A stretch of DNA of 64,000 nt from Opitutaceae bacterium (GTDB taxonomy: Bacteria; Verrucomicrobiota; Verrucomicrobiia; Opitutales; Opitutaceae): NCBI GenBank assembly GCA_030648295.1, contig JAUSID010000286.1:1-64000 (forward strand), written 5' to 3'. Made by a program: the position numbers and the translations under genes. Below, one piece after another: positions 1-64,000 of this stretch (the first letter of the stretch is position 1; the number at the start of each line of letters is the position of its first letter). The notes under the pieces are model-generated. The model was not told the DNA's origin, did not search any database, and saw only the letters and a list, made by a program, of their open reading frames with translations.

Positions 1-174
1 ATTTCGCCGATGCGGGGCGGCCGGGGCGGCGCTGGCGCTCCCTTCCCCGGCGGACGTGGCGGGCCGGGAATGTTACCCGGGGGCGATCAGCCTGCGGCGA
101 AGCTCAGGCTCGTGCGGATCACGTGGCCGGAGAAACAATCCCCCCATACGGTTCAGGCAGCCGCACCACGCTGA
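1..174 (+). CDS. C-terminal end of a truncated unidentified protein
   Basis: An open frame runs from base 1 to a TGA at 172-174 and gives 57 residues. It is glycine/proline rich at first (GGRGGAGAPFPGG) and ends with LRLVRITWPEKQ and a short tail. G/C at third codon positions matches the neighbours, so it is probably the end of a gene that starts outside the window. The family is not recognised. A pseudopilin-like secretion protein would fit the Gly-rich loop and the VRITWP strand, but this is a guess. Confidence 0.35.
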   Translation: MSPMRGGRGGAGAPFPGGRGGPGMLPGGDQPAAKLRLVRITWPEKQSPHTVQAAAPR

Positions 175-228
175 GCTGCGTTGGGCGTCAACGTTGGCTG
201 CCTTTCGCTCTCGCTCGTCGTAATGAAA

Positions 229-312
229 CCCGGTTGTAGGTTGCGACCTCGTGTCGCAACAACGGCAGGCATTGCGAAGGTCGTTGCGCGGCGAGCGCGC
301 AACCTACAACGC
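229..312. repeat. Foldback repeat with GTTGTAGGTTGCG arms
   Basis: The arms GTTGTAGGTTGCG (about 232-244) and CGCGCAACCTACAAC (about 297-311) are inverted copies around roughly 50 bases that contain further short inverted words (TTGCGAC/GTCGCAA). It lies between the partial reading frame and the minus-strand gene at 388, where convergent transcripts would end. It looks like a REP-type intergenic palindrome and no coding function is visible. Confidence 0.55.
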
Positions 313-325
313 TTTGCGATGAATT

Positions 326-351
326 GCGGGCGGGACGCCCGCGCTCCCAGG
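326..351. repeat. Dispersed palindrome, GCGGGCGGGACGCCCGC type
   Basis: One copy of a short palindromic word followed by GCTCCCAGG. Related copies, complete or as inverted pairs, occur at 3964-4026, 6998-7056 and 12238-12346, always between genes. Such dispersed GC-rich palindromes suggest a REP-like family in this genome. Confidence 0.6.
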
Positions 352-387
352 AAATCCGCGTGATTCGCGGGCGATCTCCTCCGTCAA

Positions 388-1503
388 TCACAACCCGCCG
401 GTGATTTCCTTCAGCTTCGCGAAAAAGGCTTTCTTGCGCGGCGAATTGATGCCCCAGTCCACCGGGGGGCTCTGGTAGCCATCGGCCGGGCCTTCGCCTT
501 TCATCCGATAATCGAAAAACCCCCACGACGCGCCGGCCTTCACCGCCGCGGCGAAGTTGTGGTTGGGTTTGTCGAACTCGAAATGGTCGTCCTCGTTGAA
601 GACGATCGGCATCGGCCGCCACGATGGCAGCGCGCGAATCTTCCGCACCATGTCGGTGATCCGCGCCGGATCCGAGACGCCGTTGCCGTGAACAAGCAAA
701 AAGTCCGACACCTTCACCACGTTGTCGTCCGGGATTCGTCCGCCGCCATAGCTCGTTCCCACGAGCAGCCGCCGGCCGCCGCGAATCCGGTCCCTCACGC
801 GCGCGATCAACTCGTGCACGCGATCCGGCTTCAGGATCGCGTGGTCGTACCGTACGTTCGACTCGTTGTTGATTTCGATCACGACGTTTCGATCACCGCG
901 GTCGAGCACCCAGTCGACCGCCGCGTCGACGCCGCGAATCACGGCGGCCTCGTCCTTCAAACGCTCGTCCTGGCCAAAATAATAAAGTCCGAGGATGACG
1001 ACCATCCCGAGTTCATCGGCGCGCTCGATGATTCGCGCGGTGCGCTGGAGATATTCCGGCCGCAGCGCGCCATCCTCGGTGAAGGCGGAGTTATGCCATG
1101 GCTGGAGCCGCGAATATCCCTCCGGACTTCCGCCTTGGAGATTCAGGGTGAAGGCGAGCAGCCCGTGCCGCCGCCACTCCGGCATGGCGGCGATGAACTC
1201 GCGCGTATTGCGCCCGGCATCCCACGGGGCGCCGTCCGGGAATGTCCAGCGCGAGCGCGTTTCCGGATTCAAATCGTCGTACACGCCCTGCACCATCCGC
1301 GAATTCATCAGCCGGCCCTCGATTGAAACGCCCTCCCACGTCCGGCCGGCGTAGGTTGGCTTGCCGTTGAGCAGGAATTTTTCACCGGCGATCGATATAT
1401 CGGTGCGTGATCCGCGGGGCTCCGAATCGGCCACAGACGAGCACCCCGTGACGACCAGCGCGGTGAGACCGAGGGAGAGAAATAGGAGAGAGGGGAAGCG
1501 CAT
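388..1503 (-). CDS. Secreted glycoside-hydrolase-like lipoprotein (GH5/cellulase fold)
   Basis: 371 residues. The N-terminus is a lipoprotein signal (MRFPSLLFLSLGLTALVVTGCSS) with the lipobox VTGC, so the mature protein should be attached to a membrane outside the cytoplasm. The body reads as a TIM-barrel glycosidase of the cellulase-like clan: DLGMVVILGLYYFGQ-type strand, DRNVVIEINNESN (the NE pair sits where clan GH-A enzymes carry the acid/base) and late PIVFNEDDHFE (possible nucleophile strand). The substrate cannot be told from sequence. It follows the Mpo1-like gene by 3 bases and probably shares its transcript. Confidence 0.7.
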   Translation of the reverse strand: MRFPSLLFLSLGLTALVVTGCSSVADSEPRGSRTDISIAGEKFLLNGKPTYAGRTWEGVSIEGRLMNSRMVQGVYDDLNPETRSRWTFPDGAPWDAGRNTREFIAAMPEWRRHGLLAFTLNLQGGSPEGYSRLQPWHNSAFTEDGALRPEYLQRTARIIERADELGMVVILGLYYFGQDERLKDEAAVIRGVDAAVDWVLDRGDRNVVIEINNESNVRYDHAILKPDRVHELIARVRDRIRGGRRLLVGTSYGGGRIPDDNVVKVSDFLLVHGNGVSDPARITDMVRKIRALPSWRPMPIVFNEDDHFEFDKPNHNFAAAVKAGASWGFFDYRMKGEGPADGYQSPPVDWGINSPRKKAFFAKLKEITGGL

Positions 1504-1506
1504 GGA

Positions 1507-1986
1507 TCAATATCGCTGGCCGATTTTTTTGTAGAGCGAACCCATCAGCCACGCGGGACCGATGAGCAGGAAAACGATATCTTTGAAAAACGACGGTTTG
1601 CGGCCCTCGATTCGATGGCCGATGAACTGGCCAATCCATGCGACCACGAATGCCACGAGCGCGATCCGCCACACCGGCCAGGGGGAGAACAGATCGAGCA
1701 AACCGATGACCATGTAGCAGCACGTCATGAAGAACAGCAGGCCGGCGCTCAGGGCCGGCGACAGCCGCAGATAAAACAACGTCGTCAGCCCGATGGCGAC
1801 GAGCGCCCAGTTGAACCACGGCATGGAATCGATCCAAGCCCCGGGCACCGGAAGCGACCAGATGAACGTGAGCACGGACCCGAAGATCACCGGTACGCAG
1901 AGCCAATGAATGAGTTCGTTGGCGTGGTGCTGGTGACTTTCACCGTATTCGGTGAACCATTCGTCAACCGTCTTTTTTGCTGGCAT
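1507..1986 (-). CDS. Mpo1-like/DUF962 membrane protein
   Basis: 159 residues with about four hydrophobic segments. It begins with the family pattern EWFTEYGESHQHHANELIHWLCVPVI and later has GQFIGHRIEGRKPSFFKD; the clustered histidines (HQHHANELIHW and IGH) match the metal-binding residues of the yeast Mpo1 (YGL010w) family, an Fe2+-dependent enzyme of 2-hydroxy fatty acid alpha-oxidation. The bacterial role is inferred only. It sits 3 bases upstream of the lipoprotein gene at 388-1503 on the same strand. Confidence 0.8.
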   Translation of the reverse strand: MPAKKTVDEWFTEYGESHQHHANELIHWLCVPVIFGSVLTFIWSLPVPGAWIDSMPWFNWALVAIGLTTLFYLRLSPALSAGLLFFMTCCYMVIGLLDLFSPWPVWRIALVAFVVAWIGQFIGHRIEGRKPSFFKDIVFLLIGPAWLMGSLYKKIGQRY

Positions 1987-2198
1987 GCTGGAGGGGCAGG
2001 AAGAAGCGGACCGAGCGAAACCGCTCCAGTGGCCGCGGTCAACGCCGCGTGCGGGACGTTTCGCGCGGCGCGGCAGGGCTGCGGTTCATCGGCAGGCCGC
2101 CATAGCCTGCGACGAATGAACCGGGCGTGGCGACGACGCACTCGCTTGCCGCGCACTCCGCCCTTGCAGGCCCGAACGTTCGGCGTCCTCTGTTAGGC

Positions 2199-2651
2199 AT
2201 GAAGGTGTCGTTCACGACGAAGGAGTATGCGCGGTTGCTCGAGTTGGTGCATCTTGGGCTGTGGGTCGCGGGCTCACGCCCCGATGATCCCGCGACCATG
2301 CCGGAGCGTTACACCGAGCTGGCGCAGAAGGCCCTGGCGCTGGCCGAGCCGATGGGCTGCGCCGACCTGGTCGAGATCGATGTCAACGGACAATACTTTC
2401 CCAACGAGAAGCTGACCGGCGGGGCGGTGGAGGAGAAGCTGGAGCACTTCGTCGAGGACGCCTTCTGGAGCGAACTGGTCGGCCGGCTCGCGGAGCGCGA
2501 TCTCCGGACAGAGCTCGGCGCCACGAAGATGAGCGATGAGCTGACCGAGGAAGAGGAGGAACGGTTCGTCGCGCTCGAGGACAACTACTGGCGCGAATTC
2601 GAGACCAGCGGCGTCGAGCATCTCGTGTTGTTGCGGGGCGGGAAAGGCTAG
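2199..2651 (+). CDS. Hypothetical protein, 150 residues
   Basis: The open frame reaches back to 2127, but I choose the ATG at 2199 (MKVSFTTKEYARLLELVHLGLWV) because the upstream part reads as low-complexity non-coding sequence. The product is an acidic soluble protein with a C-terminal Glu-rich helix (DELTEEEEERFVALEDNYWREFE). No signal peptide, membrane span or known catalytic motif is visible. It is flanked by an intergenic foldback repeat and looks like a single-gene unit. Confidence 0.65.
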   Translation: MKVSFTTKEYARLLELVHLGLWVAGSRPDDPATMPERYTELAQKALALAEPMGCADLVEIDVNGQYFPNEKLTGGAVEEKLEHFVEDAFWSELVGRLAERDLRTELGATKMSDELTEEEEERFVALEDNYWREFETSGVEHLVLLRGGKG

Positions 2652-2694
2652 CCCGCGAATGGTCCCCGGCGGAACGAGCCGCGAATGAACCCGA

Positions 2695-2853
2695 ATCGAA
2701 CCAAACGTTTAACCGCGAATGAACGCGAATGAACGCGAATCGATTCGGATCAGGCGCTGATTTCGCGAAACCGCGGTCATCGTCCCTGCCCATTTCGGCC
2801 TTCCTCCGTATTCGCGTCCATTGGCGTTCATTAGCGGTTAACTTGGTTTGGAC
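2695..2853. repeat. Intergenic inverted repeat with ~45-bp arms
   Basis: The left arm (2695-2740) contains AACCAAACGTTTAACCGCGA followed by repeats of GAATGAACGC. The right arm (about 2807-2853) is its imperfect reverse complement and ends GCGGTTAACTTGGTTTGG. The arms enclose about 65 bases with no coding potential. The structure resembles a MITE-like or REP-type foldback element. It ends about 85 bases before the next gene. Confidence 0.6.
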
Positions 2854-2938
2854 AAACCTCGGTATGTGACGCCGGCAACGTCAGCCACACTCTTGCATTG
2901 GCGGTTTGACGGCGACTAGATGAGCGCCGCTTTTCCTC

Positions 2939-3961
2939 ATGAACTCCCCGTTTCCGTCCGATCTCAATCGTCGCCGTTTCATCTCCATGCTGACTGCCGC
3001 TGCGGCAGCGGCGCCCCTCGCGGTCGCGGCGGACGCGTCGCAGGCGAAAAAGAAGAAGAAATCCACCGATGCGGCTCCCGGAGCCGCCAAAACTTCGGCG
3101 CCGGCGCCCGGGCCGACGACCATCCACGTGTTTTCGAAGCCGCTCCAGTGGCTCTCGTATGACGGCACGGCAAAGCTCCTGGCCGAAAACGGATTTGGCG
3201 GGATCGATTACACCGTCCGTGCGGGCGGCCACGTGTTGCCCGAAAAGGTTCGGGAGGATCTGCCGCGCGCGGTCGAGGCGGCGCGGAAGGCGGGCCTCAA
3301 GGTCGAAATGATCACGACCGACATCACCGACGCGCGCGAGCCGCACGCGGAGGCGGTGGTGAAAACGGCCGCGCAGCTGGGCGTGAAGTTCTACCGGCTG
3401 GGCGTTTTCAAGCACGACGAGAAGGTCGGCGTCTACGAGTCGCTCCAGAAATTGAAGCCGGTGTTCAAGTCGCTGGCCGACCTGAACCAGGCGCACGGCA
3501 TCCACGGCGCGATCCAGAATCACGCGGGCAATCGCGTGGCCGCACCGCTGTGGGACGTATTCGAGCTGGTGCGGGACCTCGATCCGCGCTGGCTCGGGCT
3601 CCAGTACGACATCCGTCACGCGACGGTCGAGGGCGGCCAGTCGTGGCCGGTCACGTTGAAGCTGCTCCATCGCTGGATTCGCTGCACGGACCTGAAGGAC
3701 TTCAAGTGGGTGCAGTCGCCAGGCCGCGCCGTGATTGAGAACGTCCCGATCGGCGAGGGCATCGTGAATTTCGATCAATATTTCAAACTCGTGCGCGAGC
3801 TCGGCATCGGCGGCCCGACGTCGGTGCATTTTGAATACCCGCCGTTCGAGCGCGTGGCGAAGCCCTTGTCGGATGCGGAAAAGCTGAAGGCATTCGCCGC
3901 GCAAATGCGCCGCGATCTCGATGCGATCAAGGCGTTCCGGGCGAAGCAGCAGCTGACGTGA
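2939..3961 (+). CDS. Tat-exported sugar phosphate isomerase/epimerase-like TIM barrel
   Basis: 340 residues. The N-terminus has a Tat signal, NRRRFISMLTAAAAAAPLAVA, followed by a Lys-rich linker. The rest is a xylose-isomerase-like TIM barrel (AP endonuclease family 2 fold): ENGFGGIDYTVR, KAGLKVEMITTDI, GAIQNHAGNRV, WLGLQYDIRHATVEGG, IRCTDLKDFKW and a late SVHFEYPPF. The His/Asp/Glu residues in these strands resemble the metal site of the family. The substrate is unknown. Secreted members are common in Verrucomicrobiota and Planctomycetes. It begins a plus-strand gene set that continues to 11326. Confidence 0.85.
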   Translation: MNSPFPSDLNRRRFISMLTAAAAAAPLAVAADASQAKKKKKSTDAAPGAAKTSAPAPGPTTIHVFSKPLQWLSYDGTAKLLAENGFGGIDYTVRAGGHVLPEKVREDLPRAVEAARKAGLKVEMITTDITDAREPHAEAVVKTAAQLGVKFYRLGVFKHDEKVGVYESLQKLKPVFKSLADLNQAHGIHGAIQNHAGNRVAAPLWDVFELVRDLDPRWLGLQYDIRHATVEGGQSWPVTLKLLHRWIRCTDLKDFKWVQSPGRAVIENVPIGEGIVNFDQYFKLVRELGIGGPTSVHFEYPPFERVAKPLSDAEKLKAFAAQMRRDLDAIKAFRAKQQLT

Positions 3962-3963
3962 GC

Positions 3964-4026
3964 TGGGAGCGCGGGCGTCTCGCCCGCAACCAGCACACCA
4001 GCGGGCGGGACGCCCCCGCTCCCAGG
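3964..4026. repeat. Paired dispersed palindromes (foldback)
   Basis: CTGGGAGCGCGGGCGTCTCGC at the left and its near reverse complement GCGGGACGCCCCCGCTCCCAG at the right form a hairpin of about 25-bp arms. It begins directly after the stop codon of the isomerase-like gene and may also act as a transcription terminator or mRNA-stabilising stem. It belongs to the same repeat family as 326-351. Confidence 0.7.
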
Positions 4027-4082
4027 GGCCGCCTGAACCAACCAGTTGCCCTCGGCGGCGGAGTTGTTCTGAGTAACGGACG

Positions 4083-5411
4083 ATGAAGACTGCTCCCGTT
4101 TCAGCTTCCCCGTCCAGGCGCATCACCATCTCGGACGTCAACGCGAACTTCGAACGTGAGCCGCTCATCCGGCCCTTCGGTTTCAAGGGCGGATACACGA
4201 CGGAGAACTGGCAGAGCGCCGTCCTGCTCCAGAGTGCGGCGGGCAAACACGGCATCGGGCTCGCGACGCAGGGCGTATTGTGGAGTGATGCGCGCGTGTT
4301 CGCCGAGCACACCGAGAGCGGTGGCAACGCGCTGATGTATGCCATGACCGAGTACGCCGTGCAGCAGCTGAAGGGGAAGAGTTTCAGCAGCCCGGTCGAG
4401 CTGCTCGACGCGACCTGGCGCGAGGTGCTGGATTACGGCCGCCGGATCACCGGCAACCCCGCATTGCGCGAAACCTTCGCGTTGAACGCGCTGGTCGGCG
4501 TCGATTTCGCCGCGTGGCTGCTGTATGCGGCCGAAAACGGAATCACGTCGTTCGATGAAATGATTCCAGCGGCCTATCGGCCGGCGGTGGCGCATCATCA
4601 CGAAAAGGTCGCCAGCATTCCGCTGATGGCGTACGCGATTCCCGTCCCGGAGATCAAGGCGGCGGTCGATGACGGCTACTTCTTCATGAAGATCAAAATC
4701 GGCCAGCCCGGAACGCAGGCCGAGATGCTGGAGAAGGACAAGGCGCGGCTGACTGAGATTCATCGCGCCATCGGCCACGCGCGCACGCCTTACACCGAGA
4801 GCGGAAAGCTGCCGTACTATTTCGACGCGAACGGCCGCTACGAGAGCAAGGGGACGCTGCTTCGGCTGATCGAGCACGCGAAAGCCATCGGCGCCTTCGA
4901 GCAAATCGCGCTGATCGAGGAGCCGTTCCCGGAGGAGCTCGAGGTCGACGTCAGCGACATTCCCGTGCGGCTCGCCGCCGACGAGAGCGCGCACACCGAC
5001 AAGGATGCGCTCACGCGAATCCAGATGGGTTACAAGGCGATCGCGCTGAAGCCGATTGCGAAGACGCTGAGCATGACGTTGAAGATCGCGCAGGTGGCGC
5101 ACGAGCGCGGCGTGCCATGTTTTTGCGCGGACCTGACGGTGAACGCCGTCCTGATCGAGTGGAACAAGAGCGTCGCGGCGCGGCTGGCATCGTTCCCCGG
5201 GCTCGCCGGGCTGGGGTTGATGGAGACGAACGCGCATCAGAATTACCGGAACTGGGAAACGATGCGGAGCTATCACCCGGCGCCGAACGCAAGCTGGGCG
5301 CAGACCAAGCGCGGCGTGTTCGAGCTCGATCGCGATTATTACGCGCGCAGCGGCGGAATCTTCGATCCGCTGCCGCACTACGAGGCGATGTTCAAGCCGG
5401 CGGCAAAGTGA
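4083..5411 (+). CDS. Enolase-superfamily (mandelate racemase/MLE-like) enzyme
   Basis: 442 residues, no signal peptide. It carries the superfamily landmarks in order: KIKIG (residues 203-207, the general-base Lys pair region), FDANGRY (248-254, first metal ligand), IEEPF (278-282, second ligand), AADES (298-302, third ligand) and ALKP (321-324). These enzymes abstract a proton alpha to a carboxylate with Mg2+. The family includes dipeptide epimerases, sugar-acid dehydratases and lactonising enzymes, and I cannot choose among them. The next gene, also of this superfamily, starts 1 base after the stop, so the two are co-translated. Confidence 0.85.
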   Translation: MKTAPVSASPSRRITISDVNANFEREPLIRPFGFKGGYTTENWQSAVLLQSAAGKHGIGLATQGVLWSDARVFAEHTESGGNALMYAMTEYAVQQLKGKSFSSPVELLDATWREVLDYGRRITGNPALRETFALNALVGVDFAAWLLYAAENGITSFDEMIPAAYRPAVAHHHEKVASIPLMAYAIPVPEIKAAVDDGYFFMKIKIGQPGTQAEMLEKDKARLTEIHRAIGHARTPYTESGKLPYYFDANGRYESKGTLLRLIEHAKAIGAFEQIALIEEPFPEELEVDVSDIPVRLAADESAHTDKDALTRIQMGYKAIALKPIAKTLSMTLKIAQVAHERGVPCFCADLTVNAVLIEWNKSVAARLASFPGLAGLGLMETNAHQNYRNWETMRSYHPAPNASWAQTKRGVFELDRDYYARSGGIFDPLPHYEAMFKPAAK

Positions 5412-5412
5412 G

Positions 5413-6831
5413 ATGATTCGCCTGCTTTCCGCTGAACTCTTCCGCCTCGAGCTGCGCACGCGGATTCCGTTCCGTTACGGCATCGCCACGATGACGGACG
5501 TGCCGCAGGCGATCCTGCGGGCGACGTTCGAGATCGACGGGCGGCCGGAGACGGGACTCGCCGCCGACGTGCTGCCGCCGAAATGGTTCACGAAGGATCC
5601 GGCGCGTCAGCTTGCCGACGAGATCAGCGAGATGCTGACCGTCATCCGCGGGGCGGTGACACGCGCGCGCGCCGTGTCGACCCCGACCGCGTTTCGCTTT
5701 TGGCGCGAACTTTCCGCGGCGCAGGACGCGTGGGGGCGCGAGCACAAACTCCCGCCGCTGCTCGTTAATTTCGGCACCTCGTTCGTCGAACGCGCGCTCA
5801 TCCATGCCGTCTGCCGCGCGAACATGGCAGGCTTTTCCGCCGCCCTGAGGGCCAACATTTTCGGGCTCGAGCTCGGGTTGCTGCACCGGGGATTGGCGGC
5901 CAGCGCACCGCGCGATTGGTTGCCGCCGGCGCCGTCGCCGCAGGTGTTCGCCCGCCACACGATCGGGCTTTCGGATCCGCTCGAGGCCGCTGACATTGCC
6001 CCGGGCGAGCGCGTTGACGATGGGTTGCCGCAGACGCTGGTCGAGAGCATCCGCTTCTACGGCCTCCGGCATTTCAAGATCAAAATCAACGGCGAGGCGG
6101 CGCGCGATCGCGACCGGCTCCAGCGAATGGCGGGGACTCTTGCACATGAGTGCGGCGATGACTACGCGTTCTCACTTGATGGCAACGAGAGCTTTCGCGA
6201 TGTGCCGTCCTTCGCCGATTACGCGCGGCAACTCATGGCGGTACCCGGCACGAGCGCCTTGTGGCCGCATCTTCTCTACATCGAACAACCTTGGCACCGG
6301 GACATGGCGCTTTCGCCGGCCATCAAGCTGCTCGAACGCAACTGGCCCGATCGGCCGTCGATTATCATCGACGAAAGCGACGCCGGGATCGACAGCCTGC
6401 CCGCGGCGCTCGAGCTTGGCTACAACGGTACCAGCCACAAGAACTGCAAGGGCGTGTTCAAGGGCGTGGCCAATGCCTGCCTGCTCGCGCAACGCCGTGT
6501 TCGCGGTGAGCCCGCGGTCCTGAGCGGCGAGGACCTGGCCAACGTGGGGCCCGTTGCGTTGATCCAGGACCTGGCGGCGCAGGCGGCGCTGGGCGTCACG
6601 AGCGTCGAGCGAAACGGGCACCACTATTTTGCCGGGCTCGCCCAATTCCCACGCGGCTGGCAGGAGCACGCCGTCGCGCGGCATCACGATCTCTACGTGC
6701 CGACGACGGCTGGCTGGCCGCGGCTCGACGTGCGCAACGGCATGCTCGCCCTCGGTTCGGTGAACGCCGCCCCGTTCGGCGTTCCGGGCGAATTGGATTT
6801 TTCGGGGATACCCGTCGAAGTGCTCGCGTAG
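5413..6831 (+). CDS. Divergent enolase-superfamily protein
   Basis: 472 residues. The order of motifs follows the superfamily: FKIKI (221-225), SLDGNES (254-260), LYIEQP (288-293), IIIDES (317-322) and GTSHKNCKG (339-347). Putative metal ligands are D256, E291 and E321. An insert of about 50 residues precedes the barrel, and the overall sequence is only remotely like the protein encoded upstream. Because both are complete and adjacent, they could act on successive intermediates or form a hetero-oligomer (inference). Its start at 5413 is fixed by the 1-base gap to the preceding stop. Confidence 0.75.
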   Translation: MIRLLSAELFRLELRTRIPFRYGIATMTDVPQAILRATFEIDGRPETGLAADVLPPKWFTKDPARQLADEISEMLTVIRGAVTRARAVSTPTAFRFWRELSAAQDAWGREHKLPPLLVNFGTSFVERALIHAVCRANMAGFSAALRANIFGLELGLLHRGLAASAPRDWLPPAPSPQVFARHTIGLSDPLEAADIAPGERVDDGLPQTLVESIRFYGLRHFKIKINGEAARDRDRLQRMAGTLAHECGDDYAFSLDGNESFRDVPSFADYARQLMAVPGTSALWPHLLYIEQPWHRDMALSPAIKLLERNWPDRPSIIIDESDAGIDSLPAALELGYNGTSHKNCKGVFKGVANACLLAQRRVRGEPAVLSGEDLANVGPVALIQDLAAQAALGVTSVERNGHHYFAGLAQFPRGWQEHAVARHHDLYVPTTAGWPRLDVRNGMLALGSVNAAPFGVPGELDFSGIPVEVLA

Positions 6832-7135
6832 TTGCGCGGCGGCGGAGCTGTGGGGCAGTTCGTAGTTCCGTACTTGGAGGGATCGTCGAAGCCACACCGA
6901 ACGGTTTTCACGGCCCGCGCAGAGGCGGGCCCTCCAGGAATGAGCGCGGCGCAGCCGACGACTACACCTTTTTTTTCGTTGCCGCTGCGCCGCCCTTGCG
7001 GGCGAGACCCAGCCTTCGCCAGAGGCTACGGCGGGCAGGCTGCCCGCGCTCCCAGGATAGCGCGAACAAGTTCCCGTTTTCGCGGTCTGAACACGTTCCG
7101 CCCCAACGAGTCCGCGCTTCCCACCCCGCGTTTGC
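6832..7135. repeat. Intergenic region with three palindromic elements
   Basis: About 300 bases without a credible gene. It holds GGCCCGC/GCGGGCC arms at 6912-6931, GCGGCGCAGC/GCTGCGCCGC arms at 6946-6955 and 6984-6993 around a T-rich loop, and a dispersed repeat copy at 6998-7056 that matches 12300-12346 almost base for base. The T-rich hairpin could terminate the transcript of the enolase pair. Confidence 0.6.
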
Positions 7136-8545
7136 ATGGCCAGTCCCGCCAAACCGCCGCCGTCCCCCTCGCGTCTGCTCGAGCAGCTGCGCCGCTCGCC
7201 CGGGCAAAAGGTGAAGGTCGCCATCGCCGACATCGATGGCGTGCTGCGCGGAAAATACCTGAGCAAGGACAAGTTTCTTTCTGCGGCGGCGGCGGCACCC
7301 GACGGCGGATTCGGATTCTGCGACGTCGTGTTCGGCTGGGACATGGTCGATGCCGTGTACGACAACACGAAGCTCGTGGGATGGCATAAAGGCTTCGGCG
7401 ATGCGACCGTGCGGCTCGATCTGCGCACGCATCGGGAGGTTCCCTGGGATGACAACGTGCCATTTTTCCTCGGGGACTTCTGGTGGCGCGGCCGCGACGG
7501 GACGGCGAAGGCAGAGGAACCTTATCCGCTCTGTCCGCGCCAGGTATTGAAACGGGTGTTACGCCGCGCCGAGAAGCTCGGCTTTCGCACCATGTGCGGC
7601 ATGGAGTTCGAGTGGTTCAACTTCGCCGAGACGCCGCAGAGCTGGGCGGACAAGAATCACACGGGCCCGAAGCCGATCACGCCCGGTTGGTTCGGCTATT
7701 CGATCCTGCGTGCGAGCCACGGTCAGGCCTTTTTCCGTGCGTTGATGGACGATCTGCCGCGCTTCGGCATTCCGATCGAGGGGTTGCACACCGAAACGGG
7801 CCCCGGGGTTTATGAGGTGGCGATTGCTTTTTCGGACGCATTGGAAGCGGCCGATCGCGCCACGTTGTTCAAGACGGCGACGAAGGAAATCGGACTGCGG
7901 CTCGGCATCATGCCGAGCTTCATGGCCAAATGGAACCAGGCGTATCCCGGCTGCAGCGGGCATATTCACCAGAGTTTGTCGGACGGGGAAAAGAATCTCT
8001 TCCATGATCCGCGCGGCCGCCACGGCATGAGCAAGCTGTTCGAGAGCTACCTCGCGGGCCAGCTGGCGTGCATGCTCGATTTCGGCCCGATGATCTGGCC
8101 GACGGTGAACAGCTACAAACGGCTGGTGGATGGATTCTGGGCGCCGGTGAAACCCACGTGGGCCATCGACAACCGGACGGTGAGCTTCCGCGTCATTCCC
8201 GGCTCGCCAAAATCGAGCCGGCTGGAAACGCGCTGTCCCGGCTCGGACGTGAATCCATATCTCGCGATGGCGGCCGTGATCGCGGCCGGCATGCACGGTG
8301 TCGAGCGCGGGCTGAAACTCGAGGCGCCGCCGATCGAGGGCAGCAACCAGGGCGCGGAGAACATTCCCCGCGCGCCGCGAACGCTGATTGAAACCACGCG
8401 GCTCTTCCAGAAATCCGCCATCGCGCGGGACTGGCTCGGCGACGATTTCGTGGATCACTTCACGGCCACGCGCGAGTGGGAGTGGCGGCAATGGCTCGAC
8501 GCCGTGACAGACTGGGAGCTGAAACGGTATTTTGAAATCATTTAA
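7136..8545 (+). CDS. Glutamine synthetase family ligase (gamma-glutamyl-amine ligase-like)
   Basis: 469 residues, a full-length class I GS fold. Visible blocks are a beta-grasp N-domain with KVKVAIADIDGVLRGKYL, then GMEFEWF, TETGPGVYEVA (Glu metal ligands), NQAYPGCSGHIHQSL (ATP/His region), TVNSYKRLVDGFW and RTVSFRVIPGSPKSSRLETR. The N-domain GVLRGKY pattern and neighbours resemble gamma-glutamyl-polyamine or gamma-glutamyl-alkylamide synthetases rather than the housekeeping GlnA. Family chemistry is ATP-dependent amidation of the glutamate side chain with an amine. The alcohol and aldehyde dehydrogenases that follow suggest an amino alcohol or amine as acceptor (inference). Confidence 0.85.
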   Translation: MASPAKPPPSPSRLLEQLRRSPGQKVKVAIADIDGVLRGKYLSKDKFLSAAAAAPDGGFGFCDVVFGWDMVDAVYDNTKLVGWHKGFGDATVRLDLRTHREVPWDDNVPFFLGDFWWRGRDGTAKAEEPYPLCPRQVLKRVLRRAEKLGFRTMCGMEFEWFNFAETPQSWADKNHTGPKPITPGWFGYSILRASHGQAFFRALMDDLPRFGIPIEGLHTETGPGVYEVAIAFSDALEAADRATLFKTATKEIGLRLGIMPSFMAKWNQAYPGCSGHIHQSLSDGEKNLFHDPRGRHGMSKLFESYLAGQLACMLDFGPMIWPTVNSYKRLVDGFWAPVKPTWAIDNRTVSFRVIPGSPKSSRLETRCPGSDVNPYLAMAAVIAAGMHGVERGLKLEAPPIEGSNQGAENIPRAPRTLIETTRLFQKSAIARDWLGDDFVDHFTATREWEWRQWLDAVTDWELKRYFEII

Positions 8546-8750
8546 AGGACTAAGGGACTAAAAGACTAAGGGACTAAGGGACTAAAGGACCAAGGACCAA
8601 GGACCAAGGACCAAGGACCAAGGACCAAGGACCAAGGACCAAGGACCAAGGACCAAGGACATCTCACCTACGAAATTAACGAGAGAAAATCGAAACGATC
8701 CACTCAGTGAGGCTTTGGTCCCTGGTCTCTAGTCTCTGGTCTTTGGTCCC
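8546..8750. repeat. Heptamer tandem repeat (AAGGACT/AAGGACC) with inverted partner
   Basis: Directly after the ligase stop codon, a 7-bp unit repeats to about 8660, first as AAGGACT variants and then as perfect AAGGACC copies. After a 50-base AT-richer spacer the inverse word (GGTCC/GGTCTCT/GGTCTTT) recurs at 8716-8750. A transcript could fold into a long imperfect stem. The array separates two genes of one pathway and is not a CRISPR because there are no spacers. Confidence 0.85.
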
Positions 8751-8783
8751 TATGTGCTGCCCGGTCTCCGGTCCTACCTTCCA

Positions 8784-9929
8784 ATGCCCATCCACCGATT
8801 CTCCTTTCCCACGCAGATTCACTTTGGGCCCGGCGCGCGGACGCTGGTGGCGGAGCATTTGAAAACCGCGACGGTGACGCGGCCGCTGATCGTCACGGAC
8901 AAGGGTGTCGCCGGGTTGCCCATGACCGCGAACCTGCTGGGTGATCTCAAGGCGGCGGGTCTGGAGCCGGCGGTATTCGGCGGCGTGTGGGGCAACCCGA
9001 CCGCGAGTCAGGTGAACGCGGGCGCGGAGGCGTATCAGGAGCATCGGGCCGACGCCATCGTCGGACTGGGCGGCGGGGCGGCGCTGGACGTGGCGAAGGC
9101 GGTCGCATTGATGGCGGTGCATGCGGGCGAAATCCTGGATTATGCGTGGGACAATCCGGCCGGCGTCCGGATCAAGCATCCGCTGCCGTGGTTCATTGCG
9201 CTGCCGACCACGGCCGGCACGGGTTCCGAGGTGGGGCGGTCGGCGGTTATCTCCGACGACGTGACCCACGTGAAAAAGATCGTGTTCTCGCCGGCGTTGC
9301 TCGCGAAGGCGGTGTTTGCGGATCCCGAGCTGACGCTGGCTTTGCCCGCGAACATCACGGCCGCGACGGGCATGGATGCGCTGGCCCACAACGTGGAAAG
9401 CTACCTTTCGCCGGCGTATCACCCACTCTGTGACGGCATCGCGATCGAGGGCGCACGGATCGCCGCCCATGCGTTGCCGACCGCGGTGCGCGACGGGAAG
9501 GACCTCACGGCACGTTCCGACATGCTGATGGCGTCGATGATGGGCGCGATTGCGTTCCAAAAGGATCTCGGCGCGGTGCATTCGTGCGCGCATGCGCTCG
9601 GCACCGTCCTGAACCTGCACCACGGACTCGCGATCGCGATCATGTTCGATCACGTGATGCGGTTCAACGCGTCGGCCGCCGGGGCCAAGCTCGCGGAGCT
9701 CGCGCGGGTGACGATGGGTGGCAGCAGCGCCGACGATTTCATCGCATGGCTGGCGTGGTTGAAGACGGACATCGGCATCCCGGCGCAACTCGGCGGGGTG
9801 GGGGCAAAACCGGAGCACGTCGACAGGCTGGTCGAATTCGCGTTCGCGGACGGCTGCCATCAAACCAACCCGCGTCCGTGCACCCGCGAAGATTTCAGGA
9901 AAATCTTCGAGCGGGCGCTCGGCGAATGA
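8784..9929 (+). CDS. Iron-containing alcohol dehydrogenase
   Basis: 381 residues from the ATG at 8784; an in-frame GTG at 8754 lies inside the repeat-derived leader and is less likely. Landmarks are FGPGARTL, the dinucleotide motif GLGGGAALDVAKA, PTTAGTGSE, and metal-binding residues in MDALAHNVESY, VHSCAHALG and LHHGLAIAIMFDHVM. The family oxidises or reduces alcohols with NAD(P). The ATGA overlap with the aldehyde dehydrogenase gene shows translational coupling, so an alcohol-aldehyde-acid sequence is likely. Confidence 0.92.
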   Translation: MPIHRFSFPTQIHFGPGARTLVAEHLKTATVTRPLIVTDKGVAGLPMTANLLGDLKAAGLEPAVFGGVWGNPTASQVNAGAEAYQEHRADAIVGLGGGAALDVAKAVALMAVHAGEILDYAWDNPAGVRIKHPLPWFIALPTTAGTGSEVGRSAVISDDVTHVKKIVFSPALLAKAVFADPELTLALPANITAATGMDALAHNVESYLSPAYHPLCDGIAIEGARIAAHALPTAVRDGKDLTARSDMLMASMMGAIAFQKDLGAVHSCAHALGTVLNLHHGLAIAIMFDHVMRFNASAAGAKLAELARVTMGGSSADDFIAWLAWLKTDIGIPAQLGGVGAKPEHVDRLVEFAFADGCHQTNPRPCTREDFRKIFERALGE

Positions 9930-11326
9930 AAATGGAGCTTCGCGTAATGCCGACGCTCGATCTCATCAACCCGGCCACGGGCAAGAAGATTGCTTCGCTG
10001 CCGGCGGATGACGTGCGGAGTGTCCGGCAGAAATTCGCGGCCGCGCACACCGCGCAACGCGCGTGGGCCGACGTGCCGCTGCGGGCGCGGCTCGAGACCA
10101 TTCGCCGGTTTCGCGCGGCCATCGTTCGCGACACCGACGAACTGGCCCTGACGCTCACGACCGAGACAGGCAAGCCAATCACCCAGGCGCGCAACGAACT
10201 GAAGGGGCTCCTGCCCCGGCTGGATTTTTTTCTCGAAGAAACGACCGGTGCGCTTCGACCACAGACCGTGTTCAAGGATCGAGAGGCGAAGCTGGCGGAA
10301 GAAATTTCGTGGGAGCCACTCGGCGTGGTGGCGAATATCTCCGCCTGGAACTATCCGTATTTTGTCGGCTGCAATGTGATCATCCCCGCGCTGCTGACGG
10401 GCAACGCGGTGCTCTACAAGCCGTCCGAGTTTGCGGCGCAGACTGGCCTCGCCATCGCCCGGCGGCTGCACGAGAGCGGCGTTCCCGAGGGCGTGTTGGC
10501 CGCGCTGATCGGCACGGGCGAGGTGGGCGCCGCGCTGCTGCGGCAGCCGATTGACGGCGTCTTCTTCACCGGCTCGTACGCCACCGGTCGCCGGATCGCG
10601 CGGCGCGTGGCGGGTCGGATGCTCAAGGTGCAGCTGGAGCTCGGCGGCAAGGATCCGGTGTATGTGTGCGATGACGTCGATGTCGCGACGGCCGCCGCGA
10701 GCACGGCCGATGGCGCATTCTACAACAACGGCCAGAGCTGCTGCTCCGTGGAGCGAATTTATGTCCACGAGAAGATTTACCCTGCGTTCGTGGCTGCGTT
10801 CGTAAGCGCGGTGCGCGGTTTCAAAATTGGGGATCCGCGGCGTGAAACGACCTACATCGGCCCGCTCACCCGTCCGGCCCAGATCGCGGTGCTCGACGCC
10901 CAGGTGGCGGACGCCCGAAAAAAGGGCGCGACAATCCTGCTGGGCGGCGAGCAACTGAAAAACCGGCTGAACACCTACGCGCCCACGGTGCTGGTGGACG
11001 TCAATCATCGAATGGACGTGATGCGCGAGGAGAGCTTCGGCCCGATCATCGGGATCATGGCCGTGAAGGACGATGCCGAGGCGCTGGCGCTGATGAACGA
11101 CACGAAATACGGGCTCACCGCGGGTGTGTACACGAGTGACCAAAAACGGGCGCAGCGAGTCCTCGGCCGGGTGAAAAGCGGTTCGGCGTATTGGAATTGC
11201 TGTGACCGCGTCAGCCCGCGGTTGCCGTGGTCCGGCGTTGGTCACTCCGGCGTCGGGCTGACGCTCTCGCGCCACGGCATCCAGACTTTCTGCCGGCCGA
11301 AGGCGTGGCATTTGCGGGAGCCGTAG
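9926..11326 (+). CDS. NAD(P)-dependent aldehyde dehydrogenase
   Basis: 466 residues from the ATG at 9926, which overlaps the previous stop codon by 4 bases. Motifs are INPATGKKIASL (start of fold), NISAWNYPYFVG (cofactor site), GVFFTGSYATGRRIA, LELGGKDPVYVCDD (general-base Glu) and FYNNGQSCCSVERIYVHE (catalytic Cys). It most resembles succinate-semialdehyde/betaine-type dehydrogenases. Context predicts that it oxidises the aldehyde made by the preceding iron dehydrogenase. Confidence 0.92.
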   Translation: MKMELRVMPTLDLINPATGKKIASLPADDVRSVRQKFAAAHTAQRAWADVPLRARLETIRRFRAAIVRDTDELALTLTTETGKPITQARNELKGLLPRLDFFLEETTGALRPQTVFKDREAKLAEEISWEPLGVVANISAWNYPYFVGCNVIIPALLTGNAVLYKPSEFAAQTGLAIARRLHESGVPEGVLAALIGTGEVGAALLRQPIDGVFFTGSYATGRRIARRVAGRMLKVQLELGGKDPVYVCDDVDVATAAASTADGAFYNNGQSCCSVERIYVHEKIYPAFVAAFVSAVRGFKIGDPRRETTYIGPLTRPAQIAVLDAQVADARKKGATILLGGEQLKNRLNTYAPTVLVDVNHRMDVMREESFGPIIGIMAVKDDAEALALMNDTKYGLTAGVYTSDQKRAQRVLGRVKSGSAYWNCCDRVSPRLPWSGVGHSGVGLTLSRHGIQTFCRPKAWHLREP

Positions 11327-11414
11327 CCCGCCGGTTTTGCCCTGCGACCGGTGGTCGCATTTGTCCGGCCTCTGACGACGCGAAGACCTTCGGTTGCGAC
11401 GAGTCCCGGGCTAC
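11323..11414. repeat. Inverted repeat GTAGCCCG...CGGGCTAC
   Basis: The arms GTAGCCCG and CGGGCTAC flank about 75 bases that contain an inner palindrome (CCTGCGACCGGTGGTCGCA). The left arm contains the stop codon of the aldehyde dehydrogenase gene, so the structure probably ends that transcript. It looks like another REP-type intergenic element. Confidence 0.55.
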
Positions 11415-11538
11415 ATCAAAACCGCGCGGCGGTTTGAACCAAACGGTGACGGATTGGCCGAATGTATTTTCGGAAGATATGAGCCACCCGGCCGTCATCA
11501 TTGCGGGGCGCGCAGCAACGAAGCAATCCAGAGCGTTG

Positions 11539-12066
11539 TCACTTGCGGCGACGCGGTGCCTCGGGGCCGGAGGGGAGCGCCTTCAGTTCCCGGTTCGGAA
11601 AGTAGTTCCAGTTCGCCTCCCACCATTTGCGCCAGTCACCCTGAAAAGGCGTCTGCCAGCCAGGCTCCTGGTACAGAATCGCCATCAACGACTCATTCAC
11701 GGTCCGGCAATCGCTTTGGCCGGGATCGACCATCGCGTAGTACCGGTTGCCCCCAAGTTTGAGTCGAAAATGAATCGGCGGGTCCGTTTTCGCCCAGACG
11801 TTTTGTTTCACGCGCCAAACCACCCAGTCGTAGGCGGACCACTTGGTCAGGTAACAGCGCTCGATTTCTCTCCAGGCATTTACCGCGACCGCGCGATCCG
11901 TTGAGCCAAGTTGTGCGACATTGTGTTGCAGCCACCACTGGGAGATCGCGGGATGATTCCGCAGCGGATCGAGTCTCAGCCAGATCTGGCCGAACGCGAA
12001 GACGGCGAGGCATAGGAAAAGGATCCAGAAGACGATCCGCGGAGTGAGTTTTTGCACCAGGCCCAT
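11539..12066 (-). CDS. Hypothetical membrane-anchored protein
   Basis: 175 residues from the ATG at 12066; the frame stays open upstream to 12264, but that part is Arg/Pro-rich and crosses repeat DNA. One N-terminal membrane span (IVFWILFLCLAVFAFGQIWL) is followed by an extracytoplasmic domain rich in Trp and Tyr (QWWLQHNVAQLG, WSAYDWVVWRVKQ, GDWRKWWEANWNYFPN). The family is not recognised. It lies downstream of, and on the same strand as, the heme O synthase, but nearly 300 bases of repeat DNA separate them. Confidence 0.6.
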   Translation of the reverse strand: MGLVQKLTPRIVFWILFLCLAVFAFGQIWLRLDPLRNHPAISQWWLQHNVAQLGSTDRAVAVNAWREIERCYLTKWSAYDWVVWRVKQNVWAKTDPPIHFRLKLGGNRYYAMVDPGQSDCRTVNESLMAILYQEPGWQTPFQGDWRKWWEANWNYFPNRELKALPSGPEAPRRRK

Positions 12067-12237
12067 GCGGCTGGAGGCTTGATCTAGCAGCCGCCGTCGC
12101 GCACGCAAGTGTTGCGCGCCCTGGGGAGCCGCCGCACTCCCGGGCGAGAAATGCCGCGCGCGCGGGCGCGGGCTGAGCAAGTGCACCGGCAAACTTTCGT
12201 GCGCCGGCCAATGAATGAAATCAGTTCGGCGTCCGTC

Positions 12238-12346
12238 CTGGGAGCGCGGGCGTCTCGCCCGCATTGGATTTGTTTCCTCGTGCCATGGCGGGCGGGACCC
12301 AGCCTTCGCCGGAGGCTACGGCGGGCAGGCTGCCCGCGCTCCCAGG
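12238..12346. repeat. Dispersed palindromic repeat, two inverted units
   Basis: CTGGGAGCGCGGGCGTCTCGC at the left and the inverted unit ending GCCCGCGCTCCCAGG at the right enclose a second foldback (TTCGCCGGAGGCTACGGCGGG). The right half differs from 7007-7056 at a single position over about 50 bases, so the copies are recent or kept alike by conversion. It lies directly behind the stop codon of the heme O synthase gene. Confidence 0.7.
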
Positions 12347-12358
12347 GGCGATCCCGCT

Positions 12359-13309
12359 TCACATCGCGCGGTCGATCAGCAGCGCGGCGAGGACGAGGGG
12401 CAGATAAATCAGCGAAGCACGGAACAGCCGGCGGGCGGCGGCGTTGCCGGCCTGCTCCGATTCACCGCGGGTCGCCTGGAGGAAATTCCACGCCCGCCAG
12501 GTCATCGCGACTCCGCAACCGAGCGCGGCGATCGCAAACACGAAACCGGTGAACCCAAGCGCGAACGGTAACAGCGACGCGAATACGAGGGCGATGCAGT
12601 AGCCGAACGACCATCCCGCCGTTCGCTGCCCATCGGCGTCAATCGCCGGCAGCAGCGGGAAACCGGCCTCGCGATATTCGTCGCGGCAGACCCAGCCAAT
12701 CGCGAAAAAATGGGGCATCTGCCAAAGTGCGATCAGCGCGAACACCAGCCACCCCAGCGGTGAAATCGTGCCGTCGGCCGCGGCGAATCCGATCAGTGGC
12801 GGCAGCGCGCCGGGGATCGCACCGAGCTCGGTGGCCCAGCGGGTCTTCCGCTTCAGCGGCGTGTACGCGAATACATACAACCCAATCGTGGTCGCGCTCA
12901 CGAGCGCCGCGAGCGGATGGTTGGCCAGCGCGAGGATGACGACGCCGAGTACCGCGAGCGTGGAACTCCATGCCAGCGCGAGTGAGGGAGAGATCGCGCC
13001 GGACGGCAGCGGACGCTCCCGCGTGCGCTCCATCATGCAGTCGGTGTCGCGCTCCCGCCACTGGTTGAGCGCGAGCGCGCCGCCGGCGGAGAGCATGGTG
13101 CCGGTGAGCAGCGCCGTCGTCTCGCTGCTGTTCCACTCCGGACGGGCGGCGGCGTAGGCGACCATCGTCGTGGAGACCGAAAGCATCGCGAGCCGTGGTT
13201 TCGTCAGCTCGATCAGTGATGCAAGCGTGGTGCCGGCGCGCGGCGCAGTTCCGGCCCGAAGCGAACGATCAAGCGGCAGCGGCGATGCCGCCACAGTCGG
13301 GGTTACCAT
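12359..13309 (-). CDS. cyoE: Heme O synthase (protoheme IX farnesyltransferase)
   Basis: 316 residues from the ATG at 13309, which has an AAGGTG ribosome site 8 bases upstream; a GTG at 13318 is the alternative. A UbiA-type prenyltransferase with about nine membrane spans. The Asp-rich motif NQWRERDTDCMMERTRERPLPSG, the TPLKRKTRWATELGAIPGALPP loop and MPHFFAIGWVCRDEYREAGFPLL are typical of CyoE/CtaB. It converts heme B to heme O for heme-copper enzymes. Its divergent position beside the respiratory genes and the FNR-type box between them suggest it serves that island. Confidence 0.92.
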   Translation of the reverse strand: MVTPTVAASPLPLDRSLRAGTAPRAGTTLASLIELTKPRLAMLSVSTTMVAYAAARPEWNSSETTALLTGTMLSAGGALALNQWRERDTDCMMERTRERPLPSGAISPSLALAWSSTLAVLGVVILALANHPLAALVSATTIGLYVFAYTPLKRKTRWATELGAIPGALPPLIGFAAADGTISPLGWLVFALIALWQMPHFFAIGWVCRDEYREAGFPLLPAIDADGQRTAGWSFGYCIALVFASLLPFALGFTGFVFAIAALGCGVAMTWRAWNFLQATRGESEQAGNAAARRLFRASLIYLPLVLAALLIDRAM

Positions 13310-13363
13310 GCGAGTCACCTTACCCGAAACGCGGTCATCGACCTAGTCGGATCCGCGGAAGTC

Positions 13364-13405
13364 TTGATGCGCGTCAAGGCCGCACGCACGGAAACGCGCT
13401 ACAAC
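13364..13405 (+). promoter_or_regulatory. FNR/NNR-type box and -10, promoter of the heme-copper cluster
   Basis: TTGATGCGCGTCAA at 13364-13377 matches the CRP/FNR-family consensus TTGAT-N4-ATCAA at 9 of 10 fixed positions. A -10-like TACAAC begins at 13400, which is 29.5 bases from the box centre. Placing the start at 13412 puts the box at -41.5, the class II position of FNR activation. The gap from box centre to ATG (54.5) equals that of nirK. The box may also serve cyoE on the other strand. Confidence 0.75.
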
Positions 13406-13424
13406 GTCAGCCTCCAATCCGTCG

Positions 13425-14954
13425 ATGGCATCCGCATCCAATTCCATCTGCCCCATCGCCGTCGCCCGGGTCGCGCCGCTCCCGTCTTGGCCGCGGACCG
13501 TTTCACCCGGTGCGGCCATTACAGTGGTCCCGGTCGTGAATGGCGAGGCGCGGCGTTGGTTTGCCCTCGCGGTGGGCAGTCTCGTGATTGCCGGGCTGCT
13601 TTCGCTTTCCGTGGTCCTTGGCCGGCTGCCGGTACTCTCGGGCCTGATTGGTGATCCGCTTTTCTTCAAGCGCTGCCTCGTGGTTCACGTCGATCTCGCG
13701 CTCGTGGTCTGGTTCTACGCGTTCCTTGCCGGGCTCGCCTCGATGCGCGCCGGCCGGACGACCGGAAGGTCAGGCCGGCTCGCGTTCGCACTCGCGGTGA
13801 GCGGGGTGGTCGCGATGCTCGGTGGGGCGTTGATGCGCGGCGCGCAACCCGTGCTGGCCAATTACGTGCCGGTGATTGATCACCCGCTGTTTCTCGGCGG
13901 GCTGGGCGCCTTCTTCCTCGGCACGCTGCTCTTCCTGCTCGAGACGCTTTCGTCCTCAACCCACCCGGAAGCCTCGCTGATCCCGCGTGATGCCGCGATC
14001 GGATTGCAGGCCGCGGCGGTGGCGTTCGTCCTGGCCGGCGCGACGTGGATTGCCACGCGCACTTCGTTGCCGGAGGGGCTCGACACCTGGACGCGTCACG
14101 AATTCTCCGCGTGGGGCGCCGGTCACGTGCTCCAGGTCGCCAACGCGGCCGCGATGGTTGCGGTGTGGCTCTGGCTGCTCGCGCGCGCGACCGCCCGGCC
14201 GGTCCTCTCACCAAGCTGGGCCATGGTGCTGTTCACCGCCCTCGTGGCGCCGCATTTTGCGATGCCGGTCCTGACGGCGCGCGGCGCGCTGGATCCGCTT
14301 TATCACAGCGGCGCGACGCTGCTCATGCGCTGGGGCATCTTCCCGATCGTGCTCATCGTCATGGCCGCGGGGCTGCGCCACCTGTGGCGGCACCGCCCGA
14401 CCGCGCTGGGGCGCTCGAGTGATCCGCTGGCGGGCGCGGCCTGCGCCGGGTTCCTGGCCAGTGTTTCCCTGACCATGCTCGGGTTTGTGCTTGGCGCCTG
14501 CATCCGCAGTTCCACTACGCTGGTGCCGGCGCATTACCACGCCTGCCTGGGCGGCGTGACGGTGGCGTTCATGGCTGCGGCTTACCTGGTTTGCGCGGCG
14601 GTGCGTACCCGGGGGAGCGCGATCACCACGTCCGCCGGGATCGCCATCCTGCACGCCCCACCGTCGCCCCTGCGTTCCGCGCGCCGGCAGCTGATTCTCT
14701 TCGGCATTGGCCAGAGCATCTTCGCGCTGGGTTTCGCCATCGGCGGCGCTTACGGGCTGGGACGCAAGGCTTACGCCGCCGAGCAACACGTACGGTCTGC
14801 CGGCGAACTCGTCGGGCTCGGCGTGATGGGCATCGGCGGGCTCATCGCGACGGCGGCGGGCCTCTGGTTCCTCGCGCTGGTGCTGCGGGAAATGCGCGGT
14901 TGGTGGCCGCGCGCCAACGTCCTGCCCAGGTTTTCCTCTTCGGCAACTCCATGA
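13425..14954 (+). CDS. Divergent heme-copper oxidase subunit I-like membrane protein
   Basis: 509 residues with about 12 membrane spans. It keeps several heme-copper landmarks: a helix II His (RCLVVHVDLALVVWF), WGAGHVLQVANAAAMVAVW (helix VI, CuB His region) and PAHYHACLGGVTVAFM (helix X HxH heme ligands). Where helix VII should carry the CuB His-His pair it has ALVAPHFAMP, so one ligand is missing. The helix VI block is clearly homologous to that of the subunit I gene at 15663. It may be a subunit or accessory of the same complex, or an oxidoreductase with an altered active site. It is first in the FNR-box operon. Confidence 0.7.
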   Translation: MASASNSICPIAVARVAPLPSWPRTVSPGAAITVVPVVNGEARRWFALAVGSLVIAGLLSLSVVLGRLPVLSGLIGDPLFFKRCLVVHVDLALVVWFYAFLAGLASMRAGRTTGRSGRLAFALAVSGVVAMLGGALMRGAQPVLANYVPVIDHPLFLGGLGAFFLGTLLFLLETLSSSTHPEASLIPRDAAIGLQAAAVAFVLAGATWIATRTSLPEGLDTWTRHEFSAWGAGHVLQVANAAAMVAVWLWLLARATARPVLSPSWAMVLFTALVAPHFAMPVLTARGALDPLYHSGATLLMRWGIFPIVLIVMAAGLRHLWRHRPTALGRSSDPLAGAACAGFLASVSLTMLGFVLGACIRSSTTLVPAHYHACLGGVTVAFMAAAYLVCAAVRTRGSAITTSAGIAILHAPPSPLRSARRQLILFGIGQSIFALGFAIGGAYGLGRKAYAAEQHVRSAGELVGLGVMGIGGLIATAAGLWFLALVLREMRGWWPRANVLPRFSSSATP

Positions 14955-15100
14955 ACAACGAAACCAACAAACACTGGCTCCAGCGGTTGCTCGACAACAT
15001 CTGGCTGCTGCTCGTCCTCGGTGTCCTGATACCTTTTCTGTCCTACACGGTGTGGGGATGGATCGAAATCGCGCTGGTCCGCCCGGCGCAAATGCCCTGA
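14951..15100 (+). CDS. Small single-span membrane protein, 49 residues
   Basis: It starts with an ATG that overlaps the preceding stop codon (ATGA) and ends 6 bases before the next ATG, so it is part of the operon although very short. A charged N-terminus (MNNETNKHWLQRLLDN) is followed by one hydrophobic helix (IWLLLVLGVLIPFLSYTVWG). The size and placement just before subunit II suggest a small structural subunit of the heme-copper complex, comparable in kind to the tiny extra subunits of other oxidases. Function is inferred only. Confidence 0.65.
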   Translation: MNNETNKHWLQRLLDNIWLLLVLGVLIPFLSYTVWGWIEIALVRPAQMP

Positions 15101-15106
15101 TTGACC

Positions 15107-15634
15107 ATGAGTCTCGCCATCCCCGCTCGTGATTGGTTCAAACCGCCCGTCGGAGCCGAGAAGCTCTGGATCGGGCTCGCGCTCCTGTGGTGCTTCGTGA
15201 TGAGCCTGATGATGCCTTACTGGCATTTCCGCGGAAAACAGAACTCCCGCGGTGAAGCCTATGCGGTGAAGCCCACCGCGTTCCTCGAACGCAGCGAGAA
15301 ATTCGCCGCGGCGAACAAGGTCGGCACCGATGCCGCTGGCAACATCATCGCCGAGCCTGCGCCCGGCGGCGACGCCTACCTGCTCGCCCGGATGTGGAGC
15401 TGGACGCCAATCCTGAAACTCCGCCAGGGCGAGACCTACCGCATCCACCTGTCGTCGCTCGATCTCCAGCACGGCTTCTCGCTTCAGCCATTGAACATGA
15501 ACTTCCAGGTGCTGCCCGGTTACGACCATGTGCTGACCCTCACGCCGACGTCCAAGGGCGAGTTCACCATCGTCTGCAACGAATTCTGCGGCATCGGGCA
15601 CGACAAGATGTTCGGCAAGATCATCGTCGAATAG
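15107..15634 (+). CDS. CuA-containing subunit II of a heme-copper oxidase/NO reductase
   Basis: 175 residues from the ATG at 15107; a TTG at 15101 is possible. One N-terminal span (LWIGLALLWCFVMSLMMPYW) is followed by a cupredoxin domain exposed outside the cytoplasmic membrane. The CuA ligands are all present: His in LDLQHGFSLQ, then CNEFCGIGHDKMFG (Cys, Glu, Cys, His, Met). It accepts electrons from a cytochrome c or cupredoxin and passes them to subunit I. The short form with a single span resembles the B-type oxidase and sNOR (NorY) subunits. Confidence 0.85.
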   Translation: MSLAIPARDWFKPPVGAEKLWIGLALLWCFVMSLMMPYWHFRGKQNSRGEAYAVKPTAFLERSEKFAAANKVGTDAAGNIIAEPAPGGDAYLLARMWSWTPILKLRQGETYRIHLSSLDLQHGFSLQPLNMNFQVLPGYDHVLTLTPTSKGEFTIVCNEFCGIGHDKMFGKIIVE

Positions 15635-15662
15635 CCCGCGAACTCGAAACGCGAAACCGAAA

Positions 15663-17384
15663 ATGTCCTCCACTCTCGCCATCCCGCTGCCGGCCCCGAT
15701 GCCGGTTCGTCCCGAGGTCGGTGCGCGCAAGTGCGCGACCACCGGCCTCAACGTCTGCCTCACGGCGGAAAAGTTCATCAAGCTGACCGCGGTCAGCGCG
15801 GTCGTCTTCCTGCTGCTCGGCGGCATCGCGGCCATCCTGCTCGCACTCACGCGCTGGCAGGCCGTCCACCTGCTTCCGGTCGACTGGTTCTATCGGATCC
15901 TGACCTTCCACGGTCTGAACATGCTGATCTTCTGGATCCTGTTCTTCGAAGTGGCCGTGCTTTATTTCACCTGCACGACGCCGCTCAACGCCCGGTTGTT
16001 TTCCGCCAAGGTCGCCTGGGCGGGTTTCATCCAGATGATCGTGGGCGCGGTGATGGTCGATTACATCATCCTCGCCGGCAAGGCCGACGTGCTGATGACC
16101 AGCTATCTGCCGCTGGTGGCGCACCCGCTCTTCTATCTCGGTATCATTTTGGTGGCTACGGGCACGCTTACCGGAGTGTTCAACTTCTTCGCCACGCTGT
16201 ACGTCGCGAAGCGCGACCGGACCTACGAGGGCTCGCTGCCGCTCGTGACGTACGGCGCGACCGCGGCGGCGATCATCGCCGTCGTCACGCTGCTGCACGG
16301 CGCCATCGTGATGATCCCCACGTTCACCTACGCGATGGGTTGGACCGCCCAGCCCGACCCGATGTGGTATCGGATGATCTGGTGGGGCCTCGGCCACCAG
16401 TCACAGCAGGTCAATGTCGCCGCGATGGTGGCGATCTGGTATCTGATCGGAAACCTCACCACCGGCGCCAAGCCGCTCAACGAGACGGTGTGCCGCGCGG
16501 CCTTCGTGCTCTACATCCTCTTCATCAATCTCGCCTCGGCCCACCATCTGCTGGTCGATCCGGCCGTTGGTTCGGCGTGGAAAATCTGGAACACGTCGTA
16601 CGCCATGTATCTCGCCGTGCTGGCCTCGATGATCCACGGGTTCACCGTGCCGGCTTCGGTCGAATTCGCGATGCGCGAGAAGGGCTACACCAAGGGTCTG
16701 TTCGGCTGGGTCACCCACCTGCCGTGGCGCAATCCGGCGTTCTCTGGCGCGCTGCTCTCGCTGCTCATCTTCGGTTTCATCGGCGGCATCACGGGCGTCA
16801 CGCTCGGCACGCAGCAGATCAACATCATTGCGCACAACACGCTGCGGATCACCGGCCACTTCCATGCCACCGTCGTGGGCGGCACCTCGCTGGCGTTCAT
16901 GGCCCTGACCTATTACGTCATCCCGCTGATCTTCCGCCGGAACTTCATCTGGCGCTCGGCCGCGCGGGCCCAGCCGTGGATGTTCGGCGGCGGCATCCTG
17001 CTCGTTTCGCTCGGCATGTCATTCGCCGGCTCGATGGGCGTGCCGCGCCGGATTTACGACATCGACCACTCGGGCGCGTTCGGCCCGGCCGCGCACCTGA
17101 TGCTCGGGGTCATGGGCATCGGCGCGATCCTCGCCGCCGCGGGCCTGTTCCTCTTCTGTATCCTTTGCGTGGGCACGCTGCTCTTCGGCGAGAAGACCGG
17201 GAACCGTGCGATGGCGGACTGGGGCGTGGCGCAGGCGCTCGCCGGCAGCCGCGAGGGCTCGCTCGCGGACGACCACTGGGCCGTCAAGGGCACGATCGCG
17301 CTCACCGCGGTTTTCCTCGCCAGCTTCGCCGTGTATTATTTCGCCAACTGGAAGGCGCTCGCCGACGTGTGGCCGGTGCGCTGA
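15663..17384 (+). CDS. Heme-copper subunit I, probable NO reductase (sNOR/eNOR type)
   Basis: 573 residues, 12 or more spans. Heme and CuB ligands are intact: FHGLNMLIFW (helix II His), WWGLGHQSQQVNVAAMVAIW, NLASAHHLLVDP (His-His pair) and RITGHFHATVVGG (HxH). After the helix VI His the sequence is QSQQ, with no Tyr in the place of the cross-linked Tyr of O2-reducing A/B oxidases (GHPEVY). Loss of that Tyr is a feature of NO reductases in this superfamily. The adjoining CuA subunit, SenC/SCO gene, NirK and FNR-type boxes support NO reduction to N2O. An oxygen reductase of unusual type remains possible. Confidence 0.8.
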   Translation: MSSTLAIPLPAPMPVRPEVGARKCATTGLNVCLTAEKFIKLTAVSAVVFLLLGGIAAILLALTRWQAVHLLPVDWFYRILTFHGLNMLIFWILFFEVAVLYFTCTTPLNARLFSAKVAWAGFIQMIVGAVMVDYIILAGKADVLMTSYLPLVAHPLFYLGIILVATGTLTGVFNFFATLYVAKRDRTYEGSLPLVTYGATAAAIIAVVTLLHGAIVMIPTFTYAMGWTAQPDPMWYRMIWWGLGHQSQQVNVAAMVAIWYLIGNLTTGAKPLNETVCRAAFVLYILFINLASAHHLLVDPAVGSAWKIWNTSYAMYLAVLASMIHGFTVPASVEFAMREKGYTKGLFGWVTHLPWRNPAFSGALLSLLIFGFIGGITGVTLGTQQINIIAHNTLRITGHFHATVVGGTSLAFMALTYYVIPLIFRRNFIWRSAARAQPWMFGGGILLVSLGMSFAGSMGVPRRIYDIDHSGAFGPAAHLMLGVMGIGAILAAAGLFLFCILCVGTLLFGEKTGNRAMADWGVAQALAGSREGSLADDHWAVKGTIALTAVFLASFAVYYFANWKALADVWPVR

Positions 17385-17403
17385 GTTCCCGGACGCCCAC
17401 CCG

Positions 17404-17491
17404 AATGTCACGTGATAGGTGACATTCCCGTCCTCACCGCCCGCGTCGCTCCCCGGGGCCCAATGACACGCAACCCGTGATATTGGGCCCC
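17404..17491. other. Two perfect hairpins between subunit I and SCO genes
   Basis: AATGTCAC/GTGACATT (17404-17411 and 17419-17426, loop 7) and GGGGCCCAAT/ATTGGGCCCC (17455-17464 and 17482-17491, loop 17) are both perfect. Neither is followed by a T run, so they are not plain intrinsic terminators. They could adjust the yield of the downstream SCO and cytochrome b genes relative to the oxidase subunits. Confidence 0.6.
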
Positions 17492-17508
17492 ATCGAATCT
17501 CCCCCATC

Positions 17509-18528
17509 ATGCCCGCGACCAAAACCGAACTCCTCCCGTCCGCCATCGGCAGCGCGCTGCTGGCCGCCTCCGCGGCCGAAGATGCGCGCAATGGCTGGCG
17601 GCGCTTCTTCACCGGCGCGGGGCTGCCGATCTTCCTGCTCGCCGCCGCGGCGATCTACGAATCGTTCCTGCTCATGCTGGTGTTCGCGCCGCTGGAGTCG
17701 GGGTGGCTTGGTGGCTTCGCGCGCGAGTTCAAGGTCTGGTGTTTCAGCTACGATCCACGCACCGGTGGCATGGAATGGTCCAGCGTCGGAATGATGCTGA
17801 TGGAACCGCTGTTTGTCCTCGTGGTGGCGGTGGTGCTCTGGCGTCGCGCGCTCCAGTCGGCGCGGTGGCTGCAATCCTGGCGTCCCGCCGCCTGCGGCAT
17901 TGCCGCCGCCCTGCTCGCCATCACGAGTCTCCTTTCACTCGGTGCGCGCGGCGCCGCCGACGAGACTCTGCCGCCGTTTCCCGGCGAACGGATTCGCACG
18001 CACCTGATCCCGCCGAGTTTCCGGCTCGTGGATCAAACCGGCCGCGAATGCGCGCTGGAAGACCTGCGCGGGCGCGTGGTTCTCGTCACGGGCATCTACG
18101 CCATGTGCGGCACAACCTGCCCGCAAATCCTGGTCGAGACCCGGAAGCTGCTGGATTCGCTGCCGGCCGGGGCCCGGTCACAGGTGACGGTGCTCGCGCT
18201 GTCACTGAACCCCGAATACGAGACCGCCGAGTTGATGGCCTCCGTTGCGGCCGGGTACGGTTTCACTCACCCTGAGTTTCGCTATCTCAACGGCAAGCCG
18301 GCGGAAATGCACGGGGTCCTCGATGCGTTTCAGTTCGCGCGCTTCCGCGATGCCAAGACCGGGCTGATCGAGCATGCCAACCTGCTCATGCTGCTCGATG
18401 CGCGCGGCGAGATTGCGTACCGGTTCAACCTGAATCCACGCCACCAGGTCTGGCTGCGCGAGGCCGTCCTGCAACTGGCGGCCGAGGCGCGGGCGGAGCC
18501 GCCGGTGCCAACCGCCGCGACGGAATGA
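17509..18528 (+). CDS. SCO1/SenC copper chaperone with N-terminal membrane domain
   Basis: 339 residues. Three hydrophobic segments fill the first 145 residues (LPIFLLAAAAIYESFLLMLVF, LMEPLFVLVVAVVLW and CGIAAALLAITSLLSL). From about residue 165 there is a thioredoxin-fold SCO domain with the copper motif CGTTCP and the distal His in GLIEHANLLMLLDARG. SCO proteins deliver copper to CuA sites, here most likely the subunit II encoded at 15107. The multi-span N-terminal part is unusual, since most SCO proteins have one anchor. A senC gene also accompanies the norSY genes of ammonia oxidisers. Confidence 0.85.
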   Translation: MPATKTELLPSAIGSALLAASAAEDARNGWRRFFTGAGLPIFLLAAAAIYESFLLMLVFAPLESGWLGGFAREFKVWCFSYDPRTGGMEWSSVGMMLMEPLFVLVVAVVLWRRALQSARWLQSWRPAACGIAAALLAITSLLSLGARGAADETLPPFPGERIRTHLIPPSFRLVDQTGRECALEDLRGRVVLVTGIYAMCGTTCPQILVETRKLLDSLPAGARSQVTVLALSLNPEYETAELMASVAAGYGFTHPEFRYLNGKPAEMHGVLDAFQFARFRDAKTGLIEHANLLMLLDARGEIAYRFNLNPRHQVWLREAVLQLAAEARAEPPVPTAATE

Positions 18529-18543
18529 CGCGCCGCGCCCGCC

Positions 18544-20709
18544 GTGGCGGCCGGGGTAACGAGTCTGGAATTTTTGTTTAATGTGAACCCGGTGATTCCC
18601 ACCCTTGAACCCAAAATGCGCCCGGTCGTCCCGACCGGTTCCGGTGGTGCCGCCGACGTCACGGCGCCGGCCGTGCCTCCGGTGCCCCCGGTGCGCGGCG
18701 ACGCCTTCCTCAACCGCATCGATCGCGCGTTTGCCTGGGTTGACGGCTGGCTGAGCCGCTGGCTGCCGCCGGACCTGAATCCGCTCGCGCATGCCGGTGC
18801 GGCCGCGAACCTCGCGCTGATTGTCGCGGTCGCGAGCGGCGTGCTGCTGCTGATCTGGTATTCGCCCAGCGTGCAGTTTGCCTATTCGTCGCTCACCGCG
18901 ATCCAAGGCGTGACGCTGGGCGGGTGGGTGAGGGCGCTTCACCGTTACAGCTCTGACCTGGCCATGCTGCTGCTGGTGGTCCACGCCGGCCGCGTTTTCT
19001 TTGCCCGCAAGTTCGGCGGCGCCCGCTGGCTGCCCTGGGTGTCGGGCGTGGCCATGCTCGGGCTCGTGTGGTTCATCGGCTGGACCGGCTACTGGCTGGT
19101 GTGGGACCAGCCCGCGCAGCAGGTCGCTGTATCCTCGATGCGGTTACTCGATGGGCTGCCGATTTTCGGCGAGCCGCTCGCCCGGCTCTACGTCAGCGAT
19201 CGCACGGTGCCGAGCCTGCTCTTCTTCGTCGTCTTTTTTCTCCACATGCTGCTGCCGCTCGCGATTGCGGTCGGGCTGGCGGTGCACCTCGCCCGTGTGA
19301 GCCGGGCGCGGCTGCTGCCCTCGCGCGCGCTTTCGTGGTCACTGATCGCCGGCCTCGCGGTCGCCTCCCTTGCCGTGCCGGCGCCGCTCGATGCGCCGGC
19401 CCGCATGGCGGTGAAGGCGGCCAGTTTCACCGTCGACGCGTGGTATCTCTCGCCGCTGGCGCTCGGGTTGCGGCTCCAGGAGGGCGGCCTCTGGATCGCC
19501 CTCGCGGGCGGCACGCTGCTGGCGGGCGTGGTGCCGTGGCTGCTCGGCCGGCGGCGGAAGCCGGAAACGTTCCAGGCCTCGGTCAACACGTCGCGCTGCC
19601 ACGCGTGCACGCAATGCGTGCAGGACTGCCCGTTCGACGCGATCACGATGGTCGCGCGCACCGACGGGAAAAATTTTCCATCGCAGGCCCAGGTCGATCC
19701 CGCGCGCTGCGTCGGCTGCGGCGTATGCGCGGGCTCATGTGACTCGGAGGGCATCGCGCTCACGTGGTTCGACACGCGCGTGCAGGAGGCGGCGCTCGAG
19801 CGGGAAATCGTCGACCGCGCGGCGGCGGGCTCCGCCCGCTGGGTGGCACTCGTGGCGGCCGACATCTCGGGTGCGCCGGGACGAATCGAACGCGACGCGT
19901 GGCAGCGGTTGCTGCCCGACTGCGATGTGCAATCGGTGCCGACGGCGAGCTGGGTGCGGCCGCGTTTGGTCGAGCGCATGCTCGCGCGCGGGGCGAAGGG
20001 AGTGCTCGTGGTGCGGGATGCGTCGGCCGAGGCGTGGGCGCGCGATGGCGGCCGCTGGGTGGAGGAACGGCTGGCAGGCGCGCGCAATCCGATCTTCCGG
20101 CCGGAGCGTGCCGCCGGCGGCGCGTGGGCGGTGCTCGATTTCGATCGGTCGCGGCCAGAGAACCTGACGCGCGCCGCCCGGGCGCTCACGGCCGGCGAGA
20201 CCGCGGCCGCGGTTCCGCCGCGGATCAAACGTACGGCGACGGTCGTTGCCGGCACGCTCCTGCTCGCGACGGTCATCGCAGCGGCGGTGGCGCCGAGTCA
20301 TTTTACGGTAGGCAATCCGGTGTCACCGGATCCAGAGCTGGTGATTTCGTTCAAAGCCGTCGGGCAGATGGTGGCGCCGTCGCCGCTGGATCCCGCGACC
20401 GAGGCGAAAAAGCCCGTGCACATGCGCGGTCGAACGACCGACAAACCGCACCGCGCGCCCGTCATCGTGCGGGTGAGCATCGATGGCGTCGTGCACGAGC
20501 GCTCGTTCACGGCGAAGGGTGTTTCGCGCGATGGACCGGCAATCGGGGAATGGCGCGAGCCGCTCACGGCTGGCGCGCACGACGTGAAAGTCGAGATGGT
20601 GACCGGGCCGGAGGCGCCGCCCGCGCGCTGGCAGGGCACGATCCGGGCCGAAGCGCGAAAGCTCAACGTTATCAGCTACGAGCCGCGCGGTGGATTCGTG
20701 GTGGAGTAG
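18544..20709 (+). CDS. Cytochrome b / 2[4Fe-4S] ferredoxin / MvhD-like fusion protein
   Basis: 721 residues if the GTG at 18544 is used; an ATG at 18616 would remove 24. The N-terminal half is a cytochrome b domain with His pairs in ALHRYSSDLAMLLLVVHAGR and FFLHMLLPLAIAVGLAVHLAR. Residues about 350-405 hold two ferredoxin motifs, CHACTQCVQDCP and CVGCGVCAGSCD. Residues about 425-525 resemble the MvhD/HdrA delta domain (WVALVAADISG, ARGAKGVLVVRD) but lack its cysteines. One more span and an exported C-terminal domain close the protein. It probably links the quinone pool or a soluble donor to the nitrogen-oxide reductases (inference). Confidence 0.75.
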   Translation: MAAGVTSLEFLFNVNPVIPTLEPKMRPVVPTGSGGAADVTAPAVPPVPPVRGDAFLNRIDRAFAWVDGWLSRWLPPDLNPLAHAGAAANLALIVAVASGVLLLIWYSPSVQFAYSSLTAIQGVTLGGWVRALHRYSSDLAMLLLVVHAGRVFFARKFGGARWLPWVSGVAMLGLVWFIGWTGYWLVWDQPAQQVAVSSMRLLDGLPIFGEPLARLYVSDRTVPSLLFFVVFFLHMLLPLAIAVGLAVHLARVSRARLLPSRALSWSLIAGLAVASLAVPAPLDAPARMAVKAASFTVDAWYLSPLALGLRLQEGGLWIALAGGTLLAGVVPWLLGRRRKPETFQASVNTSRCHACTQCVQDCPFDAITMVARTDGKNFPSQAQVDPARCVGCGVCAGSCDSEGIALTWFDTRVQEAALEREIVDRAAAGSARWVALVAADISGAPGRIERDAWQRLLPDCDVQSVPTASWVRPRLVERMLARGAKGVLVVRDASAEAWARDGGRWVEERLAGARNPIFRPERAAGGAWAVLDFDRSRPENLTRAARALTAGETAAAVPPRIKRTATVVAGTLLLATVIAAAVAPSHFTVGNPVSPDPELVISFKAVGQMVAPSPLDPATEAKKPVHMRGRTTDKPHRAPVIVRVSIDGVVHERSFTAKGVSRDGPAIGEWREPLTAGAHDVKVEMVTGPEAPPARWQGTIRAEARKLNVISYEPRGGFVVE

Positions 20710-21012
20710 GGCGCGCAGCGCGCCGCGCACGGTTCTGGGTTTTGGGTTCTGGGTTCTGTGTTTCGCGTTTTGGGTTTTGGGTTTCGGGTTTCGGGTTCAA
20801 CTCCCAGTCGTTGGCATTTCTTCTTTCTCGTTTTCCGATCCTTGGACTCGGTTGTCTCGCGTTCTCGCGTTCTTCGATGTCTCCCCTTTCTTCGTCCTGC
20901 CCTTACCCCACCGTTCGTTGCCCCTTAATACATCCGATTAGCAGCCGCGGCGATTCCGCGGCGCTTGATGTGAATCAAGGCCCCGGCGGCCGGGCTGGGT
21001 TACGATGGCAGC
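20710..21012. repeat. Intergenic region with degenerate GGGTTTT heptamer array
   Basis: The 303 bases hold no credible gene. At 20733-20798 nine heptamers of the form TGGGTTY/CGGGTTY follow each other with few changes. Downstream lies the FNR-type promoter of the ywiC-like gene, annotated separately. The repeat has the same 7-base period as the AAGGACC array at 8546, which suggests a shared way of expansion. Confidence 0.75.
20965..21006 (+). promoter_or_regulatory. Perfect FNR/NNR box and -10 before the ywiC-like gene
   Basis: TTGATGTGAATCAA (20965-20978) is a perfect TTGAT-N4-ATCAA palindrome. TACGAT begins at 21001, 29.5 bases from the box centre, exactly as in the two other promoters of this island. 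A start at -41.5 geometry would fall on base 21013, the A of the ATG, so this message may be leaderless. Confidence 0.8.
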
Positions 21013-21828
21013 ATGGAATCAACCCTGTCGCTGCCTTGCCCGGAACCAGCCGCGCGCTGGCGCGAACTGGTCATGCCGAAGGAGCACGGCAGTTGGTCAC
21101 TGGCGTTCGAGCCGCTGGCATTCGGATTGCTCGTGGCCCCGTCCGCCGCGGGCGCATTTCTCGCGGGCACCATTGCGGCCGCCTTTTTCTGCCGCCGGCC
21201 CCTGCGTATTGCGGTCATGGATGCACGGCCGGCGCGCCGGGCCAGCGCCCGCACGATTCTCGTGGCGTTGGGCGCGGTCGCCGCGGTCGCGCTGGCCGGC
21301 GCAATCGCACTCGGCGGCGCCGATTGGCTGCGCTGGCTCGCGCCGTCGCTCCTCGCGGGCGGCGTGTTCGCGATATTCGATGTGCGCAACGCCGGCCACG
21401 AAGAAGCGGCTGAGGTGGCCGGCGCCGCGGCGTTCGCCTGGCTCCCGGCCGTGTTCGCCATCCTCGATGGTGCCTCGCCGCTCGCCGCCGTCGCCGTCGC
21501 CACCGTGATGATTGGACGTGCCGTGCCCACTGTGCTTTGCGTCCGCGCCGTGCTGCGGGGCGGGAAAACCGGCGAGCGGCACGTCGCCCTGCCGCTGTTC
21601 GCCGCCGCGGCCGCGTTGGCGGGCGCTATTGCGTTTGCCCGCGCCGGGGTTGTGCCATTCACGGCGGTCGTGCTTCTCGGGCTGCTCGGTCTTCGGTCCA
21701 TCGCGCTCCTCGTTTTCCCGCGGCCGGCGCTCCGCGGCCGTACCCTCGGCATGATCGAAACTGCGCTCGGGGTGGCGTTTGTCATCGCCGCTGCCGGCGC
21801 GTGGGTCAGCTTCTCACCGAACGCTTGA
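21013..21828 (+). CDS. YwiC-like membrane protein
   Basis: 271 residues with seven or eight spans. The signature ELVMPKEHGSWSLAFEPLAFGLL near the N-terminus and RPLRIAVMD place it in the YwiC family, named after a Bacillus gene next to the nitrate reductase and fnr genes. Biochemical function is not established. Its perfect FNR-type box and position before nirK fit a role in anaerobic nitrogen-oxide metabolism. If the message is leaderless the ATG at 21013 is the start; an ATG at 21073 is the alternative. Confidence 0.8.
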   Translation: MESTLSLPCPEPAARWRELVMPKEHGSWSLAFEPLAFGLLVAPSAAGAFLAGTIAAAFFCRRPLRIAVMDARPARRASARTILVALGAVAAVALAGAIALGGADWLRWLAPSLLAGGVFAIFDVRNAGHEEAAEVAGAAAFAWLPAVFAILDGASPLAAVAVATVMIGRAVPTVLCVRAVLRGGKTGERHVALPLFAAAAALAGAIAFARAGVVPFTAVVLLGLLGLRSIALLVFPRPALRGRTLGMIETALGVAFVIAAAGAWVSFSPNA

Positions 21829-21866
21829 CCCACATCAAGGCTCCCCGGCCGTATCTCGCGTACCTT
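21825..21866 (+). promoter_or_regulatory. FNR/NNR-type box and -10, nirK promoter
   Basis: TTGACCCACATCAA (21825-21838) fits the family consensus at 9 of 10 fixed bases and overlaps the stop of the ywiC-like gene. TACCTT begins at 21861, 29.5 bases from the centre. The predicted start at 21873 leaves a 13-base leader before the nirK ATG, the same as at 13425. Confidence 0.8.
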
Positions 21867-21885
21867 GTTCCCACCGATTCGAGCA

Positions 21886-23397
21886 ATGAACATCCTGATT
21901 CCCTCCCACCCGCTCCGCGCCATCACGGTGCTCCTCGCCGCTGCCCTGACCAACTTCGCCGTCCCGCTGCGCGGCGGCGAAGAGGCCATGGTCGCGAAGC
22001 CCAATGGCGGCCCGCTCGCCGCCCACCTCCCGGTCGAAATCGCCGTGCTCACCCCGGCGCCCAACGTCCCACCGCCGATCACCCGGCGCCACGAGGCCAA
22101 GGTCGTCGTCAACCTCGAGGTCCGTGAGCTCACGCGCCGGCTGGCCGACGGCGTCGAATACACCTTCTGGACGTTCGGCGGCGGTGTCCCCGGATTGTTC
22201 ATACGCGTCCGCGAGGGCGACGTGGTCGAGTTCCACCTCAACAACCACCCCTCCTCGAAGGTGCCGCACAATATCGACCTCCACGCGGTGACCGGCCCGG
22301 GCGGTGGTGCGGCCTCGACGTTCACGGCCCCCGGCCATGCGTCGCAGTTCACGTTCACCGCGCTGAGCGCCGGCCTCTACGTTTACCACTGCGCGACCGC
22401 CCCGGTGCCGATGCACATCTCGAACGGGATGTACGGACTGATCCTCGTTGAGCCGAAGGGCGGGCTGCCGAAGGTGGACCGCGAGTACTACGTCATGCAG
22501 GGCGACTTTTACACCCAGGGGGCGACGGGCGAGGGTGGGCTGCAAATTTTCGACAACGTCAAGGCCACGGACGAGCGGCCCACCTATGTCGTGTTCAACG
22601 GCGCGGTCGGCTCGCTCGTCGGCGATGCGGCCCTCCAGGCCAAAGTCGGTGAGATCGTGCGGCTCTTCTTCGGCGTCGGCGGCCCGAATCTCACCTCGTC
22701 GTTCCACGTCATCGGCGAGATTTTCGACCGCGTCTATCCCGAGGGCGGCATGAAGCTGGTGCAGGAGAACGTCCAGACGACGATGGTGCCGGCCGGCGGC
22801 TCCGCCATCATGGAGTTCAAGGTGGATGTGCCCGGCACGTTCGTGCTGGTCGACCACTCGCTCTCCCGCGCGTTCAACAAGGGCGCCCTCGGCATGCTCA
22901 AGGTTACCGGCCCGGAAAATCGCGTGATCTACTCCGGCAAGGAAGTCGATGAAGTGTATCTCGGCGACCAATCCGATGCCGGTGTCGCCGCCCGTGACCG
23001 TGCGGCGGAGCTCGTGGCCAGGAAGCAGGAGGCCATCGCCTCGAACCCGGAAATCGCGGGCATGACCAAGGAAATCCAGATGGAGCGCGGCAAGAAGGTG
23101 TACCTGCAATCGTGCTTTGCCTGCCACATGGCGAACGGCGAAGGGCTGCCGGGCGTTTTCCCGCCGCTGGCGAAGTCGGATTACCTGAACGCCGACCGCA
23201 ATCGCGCCATCCTGATCCCGCTCAAGGGACTCAACGGCCCCATCACCGTGAACGGAAAGCCCTACAACAACGTGATGCCACCGCAGGCCTTCACCGACGA
23301 CCAAATCGCCGACGTGCTGACCTTCGTGCTGAACAGCTGGGGCAACAGCGGCGGCTCGGTCTCGCCCAAGGATGTCAAACAGGCCCGCGACAATTAA
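21886..23397 (+). CDS. nirK: Copper nitrite reductase NirK fused to cytochrome c
   Basis: 503 residues from the ATG at 21886 (a TTG at 21865 lies in the -10 region). After a signal peptide come two cupredoxin domains with the type 1/type 2 copper ligands: [15 protein letters not shown] (including the catalytic Asp), [18 protein letters not shown] and [14 protein letters not shown]. About 110 C-terminal residues form a class I cytochrome c with CFACH and a late axial Met in NVMPPQAF. The enzyme reduces nitrite to NO in the periplasm, and the fused heme should take electrons directly from the respiratory chain. It has its own FNR-type promoter. Confidence 0.95.
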
Positions 23398-23446
23398 TCG
23401 CCGGCTCAACCCGCATCTCCCACCTCCTCACCCGCCAGTTCCGCCC

Positions 23447-24391
23447 ATGAAACCAGCCGCGCCAACCCTCCTTGCCTGCCTCGCCGTGGGCCTGGCTGCC
23501 AGTGCGGCGTTGCTCACCCACGCTGCGCCGGCGGAGAGCGCGGCTGGGGCCGCACCTGTAGCCGTGTCTGCGCCGGCTGCGACCCCATCCGTGGCGGCCG
23601 CGCGACCGGGCATGATCCTGATTCCCGCGGGCGAGTACCTGCCGTTGCTGCGCGGTCGCGATGAACCCGAGCGGGTTCAGGTTCCCGGTTTCTGGCTGGA
23701 CGCCCGGCCGGTGACCAACGCGGAGTTTCTCGCCTTTGTCCGCGCGCAACCGAAGTGGTCTCGCTCCCGCGTGTCTCCACTTTTTGCGGACAAGGGTTAT
23801 CTCGGCGACTGGGCGGGCGATCTCGAACTCGGGGCGAATGTGCCCGCCGAGGCACCCGTCGTCCGCGTGTCGTGGTTCGCCGCGCGCGCGTATGCGGCAT
23901 GGGCAGGCAAGCGGCTGCCGAAGACCGCCGAGTGGGAACGAGCGGCGGCGGCTGGATTCGAAGGTGAAAACGGCATGAGCGAGCCCGCGCATCGCTCGGC
24001 CGCGCTCGGCTGGTTCTCGAAGCCTTCGCCCGCCCGGCTGCCGCCCGCCGGCTCCGGCCGGCCAAATGTCCACGGCGTGCGCGACCTGCTGACCCTGGTC
24101 TGGGAATGGGTCGACGATTTCAATACCGCCATGGTCACGGGTGAGTCCCGCGCGGACACCGGGCTGGAGCGCACCCAGTTTTGCGGCGCCGGCTCCGTGG
24201 GCGCGCGTGATCTCACGAATTATCCCGCGTTCATGCGCGCCGGCATGCGCAGCTCGCTGCGGGCGAGCTATGTCGTCGGCAACCTCGGATTCCGCTGCGT
24301 GGCCGACGCGACCGCCGCCGAAAAACCTCCCCTTGCCGCAACCGGCGAAACCGTCGCGATCTCCGCGACCTCTTCCTCGATTTCAAAATGA
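23447..24391 (+). CDS. NirV-like SUMF1/formylglycine-generating-enzyme family protein
   Basis: 314 residues from the ATG at 23447. A signal peptide and Ala/Pro-rich linker precede a SUMF1-type domain: GMILIPAGEYLPLL, VPGFWLDARPVTNAEFLAFV, APVVRVSWFAARAYAAWAGKRLPKTAEWERAA, VWEWVDDFN and a terminal GFRCV. Proteins of this family next to nirK are called NirV in some denitrifiers. The paired catalytic cysteines of true formylglycine-generating enzymes are not evident, so it is more likely a structural or maturation factor for NirK than a sulfatase activator. The stop overlaps the next ATG. Confidence 0.8.
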   Translation: MKPAAPTLLACLAVGLAASAALLTHAAPAESAAGAAPVAVSAPAATPSVAAARPGMILIPAGEYLPLLRGRDEPERVQVPGFWLDARPVTNAEFLAFVRAQPKWSRSRVSPLFADKGYLGDWAGDLELGANVPAEAPVVRVSWFAARAYAAWAGKRLPKTAEWERAAAAGFEGENGMSEPAHRSAALGWFSKPSPARLPPAGSGRPNVHGVRDLLTLVWEWVDDFNTAMVTGESRADTGLERTQFCGAGSVGARDLTNYPAFMRAGMRSSLRASYVVGNLGFRCVADATAAEKPPLAATGETVAISATSSSISK

Positions 24392-25095
24392 AAACCAAGA
24401 TTGCCCTCCTCTTCCTCTCCGCAGCCTGTGGCGCGGTTATCGCCGCTGATGTCCCTGCCGCGGCGGCCGGTGCGACCGGCACCGCTTCGGAAACGCCGAG
24501 TTGCTGTGCACCGGCCAAGCCGGCGCCGGCCAGCTGCTGCGCCGCGCCCGACACCGCCGCCGTCGCTGCCAGCATCGCGCCCTTGAGCTCCCGCTCGATT
24601 TATCAGCTCGATGCGAAATGGGCCGACGACGCCGGACAGTCCGTTTCGCTCGCGACGCTGCGCGGCCGCCCCGTGGTGATGGCGATGTTCTTCGCCAGCT
24701 GTGAATACGCGTGCCCGGTCCTCGTCAACGACATGAAGCGACTCCGCGCGCTGCTGCCGGAATCCGTGCGTGCGACCGCGCAATTCGTGCTCGTCAGCTT
24801 CGATACCGCGCGCGACACGTCCGCGGTGCTGTCGTCCTACCGCGGCAAATCGGAGCTCGATTCGAGCTGGACGCTGCTCCGGGGCGAGGATGCCTCGGTG
24901 CAGGAACTCGCCATGCTGCTCGGCGTGAAGTTCAAGCAGGACGCCCGCGGCCAGTTCGCTCACTCCAACTTGATCACGGTCCTCAACGGCGAGGGTGAGG
25001 TCGCGCACCAGCACGCCGGTCTGATGGGCGATGTTTCCGAGGTCGCGAAGGCCGTGACGCTGGCGTCGAAGCCAATCGAGGTCGCCTCGCGTTAA
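24388..25095 (+). CDS. SCO-family protein with Cys-Cys-rich N-terminal segment
   Basis: 235 residues, with the start overlapping the NirV-like stop (ATGA). After a signal peptide, the segment SCCAPAKPAPASCCA carries two Cys pairs. The SCO domain follows with FASCEYACPVLVNDMKRL (CxxxC copper motif) and GQFAHSNLITVLNGEGEV (distal His). In the nirK operon its client is probably NirK copper or the CuA site. The extra Cys pairs could bind additional copper or form disulfides. The sequence is clearly different from the SCO protein at 17509, so the island has two non-redundant chaperones. Confidence 0.85.
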   Translation: MKTKIALLFLSAACGAVIAADVPAAAAGATGTASETPSCCAPAKPAPASCCAAPDTAAVAASIAPLSSRSIYQLDAKWADDAGQSVSLATLRGRPVVMAMFFASCEYACPVLVNDMKRLRALLPESVRATAQFVLVSFDTARDTSAVLSSYRGKSELDSSWTLLRGEDASVQELAMLLGVKFKQDARGQFAHSNLITVLNGEGEVAHQHAGLMGDVSEVAKAVTLASKPIEVASR

Positions 25096-25269
25096 CGGGA
25101 ATCTTTTTTGCGCCGCACGAATCCCTGGCGCCTTCTCTTTCGTCTTTCTCCTCATCCTTCGCGCCGATCGCTTTCGGCTGACGGAGAGAACGAGAAAGAT
25201 TAAGAGAACGAGAACGACAACGACAACGACGTCGGCTGCGCCACACGCGCCCATCCCTGATTTGCTCGC
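25096..25269. repeat. Pyrimidine/purine foldback with ACGACA microrepeat
   Basis: A pyrimidine-rich stretch (CTTCTCTTTCGTCTTTCTC, about 25131-25150) is followed by purine-rich GAGAACGAGAAAGATTAAGA and repeats of ACGACA up to 25232. The two can pair imperfectly. It probably separates the nirK-nirV-SCO transcript from the DUF2249 gene. Confidence 0.5.
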
Positions 25270-25509
25270 ATGGCCTCCCACCCGCACAAGGTCCGCACCC
25301 TGGACGTCCGCCCGATCATGGCGGACGGCGAACACCCGTTCGAACTGATCATGAAGACGGTTGCCGGCCTGAAGGACGGTCAGGACCTCCTGCTCATCAC
25401 GCCGTTTCTGCCGTCGCCGCTGATCGAGCGGTTGCAGTCCGACGGGTTCTCCGTCCGGCCCGAGCGACGCGCCGACGGTTCATGGCAGACCCAGTTCACA
25501 CGGGAATAG
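25270..25509 (+). CDS. DUF2249 protein
   Basis: 79 residues covering one complete DUF2249 domain: TLDVRPIMADGEHPFELIMKTV, GLKDGQDLLLITPFLPSPLIERLQSDGFS and a short final strand. The fold is related to the sulfur-carrier TusA, but the TusA cysteine is absent. Genes of this family are frequent beside nir, nor and nnr genes in denitrifiers, which supports the reading of the whole island. The molecular role is unknown. Confidence 0.8.
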   Translation: MASHPHKVRTLDVRPIMADGEHPFELIMKTVAGLKDGQDLLLITPFLPSPLIERLQSDGFSVRPERRADGSWQTQFTRE

Positions 25510-25722
25510 GGGCAAGTCGGCGCGACGACAGCGGAACCAATATGGGTAATCGTCTGTTGCGCCGCGGAGCAGGGAGAAGGGAGCAGGGAGCAGGAACAAA
25601 CCAAGATTGGGCGGCCGAAATTCAACTCCTCCCGTAGCGGCGAGCGCCAGCGAGCCGACAAATCTCCCGGCACCACACCACGACAAGAATTCAAAAGCAT
25701 TTGGTCTAATTACATCCCTTTC

Positions 25723-26070
25723 ATGTCCTCCTCCGTTTTTTCTCCCACCGCAGAAGACTCGCTGCACCTTTCCGATCACACGCCGGCGCCAAGCCATGCG
25801 ATCGTGAGCCGGACCCTGCTCGCCACCCCCGAGCTGCGCGTCGTGCTTTTCAGTTTTGCCGCCGGGCAAACGCTGACGGAGCACACCAGCACGTCGCGCG
25901 CGGTCATCCAGGTGCTGAGCGGCGCGGGCGAATTCACCCTCGGCGGCAAACCACGGAAGCTCGCGGCCGGGGATCTGCTGCACATGCCGCCCAAGCTGCC
26001 GCACGCCGTGCTCGCGACGGAGCCGATGACGATGTTGCTCACGCTCGCGCCGCCGCGCATTGCGAGCTAG
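25723..26070 (+). CDS. Small cupin-domain protein
   Basis: 115 residues forming one cupin barrel: FAAGQTLTEHTSTSRAVIQVLSGAGEF (motif 1) and LAAGDLLHMPPKLPHAVLATEP (motif 2), with His residues in metal-binding places. Such cupins often lie beside DUF2249 genes and may sense or bind a small ligand or metal. Upstream is a 210-base stretch with no clear promoter of the FNR type. It is the last gene of the nitrogen-oxide island. Confidence 0.75.
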   Translation: MSSSVFSPTAEDSLHLSDHTPAPSHAIVSRTLLATPELRVVLFSFAAGQTLTEHTSTSRAVIQVLSGAGEFTLGGKPRKLAAGDLLHMPPKLPHAVLATEPMTMLLTLAPPRIAS

Positions 26071-26582
26071 CCCGCTCGGACGCGAATACGTCCGCCCGGT
26101 AATTGCCGGTTGATGATGTGAGAGCACGCTCCGGGAAATTCCAACCTGTGCTTTCGTGGCATCCGGCGGGTTGTGAAGGACACACCATCCCACCATCAAC
26201 CACAATTGTTTAACCCCCGTTCTTTCACCCCGCCCGCGCCCGCGCTCCGCCCTCCTGCACCCGATGAGACCACTTTCATCCGTTTCAAGCCTTTCATCCG
26301 CGCTCATCGGCGCGACCGCGGCGGAGCCTGTCCGTCTCTCCGGGCCGCACCGCCAAAACACGCCTTCTCGCCGCCGGCACAAGCCCGCACACCGGGCGAG
26401 GTCCCCATTTGAGGCTACTCGCACCGGGCATTGCCGCCATTTCCCGCCGTCCGCCTCTCCAGCGCGCTAAATACAATCCGCATAGTGCGGACCGGCGTCG
26501 TCCCCTCCGGGCTTGCCCGCCTCAGGCGGGCTTGTTCAACAAGAGTCCTGTGTCGCGCTACGGCGACACAGAACTCTCCGGG
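26071..26582. other. Non-coding stretch with two perfect hairpins at its right end
   Basis: No credible gene is seen in these 512 bases. GCCCGCC-TCA-GGCGGGC (26515-26531) and CTGTGTCGC-N6-GCGACACAG (26548-26571, extended by GAGT/ACTC-like flanks) form strong stems just downstream of the minus-strand lipoprotein gene and may terminate it. The remainder looks like decayed intergenic DNA between the respiratory island and the integrase module. Confidence 0.5.
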
Positions 26583-27077
26583 TTAGTCCCTTTTCGAAAG
26601 GGAGCTGAGGATACCGAAAAGCTTGTGGCACGCTGTATCCACTGGCTTGTGTGTCTTTGGGTCGTAGGTGAAGGTCGTAGTTCCGACAGATGAGAGTGCA
26701 GGATAAACCTGATATCCGGAACTACGCTTCTCGCGCCCGTTCCCCTTGGCCCAAAGAAACCACTGGCCCCCATCTGACACCCACGCGCCGATGTCCTCGG
26801 GAGCATACCGTTCCTTCCACGAGAGAACATCGAGCGCTTCAATCTCACGCCACGCGGCCGCAGCAACTTCCGGCTTCAACGTAAAATGCTGTCCCTTGTC
26901 GAAGGTGATCACGTCATCAACGAGCGAATAATATGACCAGCCGCCGAGGCTTCCATCGCCTATGCTCCGAAGTTCAACGAGGCGATGAGCTGCTGGGGCC
27001 AAACGTCCGGTTCGGGTGTATGGCGCGACACAGCCTCCAAGGACTAACACCGCTCCGACCAGCGCTCTCAGTTTCAT
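26583..27077 (-). CDS. Putative small lipoprotein of unknown function
   Basis: 164 residues from the ATG at 27077; the open frame runs to 27119 but the signal sequence begins here. MKLRALVGAVLVLGGC is a lipoprotein signal with the lipobox LGGC. The mature part (FDKGQHFTLKPEVAAAAWREIEALDVLSWKERY, and DGGQWFLWAKGNGREKRSSGY) has alternating aromatic and charged residues and reads as a compact beta-rich domain. No family is recognised. It is transcribed away from the integrase gene. Confidence 0.6.
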   Translation of the reverse strand: MKLRALVGAVLVLGGCVAPYTRTGRLAPAAHRLVELRSIGDGSLGGWSYYSLVDDVITFDKGQHFTLKPEVAAAAWREIEALDVLSWKERYAPEDIGAWVSDGGQWFLWAKGNGREKRSSGYQVYPALSSVGTTTFTYDPKTHKPVDTACHKLFGILSSLSKRD

Positions 27078-27177
27078 TTGCCCAACGTCCGAGGCTAGGC
27101 ATTTAGCCAGACATACCAACGAGATACGCTATTTGGTGAGGTGCGCATGACACGCGGTTGACAACCCAACCAAAGTC

Positions 27178-28419
27178 ATGAGCCAACCCATCGTCCTCAC
27201 CAACGGACAACACGAAATCAAAATCTACACGGTCCAAAATCGGGGCCGTTCTGTCTTCCAACTCTCGTATTACGAAGGCGGTCATCGTCAGCGTCAGACG
27301 TGCGGCAAGGTGTCGGACGCACGCCGCGAAGCCAAGGTTGTTCTCGGCCGGCTGGCGATGACCACGCACGAAGCCGAGGAACTTTCCACCACCGATATGG
27401 AAAGCTACGTCGTCGCGCGCAAACACGTCGCGGCAACCAACCTGCCGTTGCATGTCTGCGCGGAACTGTTCGCCCAGGCGCACGCAAATCTCGGCGGGCG
27501 ATCGTTGCTCGATGCCGTGGAGTTCTTCACTGACTATCACCCCACCGATGTCGTCAGCAAGCCACTGGCCGAGTTGATCAACGACTTCGCTGAACGCCGG
27601 AAGGCGATGAGCGTTCACTCGGATTACATCGCTGACATTCGCCGACAGCTCGGCCGCCTCGCGGCGGCGAATCCCGGCCGCAGCCTCGCGCAGCTCCGCA
27701 GCGCCGACGTCGATCGCTGGCTTAGCGGCCAGGCGTGGCATCCGATTACCAAGAACAATGTCCGGAAAATTCTGATCACTTTTGGAAATTGGGCGAAGGC
27801 GAATCGCTATCTGCCCGCGAATCGTCCCACGGAATTTGACGGGCTCATGATCTACAAGGAGCCGCCGACCAAAGTTGAAATCTACACGCCGGCCGAACTC
27901 GGGACGATGTTTGCGGCGGTCGAGGCTCGCCGGCCGGAGTTGTTGCCGTGGTTGGCATGCGCAGCCTACACCGGGGCACGCGTTTCCGAGATCGATCACC
28001 TCGCGTGGGAGAACATCAACTTCGGCCGCAACTTCGTGGAGGTTGAGTCCAGCAAAGTTCGCACCAAGGCCCGCCGGTTGGTGCCGCTCCAGGAAGCGTT
28101 GCAGAAGCGATTGCTGCCATATCGCCGCGATCTCGGCCCGATTAATGTCTACGTTGATCCACAAGCCGCGCTCAAACGCATCGCTGCCGAGGAGGGTCTC
28201 GAGCTGAAAGCGAACGGCTTTCGCCACAGCTACATCAGCTATCGACTCGCGGCCATCAACGACACCGCGCGGGTGGCGTTGGAGGCGGGCAACTCACCCG
28301 AGGTCATTTTTCAACACTACCGTGAACTGGTCTCGCCGGAGGATGCGGCGCAGTGGTTCGCGCAACAACTGCCGGTGCTCGCGAAGCCGGATAAAGTCAT
28401 CCCCATGAAATCGGCCTGA
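27178..28419 (+). CDS. Tyrosine recombinase/integrase
   Basis: 413 residues. An N-terminal arm-binding region is followed by a core-binding SAM-like domain (about 120-215, KPLAELINDFAERRKAMSVHSDY) and the catalytic domain. Catalytic candidates are Arg in YTGARVSEIDHL (near 267), Lys in ESSKVRTKARRL, Arg in NGFRHSYISY (near 348) and Tyr in FQHYREL (near 381). Asn stands where most integrases have the first His of HxxR (NGFR) and again in GNSPEV instead of GHSS. The gene heads a small module with an excisionase-like gene, typical of an integrative element. Confidence 0.85.
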   Translation: MSQPIVLTNGQHEIKIYTVQNRGRSVFQLSYYEGGHRQRQTCGKVSDARREAKVVLGRLAMTTHEAEELSTTDMESYVVARKHVAATNLPLHVCAELFAQAHANLGGRSLLDAVEFFTDYHPTDVVSKPLAELINDFAERRKAMSVHSDYIADIRRQLGRLAAANPGRSLAQLRSADVDRWLSGQAWHPITKNNVRKILITFGNWAKANRYLPANRPTEFDGLMIYKEPPTKVEIYTPAELGTMFAAVEARRPELLPWLACAAYTGARVSEIDHLAWENINFGRNFVEVESSKVRTKARRLVPLQEALQKRLLPYRRDLGPINVYVDPQAALKRIAAEEGLELKANGFRHSYISYRLAAINDTARVALEAGNSPEVIFQHYRELVSPEDAAQWFAQQLPVLAKPDKVIPMKSA

Positions 28420-28456
28420 TTCGCGGAGTCGCTACTTGACAGCGGCGGCTTGATTC

Positions 28457-28732
28457 ATGCCGGAAAATCAGGCCGCCGCTCCCGCAACGCCCGCGAAACT
28501 CGAAACCCTCTGGACCGTTGCTGACGTTGCGCGGTTTTTTGCCTGCACCGAGCGACACGTGATCAATCTCCAGGCGAATGGGCTGCCTCACTTCTACATC
28601 GGTCGGCTCGTGCGCTTCGATCCCGCTGAAGTGCGCGCCTACTTGCAACAGAACAGGCGGATCGCCGCGACCAAGGCGCGACGTGCGGCCCGCGAAACCG
28701 CGCGCCATGAGCTTGATCAAAGCCGGCGCTAA
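28457..28732 (+). CDS. Excisionase-like helix-turn-helix protein
   Basis: 91 residues with one MerR/excisionase-type winged helix: LWTVADVARFFACTERHVINL, GLPHFYIGRLVRFDPAEVRAYLQ and a basic Arg/Ala-rich tail. This domain is typical of Xis-like DNA-bending factors and plasmid/phage helix-turn-helix_17 proteins. It is 37 bases downstream of the integrase on the same strand and probably regulates excision or integrase expression. Its end overlaps by 4 bases the convergent hypothetical gene. Confidence 0.8.
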   Translation: MPENQAAAPATPAKLETLWTVADVARFFACTERHVINLQANGLPHFYIGRLVRFDPAEVRAYLQQNRRIAATKARRAARETARHELDQSRR

Positions 28733-29424
28733 TTGGCGCCGGGATCGCGCGGCAAGGGCGCGGCGTCGGAGACGATCGCCGCACGCAGCGCGTCCACAAA
28801 TTGCACGAGCGGTTGGAGTTCATCCAAGGCCAGCCTCGCCGTGGATGGCGACCACGTTTTCCACACAGCGCGTTGCTGATCTGTTACTCGTGCGGCGGCG
28901 CGCAGTTCGCGCATGAGTCGAAAAGTCGGTTCGGATTCCGCAGCGTTTGTCACTCGGCGCGAGGCTGCGAGGTGAACACGGATGCGCCGCCTCAGCTCCG
29001 CCGTCGGAAGTTCTTCGGTTTCGGCCAGCGAGAGCCAGCGCTCGATTTCGTCGGGCACGGAAAACGCGATCGCGATTTCGCAATGATGCGACCAACTGAG
29101 CGCGTCATGTCGCCGTGACGGCGGAATACGCGCACAAACCATCTTTGCATTGCGGAGCGTGCCGGCGTCGAGCCCCGCGGCAGCTGCACAGGCCGCGATC
29201 TGGCCGGGGCGTAATGGTCCGCCGTGAGCGAGCACGTCGCCGAGCCAGGCAGTCAGCGTGTGGCGCTCGCCCGTCGCCGAGCGCGTCAATTGCGCCACCC
29301 GGGAAAGCAGTTCCCGCCGCAACTCCGGCGCCGTATGCGGCGCCAGGGTGAGGCCAAGCCGGGTTGCACGTGTGATCGCCGCCGCTGGCAACGACGCGGC
29401 GAGCCGTTGCACGTCAGTTCGCAT
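28729..29424 (-). CDS. Hypothetical protein of the integrase module
   Basis: 231 residues, rich in Arg, Ala and Leu, apparently all-helical: LTLAPHTAPELRRELLSRVAQLTRSA, WLGDVLAHGGPLRPGQIAACAAAAG, IPDEIERWLSLAETEELPTAELRRRIRVHL. No signal peptide or known domain is visible. The 11-base overlap with the next gene upstream (29414) shows an operon with two or three other unknown genes, transcribed towards the integrase. It is probably an accessory gene of the mobile element. Confidence 0.6.
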   Translation of the reverse strand: MRTDVQRLAASLPAAAITRATRLGLTLAPHTAPELRRELLSRVAQLTRSATGERHTLTAWLGDVLAHGGPLRPGQIAACAAAAGLDAGTLRNAKMVCARIPPSRRHDALSWSHHCEIAIAFSVPDEIERWLSLAETEELPTAELRRRIRVHLAASRRVTNAAESEPTFRLMRELRAAARVTDQQRAVWKTWSPSTARLALDELQPLVQFVDALRAAIVSDAAPLPRDPGAN

Positions 29425-29806
29425 CGGTGTGCTGCATTGGGCGTGGCGGCAGGTTTAGCCGGTGCTGCGTCGCATGAACGTGGAGCCGAAATCCCTCCGC
29501 AGTCATGCCGTGCTTGCGCGCATAGTCGCGCAGGCTGTGGCAGCCGAATTCGGCCAGCCCCGTCGCGTGAATCAGCACATCGACAGCAAGGTCGCGGTTG
29601 CTTGCGCCGGCGAGCTCGTAAACGAGATCACGGACCGCCCGCAGTGCGACGTCTTTACCGCCCAACGTTGTCGCACTGAGTGCGGCCCGCAATTCGTCGA
29701 TCAGCCCGAGTTCGGTGCAGTCTTTGAGCAGATCGCCGACCTCGCATCGCGCGGTTGATGCGGCGACGCCGATTCGTGCAAATCGATCGTAGGTCAGCCG
29801 GTTCAT
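29414..29806 (-). CDS. Hypothetical protein of the integrase module
   Basis: 130 residues from the ATG at 29806, which overlaps the stop of the upstream gene by 4 bases; longer frames upstream are ignored. It is a helical protein (TARCEVGDLLKDCTELGLIDELRAAL, VLIHATGLAEFGCHSLRDYARKHGM) with no known family. The second part could be a small DNA-binding helix bundle, but this is weak. Confidence 0.6.
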   Translation of the reverse strand: MNRLTYDRFARIGVAASTARCEVGDLLKDCTELGLIDELRAALSATTLGGKDVALRAVRDLVYELAGASNRDLAVDVLIHATGLAEFGCHSLRDYARKHGMTAEGFRLHVHATQHRLNLPPRPMQHTDAN

Positions 29807-30141
29807 GCTTCGCGCGGAGAACCGTCCGTGGGCTTTCGTTCGGTCTGGTGTTGCTCCCACCGCCTGCGGATGGCCGCCAGCGTTGTTTCGCACTCGACGA
29901 GCTTGGCGTTCACGAACGCGTCGAATTCTCCGAGCGCACGCTGGTTGAGCCAGGTCGGAGCGTGCGCGAGCCATACAAGCCGCACCGCAAAGTCGGCGAG
30001 TTCGTCGTCGATGTCGGCCATGCCCTGATTCATGTCTTCCATTGCAGCGAGCGCGAAGCCGAAGGCGGGATCGACGGGCGTGAGTCCGTGATCAGCCAAG
30101 TCGCGCCGGATTTTTAAGCTGACCTGTTCGCGGGTGGGCAT
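29803..30141 (-). CDS. Hypothetical acidic protein of the integrase module
   Basis: 112 residues, start MPTREQVSLKIRRDLADHGL. Predicted mostly helical with an acidic middle (AAMEDMNQGMADIDDELADFAVRLVWL) and a basic C-terminus (RRRWEQHQTERKP). Its stop overlaps the next start, so it is translationally coupled to the gene at 29414-29806. No function can be given. Confidence 0.6.
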   Translation of the reverse strand: MPTREQVSLKIRRDLADHGLTPVDPAFGFALAAMEDMNQGMADIDDELADFAVRLVWLAHAPTWLNQRALGEFDAFVNAKLVECETTLAAIRRRWEQHQTERKPTDGSPREA

Positions 30142-30184
30142 CGGGGAAATTCTCCCGCCAGCGGCGGCCGGCGGGGTTTGGATT

Positions 30185-30502
30185 TCAATTCCGGCTGAAA
30201 TCAGCCGGCCGCCGCACAGGGCGGAGCGCGGGGAGACTGGCGCGCGATTTCAGCGGGTTCGTTCCGCCCTGAAATTTCCGTGACAATGGTGTCGGCACGC
30301 GCCGCCGCGCGGCAAAGTCGCCCATGCAGTCGAGAAAGTCTTTCGCGATGTCGCCAGCCGTGCGGTGCGCGAGTTGAAATTGAATTAGCATCACCGTATC
30401 AGGCGCGTTCACGCCGCACTCCTTGCGCACGAGGCGCGCGGCGGCGGCGAAAACTTTGAAGTCGGAACAATCTACGGGGATCAGAATCACGGTCGATTTC
30501 AT
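30185..30502 (-). CDS. Possible small hypothetical protein
   Basis: 105 residues from the ATG at 30502. The first 70 (MKSTVILIPVDCSDFKVFAA and following) form a plausible small alpha/beta protein, whereas the last 30 are Arg/Pro-rich and may be read-through of non-coding DNA. It would be first in the minus-strand operon of the integrase module. Confidence is low because of the tail and the lack of any recognised family. Confidence 0.4.
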   Translation of the reverse strand: MKSTVILIPVDCSDFKVFAAAARLVRKECGVNAPDTVMLIQFQLAHRTAGDIAKDFLDCMGDFAARRRVPTPLSRKFQGGTNPLKSRASLPALRPVRRPADFSRN

Positions 30503-30764
30503 GTTGGTTGGCGTTTTGAGCACTCATCGTGGGAAACGAATCGCTGCCGCGTGTTGACCGTGGCGTGGGGTTTCGACTCGCCGGCAAATTAACGCCGGAC
30601 AGAATATCACGCGGCAGCACAAAGACTCCGCGGGCGAACAAGACGCTACTATATCAAATGCGATTATGTTGCGCTAGAGCCCTACGCGGCCAAAATTGGG
30701 GCTCTCACGGACGGGGTGACATCGTCATGCCGTGTTCGTACTTATGGCAAAACCCGCGTGCCTT

Positions 30765-31487
30765 TTAGAACTGCGGACTGATTTTGGGATAGTAGCCAAA
30801 CATCCAGTCGGCGGCTGCCGAGGCGTGGATTTGAGAAAGATTGTAGCAATCATTCGCAAAATCTCCTGGCTGAAGTAGATTCGCAATTTCAGCGCAGCCA
30901 ACAACGATCGATTGAGCACCCGCGAAACGCAATCCATCAATGATGCGACGCACTTCACAGCCCGTGTGGTGTCGAGCGAAACCTTGCTGACTCACTTGAG
31001 TGCCGATGCCGTCAAGGACGAGTAATTCCTCCTTCGCGGGCAGGATGACTTCCCGCCCGTTTGAGCCAGCGAATCGATCAAGCAAAGCTCCCGGACAGGC
31101 GGAAAGCGAAGAAGCCACCAAACCAATGGAGCCACGTTTCGGAGCGCCGCGCCTGGTCATCTCGCGTTCCAAAGCGTCAACGGGATGGAAGAGCGGAATC
31201 GGCGCTCCCTCGACTAGATCATCGAAAAACCGATACCAGACGAGTGGACAGAGAATCACGGCTTCTGCACCACCGCGTGCGAGATCGCGAATGTATGCCT
31301 TCAGCGTTTGCGTCAGCGTCCACCACTTTTCCTCCTGGAGCAGATAATCAGCCTTATTGAAACCGATGGCCATGAATTGCGCCGAGTGCTCCTGTCCCAG
31401 TCGCCGCTGCACATCGGCGTTGAACACGCTGGCGTAATATGCACACGCAATTCCGTCGATCGGCGCGATTATACCCAGCTTACGCAT
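30765..31487 (-). CDS. Aspartate/glutamate racemase-family protein
   Basis: 240 residues from the ATG at 31487 (MRKLGIIAPIDGIACAYY); the open frame above it reads as non-coding. Both catalytic cysteines are present: C80 in AEAVILCPLVWY and C198 in IVVGCAEIANLL, in the two pseudo-symmetric halves. Relatives racemise Asp/Glu or hydantoins, isomerise maleate or decarboxylate arylmalonates. Linked UbiD, nitrilase and DUF2848 genes make an acid intermediate of an aromatic or amide pathway a likely substrate (inference). A small XRE regulator gene lies divergently. Confidence 0.8.
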   Translation of the reverse strand: MRKLGIIAPIDGIACAYYASVFNADVQRRLGQEHSAQFMAIGFNKADYLLQEEKWWTLTQTLKAYIRDLARGGAEAVILCPLVWYRFFDDLVEGAPIPLFHPVDALEREMTRRGAPKRGSIGLVASSLSACPGALLDRFAGSNGREVILPAKEELLVLDGIGTQVSQQGFARHHTGCEVRRIIDGLRFAGAQSIVVGCAEIANLLQPGDFANDCYNLSQIHASAAADWMFGYYPKISPQF

Positions 31488-31631
31488 GCGTGGGCAAAGA
31501 ATTCGTTCTCTTTGAGAACATGGCAGCTTATAGTGGAAAGCGAGGCGGACGGCAAGAATCGAGTCGTATCGTTCGATACACGCTACGAGCGTGGCGTGGA
31601 GTATTTCAAGGCAGAACGTTAAGATTCGAGG

Positions 31632-31862
31632 GTGCCTGCCCTGAAAATCTTGAGCGACAATCTCCGTGAACTGCGCAGGCAGCGGGAGCTCACTCAGGAA
31701 GAAGCGGCAGAGCGCGCTGGTGTCACTTATCGGCATTATCAGGAAATCGAGGCGTCCGCACGGCCCGGACTTCAGGTCGCCACCGTAGAGCGCCTGGCAA
31801 AAGCATTCGGCGTCGAGACGTGGGAACTTTTGAACCCACGTCGGCCTTCACAGCACCGCTAA
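31632..31862 (+). CDS. XRE-family helix-turn-helix regulator
   Basis: 76 residues, essentially one lambda-Cro-type domain: LSDNLRELRRQRELTQEEAAERAG, VTYRHYQEIEASARPGLQVATVERLAKAFGV and a short tail WELLNPRRP. The start is a GTG at 31632 after a weak purine stretch. It is divergent from the racemase gene at 31487 and may control it. Single-domain XRE proteins of this size are usually repressors of a neighbouring unit. Confidence 0.75.
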   Translation: MPALKILSDNLRELRRQRELTQEEAAERAGVTYRHYQEIEASARPGLQVATVERLAKAFGVETWELLNPRRPSQHR

Positions 31863-31890
31863 TTCGATTCGTGAAAATTACCGCCAAAAA

Positions 31891-32808
31891 TCAGCATTCC
31901 GATCGCCGAATCGAGTGAGGTTGGAGAGCACGCGCAGGCACATTGTAAACGGCACGCAGCATGCGGTTCAGGTGGCGGGAATCGGAAAATACCCCCTTGA
32001 GTACGGTCTCCTTGATGCTGTGGCCACTCTGAAGAAGTTGCTTCGCCCGATGCGCCTTTTGCCTCAGCGCCCACTTTTGAGGAGACTCGCCCATGACCAT
32101 GCGAAAGTTTCGGCGAAAATTTCGTGGGCTCGTTCCCACGCTGCGCGCAAGTTCGGCAACCGGCACTCGTTCCCGCGGCTGTTCCGTCACGAACCTCTTG
32201 ACCTCGTGCACAATTGCCGCCGTGAGCCCCACGATCGGCTTGATGGTCCCTTTACCCAGCATGTGATGTGCTTCCATGAAGGCGGCCGCCAAACTCGATC
32301 CGGCGCAGGCCACGCGCCAATCGCTTTTCCCATTCGGCATTGACCCGAAACTTAACAGGTAGGCGAGTTGTTCCGCGATAATTGGCCTCACCGAAACGTA
32401 ATTTGCCAGCCCGTCTACAACCGCGTCCTGTCTCAATTCTCCGACGTGCTCCATTTGCATCGGATCGATATATATACTTATCACGTCGGCTTTCACCCGC
32501 CACTGCACGCTGTGCATCCACCCCGGAGGGACAATCCAGAAGTCACCGCCGCCAAGTCGACGCTTGAACGTATGTCCCGAGGGCGTCCACCACTTAACGT
32601 CACATGCTGCCGCGCCGAAAGCGAATGTGATCTGCCAATGATCGTGGCTGTGCCGTGGCCATTTGTTCGGCATTAGCCGCTCCACAAACACCCATACGCC
32701 GAGCCCACACAGCGGTTTGCGCCGAAACGGACGCGCTCCGATCGGCAAATTGAGCAAAGGTGTCACGCGAAAATGGTTTTTATTGTCGTGAATGATGGAC
32801 ATGGGCAC
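31891..32808 (-). CDS. AraC-family transcriptional regulator
   Basis: 305 residues. An N-terminal cupin-like sensor domain (HSHDHWQITFAFGAAACDVKWW, GGDFWIVPPGWMHSVQW) is followed by two C-terminal helix-turn-helix units: RVPVAELARSVGTSPRNFRRNFRMVMG and SIKETVLKGVFSDSRHLNRMLRAVYNVPA. It lies between the two racemase-family genes on the same strand and probably controls these or the upstream catabolic genes. The sensor domain is similar to the truncated protein encoded at 33844. Confidence 0.85.
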   Translation of the reverse strand: MPMSIIHDNKNHFRVTPLLNLPIGARPFRRKPLCGLGVWVFVERLMPNKWPRHSHDHWQITFAFGAAACDVKWWTPSGHTFKRRLGGGDFWIVPPGWMHSVQWRVKADVISIYIDPMQMEHVGELRQDAVVDGLANYVSVRPIIAEQLAYLLSFGSMPNGKSDWRVACAGSSLAAAFMEAHHMLGKGTIKPIVGLTAAIVHEVKRFVTEQPRERVPVAELARSVGTSPRNFRRNFRMVMGESPQKWALRQKAHRAKQLLQSGHSIKETVLKGVFSDSRHLNRMLRAVYNVPARALQPHSIRRSEC

Positions 32809-32914
32809 TTGGGAGAACCTACGAACGGCGTCGTTGAATTGGTCGTCAGTACGTAGACCAACGCAATACCGTGATACGGTACGGCGCGGCCAAAATCAGG
32901 GACGAGGCGGACAC

Positions 32915-33637
32915 CTAACCAGCGAACACGCAGTTCGAGGCTGACTGCGGTCCGGGGTTCAACGCCCAAAGGGCTGCGGCCCACGCATGAATCTCCGAGG
33001 CATCGTAGAAATCGAGCGGGCACTCATCGGCTATGATCAGACGGTTGAATATCGGTGACGACAACACAACAGCGTCTGCCTTGCGACAGCGCAATCCCAC
33101 CAATATTTGGCGAGTGTCGATTATCCAATGTTTCTCGATGTTGTGCCCCGCGACAGCGTCCGCACCGCGTGCATTCAGCCACTCGCACTCCAAGCCTGAT
33201 GGATGGAGCATCGAGATGCGGGAAAGATCATCGCACCACCATTTCTCCTCGCGACTCGTCGAGGGACTAACGATTCCGACGCGGCGGTGCCCGTGATTGC
33301 GTAGCACCGTCTCCACGGCATATGCCATGTCAATAAGCGGCACTTTCAATATTTCCCGGACCTCAAACGCAACAGGGTTGAGCTTGCTTCCGCAAATCAC
33401 CAAGCCATCCGCACCAGCAAGGATCAGACTCCTGCCACAATCAACGAGCAAGGCGGCGATGGAGTCCCAATCTTCGCCGGCCAGCAATTCGTCGACTTTT
33501 GCGGCATCGATACAGCAGAAACGAACATCGGCGGAATGATTTCCACCGAGTTCCTTTTGCACCTCCGCGTTTATAGTCTGCGTATACACGCCGACAAGTG
33601 AGTCGTTCAGATTGCCTATAAGGCCGAGGCATTTCAT
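32915..33637 (-). CDS. Asp/Glu racemase-like protein with a missing second cysteine
   Basis: 240 residues, aligned along its whole length with the protein encoded at 30765. The first catalytic Cys is kept (C82, GLVICGSKLNP), but the second position reads AVVLSSPIFNRLI, that is Ser-Ser in place of Gly-Cys. One-base acid/base racemisation would need both, so this paralogue either performs a one-sided reaction (as arylmalonate decarboxylase does with a single Cys) or has lost activity. It is on the same strand as the AraC gene that follows. Confidence 0.75.
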   Translation of the reverse strand: MKCLGLIGNLNDSLVGVYTQTINAEVQKELGGNHSADVRFCCIDAAKVDELLAGEDWDSIAALLVDCGRSLILAGADGLVICGSKLNPVAFEVREILKVPLIDMAYAVETVLRNHGHRRVGIVSPSTSREEKWWCDDLSRISMLHPSGLECEWLNARGADAVAGHNIEKHWIIDTRQILVGLRCRKADAVVLSSPIFNRLIIADECPLDFYDASEIHAWAAALWALNPGPQSASNCVFAG

Positions 33638-33726
33638 GGTAATGAGAACTCATAGCGACGTGGAACGGAAGGGGGAGTTCAGCGGCTCATAGCGATGTTG
33701 GCCGACGAACGGGGTGAAGGCATCGG

Positions 33727-33763
33727 CCGCGAAAAAATTGGCCCATTGGCCAACTTTTCGCGG
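33727..33763. other. Strong hairpin upstream of the racemase-like gene
   Basis: CCGCGAAAAAATTGGCC and GGCCAACTTTTCGCGG form arms of about 16 pairs with one bulge and a 4-base loop. It lies between the truncated AraC gene and the racemase-like gene, roughly 90 bases before the latter's start. No T run follows on the minus strand, so an operator or RNA control stem is as likely as a terminator. Confidence 0.5.
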
Positions 33764-33843
33764 TCGTTCGTGAACACGCGCCCATGGGAAACGCCTGCGG
33801 TCCCCGATGGGTGTTTCAAGAGAGAGGGGGTCAAGAACGAGAT

Positions 33844-34383
33844 TCATTTTCCATACGCCGGGTTTGGAATCTCCTCCTTTAGGCTGACAACTTTAGCGCG
33901 AGACTTGACATGAAGGAGGAGCCGATCGGAAAGCGAGGCGTAAGGGCTGACGATCGTCGAATAGTGCGCCAACTTTCTTCTGGAGAAGCGTGCGAGTAAA
34001 TGCGGTTCGAGGTAGATCTCGACTCCCTCATCCTCCCGGTCCCAGCGCGCTTCGTGCAACAAACCCGGCGGAATGCACGCCACCTGCCCGCCGGATAATT
34101 TCTGCTCGCGCGATTCTCCCGATGCAAAGAAGCATCGAATGATACCAGCGGCTCGATCGATCGGCAGAGTAAGTTGCGCCCTTGTGTGACTATGTGCCGG
34201 CACGCTTCCGACACGTAGCCGACCGCACCGTACCGAAACGTCAGAGCCGCGAAACAGTTTCCCTCGAAGGTCGGCTGGCGGCAGTCTCAAGGGCGATCGA
34301 CGATGCCGCGACTGGTTGGATGGCTGCAAATCAGAAGTTTCGGGCATGACAAGTGCGGCAGTCGTCGATCTGAGATTAGCCAT
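33844..34383 (-). pseudogene. AraC-type regulator lacking its DNA-binding domain
   Basis: 179 residues that match only the sensor half of an AraC protein: AHSHTRAQLTLPIDRAAGIIR, GGQVACIPPGLLHEARWDRE, EIYLEPHLLARFSRRKLAHY. The same features in the same order are found in the complete regulator at 31891. The reading frame stops right where the helix-turn-helix units should begin. It is either a decayed gene or a free ligand-binding domain that could modulate the full-length relative. It is the last gene before the catabolic operon. Confidence 0.55.
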
Positions 34384-34462
34384 TAACGCCCGGCGATTCA
34401 GGCGATTTTCTCCATATGTAGTTAATAAGGCTGGCCGTCATGAGAGCACCGAAGTCCAAACG

Positions 34463-35548
34463 TCATCCGCGGATTCCAGAAAATCCGTCCGCACGAGCAT
34501 ATTGAATCGGAAGAGGCGGCGTCAGCCCAAGCGTTTTGGCAGCATGCAAAGGCCAATAGGGGTGCCACAATAGAATTCGGCCCAATACCACGAGATCGGC
34601 CTCACCGGTTTCGATAATTTGGTTTGCCGCCATCGGCTCCGAGATCATGCCAACGGCCGCAGTCAGCATCCCCGCCGCGCGGCGCATCTGCGAAGCAAAG
34701 GCTACTTGATAGTGCGGAACCGCGACAACTTTTTGCGCGGGCGACGCGCCACCGGCCGAGCAGTCGACGAGATCTACTCCCGCTTTCGCGAGCCAGCGAC
34801 TGAGTCTAATCGAATCATCGATACTCCAGCCGCCCTCAACAAAATCAGAAGCGGATATTCGCACGAATAATGGCAGGTCTTCCGGCCAGACGGCGCGAGT
34901 GGCCGCCACACACTCGAGCAGAAATCGACAGCGATTCTCAAACGAGCCGCCGTAGTCGTCGTGGCGTTGGTTGCTCAGTGGGGAAAGAAACGAATGAAGC
35001 AAATAGCCATGTGCCGCGTGTAACTCGAGAATCCGAAATCCGGCGCGGAGCGCGCGCTTCGCACTTTCGCGAAACGCTTCGAAAAGCGCGTGGATATCAT
35101 CGTGGGTCAGCTCCTTCGGAACGAGATCGCCCTCTTCCCAAGCCAGCGGGCTCGGACCGACGACGGGCCACCCACCTTCTGAGGGCCCAAGCGCACGCCT
35201 TCGTTCCCATGGTCGACTGTGCGATGCCTTGCGACCGGCATGAGCGAGCTGGATTCCCGGCACGGCCCCATGCTCGGACACAAATTGAGCGATACGCGCG
35301 AACGCCTGTTCTTGCTCGTCGTTCCACAGCCCGAGGTCAAAGGGCGTGATGCGCCCATCGGGCCGCACTGCCGTCGCCTCGGTCATCACGATGCCCGCGC
35401 CGCCAATTGCGCGCGTAGCCAGGTGCACGAAATGCCAGTCGCCCGGCACCCCGTTCGGCGCCGAATACTGGCACATCGGAGATACCATGATCCGATTTTT
35501 TGCCGTAACGGAACGCAGCGTGAGGGACGAAAAAAGCGCGGGAGTCAT
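34463..35548 (-). CDS. Old yellow enzyme, YqjM/XenA-type NAD(P)H:flavin oxidoreductase
   Basis: 361 residues, an FMN TIM barrel. Diagnostic parts are MVSPMCQYSAPNGVPGDWHFVHL (short class Tyr/Cys motif of the YqjM subgroup), IQLAHAGRKAS, ELHAAHGYLLHSFLSPLSNQR (His pair that holds the carbonyl or nitro group) and DLVVLGRILLWHPYW. These enzymes reduce activated C=C bonds of enones or unsaturated acids. In this operon it may reduce a ring-cleavage or cinnamic-type intermediate. Its start overlaps the EthD gene stop by 4 bases. Confidence 0.9.
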   Translation of the reverse strand: MTPALFSSLTLRSVTAKNRIMVSPMCQYSAPNGVPGDWHFVHLATRAIGGAGIVMTEATAVRPDGRITPFDLGLWNDEQEQAFARIAQFVSEHGAVPGIQLAHAGRKASHSRPWERRRALGPSEGGWPVVGPSPLAWEEGDLVPKELTHDDIHALFEAFRESAKRALRAGFRILELHAAHGYLLHSFLSPLSNQRHDDYGGSFENRCRFLLECVAATRAVWPEDLPLFVRISASDFVEGGWSIDDSIRLSRWLAKAGVDLVDCSAGGASPAQKVVAVPHYQVAFASQMRRAAGMLTAAVGMISEPMAANQIIETGEADLVVLGRILLWHPYWPLHAAKTLGLTPPLPIQYARADGFSGIRG

Positions 35549-35865
35549 CTCGGGGCGCCGCTATCTTCGATCTCTGAAATCTGCCGCCATGTCTCTCCGT
35601 GAAACGGAGGAAAGTTCTGCATGTCCGCTTTCGCGCGCATCCGCTCCGGCGACGCGAGCGCCGTATCAAGATCGTGCCGCGAGGCGAAGACGAGCTGCAG
35701 CATCAACAAAAACGGCGCGTCGGCGTCGGCCCCGACGTGGAGTACAACCGAAATCACGCCGGGAAACTTTCGGACGAGGGGCAGGTGCGAGTCGCGATAA
35801 TAGCGAACAAATGCCGCCGGATCGTCGGATTTCCCCCGGTAACACACGAAGTATGATACGGCCAT
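35545..35865 (-). CDS. EthD-family protein
   Basis: 106 residues with the dimeric alpha+beta barrel pattern of EthD: YFVCYRGKSDDPAAFVRYYRDSHLPLVRKFPGV and FLLMLQLVFASRHDLDTALASPERMRAKADM. Members include small monooxygenase- or decarboxylase-type enzymes and accessory proteins of ring degradation. It is translationally coupled to the old yellow enzyme gene, which suggests a shared or consecutive step. Confidence 0.8.
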   Translation of the reverse strand: MAVSYFVCYRGKSDDPAAFVRYYRDSHLPLVRKFPGVISVVLHVGADADAPFLLMLQLVFASRHDLDTALASPERMRAKADMQNFPPFHGETWRQISEIEDSGAPR

Positions 35866-35936
35866 ATATAATTGATTAATTGTCCTGTACTTCTCCGGCG
35901 TGGCGACAAACGGCGAAGCTCACGGTGTTTCTTCCA

Positions 35937-37355
35937 TCACATCGTTTCTTTCGTGACGGGTTTCGCCGGTTCGCTCACATAGTCCTGTAACGACACCTTG
36001 CCCCACTCCTGCGGCCAGGCACGTTCGTAGTTCCGCCGCTCAGCCGCCCGGTAGGCGGGCGGCTTCGTGGCGTTGATACCCCATTTGCCCACGATGCATG
36101 GGAACCGGCTGGCGGCGGCGTTCGGCGAGAACTCCGGAATTGTCCTGGCCGACGGATCGAAAGGAAAGCCGCGGCCGTTGTTTACGATGATCAAATCGCG
36201 TGTGGGATCGACCCGCGTCGCCAGCGCATACTCGACCTCGCGCGGATCGTAAATGTCGATATCGGGATCGACCGCCACCGCCATCTTCATGTTCAGCCAG
36301 GAAGAGCCGAGCGCGCACAGCAACGCATCGGTCGCCTGTCCTTCCCATACAGGCTCGATCTGCAGCAGCACCATGAGCGCCGCGCCACCCTGCGGGAAAT
36401 GGACGTCGCGCACCGGGACGCCCATCGCCTGCAGCTTCTCATAGATGATCGCCTCGTGAAACAGCCGAGGCATTTCCTGATGATCCGTGAACGGCGTCAT
36501 CATGTGATTTCGATAGATCGGTTCGCGTCGCAACGTGATGGCTGTAACTTCGAACACCGGCTGCTGCTCGGCGTATGGGGTGAACAAACATGTCGGGCCG
36601 GGCGATGGTCCGTCCTGCGCCATGCGGCTGGGATGCACGAAGCCTTCGATCACGATCGACGCGTCCGCGGGCACGACCAGGTCGTGCGAAAGGCATTTCA
36701 CGACCTCTCCGCGATGGCCGGTGATGGCCTCGAACAGCTCCATTTCCCACCAGTTCTTGTGTGGATGCGAATAGCATCCTGCGAGTTCCCAGGCGGGATG
36801 ACATCCGATGACAATGGCCTGCGGCATCCGCTCCTGGCGCTGCCTATACTTGCCCAGAATCCGATTCGCCGTCGACGTGACGAACGAACACACCATTTCA
36901 TTGGCAGAGAGGACGCCGCAACGCGGATACATCTGATTGAACTGCTTTGTCTCCGGATCGCGATGAACCGCGAACGAGGTGGTATATGGATACGGGTCGA
37001 TGTCGGTGTGAGTGACAATCGGCAGCCTTCGCAAGTCCGCTTCCTCGTCCTTCCAGACCACCTCCTGACACGGTGCCTCCGGCAACGTGACCAACGGGCG
37101 CGGCCCACGGCGCAATACTTCCTGAAGGGCCGGCACCACTGCACCGGCAGCGCAACCGAGCACTCGGGCCTGCGCTGCGCGATTGACGAAGAGTTGGTCC
37201 ACGAGGCGGAAGCCCGGATACTGGTTAATGCGGTCAAATACAATTGTCTCCCTCGCTTGCGCCGTCAAAGCGCCGACGTGCCGGAGCTCGACTGGCTTCG
37301 TCACTACCACGTGGGCCGCCCGGTGCTCGGCGAGAAAATCGGCGAGGGACAGCAT
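35937..37355 (-). CDS. UbiD-family (de)carboxylase
   Basis: 472 residues, about the usual length of the family. Typical regions are LRRLPIVTHTDIDPYPYTTSFAVHRDP, QFNQMYPRCGVLSANEMVC, IGCHPAWELAGCYSHPHKNWWEMELFEAITG, VEYALATRVDPTRDLIIVNN and IVGKWGINATKPP. UbiD enzymes use prenylated FMN, made by UbiX, to (de)carboxylate aromatic, hetero-aromatic or cinnamic acids. A UbiX gene is two genes upstream in the same operon. The substrate is not evident; ferulate-like acids fit the neighbouring xylan-esterase genes (inference). Confidence 0.9.
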   Translation of the reverse strand: MLSLADFLAEHRAAHVVVTKPVELRHVGALTAQARETIVFDRINQYPGFRLVDQLFVNRAAQARVLGCAAGAVVPALQEVLRRGPRPLVTLPEAPCQEVVWKDEEADLRRLPIVTHTDIDPYPYTTSFAVHRDPETKQFNQMYPRCGVLSANEMVCSFVTSTANRILGKYRQRQERMPQAIVIGCHPAWELAGCYSHPHKNWWEMELFEAITGHRGEVVKCLSHDLVVPADASIVIEGFVHPSRMAQDGPSPGPTCLFTPYAEQQPVFEVTAITLRREPIYRNHMMTPFTDHQEMPRLFHEAIIYEKLQAMGVPVRDVHFPQGGAALMVLLQIEPVWEGQATDALLCALGSSWLNMKMAVAVDPDIDIYDPREVEYALATRVDPTRDLIIVNNGRGFPFDPSARTIPEFSPNAAASRFPCIVGKWGINATKPPAYRAAERRNYERAWPQEWGKVSLQDYVSEPAKPVTKETM

Positions 37356-37366
37356 GACGTAGGGAA

Positions 37367-38014
37367 CTAAGACGCTGCAGCAACTGCCGCAGGTCCGATG
37401 TTCACGAACTTTTTGAAGCCAGCGACCGGTGGCTCGCTCTCTACGCCCATCGCGTTGTGCATCGTGTTATACATTTTCCAGAAGCCAACCAGAAGGATGA
37501 TCTCCATATACTCCTGAGGGCTGAAGGTCTTGGCCATGCGCGCGCGGAGTTCGTCCGTGACGCCGCGGGCATCCAGGCTTGCCTGATGCACAAACTCTTG
37601 GGCGAGCCTCTCGCGTTCGTCCGCGGGCTCGTGCATACGGAGGAGGTCCTCGACGGCCTTTTCGTCGTATCCGAATTTCTTTTTGAAGACGCCGACGTGG
37701 TGTGATGTGCAATAGGCGCATTCGTTATCGCGGCTCGCGATCATCGACAGACGATACTTTGTCTCCTCGCTGAGCGCATTGCGCTCGTCGCGCATCAATG
37801 CGTTGTTCATCCGAATCATGGCTTCCGCCACCCATGGCACGTGAAGATACAGGCGGATCGTATCGGGCAGGAACCCCATGCGCTTGGCATAGAATTCGAT
37901 ATCGGGCCGAACGTAAATGGGCACGTTCTCGAAATGTTCGCCCAACTCCGGAAATGGGATGTAGGGAGGCGTCGACGTTTCAGCCGGTGAACGTTTTTCT
38001 GCGGAGCTATTCAT
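37367..38014 (-). CDS. Carboxymuconolactone decarboxylase/AhpD-like protein
   Basis: 215 residues. The AhpD fold signature is NECAYCTSHHVGVFKKKFGYD (CxxC followed by His), preceded by EETKYRLSMIASRD and followed by MEIILLVGFWKMYNTMHNAMG. It is paralogous to the C-terminal domain of the HpaB fusion at 47656, with shared RMGFLP and FWKMYNT blocks. Roles of this family range from lactone decarboxylation to peroxide reduction; the CxxC suggests redox chemistry. Its start overlaps the ubiX stop by 8 bases. Confidence 0.85.
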   Translation of the reverse strand: MNSSAEKRSPAETSTPPYIPFPELGEHFENVPIYVRPDIEFYAKRMGFLPDTIRLYLHVPWVAEAMIRMNNALMRDERNALSEETKYRLSMIASRDNECAYCTSHHVGVFKKKFGYDEKAVEDLLRMHEPADERERLAQEFVHQASLDARGVTDELRARMAKTFSPQEYMEIILLVGFWKMYNTMHNAMGVESEPPVAGFKKFVNIGPAAVAAAS

Positions 38015-38678
38015 TATGGTTTAAAAAATCGGGGTTCGGTTGGGACATGCGCGTGGACTTTTCGGACGTAGCTGTTGGTCCGGCGGCCGCGGCCAGCCCA
38101 GCCGGCGTTAGGCCGTTTTCGCCCCACCGAGCGCAAAACGAATGCGGCACGCGCATCGCATCAAATGAGCGGGCTACGGTGGACAGCACCAGATCTTCGA
38201 TCGTCTTCGGCCGGTGGTAAAAAGCGGGCACAGGCGGAAGAATAATCCCGCCAATCTCCGCCACCTGCTGCATCAGCCGCAGATGACCCAGATGGAGAGG
38301 CGCTTCGCGGACCATCAACACCACGGGGCGTCTTTCCTTCAGACAGACGTCAGCGGCACGGATGACGAGGGTCTCGTTATATGAATGAGCAATACCGGAA
38401 AGAGTCGTGATCGAGCAGGGGGCGACGAGCATGCCGTCGATTGGATACGATCCGCTCGAAATCGGCGCGGCGAGATTGCCGTTGCCATAATTGTGCGTCG
38501 CCATGGCGGCGACATCGTCTGGTTTATAGGCGGTCTCCCATTCGATGCACTGGCGCCCGTATTTCGTCATGACGAGGTGCGTTTCCACCTCCAGTTCGCG
38601 CAGCAATTTCAGCGCCGTGATTCCGTAGATCGCGCCAGTGGCGCCGCTGATCCCGACGATGATGCGGCGCGGGTTCAT
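38007..38678 (-). CDS. ubiX: UbiX-type flavin prenyltransferase
   Basis: 223 residues; the first 190 are a complete UbiX fold: RRIIVGISGATGAIYGITAL, GMLVAPCSITTLSGIAHSYNETLVIRAADVCLKERRPVVLMVREAPLH and EIGGIILPPVPAFYHRPKTIEDL. It transfers a dimethylallyl group to FMN to make the prenyl-FMN cofactor of UbiD enzymes. A 35-residue tail (from about 190) is extra. The start overlaps the DUF2848 stop by 4 bases, so cofactor and decarboxylase are made from one message. Confidence 0.93.
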   Translation of the reverse strand: MNPRRIIVGISGATGAIYGITALKLLRELEVETHLVMTKYGRQCIEWETAYKPDDVAAMATHNYGNGNLAAPISSGSYPIDGMLVAPCSITTLSGIAHSYNETLVIRAADVCLKERRPVVLMVREAPLHLGHLRLMQQVAEIGGIILPPVPAFYHRPKTIEDLVLSTVARSFDAMRVPHSFCARWGENGLTPAGLAAAAGPTATSEKSTRMSQPNPDFLNHNE

Positions 38679-39415
38679 GCGGCGGATTTTCGGCCGGCGG
38701 TGGCCGACAATGCAGGTTGCGGCAAGTGCGCGACCTCGTAAGCGAAGCGAAGCGCGCGATTCAATCGCGGGTCGAACAATTCCCCCTTGAACGCGGCGTC
38801 CAGCGCGCCGGCGCCGTCGCCGGCCGGGATCGTGCCGGAAAAGACCAGGAGGCCGTTGTTTTCATCGCGGGCGACCCTCGAGCGGATCGAATCGAGCAGG
38901 GCGCGCGGCGCGAGCAGACGTTCGCAACGTCCTTCCTGATAGAGCGTCCAATCGCCTCCTTCGGGACGGCTCCAGGAGCGAAGGATTAATTCATCCCAGT
39001 GTGCTTCCACCTCTTCGAAAGGCCACGCCATCGCGGAGCATACGTTCGGGCAAACCTGTTTACTTAGCAGCACATCGGCGGTTTCGACCGCCCGATCAGT
39101 ATGATCGCTGCCCACTGTCACCAGCAATCGGTCGCGGTCGGCAATTAGCACGTATTCGACTTCGCCCGAGGTCTTGCTGCCGGTCACTTCGATCCGCTCC
39201 GCCTGCGTCAGAGTGGCGACCGGGAGCCGGTAATACATTGGCACTTCGGGCGGCGGGCACACGCCCTGCTCGGCCAGCTCGGCGACATGCGCCCGCACTG
39301 TGTCTTGGTTCCGTCCGGAATAGCCAGCGTTCACCACCACGTCGATGGGCACCGATACAGTGGCGATGCCGCCTTGGAGGTTCCCGACCGAAAAGACAAG
39401 ATTCCGGGCGCTCAT
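38675..39415 (-). CDS. DUF2848-family protein
   Basis: 246 residues. The family pattern is clear: NAGYSGRNQDTVRAHVAELAEQGVCPPPEVPMYYRL, ERIEVTGSKTSGEVEYVLIAD, LLVTVGSDHTDRAVE and a late GLLVFSGTIPAGDG. The fold is related to fumarylacetoacetate hydrolase-type proteins, and members occur in catabolic operons, but the reaction is not known. It directly follows the cupin gene (stop of cupin at 39416). Confidence 0.75.
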   Translation of the reverse strand: MSARNLVFSVGNLQGGIATVSVPIDVVVNAGYSGRNQDTVRAHVAELAEQGVCPPPEVPMYYRLPVATLTQAERIEVTGSKTSGEVEYVLIADRDRLLVTVGSDHTDRAVETADVLLSKQVCPNVCSAMAWPFEEVEAHWDELILRSWSRPEGGDWTLYQEGRCERLLAPRALLDSIRSRVARDENNGLLVFSGTIPAGDGAGALDAAFKGELFDPRLNRALRFAYEVAHLPQPALSATAGRKSAA

Positions 39416-39778
39416 TTAATCGCGAATCTCACTGCCAAAATAATGCAGCTCGAGCAGGAGGCATCCTTGCTCGCTGGCGAAAGGTCCGTGCGGCACGTGA
39501 GGCGGCCGGCACGCGTGGGTAAACCTGCGAAAGGTGTGACCTCCCACCTGCAAGTCACCCGAGAGGACGTTTACCTCCTCCCAATATTCGTGCTCGAAGG
39601 GGATGTCGGTGTGTGCGCCAGGCAAGAAGCGAAGCAGCCGCGTGCGGATTCCCCGACGGCCGACTTCGTCGAGTTCGCCCGAAAGTATTTTCTGCTGAAT
39701 CCCGGGCGGATAACCCGGCGGAGACTCCCAGCCGGTTTCGAGATCAACGGTAAAAAACTCGCGGTGTTCCTTAGGCAT
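39416..39778 (-). CDS. Cupin-domain protein
   Basis: 120 residues, one cupin barrel with RFLPGAHTDIPFEHEYWEEVNVLSGDLQV and a second motif HVPHGPFASEQGCLLLELHYF. The His/Glu residues suit a single metal. Such cupins in catabolic operons act as isomerases, dioxygenases or hydrolases of small acids. It begins inside the last 8 bases of the nitrilase gene, so it belongs to the same operon. Confidence 0.75.
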   Translation of the reverse strand: MPKEHREFFTVDLETGWESPPGYPPGIQQKILSGELDEVGRRGIRTRLLRFLPGAHTDIPFEHEYWEEVNVLSGDLQVGGHTFRRFTHACRPPHVPHGPFASEQGCLLLELHYFGSEIRD

Positions 39779-40586
39779 GGTTGGCAGGAATAAAAAACGG
39801 GTTGGGGTTCAAGAAATCGACGCGATCACGCAGGGCGGGAAACGTGCGACGTGCCGCGAGTAGCTCCTTTGGATCAATATCGACCGTCATGACTTCTTCG
39901 TCGGCGCCAGCCTCTTTGATTGGGACGCCATTTGGACCGATCACCATGCTGTGGCCAGCCAGCTCAATGCCCGCCGACGTTCCGCAACCATTCGTTGCGA
40001 TGACCAGTGCTTGGTTTTCCAATGCTCGAGTTCGAACCAGCAGCCGCCACGCATCGAGCCGCGCCGCCGGCCACGCGGAAGCGACAAGGAAAATGCACGC
40101 GCCTTGGTCCACCATCGCGCGAAACAGCTCCGGGAAGCGCAAATCGTAGCAGATCGCCAGGCCCGCTTGGCCCCAGTCCGTATCAACGACGGCGATTTCG
40201 CCGCCCGGCTTCAACCGGGCGCGTTCCTGCGACTCGTAACCGAAAAGGTGAATCTTGCGGTATTTTGCCACCAGTTTTCCCGTCCGATCGAACAACACGC
40301 TGCAATTGAAGCAATCCTCGCCATCGCGCTCTATCACGCTGCCGAGATGCAGCCAGGCATTGAGTTCCCGCGCCTTGCAGGAAAATTGCTCGATGAATAC
40401 TTCCTGCAGCCCGATCGCGACCGCGGCTGAAGGGTAATGCTCGAACGCGAAATATCCGATCGGCCAGAGTTCCGGCAGCATGATTAGGTCGCTCCCGCGT
40501 GCTCGCTCGAGTAATTCACAAACGCGCCGCGGGTATTCGTTGTCGCGAACGGGCGGAGAGGCAATCTGCAGGCATGAAATGCGCAT
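39771..40586 (-). CDS. Carbon-nitrogen hydrolase (nitrilase superfamily)
   Basis: 271 residues from the ATG at 40586 (MRISCLQIASPPVRD). The catalytic triad is visible: E39 in IMLPELWPIG, K111 in AKYRKIHLFGYES and C146 in LAICYDLRFPELFR. Members hydrolyse amides, carbamoyl groups or nitriles. It is the first gene of the minus-strand operon that runs to 34463, about 150 bases downstream of the palindromic operator and a TTGACA hexamer. An amide or N-carbamoyl substrate linked to an aromatic acid is a reasonable guess. Confidence 0.88.
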   Translation of the reverse strand: MRISCLQIASPPVRDNEYPRRVCELLERARGSDLIMLPELWPIGYFAFEHYPSAAVAIGLQEVFIEQFSCKARELNAWLHLGSVIERDGEDCFNCSVLFDRTGKLVAKYRKIHLFGYESQERARLKPGGEIAVVDTDWGQAGLAICYDLRFPELFRAMVDQGACIFLVASAWPAARLDAWRLLVRTRALENQALVIATNGCGTSAGIELAGHSMVIGPNGVPIKEAGADEEVMTVDIDPKELLAARRTFPALRDRVDFLNPNPFFIPANHA

Positions 40587-40736
40587 AGTGTTCACGTGCG
40601 ATGCGAAAACGTCACGCCGGTGGCTTTGATGCGGGGACTCATGCAAGAAGAATTGCGGATCCTACTTGGGGGAGAGCGTTCACTCGAACGCGACGTGTGA
40701 AATCCAGCTAAAAGAGGGAAAATTTCTCGACATCCT

Positions 40737-40752
40737 GTTTCGTATCCGAAAC
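40737..40752. promoter_or_regulatory. Palindromic operator GTTTCG-TATC-CGAAAC (copy 1)
   Basis: A perfect 6+6 palindrome between the divergent nitrilase operon and sigma-factor gene. On the minus strand, TTGACA (complement of 40774-40779) lies 21 bases upstream, so the palindrome covers the -10/start region of the nitrilase operon. It is 29 bases before the sigma-factor ATG. Confidence 0.85.
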
Positions 40753-40781
40753 ATCTCAGCGCTACCCCAACCCTGTCAAGC

Positions 40782-41489
40782 ATGGATACGCAGGCTCGAC
40801 GTGAGGCCCCCGCGCAGCGCCCTCCTCGATATTCGCCAGCAAGCGCGCACCTTCCGCTCGTGCATACGGCCGGCGACGAACGGCATCAATCTCCTGCTCG
40901 CGTCGGGAAGCCTGGGCCGGGGCGATTGTCGGGAGCGGCGGTATTGCAGATTGCTTTTTCGGCGGGCGATGGCGGAGAACTACCGCAATGGTTCAGGACG
41001 GAGGTGAAATTGCACGAATCAATCCTCAGGTCCTATTTGCGAGCATCATTTCCCTCCGTTCAAGACATCGACAATATCGTGCAAGAGTCATTTGTGCGAA
41101 TCTGGAAGGTGAAGGTGACGCGCTCCGTTGATTCAGCGAAATCATTCCTCTTTCGCATTGCGCGAAATCTGGCGATCGATGAAGTGCGCCGCTATCAAGC
41201 ATCCCCCGTACACGCCGCCATCGACTTGGTCGACTTGTCCGCCTTTGATGACAACCCGGACGCAGCAGAACAATTATGCCATATCGAGGAGACTGAACTA
41301 CTCCGGGCCGCCATACAAAGCCTTCCTCCGCGTTGCCGCGAGATATTCATTTCGCGCAAGCTTGAAGGCAGACGAAACAAGGATATCGCCAAGTTTCTGG
41401 GCATCACGGAGGGCACGGTCGAGGTCCAGATAACCCGCGGCATCAAGCTGTGCCGCGAGTATCTGATTCGAAATGGGGTTTTCCGCTAA
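40782..41489 (+). CDS. ECF-type RNA polymerase sigma factor
   Basis: 235 residues from the ATG at 40782; the first 70 are disordered and the sigma core begins at QWFRTEVKLHESILRSYLRASFP. Region 2 (VQDIDNIVQESFVRIWKVK, SFLFRIARNLAIDEVRRYQ) and region 4 (LPPRCREIFISRKLEGRRNKDIAKFLGITEGTVEVQITRGIKLC) are complete. No anti-sigma or FecR-like gene is adjacent, so it is an orphan here. The operator upstream suggests control by the same regulator as the catabolic operon. It could drive the xylan genes. Confidence 0.88.
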   Translation: MDTQARREAPAQRPPRYSPASAHLPLVHTAGDERHQSPARVGKPGPGRLSGAAVLQIAFSAGDGGELPQWFRTEVKLHESILRSYLRASFPSVQDIDNIVQESFVRIWKVKVTRSVDSAKSFLFRIARNLAIDEVRRYQASPVHAAIDLVDLSAFDDNPDAAEQLCHIEETELLRAAIQSLPPRCREIFISRKLEGRRNKDIAKFLGITEGTVEVQITRGIKLCREYLIRNGVFR

Positions 41490-41507
41490 ACGGTGACTTC
41501 TCAGTCA

Positions 41508-41534
41508 CGGTGAAGGCGTATTCCGCGTTCACCG
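41508..41534. terminator. Possible bidirectional terminator hairpin
   Basis: CGGTGAA (41508-41514) and TTCACCG (41528-41534) pair around a GC-rich loop that can extend the stem. It lies in the 59-base gap between the convergent sigma-factor and beta-helix genes, the expected place for a shared terminator. There is no T run on either side, so confidence is moderate. Confidence 0.45.
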
Positions 41535-41548
41535 CGAACATAAGCAAG

Positions 41549-44500
41549 TTATCGCTTGAACTTGATGTAATCGATCTTCGCTTCCATTATATCATAAGCG
41601 TGCGCGGGGTCGCTTACAAGCGTGACGGTGTCACCCTGTGCCAAGCTAACGCCGACGCTGTAATCGCTGTATGTGTCAGCTCCGGATCCAACCATATAAA
41701 TATTACCTAAATCTTGAGTGTAATTTGGGGCGGTTCCCTTTTTCAGACTCAGCCGTCCCACCTCCGCAGTGGCAACCCGAATGATAATGCTGGAAGAGGC
41801 GGAGACGTTTGTAAATGTAATGCCATGGCCGATGGTGCTGAATGCCACGACCTGTCCTGTCCCGCCTGGTACAATTGGCGGCAGCGGGTTTCCAACCCGC
41901 GTTGCAGCTTCGGCCTCGAGGAGAACAGATGTGTTGTCAACCATGCTGAAATCATCCGCATAGTAATTCTCGCTCGCCACGGAATTATCGACGTACAGCT
42001 CCGCGGCGTTAAGCGTTCCTGTCCAACTAAGCGCTACGTCCCCATCGATGGAAGCCCAAGTGCTTCCCACTGTCACCGGCCCCACCGTAAAATAATAGTC
42101 CTGCGCAGGGTTGCCATAGTTCCACCGCACTTTTAACGACACGCTGCTTTGCCCAGACGCATTCCTGACCATGCCGTGCAACGTAAACGTACCGGGACCC
42201 TTTGCAATCAACGCTGCTTTGATATCGCGCGCCAGTCCGCTGGAGCTCAGGCCTCCGCGACTGGAGACATAGACCGATTTGGCATTCTTGAAAACGACGC
42301 TGGTCTCTGACGCAAGAGAAGCCGTATCTTTCGCATACCAAGGCGTGATCCCGTTTTCAAAATCAGGATTCTTTTGGTTTCCTTGAGGGCCGAAGGCCAA
42401 CATGTTTTTATCGCCATAACCACCACTGTAGACATAATAAGGGTCCGGTAGGCCTGTCGTCGGGGTCAGCACCGCAATGGGATTATAGTTCTCTTCACGG
42501 CCGTTCTTGTTGAAGGCATAGGCCCCCCGGTCTAATACCACAGTGGGGGTAAACTTGCGCAAGTAGTTCTCCACATCCTTCTTGGCGGCCAGCCCGTTGG
42601 CGTTACTTCCTTTTCCCACGGCCTCGGTCGCAGTGCTTTTCAGGTGAAGATCCAAGCTGCTCAGGATCGCCGGCTTTGGTATATTGCCGGCACCGAATAC
42701 TTCATCCATCTTATCATCACCTATGTCAGGGCCGTAAGACAGGGTCGAACCGACAAAGTAATATGCCAGTTGCGTTCGGGCGATTTTCTTGTTTCCCGTC
42801 CCGGCAGGAACGTCTCCGCCACCACCTATGAATAGGTTCTGCGTGAAGCTTATACCCGTACTTTGGTATAGCCATACCGGGTCGCCATGCGTGTACGTTA
42901 TGATATTATTGTCGATATTGGCGTTATTAGATTCATGAATAGCCAGGCTGCTTCGGACGTTGGACGGCGGAAATACCCCATTATCGAAAATGGTATTATG
43001 TTCGATTTCACCCCAGCTGGATTGATGAAATTGAATTCCGTCGAAACCATTGTTGAATGCTACGTTGCTCTCGAGGCGCATTTTGCCGTAAGGATAAGCG
43101 CCGCCATTATTCCGGGTGGTGTAGAGTCCTTCGCCGTCCACGATGCCGTCTGTATACATCGCGCCCCCATACCCGGCGTAGTCGGGATCGAACGGTGTCT
43201 GGGTGAAAACCATCGTGTTCCAACTACTGTGGACGATGTTCCCTCGCATCCACATCTTTACTCCAGCGTAGTTGTCGTAGGAGCTCGAGGCGGCGAATAC
43301 CATCGCGCTCGATGCGGAGTGCGTCCACCAATTGGCGTTGCTGACCGTATTGTTCTCGAATACCACGTAATCGGCACTATCGCATCGTAGGCCCGAGCCT
43401 GTCGTGTCATGTATGTTGCAGTTTCTGACGATAACGTGATGGGAGCCCGGGAAGGTAATCCCATTCCCATTGAACACGTTCGAGCGGGGATAATCGCTTA
43501 ACAGCAGTCGGTTTTTTTCGGCCATGCTGTAAGAGATCGACTGGGCTGCGCCTTCAACTTCAAGTCCGTCGATGATGATGTAGGATGCACCACCTCCATT
43601 AATACCGTTAGGACCGTTGAAAGCCAGCTTGACGGCGTCTTTCATGTAGTTTGTGAAGGTGATGTATTTCCCAGCGACCCCTGATGTGTTTAACTTTACG
43701 AGGGAGGACGATCCTTGTATTAGCGACAGTTGTTGCTCGTTGATCTGACCGTAAGGTGTCGTCTTGAGAGCCTCGAGTGCCATCTTGACGCTCGAATACG
43801 TGCTCGTGGTATATGTGCCTGCCATGACATATACCGTGTCGCCTGGCTGAACCTTGTTTGCTGCCGCTTGAAGCGTTGCGAATGGCGTAGAGGTGGACAG
43901 GCCGTCATTGCCGTCGTTGCCAGTTGGACCGACGTAATACGCGGTGCCTACCACTTTCGTCAGCATCACACTATCAATATGGAAATCGGCCGTGGTATCG
44001 TTCCAGATGGAGAAGGCCGCCTCCTGCAACGTGCCGCTCCAGCTCAATTTAATCGGCCCTCGAATGAGCGTCCATGGACCGGTGACGCTGGTTACAGGCA
44101 GATCATACCAGGAATCGATGCCATTTACCTTCAATCGGAACCTCGGCGTGATGTTGGCAGCAGCAGCCTTGACATACAATGTGACGTTATAGGTCCCTTG
44201 GCCGTTGGCGTTAAGGAGTGACAGAACATCCTGTTGCGCGGTTTTGTCGGCTACAGTACGCCCTGAGATCTTGAGGCACTTTAACCCGCCATAAACGGGA
44301 GGAATGGTATTTATCTGGGTGAGGAATGCACCGTTCAGGGAAGTCCACGGCGCGAACGAGGCCCCTTCAATATCGCCGTTCGTCAGGAGCTGATCTCCCT
44401 GCGCCGCGTTCAGGTTGCCGGAGAGCGACACGGTCGCGGCGGCTATTCCGATGACTGCTCGAACCGCAATCGCCAAGCGCGCCATGGGAGCTGTTCCTTT

Positions 44501-44554
44501 TATCAACAGGCGATCGCTTGAGCGAATCGTATCGGATAATCGCATTGAATTCAT
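41549..44554 (-). CDS. Secreted parallel beta-helix protein with carbohydrate-binding-like domains
   Basis: 1001 residues with an N-terminal signal (MARLAIAVRAVIGIAAATVSL within the first 45). Residues about 50-205 and 700-870 are two related jelly-roll modules of the CBM4/9 kind (LLTNGDIEGASFAPW, NPDFENGITPWYAKD, repeated GPWTLIRGPIKLSWSGTLQEAAF and STWASIDGDVALSWTGTLNAAEL). Between them is a right-handed beta-helix (YIIIDGLEVEG, HHVIVRNCNIHDTTGSGLRC, YVVFENNTVSNANW, GEIEHNTIFDNG). The last 120 residues form another binding-type domain. It resembles polysaccharide lyases/glycosidases of the beta-helix type. Codon use is less GC-rich than its neighbours. Confidence 0.75.
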   Translation of the reverse strand: MNSMRLSDTIRSSDRLLIKGTAPMARLAIAVRAVIGIAAATVSLSGNLNAAQGDQLLTNGDIEGASFAPWTSLNGAFLTQINTIPPVYGGLKCLKISGRTVADKTAQQDVLSLLNANGQGTYNVTLYVKAAAANITPRFRLKVNGIDSWYDLPVTSVTGPWTLIRGPIKLSWSGTLQEAAFSIWNDTTADFHIDSVMLTKVVGTAYYVGPTGNDGNDGLSTSTPFATLQAAANKVQPGDTVYVMAGTYTTSTYSSVKMALEALKTTPYGQINEQQLSLIQGSSSLVKLNTSGVAGKYITFTNYMKDAVKLAFNGPNGINGGGASYIIIDGLEVEGAAQSISYSMAEKNRLLLSDYPRSNVFNGNGITFPGSHHVIVRNCNIHDTTGSGLRCDSADYVVFENNTVSNANWWTHSASSAMVFAASSSYDNYAGVKMWMRGNIVHSSWNTMVFTQTPFDPDYAGYGGAMYTDGIVDGEGLYTTRNNGGAYPYGKMRLESNVAFNNGFDGIQFHQSSWGEIEHNTIFDNGVFPPSNVRSSLAIHESNNANIDNNIITYTHGDPVWLYQSTGISFTQNLFIGGGGDVPAGTGNKKIARTQLAYYFVGSTLSYGPDIGDDKMDEVFGAGNIPKPAILSSLDLHLKSTATEAVGKGSNANGLAAKKDVENYLRKFTPTVVLDRGAYAFNKNGREENYNPIAVLTPTTGLPDPYYVYSGGYGDKNMLAFGPQGNQKNPDFENGITPWYAKDTASLASETSVVFKNAKSVYVSSRGGLSSSGLARDIKAALIAKGPGTFTLHGMVRNASGQSSVSLKVRWNYGNPAQDYYFTVGPVTVGSTWASIDGDVALSWTGTLNAAELYVDNSVASENYYADDFSMVDNTSVLLEAEAATRVGNPLPPIVPGGTGQVVAFSTIGHGITFTNVSASSSIIIRVATAEVGRLSLKKGTAPNYTQDLGNIYMVGSGADTYSDYSVGVSLAQGDTVTLVSDPAHAYDIMEAKIDYIKFKR

Positions 44555-44700
44555 TGTATCGTTTTGGGGTTGGTTGTTTGATTAGCAATTGCCGCTGTGC
44601 CGGCGCTTGCCGATTAAAAGGAACTGCAGTCACAGCGCTCGCATCGTCCAAGTTAAGTTAAGACGGAAGAGACGGCTAAATCCCATAAAGCATCGCTGAC
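44555..44700 (-). promoter_or_regulatory. 5' region shared with the GH30 xylanase gene
   Basis: Two blocks match the region before the GH30 gene at equal spacing. One lies directly at the start codon (complement of TCATTGTATCG at 44551-44561). The other is about 100 bases upstream (44652-44692; AAGACGGA, a Pu-rich stretch, then CATAAAGC). The distal block is a candidate promoter or activator site used by both genes. Confidence 0.55.
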
Positions 44701-44770
44701 GATTGGTGAATTTGGGTGGCCCGGGCACCTTGCTCGGTCGCGCCACTTGTTGACGGGCGCCTATTTAACG

Positions 44771-44786
44771 GTTTCGTAAACGAAAC
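44771..44786. promoter_or_regulatory. Palindromic operator GTTTCG-TAAA-CGAAAC (copy 2)
   Basis: Perfect copy of the operator, 15 bases after TTGACG (44750-44755) on the plus strand and about 67 bases before the start of the decayed esterase gene. The beta-helix gene diverges from the same region, with its start 217 bases away. Confidence 0.85.
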
Positions 44787-44852
44787 GAGTGTGCGCTCCC
44801 CATCGAACGAAAGCCGACTCGAACTGAGCCGCCCGCCGAATTACGTCGCCCT

Positions 44853-45851
44853 ATGCACCACCCGCACCGCTTATTGTCCTCGCGTATTCGACCGCACTGC
44901 TCACCGCCGTCACTTTCGTGACTCCGTGCGGCAGACGAGCCAATCGATATGCAAAAGGCCAGGCAGATCCGCCAAAAAGAACATGCGGACAGTCGCTCAC
45001 GGCTGAGGAGAGCGCATATTACGAACGGGCCAAGACGGAGTCGGCGCAAGGCGGAGCGGCAAGGTAAAGGCTGGTGCTCCATCCGCGGGCGAGGCCGCGA
45101 CGCCGCCAAGAAAAGCGCCGACTCCGGGCCGCGGGCAGACGACGACACGGCCAAGGTCAAGCCAGAGCGCGTGGCGGACCGGGTAGTCGTGTTCAAATCG
45201 ACGCCAGAAGCCGAGTTGAAGCTGCATTTCTATTTTCCGCCCGGCTGGTCCGCCACTGATCGCCGGCCGGCGATGATCTTCTGGTTCGGCGGCGGGTTCA
45301 ACCAGGGAAGTCCCGCGCAGTTCTTCTGGCAGGCCGAATACTTCTCGGCGGGCGGGTCCGCCGGCGCCACACTGGCGCTGCTGGCCGCGCGGGAGGATGG
45401 CCCCCGATGCGGCAGAGGACGACAAGAGCACCTCGACCCGCCCGGCGGCGATGGTGTTGTTTAATCCGGCGCTGGGAGAGCCGCTGCTGCGCGTTACCGG
45501 CGAGGGCACGCCTGAGCAGGAGATGATGAGGGCAAAGTTTGACGCGTTGAGCACGCCGAAGGCGACCGAGCCGACCATCATGTTCTACGGCATCGAGGGT
45601 CGCATTTTCAATGAGGCGGCCAAGGAGTTTGCGCGACAGGCGCAGGCGAACGGCAGCCGGTACGAATTTTGGATGGGACAAAACGCACGCCGTGGCTTCT
45701 TCAACGGCCCTCCCTGGCACCAAGTGACGGCGCGCAAGGCTGACGATACTTTCTCGCCTCGCTCGGATATCTCAAAGCGCCGCCGACAATCGCGCCGCAT
45801 CTCACTGCGGTGCTAATGCCAGCCGTCCCGGCTGCCACCCAACGGCAATAA
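44853..45851 (+). pseudogene. Decayed alpha/beta hydrolase (esterase) gene
   Basis: The conceptual product matches the intact esterase at 61005 in several frames: an out-of-frame signal peptide remnant, then RAADEPIDMQKARQIRQK, LTAEESAYYERAKTE, VVVFKSTPEAELKLHFYFPP, FWFGGGFNQGSPAQFFWQAEYF and, in another frame, AAMVLFNPALGEPLLRVTGEG and GFFNGPPWHQVTARKADD. About 60 residues before the nucleophile segment GGSAGATL are deleted. At least three frameshifts are needed to restore it, one near 44920, one near 45395 and one near 45750. It keeps an operator and so was part of the regulon before decay. Confidence 0.8.
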
Positions 45852-46139
45852 AGTCGGCGCTGGAATTAAAACGCCGTAACGATACGACATCATGTTCTTC
45901 CCGCCCTCTGCCGCTATTGTTTCCGGGCGACGGCATAGTCTGAGCTTGGCGCTCAGCGGGCCTTCCAATTCCGCGTCCGGCGGCGCGGCGGGTCGGCGCA
46001 ACCGACCGTGGGATGGTTTCCGCGTCGCGTCGCGCCCGTTTTCCCGACGCAGCATTGGGCGATACTATTGCTCGCTGTCGTTCTGGCAAGGTCGCTGCCG
46101 GCTTCAATCCCGCCGAGTTGTCGAATCGCAGACGCCAAT
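45852..46139. other. Non-coding stretch after the decayed esterase gene
   Basis: No credible gene. A short plus-strand piece at about 46040-46100 would encode a signal-peptide-like HWAILLLAVVLARSLP, perhaps the remnant of another exported protein. The pieces of DNA here are consistent with gene decay continuing beyond the pseudogene. Confidence 0.35.
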
Positions 46140-47447
46140 CTACGATACGACCGCCGAAGGCGCGACGGGCACCGGGGGCGTGCCCAAAACGTTCTTCGGA
46201 TCGATTAAGAACCAGGCGCCGGCCGCCAGCAGATAAAATCCGCCCACAGTGGCGATGGGCACCGTCCAACTCTGAAATAGTGCGAGGCTTTGTCCCACGA
46301 CGATTGGGCACAACGCGCCGAAAAGATTGCCAACCATATTCATTGTTCCAGTCGCCACCCCAGCGTGTTCACCTCCGATTTCGACGCAGACTGCGAAAAC
46401 CGGAGTTATCCCGCAGCCTGCTGCTCCCGCGGCGAAAGATAATAATAGCACCGACGAGACCGCCGAGTCCACCAGGACTCCGGCCACAATCGCGACCACC
46501 GCGAGCGGCAGCGCCACCACTGCGGGTGCACGCCGTCCCTTGTGCAGACCCCAGCGCAGCGAAAACGCATCGCTCAACCACCCGCCTGCCACCATTCCGA
46601 ACGCGGTACAGACCAATGGCAGGGCCGACATCCATCCGGTCGCATTCAGATCGAAGCCCCGCTCCGTCAGCAAGTATGTCGGCAGCCACGTCAGCCAGAA
46701 ATACCAGCCGTAGAGCCAGCTCCCGCAAACCAGGCAGACTGCGATGAGGCTGCGATTGCGGAATAGCCGGCGCCATGGCACCGGGGGATGAGGCTTCGGA
46801 GCGCTGGTGCCGATCAACGCGAGCTCCGACGCGTTCACGCTGCCGTGACGTGAGGGCTCGTCTCGAAACCAGCGTATCCACAGCAGCACCCAGCCAACCC
46901 CGATCAGCGAGAACCCCGGAAACAGCACCCGCCAGCTTACGTGATTCAACAGGATTCCCATCAACGGCAATGACAATGCTCCGCCGAGCGCGCCCACCAT
47001 CAGCGTCAATCCAAATGCCCGCCCATGTTCTTTTGCGGGCAGCCAGCGTGAATAAACCCGCGAGAGGCTGGGGAATGTCCCGGCTTCGCCCATCCCGAAG
47101 AACAGGCGGATCAAAACCAAAGACCAGAATCCCGCCGCCGCGCCAGTGGCGGCCGACATCAGCGACCACCAGATGACGATCCGAGCCAGCGTCAATCGCG
47201 GTCCAAAGCGATCAGCCATCCAGCCGCTCGGTATTTCAAACAACGCGTAGGCGAGAGTGAAAGCGCTGAACACATAACCCATCTGCGCGTCGCTGAGCCC
47301 GAGATCGGCTTTGATCATCGGAGCCGCGATGGCTATCCGCACGCGATCTATATACGCGATCGCCGTCACTGCCAGCGCGAAGCCCAATACGGCGAAGCGC
47401 GCCCGCGTTGGCCGCTCTCCGCCGGACGATGGGAATGCGCTCGTCAT
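46140..47447 (-). CDS. MFS transporter, anion:cation symporter (ACS) family
   Basis: 435 residues from the ATG at 47447, 12 membrane spans. Family marks are ALAVTAIAYIDRVRIAIAAPMIKADLGLSDAQMGYVFSAF, IPSGWMADRFGPR, RLFFGMGEAGTFPSLSRVYSRWLPAKEHGRAFG and GWYFWLTWLPTYLLTERGF. ACS members bring in hexuronates, glucarate, or aromatic acids with protons. Both glucuronate released by GH67/GH30 enzymes and an aromatic acid for the UbiD/HpaB enzymes are possible cargoes. An operator with TTGACA on this strand precedes it. Confidence 0.9.
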   Translation of the reverse strand: MTSAFPSSGGERPTRARFAVLGFALAVTAIAYIDRVRIAIAAPMIKADLGLSDAQMGYVFSAFTLAYALFEIPSGWMADRFGPRLTLARIVIWWSLMSAATGAAAGFWSLVLIRLFFGMGEAGTFPSLSRVYSRWLPAKEHGRAFGLTLMVGALGGALSLPLMGILLNHVSWRVLFPGFSLIGVGWVLLWIRWFRDEPSRHGSVNASELALIGTSAPKPHPPVPWRRLFRNRSLIAVCLVCGSWLYGWYFWLTWLPTYLLTERGFDLNATGWMSALPLVCTAFGMVAGGWLSDAFSLRWGLHKGRRAPAVVALPLAVVAIVAGVLVDSAVSSVLLLSFAAGAAGCGITPVFAVCVEIGGEHAGVATGTMNMVGNLFGALCPIVVGQSLALFQSWTVPIATVGGFYLLAAGAWFLIDPKNVLGTPPVPVAPSAVVS

Positions 47448-47490
47448 GACGATCGCCGGGCGAGTTAAAGCTGAAAATGGCTCGACATTT

Positions 47491-47506
47491 GTTTCGTTCC
47501 CGAAAC
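47491..47506. promoter_or_regulatory. Palindromic operator GTTTCG-TTCC-CGAAAC (copy 3)
   Basis: Perfect copy between the divergent MFS gene (start 47447) and HpaB-fusion gene (start 47656). On the minus strand TTGACA (complement of 47529-47534) lies 22 bases upstream, so it directly covers the MFS promoter, and it may also affect the HpaB gene 150 bases away. Confidence 0.85.
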
Positions 47507-47655
47507 ACTCACCGGCCATCCCGAGCTATGTCAAGCGCCGATCTACAAATGTCCGCCACCGTGGGCGCCGCCGTGCGTTCGTCAGCCGGATTCGGCTCGG
47601 CGGCTGCTGATGTCGCCGTCCGGATGGCATTGAGGCGGCTGAAATCCTTGCTGCC

Positions 47656-49806
47656 ATGAGAACGGGCGCCGAATATCTCGCATCGCTGAACGATGGCAGA
47701 GAGGTCGTCATTGATGGCGAAATCGTGCGCGACATCGCCCGACACCCTGCCTTTGCCGGGGTCTGCCAGACGATTGCCGGTCTCTACGACCATATCAAAA
47801 ACCATCACGACGAGATGACGTTCCCGTCGCCGACTGCGGGCAAGCCGGTTTCGCTGGCCCATCTTACACCGCGCTCGATTGAAGATCTGCGCCGGCGCCG
47901 GCATGCGCTCACCCGCGCGGCCGAATTCACGTTCGGTTTCGTCGGTCGCGGCCCGGAGCACGTCGCCAGTTTTTTTGCCGGTTTCGCGAGTCATCCGGAG
48001 TTGTTCGGACGAACTGGCTCCCGATACGCAGAAAATATCGTCCGCTTTCAACGCAAGATGCGGGACGAACATCTGTACGTCAGCTACACCATCGTCCCGC
48101 CCCAAGTGGATCGCTCGAAAACGGCTCACGAGCAGGCGGAGTCTCACATTCCAGCCGGCGTGCTCAAGGAAGTGGACGGCGGCATTATTATTCGTGGCGC
48201 GCAAATGCTCGGGACCGGCGCGGCCATTTCGGATTATCTTTTCTTCAGCAACATTCATCCGCTGCGCCCGGGCGACGAGGATTACGCCGTATCACTGGTG
48301 GTGCCGCTCAACGCCCCGGGGCTTCGCCTGTATGCGAGGCGGCCCTATGCCATGCATCAGCCGAGCGTCTATGACTATCCGCTTTCGACACGCTACGACG
48401 AGTCCGACTCGCTCGTCGTCTTTCGCGATGTGTTCGTACCGTGGAAAAACGTCTTCGTATACCGCGACCTCGCTACCGCCCGCGCGCAATGGTTTGAAAC
48501 GCCGGCGCACGTACTCGGCAACAGCCAGGCGCAGATCCGGCTGGCAGTGAAGACCAAGTTCATCGCGGGGTTGGCGCGGAAAATCTGCGCCACCAACGGC
48601 GTCGACATGATTCCGTCCGTAGTCTGCGACCTGGGCGCAGTCGCATCCCTCGCGGCAATAGTGGAGGGCATGGTGATCGCGGCCGAGGCAACCGCCGTCA
48701 CGAATGCCCAGGGGATCGTGCATCCCAATCCGCGGTTTCTCTATGGCGCCATGGCCCAGCAATCGAAGCTCTATCCGAAGCTGATTCATATGCTGCGCGA
48801 ACTTGCGGGCGGCGGGGTTCTGCAGGTGCCATCGTCCTGCCACGAGTTTTCGGATCCGCTGATGGCGGCCGACCTCGAACGATATATCCGTTCGCCGGGG
48901 ATCACCGCCGAGGAGCGAATCAAGCTGTTCAAGCTCGCCTGGGAGACGACTGGTTCGGAATTTGCCGGACGCCATCAGCAATATGAAATGTTCTACGCGG
49001 GTGCGCCTTTCGTCGCCAAGACGTATTCGTTTGTCCATTATGGCTACGACGAGGCGGTGGGCCTGGTCGATCGCTGTCTTAGCGGCTACCGTCGCCCTGC
49101 CAGTCCCGAACTCCCTCCATCAGTCAATCTGGCGCCGCAGCCAGATCGCGGCGCGACGCCGGCGTCGCCACCCTCTTCCATCATGAATCCGTCAACCGAA
49201 CCACTGAAGATCGAAGCGCAACCTTTCATCCCCTACGTCGATGAAAAGAATACTCCGCCGGAGCTGCGACCCCTTCTCGAGCCGTATGTCAAGCGGATGG
49301 GTTTTCTTCCGAACTGCCTGAAACTCTACATGCATCGCCCGGAGATTGCGGCGACGCTTTGGATGCTCAACAGCAATATCATGCGTGACCCTTCGTCGAC
49401 TTTGGATCAGGGCCTCAAACGTCGGCTCGGCGCCGTCGCGAGCCGCGTCAATGGCTGCGGCTACTGTGTGTCTCATCATTGCACGATTCTCAAGGGTCCG
49501 GCCGACGGGGAAGCCGAAGGGTGGAGCATGGCTCACGAGGAACTGATGGGAATCATGTCGGGTGACCTGGAGCCGAAGGACGAATTCGAAAAAGTGTGCT
49601 TCGATTTCGTGCGCGCTGCGTCGGCCGATCCGCATCACTTGCCCGATGAGATATACGACCGTCTGAAGGCGCTGCTCACCCCGCCGCAAATCATCGAACT
49701 GGCGTGCGTGGTCGGATTTTGGAAGATGTATAACACTATCCATGGCGCCCTCAGAGTTCCAATCGAGGCGCACCTCGCGCATAATGCCTCGTACCTGCGC
49801 GGCTAA
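47656..49806 (+). CDS. HpaB-type flavin monooxygenase fused to an AhpD-like domain
   Basis: 716 residues. Residues 1-480 match the 4-hydroxyphenylacetate 3-monooxygenase oxygenase family: MRTGAEYLASLNDGREVVIDGE, RRRHALTRAAEFTFGFVGRGPEHV, GIIIRGAQMLGTGAAISDYLFFS and LQVPSSCHEFSDP. A Pro-rich linker (about 485-510) joins an AhpD/carboxymuconolactone-decarboxylase domain with NGCGYCVSHHCTILKG and FWKMYNTIHGAL. There is no stop or ribosome site in the linker, so it is a real fusion. HpaB enzymes hydroxylate phenols with FADH2 from a separate reductase, which is not seen here. A role in phenolic degradation is likely. Confidence 0.88.
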   Translation: MRTGAEYLASLNDGREVVIDGEIVRDIARHPAFAGVCQTIAGLYDHIKNHHDEMTFPSPTAGKPVSLAHLTPRSIEDLRRRRHALTRAAEFTFGFVGRGPEHVASFFAGFASHPELFGRTGSRYAENIVRFQRKMRDEHLYVSYTIVPPQVDRSKTAHEQAESHIPAGVLKEVDGGIIIRGAQMLGTGAAISDYLFFSNIHPLRPGDEDYAVSLVVPLNAPGLRLYARRPYAMHQPSVYDYPLSTRYDESDSLVVFRDVFVPWKNVFVYRDLATARAQWFETPAHVLGNSQAQIRLAVKTKFIAGLARKICATNGVDMIPSVVCDLGAVASLAAIVEGMVIAAEATAVTNAQGIVHPNPRFLYGAMAQQSKLYPKLIHMLRELAGGGVLQVPSSCHEFSDPLMAADLERYIRSPGITAEERIKLFKLAWETTGSEFAGRHQQYEMFYAGAPFVAKTYSFVHYGYDEAVGLVDRCLSGYRRPASPELPPSVNLAPQPDRGATPASPPSSIMNPSTEPLKIEAQPFIPYVDEKNTPPELRPLLEPYVKRMGFLPNCLKLYMHRPEIAATLWMLNSNIMRDPSSTLDQGLKRRLGAVASRVNGCGYCVSHHCTILKGPADGEAEGWSMAHEELMGIMSGDLEPKDEFEKVCFDFVRAASADPHHLPDEIYDRLKALLTPPQIIELACVVGFWKMYNTIHGALRVPIEAHLAHNASYLRG

Positions 49807-49987
49807 GGCAGCCAAAGCAGACGAGCAATGCGAAGTTGGACGCAGGCGCGAAGCGCCAACGGCGCGTTCCATCGCGTGCCTAGGTCGTTGACCGGGCCAG
49901 CAACGGCGCGGGACTCTGGCCTTCGGCCCGAACTCGCAGACGCGACTCGGGGGCGTTACAGCTTGACGAGCCCTTCGACCCGCCTTT

Positions 49988-50003
49988 GTTTCGTATCCGA
50001 AAC
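49988..50003. promoter_or_regulatory. Palindromic operator GTTTCG-TATC-CGAAAC (copy 4)
   Basis: Perfect copy, identical to copy 1 even in its spacer. TTGACG (49963-49968) lies 19 bases upstream on the plus strand, and the esterase ATG at 50040 is 36 bases downstream. Confidence 0.87.
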
Positions 50004-50039
50004 GTCTGGCTAGTTCCATACCCCAGTCCCCCGGCGCTT

Positions 50040-51179
50040 ATGAAACAAATTCCCCCCTCCCGTAGTGCTCACCACGGCACCAAATTCTCGGCAACGGTTG
50101 GTTCCCTCTTCGCGCTCGCGGTTGCGATGGCCGGTCCGGTCGTCTCGCATGCGCAGGCTCCGGCCGATAGAAACGTCGTCTACGGCATGTATTCCGGGCT
50201 CGCGCTGCTGCTGGATGTCTATCGCCCGGAAAAGCCCAACGGCTTTGGCGTGATTCATGTCAAGGGCAGCGGCTGGCAGGCGGGTGGTCCGGGCTACGGC
50301 GCGCCTCAACTGAAGCGAGGGGCTGGCGGTTCGGCGGAGGTATCCGCGCTCGTCGAAGCGGGATACACTGTCTTCAGTGTGAACCATCGCGGATCTGCCC
50401 ACTTCCCCTATCCGGCGGCTGTGGAGGACGTGCAACGTGCGGTGCGTTTCATCCGCCATAATGCGCGCGAGTATGGCATCGACGCAGGCCGGATCGGCGC
50501 GATTGGCGGATCTTCCGGCGGGCACCTCGTCAGCATGCTGGGGGTCCTTGACGGGGCGGGTGACGCAGGCAGTTCCGATCCGGTGGAGCAGGAAAGCGCG
50601 AAAATCCAGACGGTCGTCGCGCGTGCGACGCCCGCCGACCTTCGGCTTATGCCTCAGGTCCCCCAAGTCGTGAGCTTTGTCGGCATGCCGATGGACGAGA
50701 GTCCCGCGTCGCCGGCGAACCGGCGTTACCTGGAGGTCTCTCCCTTCACCTATGTATCCCCGGATGATCCTCCATTTCTGCTCGTGCATGGCGAGGCGGA
50801 TGCGACCGTGCCGTTCACGCAGTCGGAATTTTTTGTGCACGTCCTGCGTGAGGCCGGCGTCGAGGTGAAGCTGGTACGGATTGCCGGAGGAACGCACGGT
50901 CCGACGTTTGGCGATCCCGAGCGGGCGACCCTCTATGGGCGCGAAAGTGTACAGTGGTTCAACTCTCACCTCCCGCACGCGCGGCCGGCGGGCCGGCCGG
51001 TTCCGGTCGCCCGCGAGGCGGCAAGCGAGGCCGGCGACGCTCCGCTTGACAGACGCAAGGCCAGCGAGATCCGCCAGAAAGCGGCGAGCGGGCAGACGCT
51101 CACGCCCGAGGAAAAGGCCTATTTGGATAGGTTCATGGCGGCGCGCGGTGGCGCCAAAGGGAAAGGTTCCAAACAATAA
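50040..51179 (+). CDS. Secreted alpha/beta hydrolase (carbohydrate esterase-like) with C-terminal 40-residue module
   Basis: 379 residues from the ATG at 50040; the frame open to 49986 crosses the operator. A signal peptide (residues 1-40, ending VVSHAQA) precedes a BD-FAE/lipase-like domain: nucleophile GGSSGGHLVSMLG, acid LLVHGEADATVPF and base GGTHGPTF. From about residue 335 it ends with LDRRKASEIRQKAASGQTLT and EEKAYLDRFMAARGG, a module also found at the N-terminus of the next protein. It probably removes acyl or feruloyl groups from xylan (inference). Confidence 0.85.
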   Translation: MKQIPPSRSAHHGTKFSATVGSLFALAVAMAGPVVSHAQAPADRNVVYGMYSGLALLLDVYRPEKPNGFGVIHVKGSGWQAGGPGYGAPQLKRGAGGSAEVSALVEAGYTVFSVNHRGSAHFPYPAAVEDVQRAVRFIRHNAREYGIDAGRIGAIGGSSGGHLVSMLGVLDGAGDAGSSDPVEQESAKIQTVVARATPADLRLMPQVPQVVSFVGMPMDESPASPANRRYLEVSPFTYVSPDDPPFLLVHGEADATVPFTQSEFFVHVLREAGVEVKLVRIAGGTHGPTFGDPERATLYGRESVQWFNSHLPHARPAGRPVPVAREAASEAGDAPLDRRKASEIRQKAASGQTLTPEEKAYLDRFMAARGGAKGKGSKQ

Positions 51180-51197
51180 TCACTGGCCAATCCGTCG

Positions 51198-52346
51198 ATG
51201 TACTATATATACCGCTTTCTGTTCGTAATTTGTTCGAGCGCCATGGCGTTCGCCACCCTCCGCGCCGCCGACGAGCCCATCGATCGGCAGAAGGCCAGGG
51301 AGATCCGTCAGAAATCGAAAAGTGGCAAGGCGCTCACGCCGGACGAGAAAGCCTATCTGGATCGGGCGATGGCGGAGGGCGGCGGCGCGAAGACCAGGAA
51401 TTCCAACCAGCCCACCGCACCGAAAGACGATCCCGGCAGGACGTTTCTTGGCCTGGCGCCTCTAACGGACATGAGCGCGACTGCGCGCTATGAAGGAGAA
51501 GACGGCGGACTTTACGGCGGCGGCCGCAATACGCCGCCAGCAGCGCACCTCCGGGCCGCGCTGGCGGAGGCCGCGAAAATCCAAGCGCTCGACGCCTCCG
51601 GCAAGCCCTCCCCGAACGGAAAGATCGTAATGATTACCCACGGGATGTCGAACACCACGCAGGAGTCGCAGACCTTCATCGAGGTCGCTAATGCCGACCC
51701 GCGCAAGAATCCAGCCGTCGTGCTCGTGGACTGTGCAATTGGCGGGGCGGGAACCAATCGCTGGATCGCTGGCGTCGATGAATCACGCGGCATGAAATTG
51801 TGGGAAACGGTGGATCAGCGCATTGCGGCCGCGGGCATAACGCCGCTGCAGGTGCAGGCCGCATGGTTGAAGCATGCGCGCGCTCTGCCCGCTGAACTCG
51901 GGAAATTTCCACAACACGCGAAAGTAGTGCAAGACGAGACCGCGCAAATCCTCCAGATGCTCAGGAAGCGGTTTCCCAACCTGCGTATCGCCTACCTTTC
52001 AAGCCGAAGCTACGCAGGTTACGCGCGCGGGCCGCTCAGCCCCGAGCCCTATGCCTATGAGAGTGCGTTCGCGGTCCGCTGGTTGATTCAGGATCAGATC
52101 AAAGGCAGCGCCGCGCTCAACTACGCCAGTGGACGTGCTCCGCTCTTGCTGTGGGGTCCGTATCTGTGGACCGACGGCGAGAAGGGCCGTAAATTCGATG
52201 GCTTCGTTTGGACGCGGGACGATGCGAACGCCGGTGGGACGCATCCGTCCGAGAAGGGCCGCCGCAAAGTCGCCGATTTGCTGGTGAGTTTTCTGACGTC
52301 GGATCCGACCGCCAAGCCTTGGTTTGAGCGAGCGGGCGCACAATAG
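51198..52346 (+). CDS. Secreted SGNH-like hydrolase with N-terminal 40-residue module
   Basis: 382 residues. After a signal peptide come EPIDRQKAREIRQKSKSGKA and LTPDEKAYLDRAMAEGGG (about 26-65), then a Verrucomicrobia-type domain with SGNH-like blocks: VMITHGMSNTTQESQTF (possible nucleophile Ser), DCAIGGAGTNRW, YLSSRSYAGYARGPL and GGTHPSEKGRRKVADLL (terminal His block). Family members are not well characterised. It is 18 bases downstream of the esterase gene and probably works on the same substrate. Confidence 0.7.
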   Translation: MYYIYRFLFVICSSAMAFATLRAADEPIDRQKAREIRQKSKSGKALTPDEKAYLDRAMAEGGGAKTRNSNQPTAPKDDPGRTFLGLAPLTDMSATARYEGEDGGLYGGGRNTPPAAHLRAALAEAAKIQALDASGKPSPNGKIVMITHGMSNTTQESQTFIEVANADPRKNPAVVLVDCAIGGAGTNRWIAGVDESRGMKLWETVDQRIAAAGITPLQVQAAWLKHARALPAELGKFPQHAKVVQDETAQILQMLRKRFPNLRIAYLSSRSYAGYARGPLSPEPYAYESAFAVRWLIQDQIKGSAALNYASGRAPLLLWGPYLWTDGEKGRKFDGFVWTRDDANAGGTHPSEKGRRKVADLLVSFLTSDPTAKPWFERAGAQ

Positions 52347-52369
52347 AATCGATGACTCAATGCTTCCCG

Positions 52370-53992
52370 ATGAAACTACGACTTAAAAGATATATTGTCT
52401 TGGTCTCGCTTTTTTTGCCGTTGATCGTGTGTCGCGGAGCAGGCGACAAACGGCCCAACATTGTCGTAATTCTCGTGGATGACATGGGCTTCTCCGACAT
52501 CGGCTGCTACGGCAGCGAGATCGCGACGCCAAACATCGACCGGCTCGCCCAGCAGGGGCTGCGGTTCACGCGCTTCTACAACACGGCAAAATGTTTTCCG
52601 TCGCGCGCCTGCCTGCTGACCGGCCAGTACGCGCAACACGTCGGCATGAGCGAGAAGCCGCTCGCGTTCAAAAATGCCGCCACCATCGCCGAGATTCTGC
52701 GGAGCGCCGGCTATCGCACGCTCATGACGGGCAAGCATCACGGCGAGGAGAACCCGCGGCAGTTCGGCTTCGACCGCTATTACGGACTCATGGACGGCGC
52801 GTGCAATTATTTCAATCCCGGCCAGCGGCGCAGCGGCGAGCCCGCCCCCGCGAGCAAGAAGGGCGACTTCGCCACGCGGAAGTGGGCAATCGACGACAAT
52901 GAATACGAGCCCTACACGCCGCCCGAAAAGGATTTCTACACCACTGACTACTTCACTAACTACGCGCTTCGCTACCTCGACGAATACAAGGGCGAGGGCA
53001 AGCCGTTCTTCCTCTACCTTGCCTACAACGCGCCGCACGAGCCGCTGATGGCGTGGCCGTCCGACATCAAGAAATACCTCGGCAAATACCTCGTCGGCTA
53101 CGAAGCAATCCGGAAGCGCCGCTATGAACGACAGCTCGAGCTCGGGCTCTGGGACAAGACGTTCTCACTCTCCGCGCCGACCTACGAGAAATGGGATGCG
53201 CTTAGCGCGGAGGAAAAAACCGCACGCGATGCGATCATGGCGACCTACGCCGCGATGATCGATCGCGTGGACCAGAACATCGGACGGCTGCTGCGGAAAC
53301 TCGAGGAACTGCACGAGCTCGATAACACGCTGATCTTCTTCATGTCGGACAACGGCGCGCAGGCCGTCGCCGATCCCAATGTGTGGCTCTGGGCGCGCGG
53401 CAAAGACTCGGACCCCAACGAGCCAATCGGCAGCGTGGGCCGGTTCACGTCATTCAATCTCTCGTGGGCCAACGTGAGCAACACGCCATTCCGCTACTAC
53501 AAGGCCTACAGTCACGAGGGCGGCATCGCCACACCATTAATTGTCTGGGGAAAACGCCAGATCAGCCAGCCGGGAAGCATCACGAATTTCCCCGCGCACC
53601 TCATCGACATTCTGCCGACGATCCTACAGATCACCGGCGCACGATATCCGGCGAAGAATGCGAAAAACGAGCTGGTGAATCCACTCGACGGCATCAGCCT
53701 CGCGCCCCTGCTCGAGGGCCGCCGGCCGGCGGAGAACCGTCCGCTATTCTGGCAATGGGCAAAGGGCATGGCGATTCGCAAAGGCCAGTGGAAACTGGTT
53801 TCCGACGATTACGAGCCGTGGGAGCTGTATGATTTTCCCCGGGATCAGACGGAAAACGACGACGTCGTCGACGAGTATCCGCAGATCGCCCGCGAGCTGA
53901 AGCGCGACTGGGAGCAATGGATTGGTCCGCTGAAGCCTAGCCCGAGCCAGGCCAAATCGGGCAAGCGGGCCTCCGTGACTCGCGAGCCCTGA
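52370..53992 (+). CDS. Secreted sulfatase (formylglycine-dependent)
   Basis: 540 residues from the ATG at 52370, where the signal peptide MKLRLKRYIVLVSLFLPLIV begins; 52352 is an alternative. Sulfatase signatures are PNIVVILVDDMGFSDIGCYG (metal Asp pair), KCFPSRACLLTGQY with the CxPSR Cys that must become formylglycine, GYRTLMTGKHH, YNAPHEPL and DNTLIFFMSDNGAQ. It should cleave a sulfate ester from an aryl or sugar substrate outside the cytoplasm. It is 23 bases after the SGNH-like gene, in one plus-strand unit. Confidence 0.92.
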   Translation: MKLRLKRYIVLVSLFLPLIVCRGAGDKRPNIVVILVDDMGFSDIGCYGSEIATPNIDRLAQQGLRFTRFYNTAKCFPSRACLLTGQYAQHVGMSEKPLAFKNAATIAEILRSAGYRTLMTGKHHGEENPRQFGFDRYYGLMDGACNYFNPGQRRSGEPAPASKKGDFATRKWAIDDNEYEPYTPPEKDFYTTDYFTNYALRYLDEYKGEGKPFFLYLAYNAPHEPLMAWPSDIKKYLGKYLVGYEAIRKRRYERQLELGLWDKTFSLSAPTYEKWDALSAEEKTARDAIMATYAAMIDRVDQNIGRLLRKLEELHELDNTLIFFMSDNGAQAVADPNVWLWARGKDSDPNEPIGSVGRFTSFNLSWANVSNTPFRYYKAYSHEGGIATPLIVWGKRQISQPGSITNFPAHLIDILPTILQITGARYPAKNAKNELVNPLDGISLAPLLEGRRPAENRPLFWQWAKGMAIRKGQWKLVSDDYEPWELYDFPRDQTENDDVVDEYPQIARELKRDWEQWIGPLKPSPSQAKSGKRASVTREP

Positions 53993-54047
53993 AGCAAGCT
54001 ACTTGATTCGAGAAAGCAGGAACATGCAAAGAGCTTCGGCCATCACC

Positions 54048-54683
54048 ATGAAAACACGGTCTCTCCGGTGTGCTATCACTGCCGCGCTTGTGCTCTCGAT
54101 GTCGTACGGCATGGCGGCGCAGCCGGGCCGTGAAATGGAGAAAATCATGCGGCATCCGGAAACGCTGAAGGCTGGCGACGCGGCGCCGGATTTCACGCTG
54201 ACGTCGCACGACGGCAAACAGACGGTGCGCCTTGCGGACTTTCGTGGCGCGAAACCGGTCGTGCTAATCTTCGGGAGCTACACCTGCCCACCGTTTCGCG
54301 ATGTTTACCCGACGCTCGAGGGGTTGCACAAAACCTACGGTGCTCGCGTGGCGTTCTTCTACCTCTACATTCGCGAAGCGCATCCGGTGGACGGTTGGAA
54401 GCTGCCGCGCAATCGCCGCGAGGGCGTCGTCATTAAGGACCCGAAAACGATGGAAGAGCGGACGCAGGTTGCGCAGCAGGCGTGCGCGTTTTTCAAAACG
54501 GAGATTCCGGGGCTTGTGGACACGATGGACGATGCTACGGATCGCGCCTACGCCGCGTGGCCGTCGCGCATCTACCTCGTCGATGTGAACGGCAAAATCG
54601 CCGTGCGCGGCAACCCCGGCCCAGACGGGCTCGCGCCCGCAGCGCGCGAAATTGAGCATTGGCTGCAAACGCACGCGAAGTAA
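54048..54683 (+). CDS. Deiodinase-like (FGSYTCPPF) thioredoxin-fold protein
   Basis: 211 residues from the ATG at 54048 (MKTRSLRCAITAALVLSMSY, a signal peptide). The mature domain opens with LKAGDAAPDFTLTSHDGKQT and has PVVLIFGSYTCPPFRDVYPTLEGL, which matches the iodothyronine deiodinase active site with Cys (C80) in place of selenocysteine. FFYLYIREAHPVDGW, a deiodinase-type His region, follows. Bacterial members are of unproven function and may be reductive dehalogenases or peroxidases. It lies 56 bases after the sulfatase gene. Confidence 0.82.
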   Translation: MKTRSLRCAITAALVLSMSYGMAAQPGREMEKIMRHPETLKAGDAAPDFTLTSHDGKQTVRLADFRGAKPVVLIFGSYTCPPFRDVYPTLEGLHKTYGARVAFFYLYIREAHPVDGWKLPRNRREGVVIKDPKTMEERTQVAQQACAFFKTEIPGLVDTMDDATDRAYAAWPSRIYLVDVNGKIAVRGNPGPDGLAPAAREIEHWLQTHAK

Positions 54684-55016
54684 GGCAGCCGTCACAGCCA
54701 TCGCCGATAATTAGGCAGGGCCGACCTTCCACGCGGTCCGCCGGGCTCCGTGCCAGTAGCGGAACCGTGTTCGTTCCGCGCGGAAGCGGAAGTTGCGGCG
54801 CCGGCGGGCGCAAGAGGGACACGAAGATCACCGCCAACAGCAGCAGGTTCAGTACAAGCGATACCCGGTTAATTCTTTTGCTGTTCATCGAAGCGCGAAC
54901 GTTTACCGGATGGATCGTGGGATTGGAGCATGGGCAGGCCAACGAATTCCCCATGCTCCCAATTTGTTTCAAGCCAGAGGTGCGCTCAGCAGGAGCTGGC
55001 CGCTCATGGTCGTGAT
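54684..55016 (-). pseudogene. Remnant of a membrane-anchored protein in a gene-poor gap
   Basis: Between two convergent genes, a minus-strand piece (about 54700-54888) starts MNSKRINRVSLVLNLLLLAV and continues as a Pro-rich segment, then degenerates within 60 residues. The start looks like a genuine signal anchor, but no further domain follows, so it may be a broken gene. No other gene was seen in the 333 bases. Confidence 0.35.
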
Positions 55017-56297
55017 TCAGTTGGTCGAAAAGGTGGTAACGCTCTGAGCCGGCAGCGAAGTCGTGAAAGAATTATTCGACACCGTAATCGGTCCCAAATC
55101 CGCAATGTTTTCGGTGCTCGAGGTGCGGTGCCGGTTCAGGGAGGTCACCGTGCCGCCCGAGAAGCTAAAAGCCTGGCTCACGGCCGAATTGCCACTATTG
55201 ACGGCTACGATGACCTTGTTGCCGCCGCCCTTGTAGGCGGTCACATAGACTTTGGACGTAGGAGTGTAGGTTGCATCGACCCGCAAATAGCCCGGACGAA
55301 CCCACTTGGCGAATTGGCCAATGACGTAACCGTTTTTCCGCGCGCTACCATCGGCCTCGAGTATCCTGCCTTCGTCGTTATTCCAGGGAAACACCCACCA
55401 CCAGATGTAGGCGCTCATTTCCAAGTTCATGCAATTCGAGATTTCTTTGGCGATGTTGATGCACGTGCCGATGGTGGCGCCGGAGTAGTAATGCTCGGTC
55501 ATCCAGAGTCTTTTTCCATGGTCCAGGGCATTTTGAAGCTTGAGGAGGCTCCCGTAGGCGTGTCCGGCCACGAATGTGATATTGCCGACTGAGAGGGGAT
55601 CGTTGAGAGTAGGGTCGCAATAGGCGGCCTTGAACCCGGTCGTCTCAGGCATCACGACCGGCTTGATGATGTTTTGTGGGAGTGCGTTGTCCCGGCAGAA
55701 TATGTGCAATTGTTCGGCGGTCCAGTCGCACGATTCATAGGTGACATGCACGTCTGGTTCGTTCTGGATCGAGATGAAGTCCAGGCCGAGGTCGGTGCAC
55801 GCCGCGCCGAGATAAGTGGCGTAGGCGGCGTAATACTGCGGCAGCAGAGAGCCGCCGACCTCACTCCCGCCTGACTTCATGTAAGCAGGAGGCGTCCAGG
55901 GGGTCCCCAGCACCAATGCGCCACGAGCATGGGCGTTCGCGGCATTGTCTCTCTCCGTGTTCCGCCCATAGCTGCCTTCTGTTGGATCAATGCGGACGCG
56001 GTGCAGTGTGAATCCCAACTGCGAGTTGGAATTATTGAGGAAAAGGGTATCGCACGCTGCGGCTGACAATCTATTGCACCCATACGAACAACCGCCGAAA
56101 CCGTCAATGATTTGGCGGGTGATGCCGAGATTTATGGTGCAGGTGGCCGCATTCAAGTCGGGCTGGATAGCCGCACCTGTCGCAAGGATACCTATAACCG
56201 CTATAAGGTTAATCGCTATACGAGCCACGGGATTTGCCTCCTTGGTTGAAGCGTTGCTATTTGATCGCACCAGATATGCAGACGTAATCGGACTCAT
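55017..56297 (-). CDS. GH30 endo-xylanase (glucuronoxylanase-like, subfamily 8 type)
   Basis: 426 residues with a signal peptide in the first 50. The GH30 barrel begins ITRQIIDGFGGCSYG, with the acid/base E180 in FISIQNEPDVHVTYESCDWT and the nucleophile E268 in KRLWMTEHYYSG. The side beta-domain runs from about 335 (YTPTSKVYVTAYKGGGNKVIVAVN) to the end. Such enzymes cut beta-1,4-xylan next to methylglucuronic acid branches. The GH67 gene at 63285 would then remove the uronic acid. The N-terminal leader and 5' region resemble those of the beta-helix gene at 41549. Confidence 0.92.
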   Translation of the reverse strand: MSPITSAYLVRSNSNASTKEANPVARIAINLIAVIGILATGAAIQPDLNAATCTINLGITRQIIDGFGGCSYGCNRLSAAACDTLFLNNSNSQLGFTLHRVRIDPTEGSYGRNTERDNAANAHARGALVLGTPWTPPAYMKSGGSEVGGSLLPQYYAAYATYLGAACTDLGLDFISIQNEPDVHVTYESCDWTAEQLHIFCRDNALPQNIIKPVVMPETTGFKAAYCDPTLNDPLSVGNITFVAGHAYGSLLKLQNALDHGKRLWMTEHYYSGATIGTCINIAKEISNCMNLEMSAYIWWWVFPWNNDEGRILEADGSARKNGYVIGQFAKWVRPGYLRVDATYTPTSKVYVTAYKGGGNKVIVAVNSGNSAVSQAFSFSGGTVTSLNRHRTSSTENIADLGPITVSNNSFTTSLPAQSVTTFSTN

Positions 56298-56435
56298 TGT
56301 ATCGCCTTTGGTCGGGGTTGTTTAGTGACATTTGTTTTTGCTGCTGTAATCGTCGTCAACCGATAGGAAACTGGATCTACTGCGGCATCCGGCGTTTCAA
56401 CTAAGACGGACCGGGCCGCCAAAACCTATAAAAGC
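56298..56435 (-). promoter_or_regulatory. 5' region of GH30 gene shared with the beta-helix gene
   Basis: TCATTGTATCG at the start codon and, about 100 bases upstream at 56398-56435, CTAAGACGGACC...CTATAAAAGCGC repeat the arrangement before the gene at 44554. On the minus strand the distal block reads GCTTTTATAGG, then TCCGTCTTAG, and is a candidate promoter. Confidence 0.55.
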
Positions 56436-56612
56436 GCTTTCGGACGGTGGCGGATGCACACGCTTCGCCATACGACTCAGTCGACCGATGCTGCTGTCCG
56501 CTGTGGGCGTGCGGTAGGATGTTGGAGACCGCGCTACGTTCACTGGCACCGCCCAAAATCGCGAGCGTCGAGGCGTGCGTCGGTGCTTGACAGTTATAGA
56601 CGATTGGAACGT

Positions 56613-56628
56613 GTTTCGGACGCGAAAC
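56613..56628. promoter_or_regulatory. Palindromic operator GTTTCG-GACG-CGAAAC (copy 5)
   Basis: Perfect copy ending 3 bases before the marR ATG at 56632. TTGACA (56587-56592) lies 20 bases upstream. This position is typical for autoregulation and is the main reason to assign the whole operator family to this MarR protein. Confidence 0.9.
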
Positions 56629-56631
56629 ACC

Positions 56632-57126
56632 ATGCGCCACAAAGAACGCCACCTGATTGCCACTCCGGCGAGAGCCACGGATGACCTCTGGGTTTTGATT
56701 GGACGCGTTTACCTGAACTATACGGTCTTCTTGCAGGAACAACTGGAAGCCGACGGCTTGGCCGAGCACATTCGACCAGGCATGGGACACCTGCTCTTTG
56801 CCCTTTTTGCTGAAGACAACCTGACCTTGCGTGATCTCACGGCGCGAACGGGACTGGCGCCCTCGTCGGTGACAGAGACGGTGCAACGGATGGAACGCCA
56901 GGGATTGATATCGCGGGTGCGAGACGCCGCGGATAAGCGCGCAGTGCGCATCAGTCTCACCCGCAAAGCGCGCAGTTTGGAGCCGCGATGCCGCGCGCTG
57001 GCATCTCAGATGAGGGACGTGCTTGAACAAGGCTTCACGGCGGCTGAGGCGCGGCGGCTTCGCGCGGGTCTGTCACGTGTGATCAAAAACTTGCACGAAC
57101 GTCTGAAGCCCGCCGACAGCGACTAG
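56632..57126 (+). CDS. MarR-family transcriptional regulator
   Basis: 164 residues from the ATG at 56632; the open frame to 56575 would read through the operator. A helical N-terminal dimerisation part is followed by a winged helix-turn-helix: EDNLTLRDLTARTGLAPSSVTETVQRMERQGLISRVRDAADKRAVRISLT, with the DxR wing (ADKR). MarR proteins of this type are often repressors released by aromatic acids or their CoA esters. Its own operator and five further copies within 17 kb define a probable regulon of uptake, esterase and aromatic-degradation genes. Confidence 0.9.
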   Translation: MRHKERHLIATPARATDDLWVLIGRVYLNYTVFLQEQLEADGLAEHIRPGMGHLLFALFAEDNLTLRDLTARTGLAPSSVTETVQRMERQGLISRVRDAADKRAVRISLTRKARSLEPRCRALASQMRDVLEQGFTAAEARRLRAGLSRVIKNLHERLKPADSD

Positions 57127-57301
57127 CGATTGAATGCGCGGTGAGCAGCTAACCCGCGCATTAATTGTGCGAGCCTACAATCGGACCGCGGGTCAACGTT
57201 GATGCCGTGCCCGGTTTACCGCACGTGCACGCCTGATGGGATAATGCACCCGGAGTTACGATTCTGAGGTTTCACGCTTGACAGTCGTCAGGTCGAGAAT
57301 T

Positions 57302-57317
57302 GTTTCGTAAGCGAAAC
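57302..57317. promoter_or_regulatory. Palindromic operator GTTTCG-TAAG-CGAAAC (copy 6)
   Basis: Perfect copy 85 bases before the TonB receptor ATG, with TTGACA (57278-57283) 18 bases upstream. The preceding word GCTTGACAGT is identical to the one before copy 5, so marR and the receptor have near-identical promoters. Confidence 0.88.
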
Positions 57318-57402
57318 GTAAGCTGGGAAGCGGTAGTCGTAACGAACCTCTTCGTTCGGCTGAAAAATCGGTCACGCTGCCGGATACCCCAAGACATAAG
57401 AC

Positions 57403-60400
57403 ATGAAATCCGCCCTTGGAGCCACACTGGCATTCCCCATCGTTTTATTTGGTTTCGCGCCGGTCGCGCTCGGTCAACTTTCGGACGCCAAAAAGAGCCA
57501 GCAGATGGTCGAACCGCCGCTCGAACTGTCGCCGTTCGTCGTCGATGAGAAAACCGACCAAGGCTACTATGCCTCCCAGACGCTGGCCGGCGGGCGCATG
57601 CGGCAAGATCTTAAGGATATCGGTTCATCCATTCAGGTCGTAACGAAGGAGCTGATGGACGATCTCGGGGTCACCGGGGTGGAGGAGCTCTTTCAGTACA
57701 CGACGAGCACGGAGGTCGGCGGCATCCTCGGGAACTTCACCGGCTCAAACGACGCGACCGCTCGCGGCGATGCCAACATCGACGACGCCCGGCGCGACCC
57801 GGACGCCACGACACGCATCCGCGGGCTCGCGGCGCCGGATCGCACGCGCGATTATTTCAAGACGGATATTCCCTTCGATTCCTACAATACCGACCGCGTC
57901 GACATCAATCGCGGCGCCAATTCGTTCCTTTTCGGTTTGGGCTCGCCCGCCGGACTGACGAACCAGGGAATCGTGAAGGCGCGCTTCCGCGACACGAACG
58001 AGGTGAGCACGCGGATTGGCAGCGGCGGAAAAAATCCCTCCTACCGCGGGTCCTTCAATCTTAATCGCGTCCTGATCAGGGATACACTGGCGATTCACGG
58101 CGCATTGCTCATGGATCGCACCCAGTACCGGCAGGAACCGACCTACAAGAACGACGACCGGCAGTACGTCGCGGTGACCTATCGGCCGTTCAAGAACCAG
58201 AACACCGTCCTCACCGCCCACGTGGAGAACGGCCGGATTCGTGGCAACGCCCCGGGGGTGCTGCTGCCGAAGGAGAATCTCGACACCTTTCTCGATTACG
58301 CGCCGGTGGCCCGGCTTTCGGTCGACCCCTATGCCAACCTGCAGCGCTTCGGCAACGTAAACGGCCCGACGCAGGCACAGTGGAACGTCCTTTCCACGGC
58401 GGACAAGTTGAAGTTCCGGGTGCGGGACACCAACACCAGCAGTCTGAACAACGCGAACTGGGGCAATGGCAGTTACGGCCTCGTTTACGATGGTTCGGCC
58501 GGCGCCCTGCCGGCATTTGCCTACACTGCGCAATATGGCGCCCAACTCTACGCTGCAGGCGATCAGTTCTTCAATCCGACGCGGGTGGCGCGGGGCGCGG
58601 CGCAGAACACCTATCCGCAGAACCGGGGCGAGATTAATGGCGTCGGCTGGCTCCAGCAGGGGTTCACCGATCTGAAAACCTTCGATTTCAGCAAGCAAAA
58701 CCTCGGCTGGGATAATGATTATTACGCGCGCGACTTCGTGAACTACAACGTCGCGCTCACGCAGGTGCTTTGGCATGGCCGCGCCGGCTTCGATGTCGCG
58801 TATGACTATCAGGACCTGTTCAAGCGGGACTTTACGGCATTCGAAATCGGGACCGCGCGAATCTACTTCGACATGAACGAGACCCTGTTCCTGCCGACGG
58901 ATCCGAACTACCGCACATCAGGAGTCGTCGCGGCGAGACCCAATCCGAATTACGGTCGTCCCTTCGTGATCACCAAGGCGACACCCCGTACCAACGACAC
59001 GCAACGGGAAGCGGCGCGATTCACCGGCTTCGTCAAATTCGACTTTGCGGAACACAACAAGGGCCGGCCTTGGCTCGGCAAGCTGCTCGGCCGCCACACA
59101 CTGACGGGCCTTGCGGACAAATCGACCTTCGACGAAAAGCAGATTTCATATACACTGAGTGCCTTCGGCGACCCCGAACCGGCGCTGCACATTGGCGTGC
59201 CCGCGGCCCGCCAGGCGAATGGCAATCCACGGCTCGTGCCGCTCATGAGTTATATCGGACCAGCACAGTTGGATGCATTCACGAATCCGAATTTCACGGT
59301 GGGCGACTTTGTGCTCACGCCGGCCAAGTACCAGCTGGGTCTCCCGGCCAACTATTCAATCCCAAAGCTCAGCTGGAACCTGGGACCGGATGCCACCCCG
59401 GCAAATCTCGGGCAGCCCTCGCTCGTGAACGGCAACGAAAGCTTTGTCCCGGGCAACTTCACGCCGCGGTATGTGCCGAGTAGCAATCCAGGATACCGGC
59501 TGCAGCAGACGAAGGTCACCTCGTTCGCCCTCAACGGCCAGTCGTTCTTCTGGGATCGCCTGCTGGTCATCAACACAGGTTACCGGGAGGATACGGCAAA
59601 GACGTGGCTCAACACCCGCGCTCCGTTGGTCGGACTGGACGAAATCCCCGATGTGTCGCGGCAGGCATTTCGGCTCGAGGACGGCAGCTTCCTGAAAACC
59701 AAGGGAAGTGTGTTCGGGTATGGCGGCGTTTTCAACTGGCCGAACGAACTGATCAAGCTGCCATGGGGCGCCAGCCTCGCGTTTCACTATAATACAAGCG
59801 AAAACTTCGTGCCGGCGATTGATCGCGTCGATCAATATCGCCACCCCCTGGCGCCGCCCTCGGGCCGGAGCAAGGACTACGGCGCGAGCGTGTCTCTCTG
59901 GGACAACAAAGTGGCCGCCCGTTTCAACTGGTATAATTCGCGGCTCGCCGGCGCCACTGCCAATGTGTCGCAACTCTACAACCAAGTGTCCTTAAATATT
60001 TTTCAGCAATATGGCTTCCTGAATGCCGACATCCTGAGAGTAGACGCGAATAATGACGGAGTGATCGACGATGCGGTCAGGAACCAGATCGCCGTGAATC
60101 CCGCGACCGGACTCACGTCCGAGGGTCTTACGCGCGATCAGGCGGCGGCTCAGCTTTATCCGAATCTGACGAAGGCGCGAGCAGCGCGGGCCAGCATCGG
60201 GTCGTATCTCACCGACGAGCTGAAGGCGGCATTTAATTACAGGCTTCTGTCCGACGGCACCAATACGGTCCAGACCGATCCGCGCGGCATCGCCGACACC
60301 AACGACATCGAGGCGAAGGGGTTCGAGGCCGAGATTACGTTGAACCCCACGCGGAACTGGCGGATTGCGTTCAACGCGGCCCGCCAGGAGACGATCCTGA

Positions 60401-60972
60401 CCAAGATCGCCCCGGGCTTGACGGACCTGATTGAAAACACGTGGCTGCCGCATCTCACCCAGTACGGCGACCTCGACTGGGACCTGCCAGTCGGGTCGTT
60501 GAATGGCCCCACTGCATCCCAGCAGGTGGCGGCGCGATTCGTCGACTACTTCGCGGTAAAGGGGCAGGAAGGCCGGCCGCAGATTGAGCAGCGTAAATGG
60601 CGGCTGAACCTGGTGACGCGCTATAGTTTCAACGAAGGCCGGCTGAAAGGAGTTTCGATTGGCGGCGCGATTCGTTGGGAGGATCGGTTTGCCAACGGCT
60701 ATCCACTTTATACTGACGCAAACGGGGTTGTCCTCCCTGTCATTTCCAATGCCTATTTTGCGGCACCGACCACGAGTTACGATCTGATGCTCGGCTATCG
60801 CCGCCGAATTCTGCGCAACAAAGATTGGACGGCGCAACTCAACGTCCGGAACCTGCAGAATTGGTCAGGCGACAAAGTCAGTGTAGTCAGCCGACAGCCG
60901 GACGGCTCGGCCGCGCGGGTGCGCTTCGATCCGCCGATGGAGGTTCTGCTGACAAATACCTTCCGGTTTTGA
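57403..60972 (+). CDS. TonB-dependent outer-membrane receptor
   Basis: 1189 residues, a large member of the family. A signal peptide (to about residue 25) is followed by LELSPFVVDEKTDQGYYASQTLAGGRM, a TonB-box-like segment, then the plug (about 60-210: IQVVTKELMDDLGVTGVEELFQYT, TRIRGLAAPDRTRDYFKTDI, NRGANSFLFGLGSPAGL). The rest is a beta-barrel ending in MEVLLTNTFRF with a terminal Phe. It should import an oligosaccharide or aromatic-decorated fragment across the outer membrane. No SusD partner gene is seen. An operator precedes it and two esterase genes follow, so it is the uptake part of the MarR regulon. Confidence 0.93.
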   Translation: MKSALGATLAFPIVLFGFAPVALGQLSDAKKSQQMVEPPLELSPFVVDEKTDQGYYASQTLAGGRMRQDLKDIGSSIQVVTKELMDDLGVTGVEELFQYTTSTEVGGILGNFTGSNDATARGDANIDDARRDPDATTRIRGLAAPDRTRDYFKTDIPFDSYNTDRVDINRGANSFLFGLGSPAGLTNQGIVKARFRDTNEVSTRIGSGGKNPSYRGSFNLNRVLIRDTLAIHGALLMDRTQYRQEPTYKNDDRQYVAVTYRPFKNQNTVLTAHVENGRIRGNAPGVLLPKENLDTFLDYAPVARLSVDPYANLQRFGNVNGPTQAQWNVLSTADKLKFRVRDTNTSSLNNANWGNGSYGLVYDGSAGALPAFAYTAQYGAQLYAAGDQFFNPTRVARGAAQNTYPQNRGEINGVGWLQQGFTDLKTFDFSKQNLGWDNDYYARDFVNYNVALTQVLWHGRAGFDVAYDYQDLFKRDFTAFEIGTARIYFDMNETLFLPTDPNYRTSGVVAARPNPNYGRPFVITKATPRTNDTQREAARFTGFVKFDFAEHNKGRPWLGKLLGRHTLTGLADKSTFDEKQISYTLSAFGDPEPALHIGVPAARQANGNPRLVPLMSYIGPAQLDAFTNPNFTVGDFVLTPAKYQLGLPANYSIPKLSWNLGPDATPANLGQPSLVNGNESFVPGNFTPRYVPSSNPGYRLQQTKVTSFALNGQSFFWDRLLVINTGYREDTAKTWLNTRAPLVGLDEIPDVSRQAFRLEDGSFLKTKGSVFGYGGVFNWPNELIKLPWGASLAFHYNTSENFVPAIDRVDQYRHPLAPPSGRSKDYGASVSLWDNKVAARFNWYNSRLAGATANVSQLYNQVSLNIFQQYGFLNADILRVDANNDGVIDDAVRNQIAVNPATGLTSEGLTRDQAAAQLYPNLTKARAARASIGSYLTDELKAAFNYRLLSDGTNTVQTDPRGIADTNDIEAKGFEAEITLNPTRNWRIAFNAARQETILTKIAPGLTDLIENTWLPHLTQYGDLDWDLPVGSLNGPTASQQVAARFVDYFAVKGQEGRPQIEQRKWRLNLVTRYSFNEGRLKGVSIGGAIRWEDRFANGYPLYTDANGVVLPVISNAYFAAPTTSYDLMLGYRRRILRNKDWTAQLNVRNLQNWSGDKVSVVSRQPDGSAARVRFDPPMEVLLTNTFRF

Positions 60973-61004
60973 GGCGTAGCCATCTTGAAGCAGGAGGACC
61001 TATT

Positions 61005-61991
61005 ATGAAAATCCAAAGTCGAATCGTGGCGCTGATTTCCTTCGTGTTGGTGGCCGTGATTCCGCCCGCGGCCCATGCGGCGGATGCCGTCAAGAAGAAG
61101 TCCGAACGCGGCCCGCGGCGCGAGGACGATGTCTCGAAATTCCAGCCCTCCCGCCCGCCCGACAGAGTTCTGGTCTTCAAGTCGACGCCGCAAGGCGAGT
61201 TGAAATTGAATTTCTATTTTCCCCCGGGCTGGGCTGCGACTGACCGGCGGCCGGCGATGGTATTCTGGTTTGGCGGCGGATTCAACCATGGCACACCGTC
61301 GCAGTTTTTCTGGCAGGCGGACTATTTTGCCTCGCGTGGACTGGTTGCGGTCTGTCCCGAGTATCGAATCAAAGGTACGCACGGCACGCTGATCGACAAG
61401 TGCGTCGAGGACGCGCGCAGCGCGATGCGCTGGGTCAAGGGTCATGCGCGGGAACTCGGCGTTGCCGCGGACAAAGTGATCGCTTCGGGCGGGTCGGCGG
61501 GCGGTACGCTATCGCTGATGATGGCCCTGCCGGAGGGACCCGACTCGAAAGATGACGACCTCAGCATTTCGCCGCACCCGTGTGCGATGGTCCTTTTCAA
61601 TCCCGCGGTGGGGGATCGCGTGTTGCGCGTCATTGCGAAGGATGGGGCAGAGCCGACTTCCGTGAACGCGCAGATCGCGGCGCTGGACACGCCGCAGAAG
61701 GGCGAGCCGCCGGCCATCTTTTTCTTTGGGTCGGAGGATAAGGAATTCCTGGACGTCAGCCGCGAATTCTGCCGCCGGGCGCAGGCGCAGGGCAGCCGTT
61801 GCGAAGTGTGGATTGCGGACAAAAACCGGCATGGTTTCTTCAACGGACCGCCTTGGCACGAGGCCACCGCGCGCAAGGCCGACGAATTTCTCGCGTCGCT
61901 TGGTTATCTGCAAGGGCCGCCCAAAATCAAAACGAACCCTGCCGCAGTGTTGATGCGTTTCGACCCGCGGGAAATCGCCAATTCGCGCTAA
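61005..61991 (+). CDS. Secreted alpha/beta hydrolase (esterase)
   Basis: 328 residues from the ATG at 61005, with a good AGGAGG ribosome site upstream. A signal peptide (to about residue 26) is followed by an esterase/lipase domain: FWFGGGFNHGTPSQFFWQADYF (oxyanion HGG-like GGGF), ASGGSAGGTLSLMMAL (nucleophile Ser), IFFFGSEDKEF (acid) and KNRHGFFNGPPWHE (catalytic His). The acetyl-xylan or feruloyl type is likely but not proven. A decayed paralogue lies at 44853. It is 32 bases after the TonB receptor gene and probably cotranscribed. Confidence 0.87.
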   Translation: MKIQSRIVALISFVLVAVIPPAAHAADAVKKKSERGPRREDDVSKFQPSRPPDRVLVFKSTPQGELKLNFYFPPGWAATDRRPAMVFWFGGGFNHGTPSQFFWQADYFASRGLVAVCPEYRIKGTHGTLIDKCVEDARSAMRWVKGHARELGVAADKVIASGGSAGGTLSLMMALPEGPDSKDDDLSISPHPCAMVLFNPAVGDRVLRVIAKDGAEPTSVNAQIAALDTPQKGEPPAIFFFGSEDKEFLDVSREFCRRAQAQGSRCEVWIADKNRHGFFNGPPWHEATARKADEFLASLGYLQGPPKIKTNPAAVLMRFDPREIANSR

Positions 61992-62065
61992 TATATCTGC
62001 CGACCGAGGATGCGAACGCTGAGCGCGAAACGGGAAATCTTTGCCCGTCAAAGAAAGGCTACCTA

Positions 62066-63211
62066 ATGAAAACACACTATCGAACCTGGGCTGCTTGCAT
62101 CGCCATCCTGCTTGGTTTGACTGCCACCACTGTTGCTCGCGGGGCCGAGGATCCGATCGACATGCAGCGAGTGCGCGATCTGCGCACCCGCATGCAGAAG
62201 GGCGATACGCTGTCGGCGGAAGAACGCGCCTATTACGATCGCGGCGTCGAAGCACGAAACCAGCAGAAGCAGCGCAGCCAGCCGCCAGCGAAGGAAGCGT
62301 CCGCAGCCGACGACGAACTCAAGCGCGCGACGCGCGAGATGCAGGATCCGGCCGCGGAGACCTTCACCGTTTCCGACGAGGCCTGCCCGCTCGAAGTCAT
62401 CGAGGTGCCGACTCCGGACAAGAACACGGCCATCGCGGTAGTCCGCAAACCGCCCGGCAAGGGGCCGTTCCCGGCCATCGTGTTCCTGCACGGAGGAATG
62501 GGGCAGCAAGACCTGAAAGAATTGCAGACGGCCTCGCGGAATCAGCCAACCCGAACACGGTTCTTGGCCGCCGGCTATGTAATTGTCAGCGCCACGTTCC
62601 GCAGCAGAAAGGCTGATCCGCAGACGCGGGATGCGCTCGTCGATTGCCTGGCGATCATCGCCCACGTCAAGAAGATGCCCGAGGTGGATCCCAAGAGCCT
62701 GGTCGTCTTCGGCGGCAGCGGAGGCGGCAGCCTGGCTTTGGAACTGGCCGGTGAAATGCAACTCTGCGCCGTCGTGGCAGGCGAGCCGGCCAGCGTGCTC
62801 TTCACCGGCATGATGACCAAGGATGACCGGGGGCCAGAGTTGCCGAAGATCATGGGCGAACCGAAGGCTTTCTACACTCCGGAACTACAGAAGTTCACCC
62901 GCGACAAGATTCGCAAGATTTCGTGCCCGATTCTCATCGTGCACGGCGATCAGCACCCGCTCAAGAAGATCAACCATGAGATCATGATCCCGGAGCTGAA
63001 AGCGGCGGGGAAGCATGTCGAGGTGATCGTTTACCCAGGCCAGCCGCACGGGTTTTACTGGGGAACTGGCAAGCCTGAGGCGGCGCTGAAGTGCTTCGAT
63101 GATAGCCACGCCTACATCGAGAAACATCTGACGACCAAGCCCAAGCCGCTGAACGAGTCTCTCGTCAGGCAGGCACCGGTTGTCCGCGGCGTCGAGAAAG
63201 GGGATAAGTAG
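62066..63211 (+). CDS. Secreted alpha/beta hydrolase with N-terminal 40-residue module
   Basis: 381 residues from the ATG at 62066. A signal peptide ends near residue 26, then EDPIDMQRVRDLRTRMQKGD and TLSAEERAYYDRGVEARNQQ form the module shared with the proteins at 50040 and 51198. The hydrolase domain has IVFLHGGMGQQDLKE, VVFGGSGGGSLALELAG (nucleophile Ser), LIVHGDQHPLKKINHE and YPGQPHGFYWGTG (His). It resembles prolyl-oligopeptidase/dienelactone-type esterases. It follows the esterase at 61005 by 74 bases. Confidence 0.85.
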   Translation: MKTHYRTWAACIAILLGLTATTVARGAEDPIDMQRVRDLRTRMQKGDTLSAEERAYYDRGVEARNQQKQRSQPPAKEASAADDELKRATREMQDPAAETFTVSDEACPLEVIEVPTPDKNTAIAVVRKPPGKGPFPAIVFLHGGMGQQDLKELQTASRNQPTRTRFLAAGYVIVSATFRSRKADPQTRDALVDCLAIIAHVKKMPEVDPKSLVVFGGSGGGSLALELAGEMQLCAVVAGEPASVLFTGMMTKDDRGPELPKIMGEPKAFYTPELQKFTRDKIRKISCPILIVHGDQHPLKKINHEIMIPELKAAGKHVEVIVYPGQPHGFYWGTGKPEAALKCFDDSHAYIEKHLTTKPKPLNESLVRQAPVVRGVEKGDK

Positions 63212-63284
63212 AAAGTGCCGGAAAGTGCCAGTATTTCTGCTCCTTATTGTACCCGGGTTGAGACGACGCGTCAACTTTTCCGCC

Positions 63285-64000
63285 ATGCCTCGCGTTCGCG
63301 TACTCGTCATGCTTTTTGCCGCGCTCACACTCGCGCTCGTGCTGCGCAGCGAAGACGGCTACGAACTTTGGCTGCGGTATCGCCTCGAGGCCAATCAGGC
63401 GCGCCGTGCCGAATACGCATCCTTCGGCTGCATGGTGATCGCGCCGGCGCGACCAGTCCTAAATGCCAGCCGCGAGGAACTGGTCCGCGCGCTGGCGGCG
63501 ATTTCCGGAACTGGCCCGCGCGCTTCCACCGGCGTGGGAAGCGCGATCTATATTGGTCTGCGAAATGACGCGGCGCCCATCGCCGCATTGGTTACGCGCG
63601 AAGAAATCGCGCAACAGGGGCCGGAGGGTTTTGTCATCCGCGCGGGCGAGCACGCCGGCCACCGCGTGATCGTTATCGCGGCCGCGAGCGATGCAGGCGT
63701 GCTGCACGGAACGTTTCGGTTGATTCGCGAACTACAGCTCGGCCGTTCGGTTGCGGCGCTGAATCTCAGTGAATCTCCGCCGATCGGCAGACGAATGGCA
63801 AATCACTGGGACAATCCCGTTCGCACGCAGCATGTGACTGGCGCATCGATAGAGCGCGGTTACGCCGGCGACAGCTTTTTCAAGTGGGGCGAACTGCCGG
63901 ACCGCATTGACCCGCGACTTCACGACTGGGCGCGACTGCTGGCAGCGATGCGACTGAACGGCGTCGTCGTGAACAACGTCAACACCGCGAAGCGCGGGCT
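63285..64000 (+). CDS. GH67 alpha-glucuronidase, N-terminal part (runs off the window)
   Basis: The frame starts at ATG 63285 with a signal peptide (VRVLVMLFAALTLALVLRSE) and stays open to the window end, 238 residues. The GH67 pattern is plain: EDGYELWLRYR at the mature N-terminus, then AGVLHGTFRLIRELQLG, RRMANHWDNPV, ASIERGYAGDSFFKWGELPD and WARLLAAMRLNGVVVNNVN. The catalytic Glu/Asp residues lie beyond the window. GH67 enzymes remove 4-O-methylglucuronic acid from xylo-oligosaccharides. This completes the glucuronoxylan theme with the GH30 enzyme. Confidence 0.92.
   Translation, partial: MPRVRVLVMLFAALTLALVLRSEDGYELWLRYRLEANQARRAEYASFGCMVIAPARPVLNASREELVRALAAISGTGPRASTGVGSAIYIGLRNDAAPIAALVTREEIAQQGPEGFVIRAGEHAGHRVIVIAAASDAGVLHGTFRLIRELQLGRSVAALNLSESPPIGRRMANHWDNPVRTQHVTGASIERGYAGDSFFKWGELPDRIDPRLHDWARLLAAMRLNGVVVNNVNTAKRG

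Follow-up and report, generated by a model that had tools for sequence, protein, structure and literature searches.

A candidate eNOR-type nitric oxide reductase cassette with a putative CuB-less sister of its catalytic subunit in an Opitutaceae bacterium

The Gene Cassette and Its Neighborhood

The window, i.e., the whole analyzed stretch of 64,000 nucleotides from an Opitutaceae bacterium, harbors a cassette which starts with a paralogue of the haem-copper subunit I, termed I', and is followed by a nirK region. The features are as follows.

12359..13318, minus strand: haem O synthase CtaB, divergent neighbor (TIGR01473, 268.7 bits, cut-off 210.3)
13364..13377, plus strand: FNR/DNR-type box TTGATGCGCGTCAA before I'
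13425..14954, plus strand: I', haem-copper subunit I paralogue lacking a CuB site (509 aa; putative start codon, conserved part from about residue 42)
15101..15634, plus strand: subunit II, CuA site complete (COX2/CoxB similarity, under the curated cut-offs)
15663..17384, plus strand: predicted eNOR catalytic subunit I (573 aa; helix VI GHQSQQVN)
17509..18528, plus strand: SCO/SenC copper chaperone (PF02630, 62.8 bits)
18544..20709, plus strand: cytochrome b6-like protein carrying a fused two-[4Fe-4S] ferredoxin domain and a C-terminal part
20965..20978, plus strand: FNR-type box before YwiC
21013..21828, plus strand: YwiC-like membrane protein (PF14256, 55.8 bits)
21825..21838, plus strand: FNR-type box before nirK
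21865..23397, plus strand: copper nitrite reductase NirK, fused at its C-terminus to a cytochrome c domain (possible ATG start at 21886)
23372..24391, plus strand: FGE-sulfatase-domain (NirV-like) protein adjoining nirK (PF03781, 119.9 bits)
24388..25095, plus strand: second SCO/SenC protein (PF02630, 58.5 bits)

A first-pass annotation of this DNA had assigned a full CuA site to subunit II, and its six ligands (H124, C159, E161, C163, H167, and M170) are indeed each present in 81/81 sequences. The SCO gene that was said to follow is found at 17509, and the CxxxC motif plus His of its product (C200, C204, and H289) are invariant (73/73). In the cytochrome b-ferredoxin protein, H133, H147, H234, and H248 as well as eight Cys residues are each retained in 66/66 sequences. 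The span treated in the first-pass annotation, 13425-17384, also contains the whole I' gene, which was not discussed there.

NirK, expected nearby, matches TIGR02376 with 349.1 bits (cut-off 296.3), and its cytochrome c domain corresponds to PF00034 at residues 407-492. The NirV-like FGE-sulfatase-domain protein is encoded next to nirK in 18 of 18 nirK-bearing loci. Of the 34 loci that extend 9 kb or more to either side, however, only 15 contain nirK (13/20 from Verrucomicrobiota, 0/6 from Myxococcota). The proposal that these genes share a type of promoter holds as well, since exact TTGAY-N4-RTCAA boxes occur only three times in the 64 kb (simulated mean 0.12), each a short distance before one of the genes for I', YwiC, and NirK. 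An exact box precedes I' in 41 of the 70 loci with usable upstream sequence, at a background of 0.036 per 510 bp; none of the 29 loci in which it is missing is labeled Verrucomicrobiota.

The Catalytic Subunit I

The COX1 profile match of subunit I amounts to 209.7 bits, and its structure was predicted with a pLDDT of 78.2. The ligand histidines H83, H245, H294, H295, H399, and H401 are invariant across the 86 family members (the window plus 85 loci, of which the unnamed L026 and L027 appear to duplicate L054 and L057). In the alignment with ba3, His245 corresponds to ba3 His233, and the following QSQQ sets Gln249 on Tyr237. Here, the Tyr that marks a B-type O2 reductase by its cross-link with the His of helix VI is replaced by Gln249 throughout the family (86/86). 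Both the six haem/CuB histidines and the QSQQ after the helix VI His had been read correctly beforehand. The same Gln is present in the homologues of R. marinus, Thermus, Thermomicrobium, and Defluviimonas, and Tyr occupies this position in 7/7 references outside the Gln clade, all of them plasmid-borne and one (Azospirillum) a divergent HCO. Q248, N251, and H325 are likewise found in 86/86 family members and in 0/7 of these Tyr-type references. An alternative active-site Tyr, one of the refuting outcomes named beforehand, was looked for by alignment, and none is found at the C-type position, which lies six residues before the His-His pair and is Ile288 in 86/86. As candidates for the single, K-like proton channel expected of an eNOR, Y260, S322, T328, and E334 are conserved in 86/86, with T328 being Ala in R. 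marinus; ba3 T312 and Y244 correspond to His325 and V256.

In the phylogenetic tree, the Gln-type sequences (26 rows, among them R. marinus, Thermus, and Thermomicrobium) are separated from nine Tyr-type rows (100/99). Subunit I lies inside the Gln-type clade and outside the O2-reducing B-type rows; a placement within an O2-reducing clade, named beforehand as the refuting outcome, was not recovered. The Azospirillum sequence (L117) was left out of all trees. The R. marinus homologue was assigned to this organism via an ActC stretch identical (326/326) to 6f0k_C, 6F0K being an R. marinus structure; the characterized eNOR also comes from R. marinus.

Three features of an eNOR are found here, namely the exchange of the cross-linked Tyr for Gln, a CuA subunit II immediately upstream, and a clade shared with known eNORs and apart from B-type O2 reductases. 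Those of cNOR and qNOR (an active-site Glu; a NorC haem c subunit or a fused quinol form) are not, as Gln, a CuA subunit, and kinship to the B-family are present instead. Judged from its sequence, subunit I is very probably an eNOR-type NO reductase and not an sNOR. It is also the sole NOR candidate among the six COX1 matches in the genome, whose types were assigned by reading the matches.

The first-pass annotation had favored an NO reductase over an oxidase. This is supported by the Tyr-to-Gln replacement together with the other residues of the Gln clade, the tree, the linkage to NirK under an FNR-type box common to both in this lineage, and the physiology of an Opitutales isolate. This isolate, Verruconatronum alginivorum, harbors NirK and eNor and forms N2O from nitrite as determined by gas chromatography, according to PMC13274419.

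The CuB-Less Paralogue I'

The COX1 match of I' (33.6 bits) lies just below the cut-off of 34.8. An alignment of I' with subunit I by hhalign yields 99.8% at an E of 1.2e-28, and the predicted structure (pLDDT 89.5, pTM 0.89) reaches a Z of 28.9 to an HCO subunit I. The 12-helix fold with ligands for a low- and a high-spin haem, by which such a subunit is recognized, is present. Conservation was assessed in an alignment (A3) of 50 of the 66 near-full-length I' rows plus the window; the loci L095 and L098, in which the I' match is divided between frames, lie outside these 51. The corresponding alignment of subunit I (A4) holds 37 of 70 rows plus the window.

The haem ligands H88, H370, and H372, the helix VI H234, and an Arg-Lys in the propionate region are found in 51/51 sequences. 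The helix VII His-His pair occurs in none of the 51, a single His being present at its first place in 17, and the three His of a CuB (or FeB) site are not found in I'. Since the haem ligands and the helix VI His are kept and the His-His pair is gone, I' is expected to accommodate two haems but not CuB.

In three comparisons with the window, I' displays a dN/dS of 0.18-0.25, which together with the invariant haem ligands (51/51) rules out a pseudogene. An assembly artefact is ruled out by the same neighborhood recurring in loci of eight phyla.

I' is predicted to be a second subunit I paralogue which derives from the eNOR lineage. In a tree with one A-type outgroup row, it joins the eNORs (100/99), and a quick 49-row tree agrees on this placement (98). 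A position of I' outside eNORs plus oxidases was rejected (p-AU 0.0099), as was a grouping with the oxidases (p-AU 0.0098). For a grouping of I' solely with the near relatives of subunit I, the tree without outgroup gave neither support nor rejection (p-AU 0.496). The tree restricted to rows of I, I', and B splits off I' (100/100) and does not decide its placement. The exact place of I' is unsure because of its long branch (3.6 changes per column with the outgroup, 4.3 without) and because the outgroup consists of one long row. Cupriavidus L118 was left out of both main I' trees, the other rows being a chosen spread from A3 and A4; the trees of subunit I and I' contain no named sNOR or gNOR row.

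I' adjoins the eNOR in all 69 named loci that have I', from eight phyla. The frequency of I' was determined in the best 80 of 531 confirmed relatives and holds for their range of 59% identity or more; I' is absent in 5 of the 70 with enough upstream sequence. A plasmid search with I' gave no match. No description of I' was found in the literature searched, and an earlier mention is possible, the main eNOR paper lying outside that literature. In general, operon neighbors may co-occur without physical contact.

Proposed Mechanism and Alternative Explanations

The cassette is read as an eNOR-type NO reductase with I' as a non-catalytic two-haem partner, at a probability of roughly 0.65; the part of this reading in which I' is a partner subunit of the eNOR appears rather probable. 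Here, NirK would reduce nitrite to NO in the periplasm. Electrons, likely delivered by the cytochrome b-ferredoxin protein, would enter at the CuA of subunit II, whose copper is probably loaded by SCO, and would pass via the low-spin haem of subunit I to the high-spin haem/CuB site, where 2 NO + 2 e- + 2 H+ would yield N2O + H2O. The redox-active Tyr needed for splitting O2 is replaced by Gln249. I' would be a haem-only sister of subunit I, having originated within the eNOR lineage with loss of CuB, and, within the complex, would aid electron transfer to CuA as a two-haem, non-catalytic partner. Residues, phylogeny, linkage, co-occurrence, and promoter boxes are observed, whereas the use of NO by this enzyme, the haem content of I', the assembly into a complex, and the direction in which electrons flow are inferred. 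Most likely, the cassette turns toxic NO into the greenhouse gas N2O, as far as can be predicted from genes alone. It is also conceivable, at slightly less than even odds, that a large eNOR branch covering at least eight phyla consists of heteromers of a catalytic haem-copper subunit and its own CuB-less two-haem sister.

An unlikely, though the most probable, alternative is that the enzyme is an eNOR and I' a separate haem protein which is merely co-expressed; for instance, it might load haem, assist assembly, sense NO, or hold NO. This reading would fit eNORs that exist without I', as no I' was found near the homologues of R. marinus, Thermus, Thermomicrobium, and Defluviimonas, and certain near relatives from Bacteroidota and Verrucomicrobiota, which keep SCO and the cytochrome b-ferredoxin protein in the absence of I'. 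It would also fit the higher dN of I' (0.21-0.25 versus 0.07-0.10 for subunit I in the same three pairs). Nevertheless, a 12-helix HCO fold with three haem ligands invariant in 51/51 sequences is more than an assembly factor needs, and in samples of three phyla 32 of 33 I' genomes also encode an eNOR, the lone exception sitting at a contig end.

Quite improbable is an unusual B-family O2 reductase functioning without the cross-linked Tyr. The solved structures nearest to subunit I are ba3 (B-type) oxidases (E ~1e-44), CuA and SCO are typical of oxidases, and E334 is shared by 7/7 and S322 by 5/7 Tyr-type references. Against this stand the separation of the Gln clade from the O2 reductases, the lack of Tyr at both known positions in 86/86 sequences, the NirK linkage and FNR-type boxes in Verrucomicrobiota, and the N2O-forming Opitutales isolate.

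A dismutation of NO (2 NO to N2 + O2) by I' or I, which an altered binuclear site and the lack of a NosZ match over the cut-off in the genome could suggest, is highly improbable, as known NO dismutases are qNOR-like in contrast to the B-type kinship found here, the CuB ligands of subunit I are complete, and a CuA subunit implies external electrons that a dismutation would not need.

Membership in sNOR (norSY-senC) or gNOR has an equally slight chance. It would draw on the CuA-type cupredoxin subunit and the SCO gene, as in norSY-senC; of the parallel with these clusters drawn in the first-pass annotation, the common SCO gene stood and nothing further. Table A4 of PMC8756737 gives Asn for sNOR, Asp for gNOR, and Gln for eNOR at the Tyr position, and with Gln in 86/86 sequences both sNOR and gNOR are rejected on this residue. 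From the earlier label "sNOR/eNOR-like", the eNOR part is thus retained (Gln249) and the sNOR part, for which Asn is expected, is dropped.

If the eNOR does include I' as a partner, we know of no earlier haem-copper enzyme in which an electron-transfer, perhaps quinol-facing, subunit derives from a duplicated and disarmed catalytic subunit. A conserved CuB-less subunit I would represent a natural experiment on the roles of CuB and Tyr in the haem-copper superfamily. According to section 3.3 of PMC8756737, eNORs frequently carry the annotation of a cytochrome c oxidase; therefore, the numbers of NO reducers and N2O sources are likely underestimated. As a marker, I' adjoining a subunit I with GLGHxSQQ (83/85 loci) flags eNOR-bearing Verrucomicrobiota, Myxococcota, Planctomycetota, Spirochaetota, and others.

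Comparison With Known Systems

The R. marinus-type eNOR resembles the system described here in the Gln at the Tyr position, the pair of core subunits with the CuA subunit II directly upstream of subunit I, and the kinship to the B-family, its homologue being 42.6% identical with the motif GHGSQQIN. In contrast, SCO, the cytochrome b-ferredoxin fusion, and the CuB-less I' are added here; within 14 kb around the R. marinus eNOR genes, neither SCO nor cytochrome b-ferredoxin nor a second subunit I was matched.

V. alginivorum belongs to the same order, Opitutales, and likewise combines NirK and eNor. Unlike here, PMC13274419 lists eNorAB only and terms eNorB quinol-dependent, and the N2O activity is not traced there to eNor itself.

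With the ba3 oxidase of Thermus thermophilus (1EHK), the fold, the haem and CuB ligands, and the CuA subunit II are shared, whereas Gln249, Q248, N251, V256, and H325 stand in place of Tyr237, V236, W239, Tyr244, and T312. The sNOR/norSY-senC systems of ammonia oxidizers combine a cupredoxin subunit II with a neighboring SCO/SenC gene, as is the case here; to our knowledge, they contain neither I' nor cytochrome b-ferredoxin. We know of no other haem-copper case with a CuB-less paralogue. A catalytic subunit combined with a paralogue lacking the catalytic ligands is, however, present in CydA/CydB and CydAA' of cytochrome bd, a protein family unrelated to I'.

The Probable eNOR Gene Cluster and Its Surroundings

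The genome under study (9.1 Mb, completeness 96.6%, contamination 4.0%), by its closest named relatives an Opitutaceae-like member of Verrucomicrobiota, encodes a putative eNOR within five consecutive genes in the order I', subunit II, subunit I, SCO and cytochrome b-ferredoxin fusion, in which I', a paralogue of the catalytic subunit I, has lost the helix VII His pair of the CuB site. On the 3' side, YwiC, nirK, a NirV-like FGE protein and a second SCO follow.

12359-13318, divergent from I', ctaB (haem O synthase)
13425-14954, + strand, I', first of the five consecutive genes
15101-15634, + strand, subunit II, CuA ligands
15663-17384, + strand, subunit I, six haem/CuB His
17509-18528, + strand, SCO
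18544-20709, + strand, cytochrome b-ferredoxin fusion (cytochrome b6-two [4Fe-4S]-HdrA-like)
21013-21828, + strand, YwiC-like protein
21865-23397, + strand, nirK, C-terminal cytochrome c domain
23372-24391, + strand, NirV-like FGE-sulfatase-domain protein
from 24388, + strand, second SCO

Elsewhere in the window, a phage-type integrase (27178-28419), a UbiD-type decarboxylase (35937-37355) and an HpaB-type hydroxylase (47656-49806) are encoded.

Subunit I Is a Gln-Type Enzyme

The nearest solved structures to subunit I are ba3 oxidases (E about 1e-44), and alignment to ba3 pairs His245 with His233 and Gln249 with Tyr237. Throughout the window and 85 further loci, H83, H245, H294, H295, H399, H401, Q248, Q249, N251, I288 and H325 are invariant (86/86 each). 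The first-pass annotation, which had described six retained haem/CuB histidines and no cross-linked Tyr after the helix VI His, is borne out on both points. At the C-type Tyr position the alignment holds no Tyr, as represented by I288. Q248, Q249, N251 and H325 also occur in the R. marinus, Thermus, Thermomicrobium and Defluviimonas homologues, and the same positions are V, Y, W and T in six of the seven plasmid-borne references outside the clade and H, Y, P and A in the seventh, a divergent Azospirillum row. The characterised eNOR is reportedly that of R. marinus; the ActC stretch of genome G548 and chain 6f0k_C show no difference over 326 residues, and we take both to be R. marinus.

In a tree with an A-type outgroup, 26 Gln-type rows form one branch (100/99) versus nine Tyr-type rows (98/95), and subunit I of the window is nested deep within the former, which places it outside the O2-reducing clade, as the proposed NO reductase assignment implied. 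Table A4 of PMC8756737 gives as diagnostic residues Gln for eNOR, Asn for sNOR and CuANOR, Asp for gNOR and Tyr for O2 reductases, and PMC11388526 refers to eNOR as biochemically characterised.

Two deviating sequences were observed. The Thermus eNOR (L111, 8983-10668) has a Lys aligned with the low-spin haem ligand His401, possibly by misalignment, and a divergent haem-copper protein from an Azospirillum brasilense plasmid (L117, 2501-3733) has Tyr at one CuB His position as well as at the high-spin haem His.

I' Is a Haem-Copper Paralogue without the CuB Pair

Against the COX1 profile, I' scores 33.6 bits, just below the cut-off of 34.8, and in its 51-member alignment 31 sequences reach E 0.001 or better. 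Compared profile to profile, I' and subunit I match at 99.8% (E 1.2e-28). The structure is predicted with confidence (pLDDT 89.5, pTM 0.89) and superposes over its length on haem-copper subunit I chains, namely 8iuf_C1 (Z 28.9, rmsd 3.4 over 408 residues), the cNOR 4xyd_A (Z 27.4, rmsd 4.0 over 400 residues) and the ba3 enzyme 1ehk_A (Z 26.4, rmsd 3.6 over 420 residues). All 51 sequences have H88 (helix II), H234 (helix VI), H370 and H372 (helix X), R447 and K448, and the helix VII His pair is lost, the first place being His in 17/51 and the second never among the listed residues. Judged by these ligands, I' therefore retains both haem sites and would have no usual CuB binding.

I' resembles eNOR in the residues that follow the helix VI His, with Q at +3 (47/51), often N at +6 (27/51) and W at +14 (51/51). 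In the tree with the A-type outgroup it joins the Gln-type enzymes (100/99), on a long branch and with a single long row as outgroup; it may have branched off before or within the eNORs, the Gln-type subunits I without it being supported by 71/89 in this tree and 83/92 in a second one. An affiliation with the O2 reductases (p-AU 0.0098) and a position outside both groups (p-AU 0.0099) were rejected.

Distribution and Partner Genes

The genome_contigs scan covered 80 named loci, the best 80 of 531 relatives, all at least 59% identical and mostly from metagenome-assembled genomes with names as deposited. Within these best 80, I' is found in 69 (65/70 where at least 3 kb lie upstream) and adjoins subunit I every time. 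By phylum as named, it occurs in Verrucomicrobiota (39/45), Myxococcota (16/18), Spirochaetota, Planctomycetota and Pseudomonadota (3/3 each), Balneolota, Calditrichota and Nitrospirota (1/1 each), and unassigned loci (2/2), and in none of the Bacteroidota loci (0/3). Given at least 3.5 kb downstream, SCO is next in 65/67 and the cytochrome b-ferredoxin gene lies within the locus in 66/67; subunit II is present in 72/77 by our adjacency rule. Among loci that extend 9 kb or more to either side, nirK is found in 15/34 (Verrucomicrobiota 13/20, Myxococcota 0/6). A search of the genomes of 12 loci without I' yielded one full I' elsewhere (genome of L037), contig-end pieces in two, and in the remainder subunit I itself or nothing.

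Among 288 Verrucomicrobiota genomes, I' is present in five, all with I, and I in six; seven weaker I matches (about 30% identity) were excluded as oxidase-like, the three that were read having the Tyr. The phylum titled Myxococcota (235 genomes) has I' in 24, I in 28 and both in 23, after removal of a contig-end fragment (G401); the lone I' (G385) also lies at a contig end. Five genomes there (G492, G513, G531, G535 and G539) have I without I'; the loci of G535 and G539 reach the contig edge, and in G492 no I' was found nearby. In the sample titled Balneolaceae (247 genomes), I' occurs in four, near-type I in six and both in four, leaving out 16 genomes with weaker matches only; five further genomes have an R. 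marinus-like I without I'. I' is thus almost always accompanied by I, and I also occurs alone, so that I' depends on I and not vice versa.

The CuA ligands of subunit II are complete in 81/81, confirming the full site noticed earlier, and in the cytochrome b-ferredoxin protein the four haem-binding His and the eight Cys of the clusters are invariant (66/66). In the cytochrome c domain of NirK, CxxCH and Met are kept in 19/19, and through this fused domain NirK may take electrons directly. The NirV-like FGE gene adjoins nirK in all 18 nirK-holding loci.

FNR-Type Boxes

The 64 kb contain three exact TTGAY-N4-RTCAA boxes, one each just 5' of I', YwiC and nirK; 60 simulated sequences held 0.12 on average and never more than one. 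With one mismatch allowed, eight sites stand against 4.1 expected, a number reached by 7/100 shuffles. The suggestion that NirK is under the same type of promoter as the eNOR cassette thus holds for the exact boxes. Before I', the box is present in 41/70 loci with usable upstream sequence (background 0.036 per 510 bp; three loci left out for too short upstream sequence), and before nirK in 12/18. Since the 41 are Verrucomicrobiota by record title or kinship and the 29 others belong to other phyla or are unassigned, the box is a feature of this lineage and not of the whole family.

In 10/18 nirK loci, no more than 600 bp separate the YwiC-like gene from nirK (in one of them both share one open frame), and a YwiC-like gene is also near the Thermus eNOR (L111, 12096-13193). 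Together with its own exact box, this makes it a candidate for denitrification.

NO as Probable Substrate and Proposed Working

COX1 matches in the genome of the window fall in six places, read from sequence as A-type, fused CcoN type, subunit I, I', degenerate CcoN-like and NnrS-like, the last two names being our own reading. So typed, the eNOR is the only NOR candidate among the six. A CcoN-like subunit of this genome (L004, G000:C252:94477-95616, - strand) apparently lacks most haem and copper His. NosZ gave no match above cut-off in the genome; its three weak matches are all fragmentary, and two fall in subunit II and NirK.

Genes for Rrf2, DUF542, cytochrome P460 and hemerythrin are often linked to NO. 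Such genes lie around the Thermus and Defluviimonas homologues, which fits NO as substrate.

We infer the following scheme. NO would be produced by NirK, and electrons would enter eNOR via CuA, where they would serve to reduce NO, with N2O as product. As a pair, the cytochrome b-ferredoxin protein and I' look like an operon-borne electron supply, each having conserved ligands for two haems, with two Fe-S clusters in addition. Here, I' may be a partner holding its two haems beside CuA, and its helix VI His could ligate the second haem directly, CuB being absent.

The route from nitrite via NO to N2O envisaged in the first-pass annotation is that of Verruconatronum alginivorum, an Opitutales isolate with NirK and eNor in its genome, which formed 1.5-1.7 mM N2O from 4 mM nitrite, an activity that the study does not trace to eNor (PMC13274419). 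The fusion at 18544-20709 resembles in its domain mix the protein RME88945.1, which combines cytochrome b6, DMSOR beta-like and FlpD parts according to a table of PMC8756737.
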